NCBI GenBank assembly: GCA_040752395.1
Contig: JBFMHD010000023.1
Span: forward strand, 1-19,175
DNA from: JBFMHD01 sp040752395 [NCBI: Candidatus Hydrogenedentota bacterium]
GTDB lineage: Bacteria > JBFMHD01
DNA length: 19,175 nucleotides
Direction of reading: 5' to 3'
Positions 1 through 19,175 of the stretch are shown here, one piece after another. Below the pieces are notes generated by a model. It searched no databases. It was given only the letters and a program-made list of their open reading frames with translations, and was not told where the DNA came from. The position numbers and the translations under genes are program-made. Position 1 is the first letter of the stretch. Each line of letters opens with the position of its first letter.

Positions 1-59
1 CAATATTTGTAAAAATATTATAATTTGTTATATATAGTAATGAAATGGAGGTAATGGTT

Positions 60-341
60 ATGTTCGCTCGTCTCGTTAAATCTAAAAATAAAAGTTATGT
101 AGTTATTGTCGAATCTTATAGAGATAAGAGAAGATTGGAAATTGAACTAAAGAAACACTCTATTGAATACTCGCCGGAAAAGATAAGAGAAGCATTAAAT
201 GAATTACAGTTCTCTATAGTAGAGATAAAGAATGAGATATTCTTTATTCGTTCAAAAATAGAAGGCCTTGCAAATGATATATTAAGGATATTAAAGATAA
301 AGATACCTCCAACTATAACAATATCAGCAGATTTTTATTAA
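60..341 (+). pseudogene. IS1634-like transposase remnant, core deleted
   Basis: An open frame of 93 codons from ATG 60, which has GGAGG at 47-51 eight bases upstream; an in-frame ATG at 45 is less likely. The first 20 or so residues (MFARLVKSKNK...IVESYRDK) look like the N-terminus of IS1634-type DDE transposases. The rest (LEIELKKHSIEY, ALNELQFSIVEIKNE, ILKIKIPP) looks like the extreme C-terminus of the same family. The several hundred residues between, including the DDE catalytic core, are missing, so the two ends are joined in frame near residue 23. It cannot transpose by itself. Family assignment is from memory of these motifs, not a search. It may be an internally deleted insertion-sequence derivative rather than random decay, because reading frame and ribosome site survive. 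Confidence 0.6.
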
Positions 342-379
342 TGCTATTATTCTAATAATATCAATAATAATTAGGGTTT

Positions 380-459
380 GTAGTGAAAACTTTTTGGACC
401 TATACCCCAATTTTATCCTCATTTTATTATAATTACAATTTAAAACTGTCAAACTCAGG
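380..459 (+). repeat. 80-nt dispersed repeat, copy A
   Basis: This stretch, starting GTAGTGAAAACTT and ending AACTGTCAAACTCAGG, matches the reverse complement of 18109-18186 (GTAGTGTAAACTT ... AACTGTCAAAATCAGG). About four in five positions agree by eye over the last 50 bases, with one small gap. It lies 38 bases after the transposase remnant and upstream of the HEPN gene. It could be the end of an insertion sequence, a small non-autonomous element, or a shared leader. Confidence 0.5.
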
Positions 460-554
460 AAAATATTAGCCCGATACTGTGATAACATCGACTTTCCTCC
501 CTCTGAATAAAACTGAAAGTAATGGGAATGAAAAACCGCAAACTGTCTTTGCTG

Positions 555-583
555 TTGACTTTTTACTGTGTTTTCATTATTCT
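555..583 (+). promoter_or_regulatory. Candidate sigma-70 promoter for HEPN/MNT pair
   Basis: TTGACT at 555-560 and TATTCT at 578-583 are separated by 17 bases, placing a transcript start near 590, just before the HEPN gene. The remaining DNA from 342 to 605 holds repeat copy A and no convincing gene. Confidence 0.35.
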
Positions 584-623
584 CTGTGAGTGAAATCAAA
601 GTTTCATGGACAGGTATAACTGT

Positions 624-1049
624 ATGAACTTAAATGATATTCGATGGGTTCAGAGATTCAATAATTTTAATAAAGCACTGGAACAACTTACCGAGGCCGT
701 GGAATTATCAAGACAGAGAGAGTTATCAAAACTTGAAAAACAAGGGCTAATACAGTCATTTGAATATACTCACGAACTTGCATGGAATACAATTAAAGAT
801 TTTCTGCTCCACCACGGAACACAAAATATTTATGGTTCAAAAGACGCAAGCCGGGAAGCGTTCAATAAAGGATTGATCCAAAATGGTGAGGTATGGATGG
901 ATATGATAATCAGCTGTAACAAGACCACCCATACATACGATGAAGCTACCGTAAGTGAGATTGTGAATACTATTATCAATTCATATTTCCCTGAATTTGT
1001 TGCTTTGAAGCATACCCTTAATAAATTAAAAGAGAAAGAGTTGGTATGA
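624..1049 (+). CDS. HEPN protein, HI0074-type nucleotidyltransferase partner
   Basis: A 141-residue, mostly helical protein of the HI0074-like 'nucleotidyltransferase substrate-binding' family, part of the HEPN superfamily. These pair with a minimal nucleotidyltransferase (MNT) as type VII-like toxin-antitoxin modules, where HEPN is the RNase toxin. The start MNLNDIRWVQRFNNF matches how family members usually begin, and AGG at 612-614 is suitably placed; ATG 606 is in frame but lacks a ribosome site. The motif TTHTYDEAT near residue 101 is typical. The HEPN RNase motif Rx4H appears here as Cys98-x4-His103: Cys is encoded by TGT at 915-917, one transition away from CGT (Arg). If family alignment confirms this, the RNase may be inactive. 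The stop overlaps the downstream start as ATGA, so the pair is translationally coupled. Confidence 0.85.
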   Translation: MNLNDIRWVQRFNNFNKALEQLTEAVELSRQRELSKLEKQGLIQSFEYTHELAWNTIKDFLLHHGTQNIYGSKDASREAFNKGLIQNGEVWMDMIISCNKTTHTYDEATVSEIVNTIINSYFPEFVALKHTLNKLKEKELV

Positions 1050-1366
1050 ATAACGGTCTTGATGAACGGACGATTGAACAGATACGGTCAGTTTTATCCT
1101 GTTTCAAATCAATTAAAAAGGTTGTGTTATATGGTTCCAGGTCAAAGGGCAATTTCAAGAAAGGTTCTGATATCGATCTTGCTCTCTATGGCAAAGAACT
1201 GACATCAAAAACAGTTAATGAAATAGCAGACAGGCTCGATGACCTGCTTCTACCCTATAAGTTTGACCTCACCATTGTTTCCAGTATAACCAATCCTGAT
1301 TTGATAGACCATATCAACCGAGTGGGAATTGTATTATATCCAGTTTCAGAAAAAATTGGTAGTTAG
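1046..1366 (+). CDS. MNT nucleotidyltransferase (HI0073/MntA-like antitoxin)
   Basis: A 106-residue minimal nucleotidyltransferase. The segment LYGSRSKG...GSDIDLALYG carries the complete GS-x10-D-x-D motif (Gly-Ser near residues 31-32, the two Asp about 12 later), which binds the NTP and metal. In characterised pairs the MntA partner silences the HEPN toxin by AMPylating or otherwise nucleotidylating it. The start ATG overlaps the HEPN stop by four bases, so the two are made together. Catalytic residues look intact here even though the HEPN partner's RNase motif looks altered. The gene could also be a general HI0073-type NTase without toxin control. Confidence 0.85.
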   Translation: MNNGLDERTIEQIRSVLSCFKSIKKVVLYGSRSKGNFKKGSDIDLALYGKELTSKTVNEIADRLDDLLLPYKFDLTIVSSITNPDLIDHINRVGIVLYPVSEKIGS

Positions 1367-1431
1367 TCATTACCATATTCAGGTATATTAAAAATGGCTT
1401 TCTTATTGTTTCTTATCATAGGAGTAGATTT

Positions 1432-2997
1432 ATGGTTATTAAAAATATCGCAGTGATAGGTGCGGGTTACTGGGGTAAAAATCTTGTACGTGTAATGAAT
1501 GAACTTGGTGTTTTACGAAAAATATGTGATAAAGACAATAACATCCTGACACGTATGAAAACTCAATATAAAAATATAGATATTACTAATAACTACAAAG
1601 AGGTTCTTGAGAATAAAGATATTAATGCTGTTGTCATAGCAACACCTGCTTCAACGCATTATAATCTTGTTCAGGAATCACTTATTGCTGGTAAAGACGT
1701 ACTTGTGGAAAAACCTCTGGCATTAAAACTTGAAGATGCGCAGGAACTCGTAGATATTGCTTGCAAAAACAACAGGGTTTTAATGGTTGGTCATATTCTT
1801 CAATATCATCCAGCAGTAAAGAAACTTAAAGAGTTAATTTTTTCAGGTTATCTTGGCAAACTTCAATACATATATTCAAACAGGTTAAACATAGGAAAAT
1901 TAAGAACCGAAGAGAACATTCTCTGGAGTTTCGCACCGCATGATATATCCGTTATATTATCAATTACCCAGGAACTCCCTCTTCGTGTTAATGCTTCAGG
2001 GGAAGCGTATGTACAGAAGGATATTTATGATGTCACATTAACGGTATTAGAGTTCCCATCACAGGTTAAAACCCACATCTTTGTCTCCTGGATTCATCCT
2101 TTCAAGGAACAACGGCTTGTTGTTATAGGGAGTAAGAAGATGGTTGTATTTGACGATACAAGCGTTAATGAAAAAGTTGTTATTTATCCACATACCATTG
2201 AATGGCGAGATGGTAAAATCCCTGAGACACATATTGCGGAAAAAGAGGTTATAAGCATAGAAAAAAGTGAGCCTTTAAAATCTGAATGCGAACATTTCCT
2301 CTCCTGTGTACATAACAGAACACAGCCATTAACCGACGGTCTTGAGGCTATCAATGTTCTGCGTGTCCTGCATCTTGCCGAAAAATCGTTAAAATCGTCT
2401 GGCAGCTATTTTTCTTCAAAAGAACAGGATGAATATTACATCCATCCATCGAGTATTCTGGATGATAATGTAGAGATTGGGAAAGGTACAAAAATCTGGC
2501 ATTTTTCTCATATATTATCAGGTTCAAGGATAGGTAAGAATTGCAACATAGGACAGAACGTTGTTATAGGGCCGGAGGTTATTATAGGAGATGGTTGCAA
2601 GATTCAGAACAACGTTTCTGTATACAAAGGCGTAACACTTGAGGATTATGTATTCTGTGGCCCGTCCTGTGTCTTCACCAATGTAATCAATCCCAGATCA
2701 GAGATTCGCAGGATGGACGAGCTTAAACCAACGCTTGTCAAAATGGGTGCATCCATCGGCGCTAACGCTACTATATTATGCGGTAATGTTATTGGTAAAT
2801 ACAGTTTTATTGGGGCTGGTTCAGTAGTTACAAAAGATGTTCCTGATTATGCTCTTATTTACGGTTCACCTGCAAGAATCAAAGGTTGGGTCTGTGAATG
2901 CAGTGAAAAGTTGAATTTTGAGAATAACAGAGCCTGGTGCAAAATCTGTGGTAAAAAATACACCATGTCAGATAATATAATTACAAGAATACAATAA
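1432..2997 (+). CDS. Gfo/Idh/MocA oxidoreductase fused to LbH acetyltransferase
   Basis: A 521-residue fusion. Residues 4-325 form a Gfo/Idh/MocA NAD-dependent sugar oxidoreductase: Rossmann motif VIGAGYWG (8-15), EKP (93-95) and APHDIS near 168-173, as in WlbA/WbpB enzymes that oxidise C3 of UDP-GlcNAc uronic acid. Residues 335-482 are a left-handed beta-helix of hexapeptide repeats (IGKNCNIGQNVVIG, GANATILCG, FIGAGSVVTKDVP), like WlbB/WbpD N-acetyltransferases. A short tail (488-506) has Cys at 488, 490, 503 and 506, a possible zinc ribbon. The fusion would do the first and last steps of a 3-acetamido sugar pathway; the aminotransferase in between is not in the window. AGGAG at 1420-1424 sets the start. 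It stands alone, with no other polysaccharide genes nearby. Exact substrate is inferred. Confidence 0.88.
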   Translation: MVIKNIAVIGAGYWGKNLVRVMNELGVLRKICDKDNNILTRMKTQYKNIDITNNYKEVLENKDINAVVIATPASTHYNLVQESLIAGKDVLVEKPLALKLEDAQELVDIACKNNRVLMVGHILQYHPAVKKLKELIFSGYLGKLQYIYSNRLNIGKLRTEENILWSFAPHDISVILSITQELPLRVNASGEAYVQKDIYDVTLTVLEFPSQVKTHIFVSWIHPFKEQRLVVIGSKKMVVFDDTSVNEKVVIYPHTIEWRDGKIPETHIAEKEVISIEKSEPLKSECEHFLSCVHNRTQPLTDGLEAINVLRVLHLAEKSLKSSGSYFSSKEQDEYYIHPSSILDDNVEIGKGTKIWHFSHILSGSRIGKNCNIGQNVVIGPEVIIGDGCKIQNNVSVYKGVTLEDYVFCGPSCVFTNVINPRSEIRRMDELKPTLVKMGASIGANATILCGNVIGKYSFIGAGSVVTKDVPDYALIYGSPARIKGWVCECSEKLNFENNRAWCKICGKKYTMSDNIITRIQ

Positions 2998-3268
2998 AAA
3001 AGTCCATTGTTTTGGAAAAATCGGCATATTTTATGTTCGCACCATCAAGACAGCTTCAACAGGTCTCTTTTAAAACCTCATTTTTTAAAGACAGCTCTAA
3101 AGTCTAAAGAACGGGTTTTGTGACCCTTTTTACATTATATTGATTATATTGAAATCACAAAAATAAAAATTGAAAAAATTAGCCGTGTCGCACTAATTTA
3201 GACAAGTCAGGACCCGGATGACAACCTTATAGTAGCAGCACTGATAGTTGCATTCTAAAAATTCTTTA
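2998..3268. other. Convergent intergenic region with possible gene scrap
   Basis: This gap separates the rightward fusion gene from the 3' end of the leftward operon. A weak hairpin GGGT-TTTGTG-ACCC followed by five T (3113-3131) could end rightward transcription. At 3211-3258 an open frame DPDDNLIVAALIVAF ends in TAA; DPDDN recalls PIN-domain toxins, but it is too short to call. Nothing else is recognisable. Confidence 0.3.
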
Positions 3269-4072
3269 TCATTCCAGTTCGTATCTTATGGCAATTTTAA
3301 AACTTAGTTTGATGTGTTTAAGTATGTGCGGGACCGGATGAAATGGTGCAACGCGGGTCACAGTTTCGATGGCTGATTTGTCCAGCAGATCGTATCCTGA
3401 ACTGGATTTTATTACTGTATTCTCTATGTATCCGTCCCTGATTGTAACCACAAGTTCCGTAACACCTTCCTCGTTATTCTCTCTTGCTTCCTTCGGATAT
3501 CTTTTATTGTTCTCTATTCTCTGTTTGATGAATGCTAAATAGTTTTTTCCTGCATCTGTCTGCAATAACTGAGAAACATCCGGAACATCCAGCATTACAT
3601 GCTGATTATCTATATTCACACCTCCTTTACACTGCTCAACATTTTTTGAAGTATGTGGTTCAGGCATTAAAGTCATAACGGATCTGGATACGTTGTGGTT
3701 GTAATTCATTACTACAGTATGTTTTATGGTTTCATCAATTTTACATTGTTCTTTATTCACAACTATTTTTTCAACACGGTCAAATTGTTTGTACACTACT
3801 GTTTCTGGCTGGTTCTGTATAACTTGTCTCTTTGCATTATTAATAGAATAGATGTCTGCAGTTATTAATGTTGAAATGTTGTTAATGTTTGGAGAAAAAG
3901 GGACAGGTTCGATATTTTCTATATTTATAAACAACTCGATATCTTTTCTTATCTCTGCTAAAGTTTTATCTATCTTAAACGGACATAGCAAAATCAGCAG
4001 ATGAAACAGTAAAGAGAGTGATAACGTGATTTTCAATACATTATTTGGTTGAAGATGATGTTCTGTTAACAA
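3269..4072 (-). CDS. tonB: TonB-family energy transducer
   Basis: A 267-residue TonB-like protein that would span the periplasm and pass ExbB/ExbD proton-motive energy to the receptor at the other end of the operon. A single hydrophobic segment lies near residues 14-31 (LKITLSLSLLFHLLILLC), a long non-globular linker follows, and the last 90 residues form a TonB C-terminal domain: FIKQRIENNKRYPKEA, then VTIRDGYIENTVIKSSSG, DLLDKSAIETV and PFHPVP. The start is TTG at 4070-4072 with GAGGG at 4082-4086; no ATG lies before the membrane segment. It begins inside the upstream TPR gene (32-base overlap), so coupling is likely. The linker is not the usual Pro/Lys-rich type. It is last in the operon. 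Confidence 0.85.
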   Translation of the reverse strand: MLTEHHLQPNNVLKITLSLSLLFHLLILLCPFKIDKTLAEIRKDIELFINIENIEPVPFSPNINNISTLITADIYSINNAKRQVIQNQPETVVYKQFDRVEKIVVNKEQCKIDETIKHTVVMNYNHNVSRSVMTLMPEPHTSKNVEQCKGGVNIDNQHVMLDVPDVSQLLQTDAGKNYLAFIKQRIENNKRYPKEARENNEEGVTELVVTIRDGYIENTVIKSSSGYDLLDKSAIETVTRVAPFHPVPHILKHIKLSFKIAIRYELE

Positions 4073-4913
4073 TTTCCTTTACCCTCTTGTTCTCTCCACC
4101 AAGATTAACATATTTTCTGTAATAAAATAATGCTTTCTCCATATCGGATTTATGGAACTCGTAACAGACGCCGAGGTTGAAGTAGGATTCCCTGGAATCT
4201 GGTTTCAGTTCTATTGTCCTGTTAAATTCTTTGATGGCATTATCAAACTCATTTTTTCTGTAATATATTATTCCTAAACCATAATGAGCTTCGGCAATTT
4301 CTGAGTCATATTTAATTGCTGTTTCATATTCAGCCAGTGCCTCGGTGTCTTTTCCGGTTTTAAGATATATTTCAGCAAGATTATAATGAGCCAGGGCAAA
4401 CTCAGATTCAACCGATACTGTCTGCCTGTACATTTTCATGGCTTCCGTATCATTCCCGGCATTTTCGTAAATAGCTCCTAAATTATAACAAGCGTCCGAA
4501 TAACCGGGATAAATCGATATAGCTTTTAACAACAGTTGTATTGCCTGTTCAGTATTACCGAGTTTGTTCTGCAATAAACCGTAAGAATGATATGCAAACG
4601 CATAATTTGGGTTCAGTTCACAGGCTTTCTCGTAATGCTTTGATGCTTTGTTATATTGGTCAAGATATGTATAGACCATTCCAAGATAATAATGTGCTTC
4701 TGCATAACAGGGATAAATGTTTATAGCTTTTAAAAACATCTCTTCTGCCTTTTCATATTGAGCTTTGTTAAGATGGGATATCCCATGATTAAAATACCGG
4801 GATGATGGGTCTGCATATGCAGGAATAATAAATAAAAATAGGAATGTTAATAATGTTGATAATGTTAGAATGTTTGAGAATAATGTTGGAATGTTTGTAA
4901 TGTTTTTTTTCAT
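4041..4913 (-). CDS. Secreted TPR-repeat protein of Ton locus
   Basis: A 290-residue protein with a signal peptide (cleavage likely after PAYA near residue 34) followed by about seven tetratricopeptide repeats to residue 280, each with the A..H/Y..LG..Y / A...Y..A....P pattern (AHYYLGMVYTYLDQYNKA, ACYNLGAIYENAGNDTEA, AHYGLGIIYYRKNEFDNA). TPR solenoids bind other proteins, so a periplasmic scaffold for the TonB-ExbBD complex or receptor is a fair inference; no enzyme motif is seen. GGAGG at 4926-4930 lies inside the end of exbD, 12 bases before ATG. Its signal peptide is encoded by a tandem AACATT repeat (4843-4910), giving the odd N-terminus NITNIPTLFSNILTLSTLL. It overlaps tonB by 32 bases. 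Confidence 0.85.
   Translation of the reverse strand: MKKNITNIPTLFSNILTLSTLLTFLFLFIIPAYADPSSRYFNHGISHLNKAQYEKAEEMFLKAINIYPCYAEAHYYLGMVYTYLDQYNKASKHYEKACELNPNYAFAYHSYGLLQNKLGNTEQAIQLLLKAISIYPGYSDACYNLGAIYENAGNDTEAMKMYRQTVSVESEFALAHYNLAEIYLKTGKDTEALAEYETAIKYDSEIAEAHYGLGIIYYRKNEFDNAIKEFNRTIELKPDSRESYFNLGVCYEFHKSDMEKALFYYRKYVNLGGENKRVKEIVNRTSSSTK
4843..4910 (-). repeat. AACATT tandem repeat, copy 1 (codes signal peptide)
   Basis: Read on the minus strand, an A-run is followed by seven copies of AACATT spaced mostly 8-9 bases apart. They lie in frame in the first 25 codons of the TPR gene. The same pattern (A-run, then AACATTAYR units) recurs at 12727-12763 and 13541-13569. Confidence 0.65.
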
Positions 4914-4915
4914 TT

Positions 4916-5332
4916 TTAATTAGAACCTCCTTTTTTTGTTGATATGGTAATACCCGAAGCACCGGCTTTACGGGCTATATCCATAACACGTACCGCAAGG
5001 TCAAGCGGTATCTGGTTATCTGCTTTTATTGTTATGTGATTTATTTTTTTTATATCAATTTCATTGCTTAATATAGAAAAAAGGTTGTCTATCATAACCT
5101 TTTTATCACCAAGATAGACTTCTCCTTGCTGTGATATAAAAATTAATATTTCTTGAGTCCGTTCAATATTTGCAGTTTCAGCTTGGGGTAAAGTTATTTT
5201 TATTCCCGGATAAATGATAAAATGTGCGGTCAGCATAAAAAATAAAAGCAGCAGGAATACAACATCAACAAGCGGTGTTATATTAAGATACAGAAACGTT
5301 TTTTTCTGTCTTAACAATAATTCCTGGTCCAA
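4916..5332 (-). CDS. exbD: ExbD/TolR biopolymer transport protein
   Basis: A 138-residue inner-membrane protein with one membrane helix, partner of ExbB in the proton channel that powers TonB. The conserved NITPLVDVVFLLLLFFML (about residues 17-34) contains the proton-carrying Asp (near residue 23). The periplasmic domain ends with ITIKADNQIPLDLAVRVMDIARKAGASGITI, typical of ExbD/TolR. The start codon is TTG (5330-5332) with GGAGG at 5339-5343, six bases away; no earlier ATG exists and the next Met is inside the helix. Its end contains the ribosome site of the TPR gene. A heptad-repeat element separates it from exbB. Length is normal for the family. Confidence 0.9.
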   Translation of the reverse strand: MDQELLLRQKKTFLYLNITPLVDVVFLLLLFFMLTAHFIIYPGIKITLPQAETANIERTQEILIFISQQGEVYLGDKKVMIDNLFSILSNEIDIKKINHITIKADNQIPLDLAVRVMDIARKAGASGITISTKKGGSN

Positions 5333-5355
5333 AATTTTCCTCCGATCAGTTAATT

Positions 5356-5442
5356 AGTCCACTGTCCACGCTCAACGGTCCACAGTATGCAGTTGATGAT
5401 CCACTTTCTTTCTGTGGACTATGGACTGTGGGCCATGGACTA
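5356..5442. repeat. Heptad palindromic repeat 1 (exbB-exbD junction)
   Basis: An 87-bp element starting AGTCCACTGTCCACG and ending GGACTGTGGGCCATGGACTA. The left half is made of RGTCCAY heptads and the right half of their reverse complement, so it can fold into a long imperfect hairpin. It starts directly after the exbB stop codon (5443-5445) and ends 13 bases before the exbD ribosome site. Confidence 0.85.
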
Positions 5443-5928
5443 TTAGTGTTCTATCTTCTCCCTCACGGTCTCTTTAATCAAAATAGCAATACCATCAGCT
5501 TTACCTTCAAAATAATGATAAAATAACGATGTCGGTATAGCAACTGAGAGACCGGCTGCTGTGGTAAGTAATGCCTCCCAGATACCACCTGCAAGCACGC
5601 TCGCATCCACACCACCACCAAGATTCTGGATTACAATAAACGCTTTTATCATACCGAAAACCGTGCCAAGAAGACCAAGTAACGGCGTTACGTTGGCTAT
5701 AACAGCAAGACCACGTAGATTTTTTTCGAGCAAACGAACTTTTTGCGACCCTGTTTTTAGTATCTCTTTTTTATTCTCCAGATTCTGCAGATAATCAATA
5801 AATTTCTGTAATCCTTTTGACTCTTTCCAGAAACAATAAGCTCTTTCCAGTATGATACCCACGGCTATAATGGAACATATAAAGATAGGTATCATCAGTA
5901 TCCCGCCTTTAGATAAAAATTCTATCAT
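5443..5928 (-). CDS. exbB: Short ExbB/TolQ/MotA-family proton channel subunit
   Basis: A 161-residue MotA/TolQ/ExbB-domain protein, the multi-helix partner of ExbD. Helix 1 is near residues 8-30 (GGILMIPIFICSIIAVGIIL), helix 2 near 78-97 (TPLLGLLGTVFGMIKAF) and helix 3 near 118-140 (ALLTTAAGLSVAIPTSLFYH), all with family signatures. It is shorter than usual ExbB/TolQ (about 200-240): the cytoplasmic stretch between helices 1 and 2 is only about 45 residues. The start ATG is one base after the upstream chlID stop, so translation is coupled; only a weak AGGTG lies upstream. Its TAA stop touches a heptad-repeat element. Function in this operon, energising the receptor via TonB, follows from the neighbours. 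Confidence 0.88.
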   Translation of the reverse strand: MIEFLSKGGILMIPIFICSIIAVGIILERAYCFWKESKGLQKFIDYLQNLENKKEILKTGSQKVRLLEKNLRGLAVIANVTPLLGLLGTVFGMIKAFIVIQNLGGGVDASVLAGGIWEALLTTAAGLSVAIPTSLFYHYFEGKADGIAILIKETVREKIEH

Positions 5929-5929
5929 A

Positions 5930-7933
5930 TCACAACACCTCTCTTACGATTCCTGCTATATTTTCAGCCTTAAGATTCTCCAGCCGGTAATATGCCGCAC
6001 ACATTACTTCAGAGAGTTGTTTAAGTTTTTCAAACCTCAAGAACCCATTTTCTGTATCAATCACAATCGATTTTATGCCTGAAGATTTTATCTGTTCTGC
6101 AACTCGGATGGATTCGGAGAATGCATCAATATTCTGGCTCATACTTACGTTGGCTTTACCGTCGGATATAAGTACAAGCACAGGTTTTATGTTTTTGTCC
6201 CTGTTAAGTTCGTTCTGAATAACTTTGAATCCCTGCATCAATCCTTTGGATAACGGTGTCTTTCCTCCTGTGGGTAGTGATTCAAGAGTTTTTTTTGCCA
6301 TCTCAACACTGGAGGTGGGATTAAGTACAACTTCTGCACTATCTCCTTTAAACGCAACAAGTCCCACTCTGTCTCTTTTTTGATAAGAATCTATAAGAAG
6401 CGAAAGTATCGCACCCTTTGTTTCAATCATACGCTGGTTTACTCCCATTGAACCGGATGAATCCAGTATGAAAACAATCGTGCTTCCTATTTTTCTGGCT
6501 CTAACCTTGTTTTGTATATCCTGCTGCTTTATTATTAGTCCACTGTTCACGGTCGATGGTCCACGGTCTTGCTGCGGACTGTGGACTATGGACTGCCGAC
6601 TAATTTGATGCGGTGCTGCAGCACGTATGGTTGCATCTATGGCTATATCCTCAACTTTACCGTTTGCGTTCCTGCTCCTGGTATACCGTCCCTGTCTGGT
6701 ATTAGAGGTAGTAGTGCTGCGTCTTCCTGTACCTGTTTTAGGTTCTTTATCTTTTACGAATGTAAAGGATTTCACTTTGAAAGTGTCGCCTGAAGGAAAA
6801 TTTGTTTCAGTATTATTATTCGGGTTATGCTCTGGTTTATTTTGCTGGCTATTATGAGAATGATTATTATTTTTATTGTGATTAGTATTATTATGCTCGT
6901 GTTTATGTTTTTCTATTGATTTATCAATTTTATCAAGGTTTATTTGGGGTTCCTGAAATGGTTTGCGTCTCATCCGATGGTACATCACCAATTCAGCAGC
7001 TTCTTTCACGTCTTGTTCAGTAACATTTGTTCTGCCATGATACGCAGCTATTGTGCTTGCAACCTTGAGCATAGATATATCAGCTCTGTGTCCATCCACT
7101 CCCATATCAACACAGATCGAAGCAATAAGTTTTACAGTCTCGTCTGAATATTCAACCTCAGGGAAAATATTAATCCCCTTGATAATAATCTCCTGCAATT
7201 TTTTCTCTTCCTCAGCCCATTTTCGTTCAAAACTATGTGGGTCTTTCTCATACTCTAAAGTTCTGCTCACAATCTGCATTCTCATTTCTATATCCTGAAT
7301 ACCCTCCACTTCTACGCACAGTCCGAACCGGTCCAGGAGTTGAGGCCGTAGTTCCCCCTCTTCCGGGTTCATAGTACCTACAAGAATAAATTTTGCAGGA
7401 TGAGAATACGATACACCTTCTCTTTCGATAATGTTCACTCCCATAGCTGCAGAATCAAGCAGTATATCCACAAGATGGTCGTCAAGCAGATTGATCTCGT
7501 CAACATAAAGTATGCCTCTATTCACCTGAGCGAGAATGCCAGGTTCAAACTTTTTCTCGCCAGTTTTGATTGCGGATTCTATATCCAGTGTACCGATTAT
7601 CCTGTCTTCGGTAGCGCCGAGTGGTAGATCTACAACCTGCATTTTTCTTTTCAATACAGGTAGCTGTTCACTAGTACGTTTTCTCTCAGTGCAATTATGA
7701 CACATCTGATCAAGTTTTACCGGGCTGCAATGGAATGGACAATCTGCTACAACTTCTATTTCTGGAAGAAGTGCTGCTAAAGCCCTTGCAGCGGTTGATT
7801 TAGCCGTACCTTTCTGGCCACGGATAAGTACTCCGCCTAAATGCGGATTGATAGCATTTAGAATCAGAGATTTTTTCATCTTTTCCTGACCAACGATAGC
7901 AGTAAACGGAAACACAGTTTTTCTACAACTCAT
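5930..7933 (-). CDS. Fused ChlI/ChlD-type chelatase AAA+/vWA subunit
   Basis: A 667-residue fusion of the AAA+ and von Willebrand A subunits that drive CobN/ChlH-type metal insertion. Walker A GQKGTAKST is at 39-47, Walker B ILYVDE at 141-146, and a four-Cys cluster (65, 69, 78, 81), usual in ChlI partners of CobN-type enzymes, precedes it. A His/Asn-rich linker follows (about 336-365). The vWA domain has the MIDAS DxSxS at Asp491-Ser493-Ser495 and TGGKTPLS later. The start is ATG 7931-7933 with GGAGG at 7942-7946; a longer frame upstream merely translates repeat DNA. Residues 445-466 are an in-frame heptad-repeat insertion just before the vWA domain. With cobN two genes upstream it should form one chelatase complex. 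The metal (Co, Mg, other) is not decided by sequence. Confidence 0.9.
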   Translation of the reverse strand: MSCRKTVFPFTAIVGQEKMKKSLILNAINPHLGGVLIRGQKGTAKSTAARALAALLPEIEVVADCPFHCSPVKLDQMCHNCTERKRTSEQLPVLKRKMQVVDLPLGATEDRIIGTLDIESAIKTGEKKFEPGILAQVNRGILYVDEINLLDDHLVDILLDSAAMGVNIIEREGVSYSHPAKFILVGTMNPEEGELRPQLLDRFGLCVEVEGIQDIEMRMQIVSRTLEYEKDPHSFERKWAEEEKKLQEIIIKGINIFPEVEYSDETVKLIASICVDMGVDGHRADISMLKVASTIAAYHGRTNVTEQDVKEAAELVMYHRMRRKPFQEPQINLDKIDKSIEKHKHEHNNTNHNKNNNHSHNSQQNKPEHNPNNNTETNFPSGDTFKVKSFTFVKDKEPKTGTGRRSTTTSNTRQGRYTRSRNANGKVEDIAIDATIRAAAPHQISRQSIVHSPQQDRGPSTVNSGLIIKQQDIQNKVRARKIGSTIVFILDSSGSMGVNQRMIETKGAILSLLIDSYQKRDRVGLVAFKGDSAEVVLNPTSSVEMAKKTLESLPTGGKTPLSKGLMQGFKVIQNELNRDKNIKPVLVLISDGKANVSMSQNIDAFSESIRVAEQIKSSGIKSIVIDTENGFLRFEKLKQLSEVMCAAYYRLENLKAENIAGIVREVL
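6537..6602. repeat. Heptad palindromic repeat 2, in frame inside chlID
   Basis: A 66-bp copy (exactly 22 codons) with ends AGTCCACTGTTCACGG and GGACTGCCGACTA and opposed heptad arms. It is read through in chlID as residues 445-466 (includes SIVHSP and RGPSTVNSGL), in the loop between linker and vWA domain. It is GC-richer than the surrounding gene. Confidence 0.85.
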
Positions 7934-7962
7934 AATAATTTCCTCCATTATTAATCCACAAT

Positions 7963-8036
7963 TAGTCCACGGTCGATGGTCCACAGTCCACAGAAAGAGT
8001 TCTGACCATAGTCTGTGGACCATTGAGTATCAACTA
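7963..8036. repeat. Heptad palindromic repeat 3 (3' flank of helix-bundle gene)
   Basis: TAGTCCACGGTCGATGG and further heptads on the left, then TCTGTGGACCATTGAGTATC on the right, which can pair. The inner edge includes the TAG stop of the four-helix-bundle gene (8034-8036). The outer edge lies 16 bases upstream of the chlID ribosome site. Confidence 0.8.
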
Positions 8037-8387
8037 TTTTATTGATTTTCTTAATGCCTGTAACATTTTGATAATTGTTTCTAACTCCGTATATAATTTT
8101 TGAAATTCATCTTGAGTCAGTAAATTTCTTCTTTTACCAATATATAAACAACTAACAACTTCAATTCCTGAACGAATTGCATATCCAATAAACTGTCTGA
8201 ATTCTGCATTTGTTTGTCCTGTAGAAGCTTCTGCTATATTTAATGCTATTGAATCATCAGCTCTTTTAATCTGGCTTATTAAAATATATAATTCTTCTTT
8301 AGGAAATTTCCTGGTTAGTTCATGAATCTGATAACTAAATTCATTTGCTTTTTGCCATACTTCCAACTTTTCAAATTTAAACGCCAT
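8034..8387 (-). CDS. Four-helix-bundle protein (23S-IVS/Avd-like)
   Basis: A 117-residue, all-helical, basic protein of the four-helix-bundle family first seen in 23S rRNA intervening sequences, structurally akin to the Avd accessory protein of diversity-generating retroelements. Typical features are FEKLEVWQKANEFSYQIHELT at the start, IKRADDSIALNIAEAS near 50-65 and EFRQFIGYAIRSGIEVVSCL near 70-90. ATG 8385-8387 has AGGAG at 8397-8401; a longer frame (to 8408) runs into repeat DNA. The biochemical role of lone members is unknown; Avd relatives bind nucleic acid. It interrupts the chelatase gene pair and is bounded on both sides by inverted heptad repeats, unlike every other gene here, so it looks inserted rather than part of the uptake pathway. 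Confidence 0.88.
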   Translation of the reverse strand: MAFKFEKLEVWQKANEFSYQIHELTRKFPKEELYILISQIKRADDSIALNIAEASTGQTNAEFRQFIGYAIRSGIEVVSCLYIGKRRNLLTQDEFQKLYTELETIIKMLQALRKSIK

Positions 8388-8401
8388 TTTTGCTTTCTCC
8401 T

Positions 8402-11400
8402 TTACCATGGACTGTGGACTGTTGACTGTTGACTGTGGACTATTATATCAATACTTCCACCCTGATATTCTTGTGTAATATCTCCCATTTTTTCTTCCAT
8501 CCAGCCCTCAATCTCAAGAAAAGTATGATTCAATCCTTTTAAAACGTCCGGGTCTGCGTTCCATAATCCTCGTTGTTCAGCTTCAAGGAACCGGCGTGCA
8601 AGTTCCTCAAGTGCCCAAGGATTATTCCTTTTAAAAAAATCACGCATCTCGTCATCAAGTACATATTTTTTTGTCAGTTCATCAAACACCCAGTCGTCAA
8701 CAACATCGGAGGTAGCATCCCAGTGGTAAACCATTACAGCTTTATGTGCCATGTCCTGTGCTCCTTTATATCCATGTTTTTTCATTCCATCAATCCATTG
8801 CGGGTTAAGTAATTTTACCCTGACAATCCGTTCTATCTCTTCTCTTAATTCACGGATTGTCGGATTAGCCGGGTCTTTTGTATCTCCCCAGAGCACTTTC
8901 GGGATCTGGTTAGTGAGTGCTCGTACTGCTGAGGTCATCCCTCCCTGGAAATCGTTATAACAACATCTGAGGAGATCAGTTTCATCTGTTTCCATCTTAT
9001 GGAATACTGTGGTTATTTTTTTTAGATTATGTACAAATTCACTGTAGCACTCTTGTCCAAAAATATTCTCACCGTATGCAAAACCACCGTGTTCTATAAA
9101 GGTTTCGCCAAGATCATTTACTGTTTTCCATGCGCTTGCTGCAAGCATCAATTTTACACCGCAACCGTAAGCACCAGGTTTTGCTGCAAATATTCTGAAA
9201 GTTGCAGCACGAGTAATCGCCTCATCATTAATATATGATTTATTTTGTGTTACGGTTCTTTTATATTCGTTAACATTTTTGCGTATATAATTTTGTGTCT
9301 CGTCTTCGTCAAGATTGGCAATCATTACAACAGTATTATCAAGCAGTTCTATTAAATTTGGCAAAGTATCCCTGACTATCTCACTTGTTCTGACTATAAC
9401 ATCTATACGTGGCCTATTTAATTCCTGTAATGGGATAGCCTCAACCCCTGTTACTACTCCTCCTTCATTCCAGATAGGTCTTGCCCCCATGAGATACAGT
9501 ATTTGTGCCAGTTGTTCACCGTCAGCACGATATGCATCTATACTCCATAATACCATCCCGATTTTTTCAGGGTATCTGTTCTCAATTGTCATAGATTTTT
9601 TCAGTATTTCGTCAGCTAATTTCATACCGATTTTATATGCTACTTTTGTCGGAATTTTTCGTGGATCAATACTGAAAATATTTCTGGCTGTAGGTAAAAC
9701 ATCGGTCTTACCGCGAGTTAATGTACCACCCGGACCAGGATCGATATATCGTTTATCCATCGCATCATTTACTCTGGGAATCTCTCGTTCTGTTTTCATC
9801 AGGTCTGGATAGAGGATATCTTTAATCCACATTAGAATAGAAAATAACCTGTTTATTTTTAATCTATTAAATTTTACTTTTTTAAATTGAGCGGAAATAA
9901 AATCTTCATCTATGTAATTATTAGTTAATAAATTCTCTATGATAGTTAGTGCAATTCTTTCGCTTTCAGCAATCAACTCTGTGTTCTGTTTTTCAATAAC
10001 TTCATCATAGTTATGACCCAATATTTCAAGAATGCATCTCCTGATTGATGGCAGGTTTCCATCATATTTGAGGATTGATAGTATCATCTTTGTGGTTTTT
10101 TTTATATCGTGTGTTTTACTCAATATATGCAAGCCATCGTTGATATTAGAATCTCTGAGGATAAATAATTTGTCATGCAACTTTTGAATTACTTCGTCTT
10201 CTTTCATCTTTTGAGCCGGATATTTTTCACAGGTAGGAAATAATCTAAATTTTATAGCAAGATTGCATATCTGTTCAAAAAGCAACTTTCTCCTTAATTC
10301 TTCATTTAACATAGCAGCATTATTGTATTGCAAAAGCAGGTCGTCCAGTTCAGCAAGTTCGTCATATAATTCAGCGGACTGCATATAAGGGATAATATGG
10401 TCAGTTATAACAGCATAAGCCCTGCGTTTTGCAATAATTGCCTCATTGGGATTTTTGCATGTATAAATATAAATATGCGGAACATTCCCTGTGATTATTT
10501 CAGGGAAACAATCCGAACTCATTCCGCAGGATTTACCGGGTAGAAATTCAATGTAGCCGTGAGTTCCTGTTGAAATAATTATATCCGAGGTTTCCTGTAT
10601 CCATTTGAAGGTTGCATAACATTGATGAGTAGGTGGTATCACAGGGTTATGCAGTATTTTACAAACCTCGCCATCACAGCGTGCACCATAACAGCCACGT
10701 TTTGGCTCTGCCATTATTTTTATATTCCCAAAAGTTAATCCAGTAATCACGATTTTATTGTTATACACCATACTCTGTCCTGGGGGTTCACCCCAATTAT
10801 CAACCATTTTTTTTCTATTGGCTTCAGATAACTGGTTGAAATATTCAGCATATTTATCCTGATCAATAAAGGTTATAGCACCACCTTTATTAACTATTTC
10901 ATCTATGGTTGTCCACCTGAACTCGCTGACTGCTTTTTTATTTATGAATTCATCCGACAGAGATTTCCCGTGTTCCGGTATATTTTCTATATTATAACCC
11001 TGGTCAGCCATATACTTCATTAATCTGACTACACTTTCAAATGTATCAAGTCCAACAGCTCCACCGAGAGAAGCCTCAACCCCAGCGCAGGGGTTATTGT
11101 GAAGTAAAATAGTAACTTTTCGCTGACTTTTTGGTAATTCCTTCAGCTTGAGCCAATTCTTTATACGCCTTACAAAAAATTCAAGCCGTTCTTTTATCGG
11201 TATCTGTATTGAATCGTAATCTTCTTTATTGTCTGACTCTCTTGCAAATATAACTGTAGGTTCTATAGTACCATTAAATTCGGGTTGGGCTACCCAGTAA
11301 ATCTGGTTTATTGGCGTAATTCCCTGTGCACTTTTTTCCCATTCTTCTTCTGTTCTACCAGTCGAACAAACCGCCTGGAAAACAGGTACATCTATAATAT

Positions 11401-11788
11401 CAAGTACTGTCTTATTATTATCTGATTTTATATCTTTGAGATACAGGAAAGAAGAAACACAGTTGATTATGGCATCGGTATTTTTTAATAGTTTTAAATC
11501 CACGTTATAGCCAGGACAATCCGTATCTGAATATGCCTTGTGTTGCGAAAATACAGGTACAGGAATTATATTATTTTTTTCAAGCTCCAAAATCAATGCA
11601 TCAATCCCGCGTAAATTTTTCCTTAATATCAGGGAATGAGAAAAAAAGATACCGACTTTATGAAGAGTTTTACCTGTAAAATCTATTGGTTTCTTTTTTC
11701 TATACCAGTTTAAATATTTGGTAATATTCTTAAAAATTATTTCACTTTCAGGATAATAAAATCCTGTGAATGGTATTTTCTGTTTCAT
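8402..11788 (-). CDS. cobN: CobN-type chelatase large subunit
   Basis: A 1128-residue CobN/ChlH-superfamily protein, the tetrapyrrole-binding subunit that exchanges metal with ATP-driven help from ChlI/ChlD. Family hallmarks include NNPCAGVEASLGGAVGLDT (about 230), GTHGYIEFLPGKS (about 406), IYIYTCKNPNEAIIAKRRAYA, PGPGGTLTRGKTDVLPTARN (about 683), NRYPEKIGMVLWS, RIFAAKPGAYGCGVK and HGGFAYGENIFG. The start is ATG 11786-11788 with AGAGGAG at 11799-11805, two bases after the upstream stop. Length is at the low end for CobN. The last 13 residues are translated from a heptad repeat, so the native C-terminus has been replaced. Related CobN-like proteins (HmuS) remove metal from haem, so haem or other tetrapyrrole processing is an alternative to cobalt insertion; the fused AAA+/vWA partner next door argues for an ATP-driven chelatase. 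Confidence 0.92.
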   Translation of the reverse strand: MKQKIPFTGFYYPESEIIFKNITKYLNWYRKKKPIDFTGKTLHKVGIFFSHSLILRKNLRGIDALILELEKNNIIPVPVFSQHKAYSDTDCPGYNVDLKLLKNTDAIINCVSSFLYLKDIKSDNNKTVLDIIDVPVFQAVCSTGRTEEEWEKSAQGITPINQIYWVAQPEFNGTIEPTVIFARESDNKEDYDSIQIPIKERLEFFVRRIKNWLKLKELPKSQRKVTILLHNNPCAGVEASLGGAVGLDTFESVVRLMKYMADQGYNIENIPEHGKSLSDEFINKKAVSEFRWTTIDEIVNKGGAITFIDQDKYAEYFNQLSEANRKKMVDNWGEPPGQSMVYNNKIVITGLTFGNIKIMAEPKRGCYGARCDGEVCKILHNPVIPPTHQCYATFKWIQETSDIIISTGTHGYIEFLPGKSCGMSSDCFPEIITGNVPHIYIYTCKNPNEAIIAKRRAYAVITDHIIPYMQSAELYDELAELDDLLLQYNNAAMLNEELRRKLLFEQICNLAIKFRLFPTCEKYPAQKMKEDEVIQKLHDKLFILRDSNINDGLHILSKTHDIKKTTKMILSILKYDGNLPSIRRCILEILGHNYDEVIEKQNTELIAESERIALTIIENLLTNNYIDEDFISAQFKKVKFNRLKINRLFSILMWIKDILYPDLMKTEREIPRVNDAMDKRYIDPGPGGTLTRGKTDVLPTARNIFSIDPRKIPTKVAYKIGMKLADEILKKSMTIENRYPEKIGMVLWSIDAYRADGEQLAQILYLMGARPIWNEGGVVTGVEAIPLQELNRPRIDVIVRTSEIVRDTLPNLIELLDNTVVMIANLDEDETQNYIRKNVNEYKRTVTQNKSYINDEAITRAATFRIFAAKPGAYGCGVKLMLAASAWKTVNDLGETFIEHGGFAYGENIFGQECYSEFVHNLKKITTVFHKMETDETDLLRCCYNDFQGGMTSAVRALTNQIPKVLWGDTKDPANPTIRELREEIERIVRVKLLNPQWIDGMKKHGYKGAQDMAHKAVMVYHWDATSDVVDDWVFDELTKKYVLDDEMRDFFKRNNPWALEELARRFLEAEQRGLWNADPDVLKGLNHTFLEIEGWMEEKMGDITQEYQGGSIDIIVHSQQSTVHSPW
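8405..8443. repeat. Heptad repeat 4 (cobN 3' end)
   Basis: A single-arm copy: on the plus strand CCATGGACTGTGGACTGTT followed by GACTGTTGACTGTGGACTA. It forms the last 13 codons of cobN (IVHSQQSTVHSPW) and the 5' flank of the four-helix-bundle gene. Confidence 0.8.
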
Positions 11789-11790
11789 AT

Positions 11791-12753
11791 CTACATTACT
11801 CCTCTTATCATCAGGATACATATTATAAATAATAACCTGGTACTAAGTCCAAGCATTGTAGAAGTGGTTACAATTTTAACGCCAAGAGAGAAGCCGAAGA
11901 TCGAGGTATATTTTGCAAGACCGCCTCTTAAAACAAATATCGGTAGCATCAGGAAACTGCCGAGCAGACAAGCAAGCATAGCGTCTATCTCGACAATCTT
12001 GCCATCATTAATCATAGTACCGATTGTTGTAGCACCAGCAATGGGACTAAAGATATAAGTGCCCACCGGGAGGGCTATTTCATCAGGTAGACCTAAAATA
12101 TCAGTAACTGGTACAACGACTTTTTCAATGTAAGATATAACCCCGGAATTAATACAGCAGAAAATAACAAACGTTATACAAACATACATAGTAGCCAATT
12201 TTAAGAATATTTTTAACTGTTGAAAATATGACAATCTATGTATCTTATTCTTTTGTAAAAAATTGTTGTTATATTTTTGCGATTTATCTGCTCCTGTGTA
12301 TCTCAACCTGGTCTTAATAACAATAAATATCAATATCATAATACTTGAAGATAAAAAACAAGTGAAATAGACCAGTCCAACTTTGAGACCTAATATGGGG
12401 ATAATAACCGGCATCTGATATGTGAAAGATTCTTTGATGTATACAGAGATAGAATTAAACAGAGCTCCAAGATAAGTCTGATATTCAGTCAGTATCCCTT
12501 TTTTATTCAGGTCAGAAAGCATAATATTACCGCTGAGTAACGACCCTATGGATATAACAAAAGTAAACGCAACTTCTCCTGGCAATCTTAACAATGGAAC
12601 AAGAAATGAGCCTATTTTACCTATTCTATCGAGAATGCCTCTATCAATCAGGCCCCAGGTCGCTGATATAGAGATAAACATAATTAGCAAAGTTCTGGGT
12701 ACAAAATCGAGCATATCAGCAATAGAAATGTTAATAACGTTTATAATGTTCAT
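11791..12753 (-). CDS. Gate-domain ('nucleoside recognition') membrane protein
   Basis: A 320-residue integral membrane protein with about eight hydrophobic segments in two similar halves (about 10-125 and 185-318), as in SpmA/SpmB-type and FeoB Gate proteins. Segments such as LLRLPGEVAFTFVISIGSLLSG and LGLPDEIALPVGTYIFSPIAG (one per half) are typical. Proteins of this type often sit beside cobN and Btu-like transporters and are suspected to move metal ions or cofactors; the substrate is unknown. ATG 12751-12753 overlaps the btuD stop as ATGA, which I prefer; ATG 12787-12789 would add 12 residues. Its first codons (MNIINVINIS) come from an AACATT-type repeat. The stop is two bases before cobN, so the two are coupled. 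Confidence 0.75.
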   Translation of the reverse strand: MNIINVINISIADMLDFVPRTLLIMFISISATWGLIDRGILDRIGKIGSFLVPLLRLPGEVAFTFVISIGSLLSGNIMLSDLNKKGILTEYQTYLGALFNSISVYIKESFTYQMPVIIPILGLKVGLVYFTCFLSSSIMILIFIVIKTRLRYTGADKSQKYNNNFLQKNKIHRLSYFQQLKIFLKLATMYVCITFVIFCCINSGVISYIEKVVVPVTDILGLPDEIALPVGTYIFSPIAGATTIGTMINDGKIVEIDAMLACLLGSFLMLPIFVLRGGLAKYTSIFGFSLGVKIVTTSTMLGLSTRLLFIICILMIRGVM

Positions 12754-12763
12754 AATGTTTTTA
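12727..12763 (-). repeat. AACATT tandem repeat, copy 2
   Basis: On the minus strand, an A-run then AACATTATG, AACATTATA, AACGTTATT, AACATT: four 9-nt units. It spans the btuD stop and the first codons of the Gate protein, supplying MNIINVINI. Confidence 0.6.
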
Positions 12764-13532
12764 CACATAGGGGGATGATATTTAAACATCCTGTTTTATC
12801 ACGCAATATTTCAACATTGACCCCATATACATCGAATATATTCTGTTCATTAAAAACCTGCTCAGCCGTACCGCAGACAAAAATTCTGCCAGACTTTAAA
12901 ATAATAACTCTGTCACTGTATCTTGCAGCAAGATTTAAATCATGAGACACCATAACAATAATCAGTCCGTTATTCTTACAAAGTTTTACCAAAAGTTCCA
13001 TAAGTTCTATTTGGTAGTTTATGTCAAGATGGAGTGTAGGTTCATCGAGCAAAAGAACAGACGGTTCCTGTGCCAGTGCCCGGGCTATGACCATACGCTG
13101 AAACTCACCACCGCTTAATTCTGTAATAAGTCTTGTCTCAAGATGTCGGATATCACAGAGATCAAGCGAATGTCTCACGACCTCATAATCTTTTTTTGAT
13201 TCAGATTCAAATGTACCCAAGTGCGGATACCTACCTATAAGAACAGTATCAAAAATAGTGAACGGGAACTGCGAGGATGAATTCTGCGGTACCACGCCAA
13301 TTTTCCGGGCGATGGCTTTCTCGCCAATGATACTGATATCCTCTTTATCAAGATAAACCGCACCTGTGTAAGGTTTAAGAGTATTGTTGATGCATTTTAA
13401 CAGTGTGGTTTTCCCTGAACCATTAGGTCCAACTATGGTAAAAAATTGTCCAGAGTCAACCTGAAAGGTTATGTTATCGAGAGCCTTGAAACTGTCATAA
13501 TAAAATGTAATGTTGTTAATTTTTATAAACAT
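12750..13532 (-). CDS. btuD: Fe-siderophore/haem/B12-type ABC ATPase
   Basis: A 260-residue ABC ATPase of the BtuD/FhuC/HmuV group that powers BtuC-type permeases. Walker A GPNGSGKTT is near residues 35-43, Q-loop VVPQNSS near 80, signature LSGGEFQR near 139-146, Walker B VLLLDEPT near 159-166 and the switch His in MVSHD near 195. Most likely start is ATG 13530-13532; an in-frame TTG three codons earlier is possible. Neither has a clear ribosome site, perhaps because repeat DNA occupies the upstream gap (13541-13569). It lies between the permease gene and the Gate protein gene, and overlaps the latter by four bases. Symbol by family and context; sequence does not separate vitamin B12 from haem or siderophore transport. 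Confidence 0.88.
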   Translation of the reverse strand: MFIKINNITFYYDSFKALDNITFQVDSGQFFTIVGPNGSGKTTLLKCINNTLKPYTGAVYLDKEDISIIGEKAIARKIGVVPQNSSSQFPFTIFDTVLIGRYPHLGTFESESKKDYEVVRHSLDLCDIRHLETRLITELSGGEFQRMVIARALAQEPSVLLLDEPTLHLDINYQIELMELLVKLCKNNGLIIVMVSHDLNLAARYSDRVIILKSGRIFVCGTAEQVFNEQNIFDVYGVNVEILRDKTGCLNIIPLCVKTL

Positions 13533-13540
13533 AGTTATCA

Positions 13541-13569
13541 AAATTTGTAATGTTCATAATGTTTTTTTT
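13541..13569 (-). repeat. AACATT repeat, copy 3 (btuC-btuD gap)
   Basis: On the minus strand an eight-A run, AACATTATG, AACATTACA, AATTTT. It begins at the btuC stop codon and fills nearly the whole gap before btuD. It shares the A-run plus AACATTATGAACATTA core with copy 2. Confidence 0.6.
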
Positions 13570-14582
13570 CAAAACCCCATTGTTTTTTTTCGTGTTCGCA
13601 AAAGAAAGAGAAAAAATGGTACACCTAAAATCGCTGTTATGATTCCAACCGGCAGTTCAGTAGGTGAAATAATCCGTCTTGCAAAAGTATCCATCCATAC
13701 AAGCAGAATGCCACCTGCGAAAGCTGATGCAGGAACCAGTATTCTGTGGTTCGGTCCCACAAACATCCGCATAATATGAGGTACAATAAGACCAACAAAA
13801 CCTATAACCCCTGAGACAGAAACAGCAGCAGCGGTTATAAGTGATGATAAAACAAGTATTATCTTGCGTGTGGTTTCAAGTTTGACACCAACATTCTGTG
13901 CCACCTCTTCACCCAGCATAAGTGCATTCAGTTCACGGTTGAACAGATAAAGGATAAACGTACATGGTACTATTACTGAAAAAGATACCAGTACATTGTA
14001 CCAGTCAGCTTTCCATAAACCGCCCATAAGCCAGAACACTATCTCCCGCAGATTGCTTTCAGAAGCATAATATTGTGTAAATGAGACCATTGCTGAGAAA
14101 AAAAGTGAGACAGCTATACCGGCAAGAAGTAATGTTTCCACAGGAACCTTGCCTTTCACCCGTGCGATGTAATAAACACAAAAAGCGGTTAATAATGAAA
14201 ACAAAAATGCGCCAGGTACGATTAACAATCTGGTCCATCCAAAGATAATAATAACCGATGCACCGAAAGATGCACCTGAAGCTATGCCCACGATATATGG
14301 CCCTGCCATCGGATTCCTGAACATACTCTGCATAGCACACCCGCTAACAGCAAGCGCCATACCTACAAGTATGCCAAGTAGCACTCGTGGTATCCTTACG
14401 CTCATAATAATTGCATATACATTGTGGTCCCATGTAATTGATACAGGTATCCCGAGTTTATAGAAAATTATCTTAAATATGTTTTTGCAGGAGATGTCTA
14501 CCGGTCCCTGTATTAAGCTGAGTATTACCGTGAATACAAAAAGGATTAAAAGAAAAAACATTATCGAACTATTATTTTTCAT
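13569..14582 (-). CDS. btuC: FecCD/BtuC-type ABC permease
   Basis: A 337-residue permease of the FecCD/BtuC family with about ten membrane helices. Signatures include SVRIPRVLLGILVGMALAVS (about 60-80), GCAMQSMFRNPMAGPYIVGI, GASFGASVIII, FWLMGGLWKADW, AQNVGVKLETTRK (the loop that contacts the ATPase) and VSGVIGFVGLIVPHIMR with ISPTELPVGIITAILGVPFF at the end. ATG 14580-14582 is chosen because the first helix begins just after it (MKNNSSIMFFLLILF); the longer frame adds 39 hydrophilic residues inside btuF. It overlaps btuF by 11 bases, with AGGA about ten bases upstream. It would move the ligand held by BtuF through the inner membrane. Confidence 0.92.
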   Translation of the reverse strand: MKNNSSIMFFLLILFVFTVILSLIQGPVDISCKNIFKIIFYKLGIPVSITWDHNVYAIIMSVRIPRVLLGILVGMALAVSGCAMQSMFRNPMAGPYIVGIASGASFGASVIIIFGWTRLLIVPGAFLFSLLTAFCVYYIARVKGKVPVETLLLAGIAVSLFFSAMVSFTQYYASESNLREIVFWLMGGLWKADWYNVLVSFSVIVPCTFILYLFNRELNALMLGEEVAQNVGVKLETTRKIILVLSSLITAAAVSVSGVIGFVGLIVPHIMRMFVGPNHRILVPASAFAGGILLVWMDTFARRIISPTELPVGIITAILGVPFFLFLLRTRKKTMGF

Positions 14583-15432
14583 TTTGAAATAATCCTGGGT
14601 GAAACCATTGAGCGAACTGTTTGAGCCCCTCAATACATCTGGGTGAATAATTGGTAAAATACACAGGTGATTTATAGACTCTGTTGTTTTTAATGGCATT
14701 TATGTTCTGCCAACCACTACGTGACCTCAGTTCTGAAACACTAACACCGTATTCTTCCACAATAATTACATCCGGGTTTTTTGAGATAATGTATTCATTA
14801 CTTAGCACAGGAAAACTCACAGGTTCATTTGCAGCAATGTTTATACCACCTGCGTATGTAATAAGGTCGTGAGTCAATGAGCCACGTGCTCTGGTTCTAC
14901 CAAGACTTCCTGCCTCGAAATAGACAAGCGGTTTTTTAGAAAGTTTTTCAACCTTGCTACAGATAAAATCTCTATCTTTCTCAATTAAACCTGCAATCTC
15001 TTCTGCTTCGGCTTCTTTATCAACAAGTTTACCAAGGTCTTTAACAAGCCGGATTACGTAATCAAGGGTGCAGGTTGAAACTACAAAAACCGGGATACCA
15101 TGGTCCTTGAAAATCTTAGAGTTTGAACTATCGCATATAACAATATCAGGCTTAAGTCCGAGTATCAGTTCAAGATTGATACTGCCAAAAGGTCTGCCTA
15201 CAGCGGTTTTTGATACTGCTTCCAACGGATACTGGCAGCTTGAACTTACACCTACCACTTTATTCCCGACACCAAGTAGAAAAAGTATCTCAGTTGCTGG
15301 ATTAGAAAGAGAGACAATCCGCTGTGGCACATCAGGTTTTGAAAATGTAGGAGCAGGTTTATACTGTAATCTCCATATAATTAAAAATATAAAAATAATG
15401 AGAATACATACCCCGATCAAAACCCTGCGCAT
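14572..15432 (-). CDS. btuF: BtuF/FecB-like periplasmic binding protein, membrane-tethered
   Basis: A 286-residue class III periplasmic binding protein. An N-terminal hydrophobic segment (about 4-20, VLIGVCILIIFIFLIIW) lacks a lipobox Cys, so it is probably held by an uncleaved anchor. Then come PQRIVSLSNPATEILFLLGV (about 36-55), GRPFGSINLELILGLKPDIV, the mid-protein helix, and SRSGWQNINAIKNNRVY near 245, all typical of BtuF/haem/Fe-siderophore binders. ATG 15430-15432 has AGGAG at 15441-15445; the 14 extra codons of the longer frame are heptad-repeat sequence. It is second in the operon after the receptor and hands ligand to the BtuCD-like transporter. Corrinoid versus haem cannot be told from these motifs. 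Confidence 0.9.
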   Translation of the reverse strand: MRRVLIGVCILIIFIFLIIWRLQYKPAPTFSKPDVPQRIVSLSNPATEILFLLGVGNKVVGVSSSCQYPLEAVSKTAVGRPFGSINLELILGLKPDIVICDSSNSKIFKDHGIPVFVVSTCTLDYVIRLVKDLGKLVDKEAEAEEIAGLIEKDRDFICSKVEKLSKKPLVYFEAGSLGRTRARGSLTHDLITYAGGINIAANEPVSFPVLSNEYIISKNPDVIIVEEYGVSVSELRSRSGWQNINAIKNNRVYKSPVYFTNYSPRCIEGLKQFAQWFHPGLFQNEK

Positions 15433-15453
15433 ACTACTTTCTCCTGTTATATT

Positions 15454-15554
15454 AGTCCACAGTCCACGGTTCACGGTCTTACTGTGGGCTTTTTTCTTCT
15501 AGCTGCGGACTATGGTCTGTTGACCGTGGACTATGGACTGTGGACTGTGGACTA
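15454..15554. repeat. Heptad palindromic repeat 5 (receptor-btuF junction)
   Basis: A 101-bp full copy: AGTCCACAGTCCACGGTTCA on the left and a longer right arm ending GGACTGTGGACTGTGGACTA. The right edge includes the TAG stop codon of the receptor (15552-15554); the left edge ends eight bases before the btuF ribosome site. It could fold as a long hairpin in the operon mRNA. Confidence 0.88.
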
Positions 15555-17846
15555 AAATGTGGTCTCCACATTCACGCCCCAGGTTCTGCCGCTCTGTTTA
15601 TAGTATTCATAATACTCCTTGTCAGCAATATTGTCACAGCTGAGTGATACTTTTACATTTGGAATCGGCACATACCATAGTTTTGCATCAACAACCGATA
15701 TCTTGTCATACGCACCGAACACTCCGGAAACAACATCAGAATTGTCGTCTTCATAATATATCTTGTCCCTATACCTGTATACAGTACAACAGCCGAATCG
15801 GCTGGTATTATAATCCAGCATAAGGTTGTATGAAACTTCTGGTATACAAGGAAGCTGTTTACCTACAATACCAGTATTATACGGATTTGAGGTTACTTTT
15901 GTTTTTGTTTGTGTATAGTTTCCAGACAGGGTCAAATTTTTCCCAAGTTTCTGCTCTATCTCCAGCTCAAAACCTGAAGACTCTGCTTTACCTATATTGT
16001 CTTTTTTTGTCATTTTAGCATTTACATTAACAGTATCATAACTCGTACCATAGTCTGCATTGATTGCAGTCACTTCGCTACTTGTCATCTGACGAGTGTA
16101 GATATAGTCCTTCATCCGGTTATCAAAATAACTCAATTTGACTGTAGTATTAACACCAGGCTGCCACTCAGTGCCTATATCAAATGCACGTACTTTTTCT
16201 GGTTCGAGGTCAGGGTTACCGCAGATGGCGTAAGTGGTATAGAACGTGCGTTTATACAAATCATAGCAAGATGGCGTATTGAACGCTGAACCATAAGAAG
16301 CCCTGAATATCAAATTGTTCGACGGCGTATATACAAGAGATAGCCTGGGTGAGATATCGTGTTCAGTGCGTGAGGTAAAAGATTTCTGAAGATAAGCACC
16401 GGACTTCAAATATTTCTGAAACCCGTCATATGTCTCCCAATCATCGTATCTTGCACCGAGATAGACCGTGGTTTTTTTGTTCAGAATAAATTCGTCTAAA
16501 AGAAATAAACCATATAGTTTGGACTTGCCTTTATAATTATCTGATACCTCTGTCTTGCTATCCAGATTTTTCCAATCATTGAGATTCCATTTTTCACTAT
16601 CAAGTTCATCTCTGCGCCAGTTGCCGCCGAAAGTTAAAAAATGTCTTTTATTTAACCGTAAATCAGTCTGGATATCCACAAGATAGATCCATTGAGGGTT
16701 CTCCATCACATAATCCGTACTGGTGGAATTATAAGCAAACCAATAAAACTGTTTACCATACCCGAGACTGAGTTTAATGTCTCCCCGTTTTAGTCCACTG
16801 TCCACGGTCCATGGTCCACGGATACTTATATCTCTTTTTAAAGTAAGATTATACAAATGTGTTGGACAGCCACCGTAAGTAGAAGTAAAATATTCATCAT
16901 ATATTGTAATCTTTTTTACAGTACCATTATCGTTAATATACGCGGTAGTATCACCCCATTCATCAGCACCATCGGAAATCCGTTTCAGATATGTGTGACC
17001 ATTGCGGTAACCATACTCGTAATCAGTATAGATATAACTCAATGTTAGTTGAGTAATGTCACTCATATCATAACTCAGTTTAACATTGTATGCTTCATCC
17101 TCATAATAATTGTCGCCCACATCACCCACAAGATATTTTTCGGCACCTGAGCTATCCTGGGTCTTTATCCATCCGGTAACACTTTCAACATTCCCCGCGG
17201 CATTAGTAGCAGATACAGTATAGAAATTGTTTATATATCCGTCTATCTTTCTCAGTCTTGTTGAGAGAAAGAACCCAAGTCTATCTTTTTTTCCGCTTAA
17301 CCCTCCATCAAGTAGTCTGGTATTATATGATTCATACCCAGTGCTCAGATGAACCTTCAATTTATCTTCAGGTATCTTTGTAATAATATTTACCACCCCG
17401 CCCATAGCATTATCGCCGTATAGAACAGAATAAGGTCCACGAACAACTTCGATGCGGTCAATCTGTTCCATAGTTATGGGTATTCTTCGCCAGTCAATAA
17501 CAGGCACACCGTCGACCAGGATAAGATTCCTGTTATATCCGTACAAACCTCGAATGTTGATGGTTGGCATAATATCCTGTGGTTTAGTTCTTTTATTAAA
17601 CACCCCTGGAGTTAGTCCTACAACCTGGTCAACAGATTTAACATTTATGCGTGAAATATCATCAGATGTTATCACTGTAACACTTGCTGGTGATTCCCTC
17701 ACAGGTTTTTCTGTTCGGGTTGCAGTTACCACAATTTCTTCCAGTTCATAAACTTCAGGCTTTGTATCTTCGTTATACGAAAACACAATTGTCGGGTGAA
17801 AGATGAACGTCAAACAAAAAATAAAAAGTACCGTAACTTTAGACAT
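15552..17846 (-). CDS. TonB-dependent outer-membrane receptor (BtuB/CirA class)
   Basis: A 764-residue receptor. A signal peptide (about 1-23) is followed by TonB box EEIVVTATR (36-44), a plug domain (about 48-160: PASVTVITSDDISRINVKSV, NIRGLYGYNRNLILVDGVP, RIEVVRGPYSVLYGDNAMGG) and a 22-strand barrel containing FRASYGSAFNTPSCYDLY and NPDLEPEKVRAFDIGTEW, ending in the terminal Phe that outer-membrane insertion needs. No FRAP/NPNL haem motif is obvious. It heads an operon with ABC importer, chelatase and TonB system, so a metallated tetrapyrrole such as a corrinoid is the likely ligand. Residues 343-352 (RGPWTVDSGL) are an in-frame heptad-repeat insertion in a loop. The TAG stop is the edge of another repeat. 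GAAGGG at 17856-17861 is the ribosome site, within a hairpin loop. Confidence 0.92.
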   Translation of the reverse strand: MSKVTVLFIFCLTFIFHPTIVFSYNEDTKPEVYELEEIVVTATRTEKPVRESPASVTVITSDDISRINVKSVDQVVGLTPGVFNKRTKPQDIMPTINIRGLYGYNRNLILVDGVPVIDWRRIPITMEQIDRIEVVRGPYSVLYGDNAMGGVVNIITKIPEDKLKVHLSTGYESYNTRLLDGGLSGKKDRLGFFLSTRLRKIDGYINNFYTVSATNAAGNVESVTGWIKTQDSSGAEKYLVGDVGDNYYEDEAYNVKLSYDMSDITQLTLSYIYTDYEYGYRNGHTYLKRISDGADEWGDTTAYINDNGTVKKITIYDEYFTSTYGGCPTHLYNLTLKRDISIRGPWTVDSGLKRGDIKLSLGYGKQFYWFAYNSTSTDYVMENPQWIYLVDIQTDLRLNKRHFLTFGGNWRRDELDSEKWNLNDWKNLDSKTEVSDNYKGKSKLYGLFLLDEFILNKKTTVYLGARYDDWETYDGFQKYLKSGAYLQKSFTSRTEHDISPRLSLVYTPSNNLIFRASYGSAFNTPSCYDLYKRTFYTTYAICGNPDLEPEKVRAFDIGTEWQPGVNTTVKLSYFDNRMKDYIYTRQMTSSEVTAINADYGTSYDTVNVNAKMTKKDNIGKAESSGFELEIEQKLGKNLTLSGNYTQTKTKVTSNPYNTGIVGKQLPCIPEVSYNLMLDYNTSRFGCCTVYRYRDKIYYEDDNSDVVSGVFGAYDKISVVDAKLWYVPIPNVKVSLSCDNIADKEYYEYYKQSGRTWGVNVETTF
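16791..16820. repeat. Heptad repeat 6, in frame inside receptor gene
   Basis: A 30-bp single-arm copy, exactly ten codons, read on the minus strand as RGPWTVDSGL. It differs from the matching half of the chlID copy (RGPSTVNSGL) at only two of thirty bases and is read in the same frame. Confidence 0.85.
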
Positions 17847-17867
17847 GTTAAAAAACCCTTCTTTAAC
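17847..17867 (-). promoter_or_regulatory. Hairpin holding the receptor ribosome site
   Basis: On the minus strand GTTAAA and TTTAAC (six pairs) enclose a nine-base loop GAAGGGTTT that contains the ribosome site; the hairpin touches the ATG. It may tune receptor translation. No conserved B12 box or other riboswitch was recognised between here and thpR. Confidence 0.35.
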
Positions 17868-18006
17868 TTGAGTTTTAGCTCATAAAAATATATCAATGGG
17901 TACAGATGCATATCCTGTTTTTACCTCGTTCTCGACCCTCCACCACAAAATCAATAGATTTAACCAGAGTTAAAACTGAGTAACACATTTTTTATTTTTG
18001 TAATAT

Positions 18007-18027
18007 ATGTCAATTGTGATGTCAATT
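18007..18027. promoter_or_regulatory. Tandem ATGTCAATT direct repeat, possible operator
   Basis: Two identical 9-mers ATGTCAATT at 18007-18015 and 18019-18027 are three bases apart (12-base period), 160 bases upstream of the receptor start. On the minus strand each contains TTGACA, a perfect -35 hexamer, but no good -10 lies at the right distance. It may bind a regulator. Confidence 0.35.
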
Positions 18028-18108
18028 AATATTTTTCAGAGACCTCTTTTTTAGCCACTTATTGTGATAACATTTCCCCGTGCTGCCACGTTTGCGGTTT
18101 TAATAAAA

Positions 18109-18186
18109 CCTGATTTTGACAGTTGAAAATATAACTACAATAAAATCAGTATAAAATTGCCAGTGAATTTTAGAAGTTTACACTAC
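18109..18186 (-). repeat. 80-nt dispersed repeat, copy B
   Basis: Read on the minus strand it begins GTAGTGTAAACTT and ends AACTGTCAAAATCAGG, matching copy A at 380-459 along its length. It points toward the receptor gene, as copy A points toward the HEPN gene. Confidence 0.5.
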
Positions 18187-18444
18187 CGGCGGTATTTTTA
18201 GAAAAATTTGAAGAATCAAAACTTTTCATTGATTAGGGGACGGAGTTGACTTGGTTCACTTAATGTAGTGCTCGCCGTTTGTCGAGACATTTTTTAGTAA
18301 ATTAAAGATAGATAAAATTGATAATGATATCAAATTTTACGAGACAAAAAATTGAGTTTGAAACAAAGGTTTATGAGTTTGAGCAGGAAAATCTGCTCTG
18401 GGAGCGTAAATTACGAAAGTTCCGGCGCCAGATAAATATTTAAA

Positions 18445-18981
18445 TTACCATTTTGTAAGTACTTCATAAATAGGCCCATCTTGTGTCAGAGTACTTTTAT
18501 AAAGAACTATTTCCGGGTTATTTATCCTGTCATTTAAAAAATAATCTTTTTTTGTTTCATAGTATTTGAGAAATTTGGCTATTTTCATTCTTATGGCAGG
18601 CTTGATTTTTAGTCTTCCAAGAGTTAAATGGGCTGTATAATCTATCTTTTCATTTTTTTCTAAATTTAAAAGAAACTCCGTCAACCAATTGTTCTCTTGA
18701 ATTACATCTACTATAAAAACTACTCTATCCCTTCTATCAAATCTACTTAGCTGAGTCAAAATTAGTTTTCCCCTTTTTATCCCTGGAGTAATATTATTTA
18801 TCTTCAGTTTTATATTATTCAGTTCTTCATCACTTATTTCACCATAAAATTTTAATGTTATGTGAAGGTTCTCTAATTTGGTCCACCTGCATTCAGGTAA
18901 TTTTATTTTAAACTCTTTAATTATTTCAGATGCTTTATTTCGTATATCCGGGGTTACTGGTACCCCTAAAAATACTCGCAT
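18445..18981 (-). CDS. thpR: RNA 2',3'-cyclic phosphodiesterase (ThpR/LigT family)
   Basis: A 178-residue 2H phosphoesterase. The two catalytic HxTx motifs are intact: HITL at 40-43 and HLTL at 118-121 (AHLTLGRLK). The opening RVFLGVPVTPDIR and CRWTKLENLHITLKFYGEI are typical of ThpR, which opens 2',3'-cyclic phosphates at RNA ends and can join tRNA half-molecules in vitro. Length is normal. ATG 18979-18981 has GAGAG about six bases upstream. It is on the same strand as the uptake operon, but about 600 bases and several repeats separate them, so it is probably transcribed apart. The cellular role of the family is not well defined. Confidence 0.92.
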   Translation of the reverse strand: MRVFLGVPVTPDIRNKASEIIKEFKIKLPECRWTKLENLHITLKFYGEISDEELNNIKLKINNITPGIKRGKLILTQLSRFDRRDRVVFIVDVIQENNWLTEFLLNLEKNEKIDYTAHLTLGRLKIKPAIRMKIAKFLKYYETKKDYFLNDRINNPEIVLYKSTLTQDGPIYEVLTKW

Positions 18982-19040
18982 AGTTGTCTCTCATAATAGT
19001 TGTCTGTTTAGTTGCAAAAATATACACTTCCTTGCCGTAT

Positions 19041-19097
19041 CTTTCAATCTTTCAATCTTTGTGCCTTTGTGCCTCTGTGCTTCTTGCCTCTTGCTTC
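19041..19097. repeat. Low-complexity tandem repeat (TTTCAATC / TTTGTGCC units)
   Basis: CTTTCAATCTTTCAATC is followed by near-repeats of a 7-8-nt unit (TTTGTGCC, TTTGTGCC, TCTGTGC) and then a TTCTTGCCTCTTGCTTC tail. It lies upstream of thpR and shows no coding pattern. Its short period recalls the other repeat families here but the sequence is unrelated. Confidence 0.55.
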
Positions 19098-19126
19098 TAA
19101 TATATCATCTCTTTTAATATTCGAAG

Positions 19127-19139
19127 GTGGCAGTGCCAC
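19127..19139. repeat. Short palindrome GTGGCAGTGCCAC
   Basis: Six-base arms around a single G, near the right edge of the window in otherwise featureless DNA (19098-19175). It could be part of an insertion-sequence end that continues beyond the window; nothing else supports this. Confidence 0.3.
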
Positions 19140-19175
19140 AAACCAAACTTCTATATGATGGTTTTTGACGCAATG

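What the first reader, a model, noticed from the sequence alone, without database searches (positions are those of the whole stretch)
5356..16820. Dispersed family of 7-nt-unit palindromic elements peppering one operon
Six copies in about 11 kb share ends TAGTC...GACTA and are built from RGTCCAY heptads on one arm and their reverse complement on the other: 5356-5442, 6537-6602, 7963-8036, 8405-8443, 15454-15554 and 16791-16820. They are GC-richer than the genes around them. All six lie in the uptake operon; I saw none in the flanking 5 kb. They resemble in spirit Rickettsia palindromic elements and REP sequences, but the heptad architecture is different and I do not recognise a named family.
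Basis: partly seen in the sequence, partly recalled or inferred. Interest (0 to 1): 0.8.

Follow-up and report, generated by a model that had tools for sequence, protein, structure and literature searches.

The report
Seven-base-repeat elements with S23 gene
Short palindromes made of seven-base repeats, scattered through one bacterial operon, belong to a widespread family of mobile-looking DNA units built around a small four-helix protein gene (S23) best known from insertions in ribosomal RNA, and this may help explain why seven-base repeats are so common in bacteria.

Summary
The repeats are real. Elsewhere this is usual: S23 genes lie between inverted arrays of 7-nt units (inverted repeat in 80 of 108 S23 loci versus 4 of 130 control ORFs). 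Tandem periodicity is at lag 7 (62 of 115 loci near versus 6 of 115 far), sometimes lag 8. Heptad sequence varies but tends to follow S23 clade. At one intergenic site in one genus the unit is absent, present with either of two S23/heptad pairings, or decayed. Two copies in one genome share only S23 plus arms. A plasmid S23 unit with (GACNNNN)n arms lies inside a 23S rRNA gene, so classical rRNA intervening sequences and these operon elements look like one kind. I conclude: a mobile, IVS-class element family with gene-less solo palindromes. Movement, and S23 recognising its heptads, are inferred. My literature searches found no paper linking S23 genes in general to heptad repeats, though one IVS paper describes heptamers.

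The parts
8034..8408 (-). S23 / four-helix-bundle protein gene (23S rRNA IVS protein family), 124 aa as listed; likely true start at 8387 (MAFKFEKL...)
   Evidence: PF05635 E 2.8e-33, TIGR02436 E 6.1e-32; start inferred from a relative that begins ATGGCATTTAAGTTTGAAAA (L312)
8407..8442 (-). upstream heptad arm of the S23 unit (single arm); read through by the cobN frame, adding about 12 residues (VHSQQSTVHSPW) before its stop
   Evidence: pairs with 7963-8035 in the fold of 7958-8448
7963..8035 (-). downstream heptad arm of the S23 unit, itself a small palindrome; between the S23 stop and the likely chelatase gene start
   Evidence: (z -5.0); chelatase start inferred from the homologue
5355..5442 (-). 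solo palindromic heptad element between the ExbB/TolQ-like (5443-5928) and ExbD/TolR-like (4916-5332) genes
   Evidence: (z -4.7)
6536..6602 (-). solo palindromic heptad element inside the cobaltochelatase ChlI/ChlD-type gene (5930-8023), in frame, in the linker between AAA and VWA domains
   Evidence: window protein is 12 residues longer here than a 57%-identical homologue (L207); domains (z -4.4)
15453..15554 (-). solo palindromic heptad element between the TonB-receptor and periplasmic-binding-protein genes; the receptor's TAG stop is the element's terminal TAG
   Evidence: z -7.9; DNA z -6.9
16791..16820 (-). half element (one heptad arm only), in frame inside the TonB receptor gene
   Evidence: no hairpin by itself (z -0.09)

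Best explanation
The window carries one S23 unit and its derivatives. A unit is an S23 (four-helix-bundle) gene enclosed by inverted arrays of 7-nt repeats. Its two ends pair in the transcript into a long hairpin with the gene in the loop, as in the 23S rRNA intervening sequences (IVS). Units enter spacers between genes, tRNA clusters and rRNA; the hairpin is tolerated because it lies between functional parts or is cut by RNase III. The S23 protein, whose solved relative is a five-fold ring, recognises the triplet (here GTC/GAC) repeated every 7 nt in its own arms, which would explain why heptad type follows S23 clade. Units spread within and between genomes by a route not yet known, perhaps with a host reverse transcriptase or replication/repair at hairpins, since S23 resembles the retroelement accessory protein Avd. 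They decay by losing the gene and leave solo palindromes, which slippage lengthens and which may also be copied in trans. SHOWN by sequence comparison: S23 genes usually lie between inverted heptads; heptad type is coupled to S23 kinship; presence, absence and decay at one site; copies whose likeness ends with the arms; the same architecture inside a 23S rRNA gene. INFERRED: protein-heptad recognition, RNase III processing, trans-mobilisation, route of movement.
For: S23 gene between the arms in the window. 115 S23 loci: lag-7 tandem windows near S23 in 62/115 against 6/115 at 800-1000 nt; lag 8 11/115 against 0; lag 14 40/115 against 3/115; other lags 4-15 at most 1. Inverted-repeat score >=16 in 87/115 against 2/104 far flanks and 15/345 cross pairs. 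Reduced set: 80/108 against 4/130 control ORFs, Fisher 1e-33; 78/106 after dropping two more flank-sharing loci. Plasmids: 8 of 17 S23 hits examined, inverted repeat >=18 in 8/8, lag 7 >=20 in 7/8. Coupling: arms alike (score >=18) in 4-6% of pairs at S23 identity 20-45%, 11.8% at 45-50%, 32.5% at >=50%; Mantel r 0.24, 2000 permutations maximum 0.118. Strict GTC-spaced-7 rule: 18 of 44 rows of the window's S23 clade against 6 of 81 others (p 1.9e-5). In Omnitrophota, two RGTCCAY arrays found within about 60 nt of an S23 gene led to S23 proteins 77% and 67% identical to the window's; two S23 genes farther from such arrays were 34% and 36%. Mobility: at one site in the genus of G007 (Algoriphagus by title of L001) 19 of 49 placed loci have only 19-45 nt, 19 hold S23 or its fragments, 11 hold other inserts including remnants. 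L124/L215: two copies in one genome, 82% over 399 bp, likeness ends with the arms, flanks unrelated. rRNA: L309 lies in LSU rRNA (RF02541, 1699.8 bits) with GACNNNN arms and an open S23 frame.
Against: 28 of 108 loci show no inverted repeat by my cut-off. In the 15 kept loci drawn by S23 similarity from 296 Bacteroidota genomes it is 10 of 15 (12 of 15 with either sign). Control loci were element-rich, so control lag-7 is 18/130. Only 1 of 119 RGTCCAY pattern loci has an S23 gene beside it at the single-query tblastn limit used: most copies are solo, and by inspection several RGTCCAY genomes show no S23 with the same arms. Genome-level association is modest: S23 in 11 of 12 Omnitrophota pattern genomes (one of them the centre chosen for its elements) against 38 of 66 others (one-sided p 0.02). 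No target-site duplication or recombinase was recognised and no transposition was observed. Same-site loci in one genus could partly be vertical descent, and the 49 loci are not a random sample (30 best matches plus 20 picked for having inserts). GTC-type arms of the same-clade Algoriphagus units were judged by eye: strict 7-spaced GTC/GAC pairs occur in only 4 of 12, and the AATAACC rule was written after seeing the sequences; the strict rule fails for all six such units in the tree. One plasmid far-flank control was itself high (L308, score 26).
Confidence: 0.72

Rival explanations
1. Heptad arrays arise by polymerase slippage and hairpin-templated correction, and S23 genes merely insert into, or survive beside, such arrays; S23 plays no part in their origin or spread.
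For: Most pattern arrays have no S23 beside them; slippage has been proposed for the heptamer excess (PMC4692102, passages); arms vary in heptad number.
Against: Heptad type is coupled to S23 kinship; the short spacers at the Algoriphagus site do not hold the inverted arrays found with S23 there, though some show short heptad-like words; copies carry S23 and arms as one block; the arms are inverted around S23, not one direct array.
Confidence: 0.15
2. The heptads are binding sites of S23 acting as a post-transcriptional regulator; the solo copies are a regulon (here an uptake and cobaltochelatase operon), kept by selection rather than selfish.
For: Five insertions within one 11.5-kb gene cluster; sites avoid gene interiors (32 of 101 RGTCCAY sites inside ORFs against 1975 of 2380 random points); one paper proposed regulation by a protein binding TAACTGA sets (PMC4679880, abstract and section 24).
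Against: Presence, absence and decay at an orthologous site, units inside rRNA and beside tRNA genes, very different gene neighbours, patchy occurrence (12 of 78 genomes).
Confidence: 0.1
3. REP/REPIN-like DNA elements moved by an unlinked tyrosine (IS200-type) transposase, S23 being a passenger.
For: Hairpins, solo and paired arms, intergenic bias; REPIN precedent (PMC3116915, passages).
Against: No such transposase recognised among the window proteins scanned (not every ORF was scanned); coupling of arms to S23; no fixed core sequence.
Confidence: 0.08
4. The palindromes are ordinary terminators or RNA-stability hairpins.
For: They lie mostly between genes and fold well.
Against: Shared heptad sequence across phyla, in-frame copies inside genes, single arms that do not fold, no Rfam family at gathering score, the S23 link.
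Confidence: 0.02

Closest known systems
23S rRNA intervening sequences (IVS) with an S23 ORF
   Same: S23-family gene enclosed by complementary ends that pair into a stem. The published IVS of one intracellular bacterium also has tandem heptamers (GACAGAT) before the S23 start (PMC4990558, passages read), the same GACNNNN spacing as here.
   Different: The window's unit lies between protein genes; there are gene-less solo copies; heptads are variable and follow S23 kinship. The passages read treat the heptamers as strain variation within one IVS.
TAACTGA and other heptamer repeats of Beggiatoaceae, Cyanobacteria and Bacteroidetes
   Same: Tandem 7-nt units mostly between genes, patchy across distant phyla; L143, an S23 gene in the genome of L005 (Anabaena azotica), is flanked by TAACTGA heptads.
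   Different: Described without a linked gene in what I read. The author wrote 'no mechanism is evident' and suggested a repeat-binding protein might be the mobile element (PMC4679880, abstract, passages and section 24).
REP/REPIN elements with RAYT transposases
   Same: Dispersed short palindromes, a dedicated protein gene flanked by the same repeats, co-evolution of repeat type and protein (PMC3116915, passages).
   Different: Protein is a four-helix bundle, not a tyrosine transposase; repeats are 7-nt arrays rather than one 20-40 nt palindrome.
Rickettsia palindromic elements (recalled)
   Same: Palindromes that can sit in frame inside genes.
   Different: No heptads, no S23 (from memory, not tested).
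bAvd/Avd of diversity-generating retroelements
   Same: PF22296 bAvd weakly matches the window S23 (E 5.9e-4, below cut-off); a paper notes PF05635 resembles Avd (PMC10053308, passages).
   Different: No reverse transcriptase recognised among the window proteins scanned.

Membership tests
23S rRNA IVS (S23 type) | encodes an S23/PF05635 protein | tested here: met
   E 2.8e-33
23S rRNA IVS (S23 type) | complementary ends pairing around the ORF | tested here: met
   for the window; for 87 of 115 loci
23S rRNA IVS (S23 type) | located inside a 23S rRNA gene | tested here: not met
   window unit lies between cobN and the chelatase gene, no Rfam hit in the window; met for L309
23S rRNA IVS (S23 type) | excised from RNA by RNase III | not testable with these tools
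   needs RNA from the organism or an in vitro assay
REP/REPIN-RAYT | tyrosine (HUH/Y1) transposase gene flanked by the repeats | tested here: inconclusive
   none recognised among the window proteins scanned; the rest of the genome is not held
REP/REPIN-RAYT | one conserved 20-40 nt palindrome per family | tested here: not met
   arms are variable numbers of degenerate heptads
Heptamer tandem repeats (STRR/TAACTGA type) | head-to-tail 7-nt units | tested here: met
   window; S23 loci:
MITE | terminal inverted repeats with target-site duplication | tested here: inconclusive
   inverted ends present; no duplication recognised by eye at the Algoriphagus site or in L124/L215, not tested systematically
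Rickettsia palindromic element | family-conserved 100-150 nt sequence in frame within ORFs (recalled) | not tested
   no Rickettsia sequence compared; only 2 of 6 stretches here are inside ORFs

The most novel reading that the evidence does not exclude
A new, cross-phylum class of bacterial mobile element with no recombinase: a ring-forming S23 protein recognises triplets spaced every 7 nt in its own flanking arrays and drives copying, probably through RNA. The rRNA IVS, the TAACTGA-type heptamer arrays and much of the heptamer excess of bacterial genomes are its autonomous and non-autonomous members.
Probability: 0.4. Interest if true: 0.93.

Novelty: new variant of a known kind. Interest (0 to 1): 0.84.

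Why it matters
It ties together three loose ends: S23 proteins without known function, rRNA intervening sequences of unclear origin, and the unexplained excess of 7-nt repeats in bacteria. It turns them into one testable proposal (S23 binds its own heptads), and offers a way to guess, from the arms, which S23 clade belongs to which repeat family.

Tried and rejected
Searching the window's own genome: none is held. Papers on the heptad letters themselves: noise from primer sequences. Rfam on the window at gathering score: nothing, not even a cobalamin riboswitch in a cobN operon. Phages: no S23 match at E 1e-5. Structure prediction of the S23 protein from a single sequence: four helices but low confidence (pLDDT 62), so no fold search was made; PDB relatives by sequence are 2gsc and 2rld. 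A second flank definition gave fewer periodic loci (38 of 115 near, 8 of 115 far); it began beyond many arms because the home-made profile has long tails, and was replaced by flanks that start at the domain ends. L181 and L196 were found to select the same S23 gene; both stand in the 115 and in the tree. L196 was dropped, with six same-site or near-identical loci, for the 108; L168/L175 and L183/L222 still shared a flank, and dropping L175 and L222 gives 78 of 106. The 115 loci are 69 of the 76 places, 26 automatically fetched from the longer capped list, and 20 of the 21. Loose inspection first suggested about 20 of 21 Bacteroidota loci have heptads; by the fixed rule it is 12 of 15 kept. Rejected: ordinary terminators; pure slippage kept only as a rival.
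Full report
THE OBSERVATION. The window holds RGTCCAY heptad arrays at the coordinates given. A two-heptad pattern with up to 2 mismatches gives 30 hits against 0.91 expected in 200 shuffles (maximum 4), all between 5356 and 16819. The stretches are GC-rich (0.47-0.60 against 0.367). Four fold as RNA hairpins far better than shuffles (z -4.4 to -7.9); 8400-8448 and 16786-16825 do not (z +1.35 and -0.09) and are single arms.

THE MISSED GENE. Between 7963-8035 and 8407-8442 lies a 124-codon frame on the minus strand that is an S23 / 23S rRNA-intervening-sequence protein (PF05635 E 2.8e-33; TIGR02436). The two arms pair around it in the RNA fold of the whole 491-nt stretch (z -3.7). The window therefore holds one S23 unit, three solo palindromes and one half element. 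Host genes are an ExbB/ExbD-like pair, a ChlI/ChlD-type cobaltochelatase subunit, CobN, a periplasmic binding protein and a TonB receptor. Element 6536-6602 is in frame in the linker between the AAA and VWA domains; a homologue 57% identical is 12 residues shorter there. The receptor's TAG stop is the element's terminal TAG.

WIDE DISTRIBUTION. In 12 such genomes a shorter pattern occurs 7 to 366 times (overlapping heptads counted); the same pattern read backwards occurs 0 times in 10 of 12 (exceptions G003, 9, and G010, the genome of L005, Anabaena azotica, 361). PF05635 is over its cut-off in 12 of 12 and 40 of 44 element-bearing genomes, 48 of 52 distinct, and in 0 of 14 control genomes. 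These genomes are those of part of the 119 loci. Among 78 Omnitrophota genomes (the centre G003 and others drawn evenly) 12 carry the pattern (1 to 122 matches) and 49 carry S23; S23 is in 11 of the 12 and in 38 of the other 66 (one-sided p 0.02). RGTCCAY sites fall inside ORFs, by a crude ORF call, in 32 of 101 cases against 1975 of 2380 random points.

S23 GENES LIE IN INVERTED HEPTAD ARRAYS. By eye first, then measured. In 115 S23 loci, 28-nt windows with at least 20 matches at lag 7 occur within 200 nt of the S23 domain in 62, against 6 at 800-1000 nt; lag 8 gives 11 against 0, lag 14 40 against 3, all other lags from 4 to 15 at most 1. Inverted-repeat scores of at least 16 between the two flanks occur in 87 of 115, against 2 of 104 far-flank pairs and 15 of 345 mismatched flank pairs. 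After dropping seven duplicate, near-identical or same-site loci it is 80 of 108, against 4 of 130 other ORFs in ten fetched regions (those regions are element-rich, so lag 7 in controls is 18 of 130); dropping two more flank-sharing loci gives 78 of 106. In the 15 kept loci drawn by S23 similarity from 296 Bacteroidota genomes it is 10 by inverted repeat and 12 by either sign. In plasmids, 8 of 17 hits were examined (my choice, for spread of organisms): inverted repeat at least 18 in 8 of 8, lag 7 at least 20 in 7 of 8; the far control of one, L308, was also high.

HEPTAD TYPE IS COUPLED TO S23 KINSHIP. Over 2874 pairs from different genomes with unrelated far flanks, similar arms (score >= 18) rise from 4-6% at S23 identity 20-45% to 11.8% at 45-50% and 32.5% at 50% or more (1 of 8 pairs below 20%); Mantel r 0.24 against a maximum of 0.118 in 2000 permutations. 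A strict rule, GTC or GAC three times at 7-nt spacing, marks 23 of 114 loci near S23 and 2 of 115 far. On the S23 tree (125 rows, many weak forks) it marks 18 of 44 rows of the starred clade holding the window against 6 of 81 outside, 16 changes against a shuffled mean of 22.4, 0 of 500 shuffles as low. As a forward check, in Omnitrophota genomes I fetched two places where the RGTCCAY pattern lies within about 60 nt of an S23 gene and two where it lies farther off. The first two S23 proteins are 77% (L313) and 67% (L312) identical to the window's; the other two are 34% (L314, array about 600 nt away, own arms of another type) and 36% (L315, arms not examined).

PRESENCE, ABSENCE AND DECAY. At one spacer (propionyl-CoA-carboxylase-like gene | M42-peptidase-like gene, names by my reading) 71 of 72 genomes of one genus (Algoriphagus by the title of L001) match a joined-flank query; 25 are contiguous by my reading of the rows. 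Fifty loci were fetched, the 30 best matches and 20 picked for having inserts, so their proportions are not population frequencies. Of these, 49 could be placed: 19 have 19-45 nt, 19 hold an S23 gene or fragment, 11 hold other inserts of 94-240 nt, several with remnants of arms or S23. Seven S23 genes or fragments (L257, L260, L263, L271, L274, L280, L291) have AATAACC-type arms; the other 12 have none of that type and by eye have GTC-type or related arms, though strict 7-spaced GTC/GAC pairs occur in only 4 of the 12 (the AATAACC rule was written after seeing the sequences). On the tree the six distinct units of the second kind that were added (L255, L279, L284, L287, L289, L290) fall in the window's starred clade and the four intact ones of the first kind (L260, L271, L274, L280) fall elsewhere.

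COPIES. In genome G012 two S23 loci on different contigs are 82% identical over 399 bp; the match begins with the first arm and ends with the second, and the flanks are unrelated. Three further same-genome pairs (L142/L246, L219/L220, L251/L252) are alike over 414-518 bp.

LINK TO RIBOSOMAL RNA. The S23 hit on Azospirillum lipoferum plasmid AZO_p2 (L309) lies inside a large-subunit rRNA match (RF02541, 1699.8 bits, spanning the insert); its S23 frame is open and its stem is GAC every 7 nt. A published IVS study reports three tandem GACAGAT heptamers before its S23 start and variable numbers between strains (PMC4990558, passages). L122 lies between two tRNA genes and L149 beside one. So rRNA IVS and operon elements look like one kind.

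MECHANISM. Shown by sequence comparison: a discrete unit of S23 plus inverted heptads, coupled types, presence and absence, copying. Inferred: S23 recognises its heptads. Hints are the solved relative 2gsc, with five chains, described as a homopentamer ring (PMC4990558, passage), and strongly conserved polar residues Q46, R49, S53, N57, E60 and E83 (88-99% of 125 rows); the first four fall in one predicted helix of a low-confidence model. RNase III cleavage is inferred from IVS literature. The route of movement is unknown; resemblance to Avd (weak; PMC10053308, passages) suggests an RNA-based route, which I did not test.

NOVELTY. Searches of an open-access library listed no paper that, from titles, abstracts and the passages I opened, links S23 genes in general to heptad arrays. 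Most subscription papers and bioRxiv are not covered, and one IVS paper does describe heptamers. Classical work on cyanobacterial short tandem repeats is known to me only by recall and by citation in PMC4692102 (passages).

Noticed in passing
window 19040-19098: Another tandem tract of 7-8 nt units of a different type (ATCTTTCA, CTTTGTGC, TGCCTCT) near the right end of the window; possibly a second heptad family cut by the window end.
   Followed up: no
window 606-1366: HI0074-type substrate-binding protein and a nucleotidyltransferase side by side, somewhat like an MntA-type pair (below that family's cut-off).
   Followed up: no
L305, L308: On two cyanobacterial plasmids the S23 unit sits between cas6 and cas4; cas1d of type I-D is annotated next in L305.
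   Followed up: partly
L309 (NC_016586.1): An S23 intervening sequence with an open frame inside a plasmid-borne 23S rRNA gene; the plasmid gene table carries no RNA genes and lists nothing there.
   Followed up: yes
L122, L149: S23 units between two tRNA genes (L122) and beside one (L149).
   Followed up: partly
L129, L137, L183, L193 and seven others: Eleven of 115 S23 loci have lag-8 rather than (or besides) lag-7 tandem arms, suggesting units of 8 nt.
   Followed up: partly
L201 7132-7395 and 10407-10651: In the genome of L019 (Chryseosolibacter) paired RGTCCAY arms enclose loops of about 190-210 nt of unknown content.
   Followed up: no
L197, G001:C4: RGTCCAY arrays cluster within about 9 kb around a same-type S23 gene, with one further site in that genome by the exact pattern, recalling the local clustering in the window.
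   Followed up: partly
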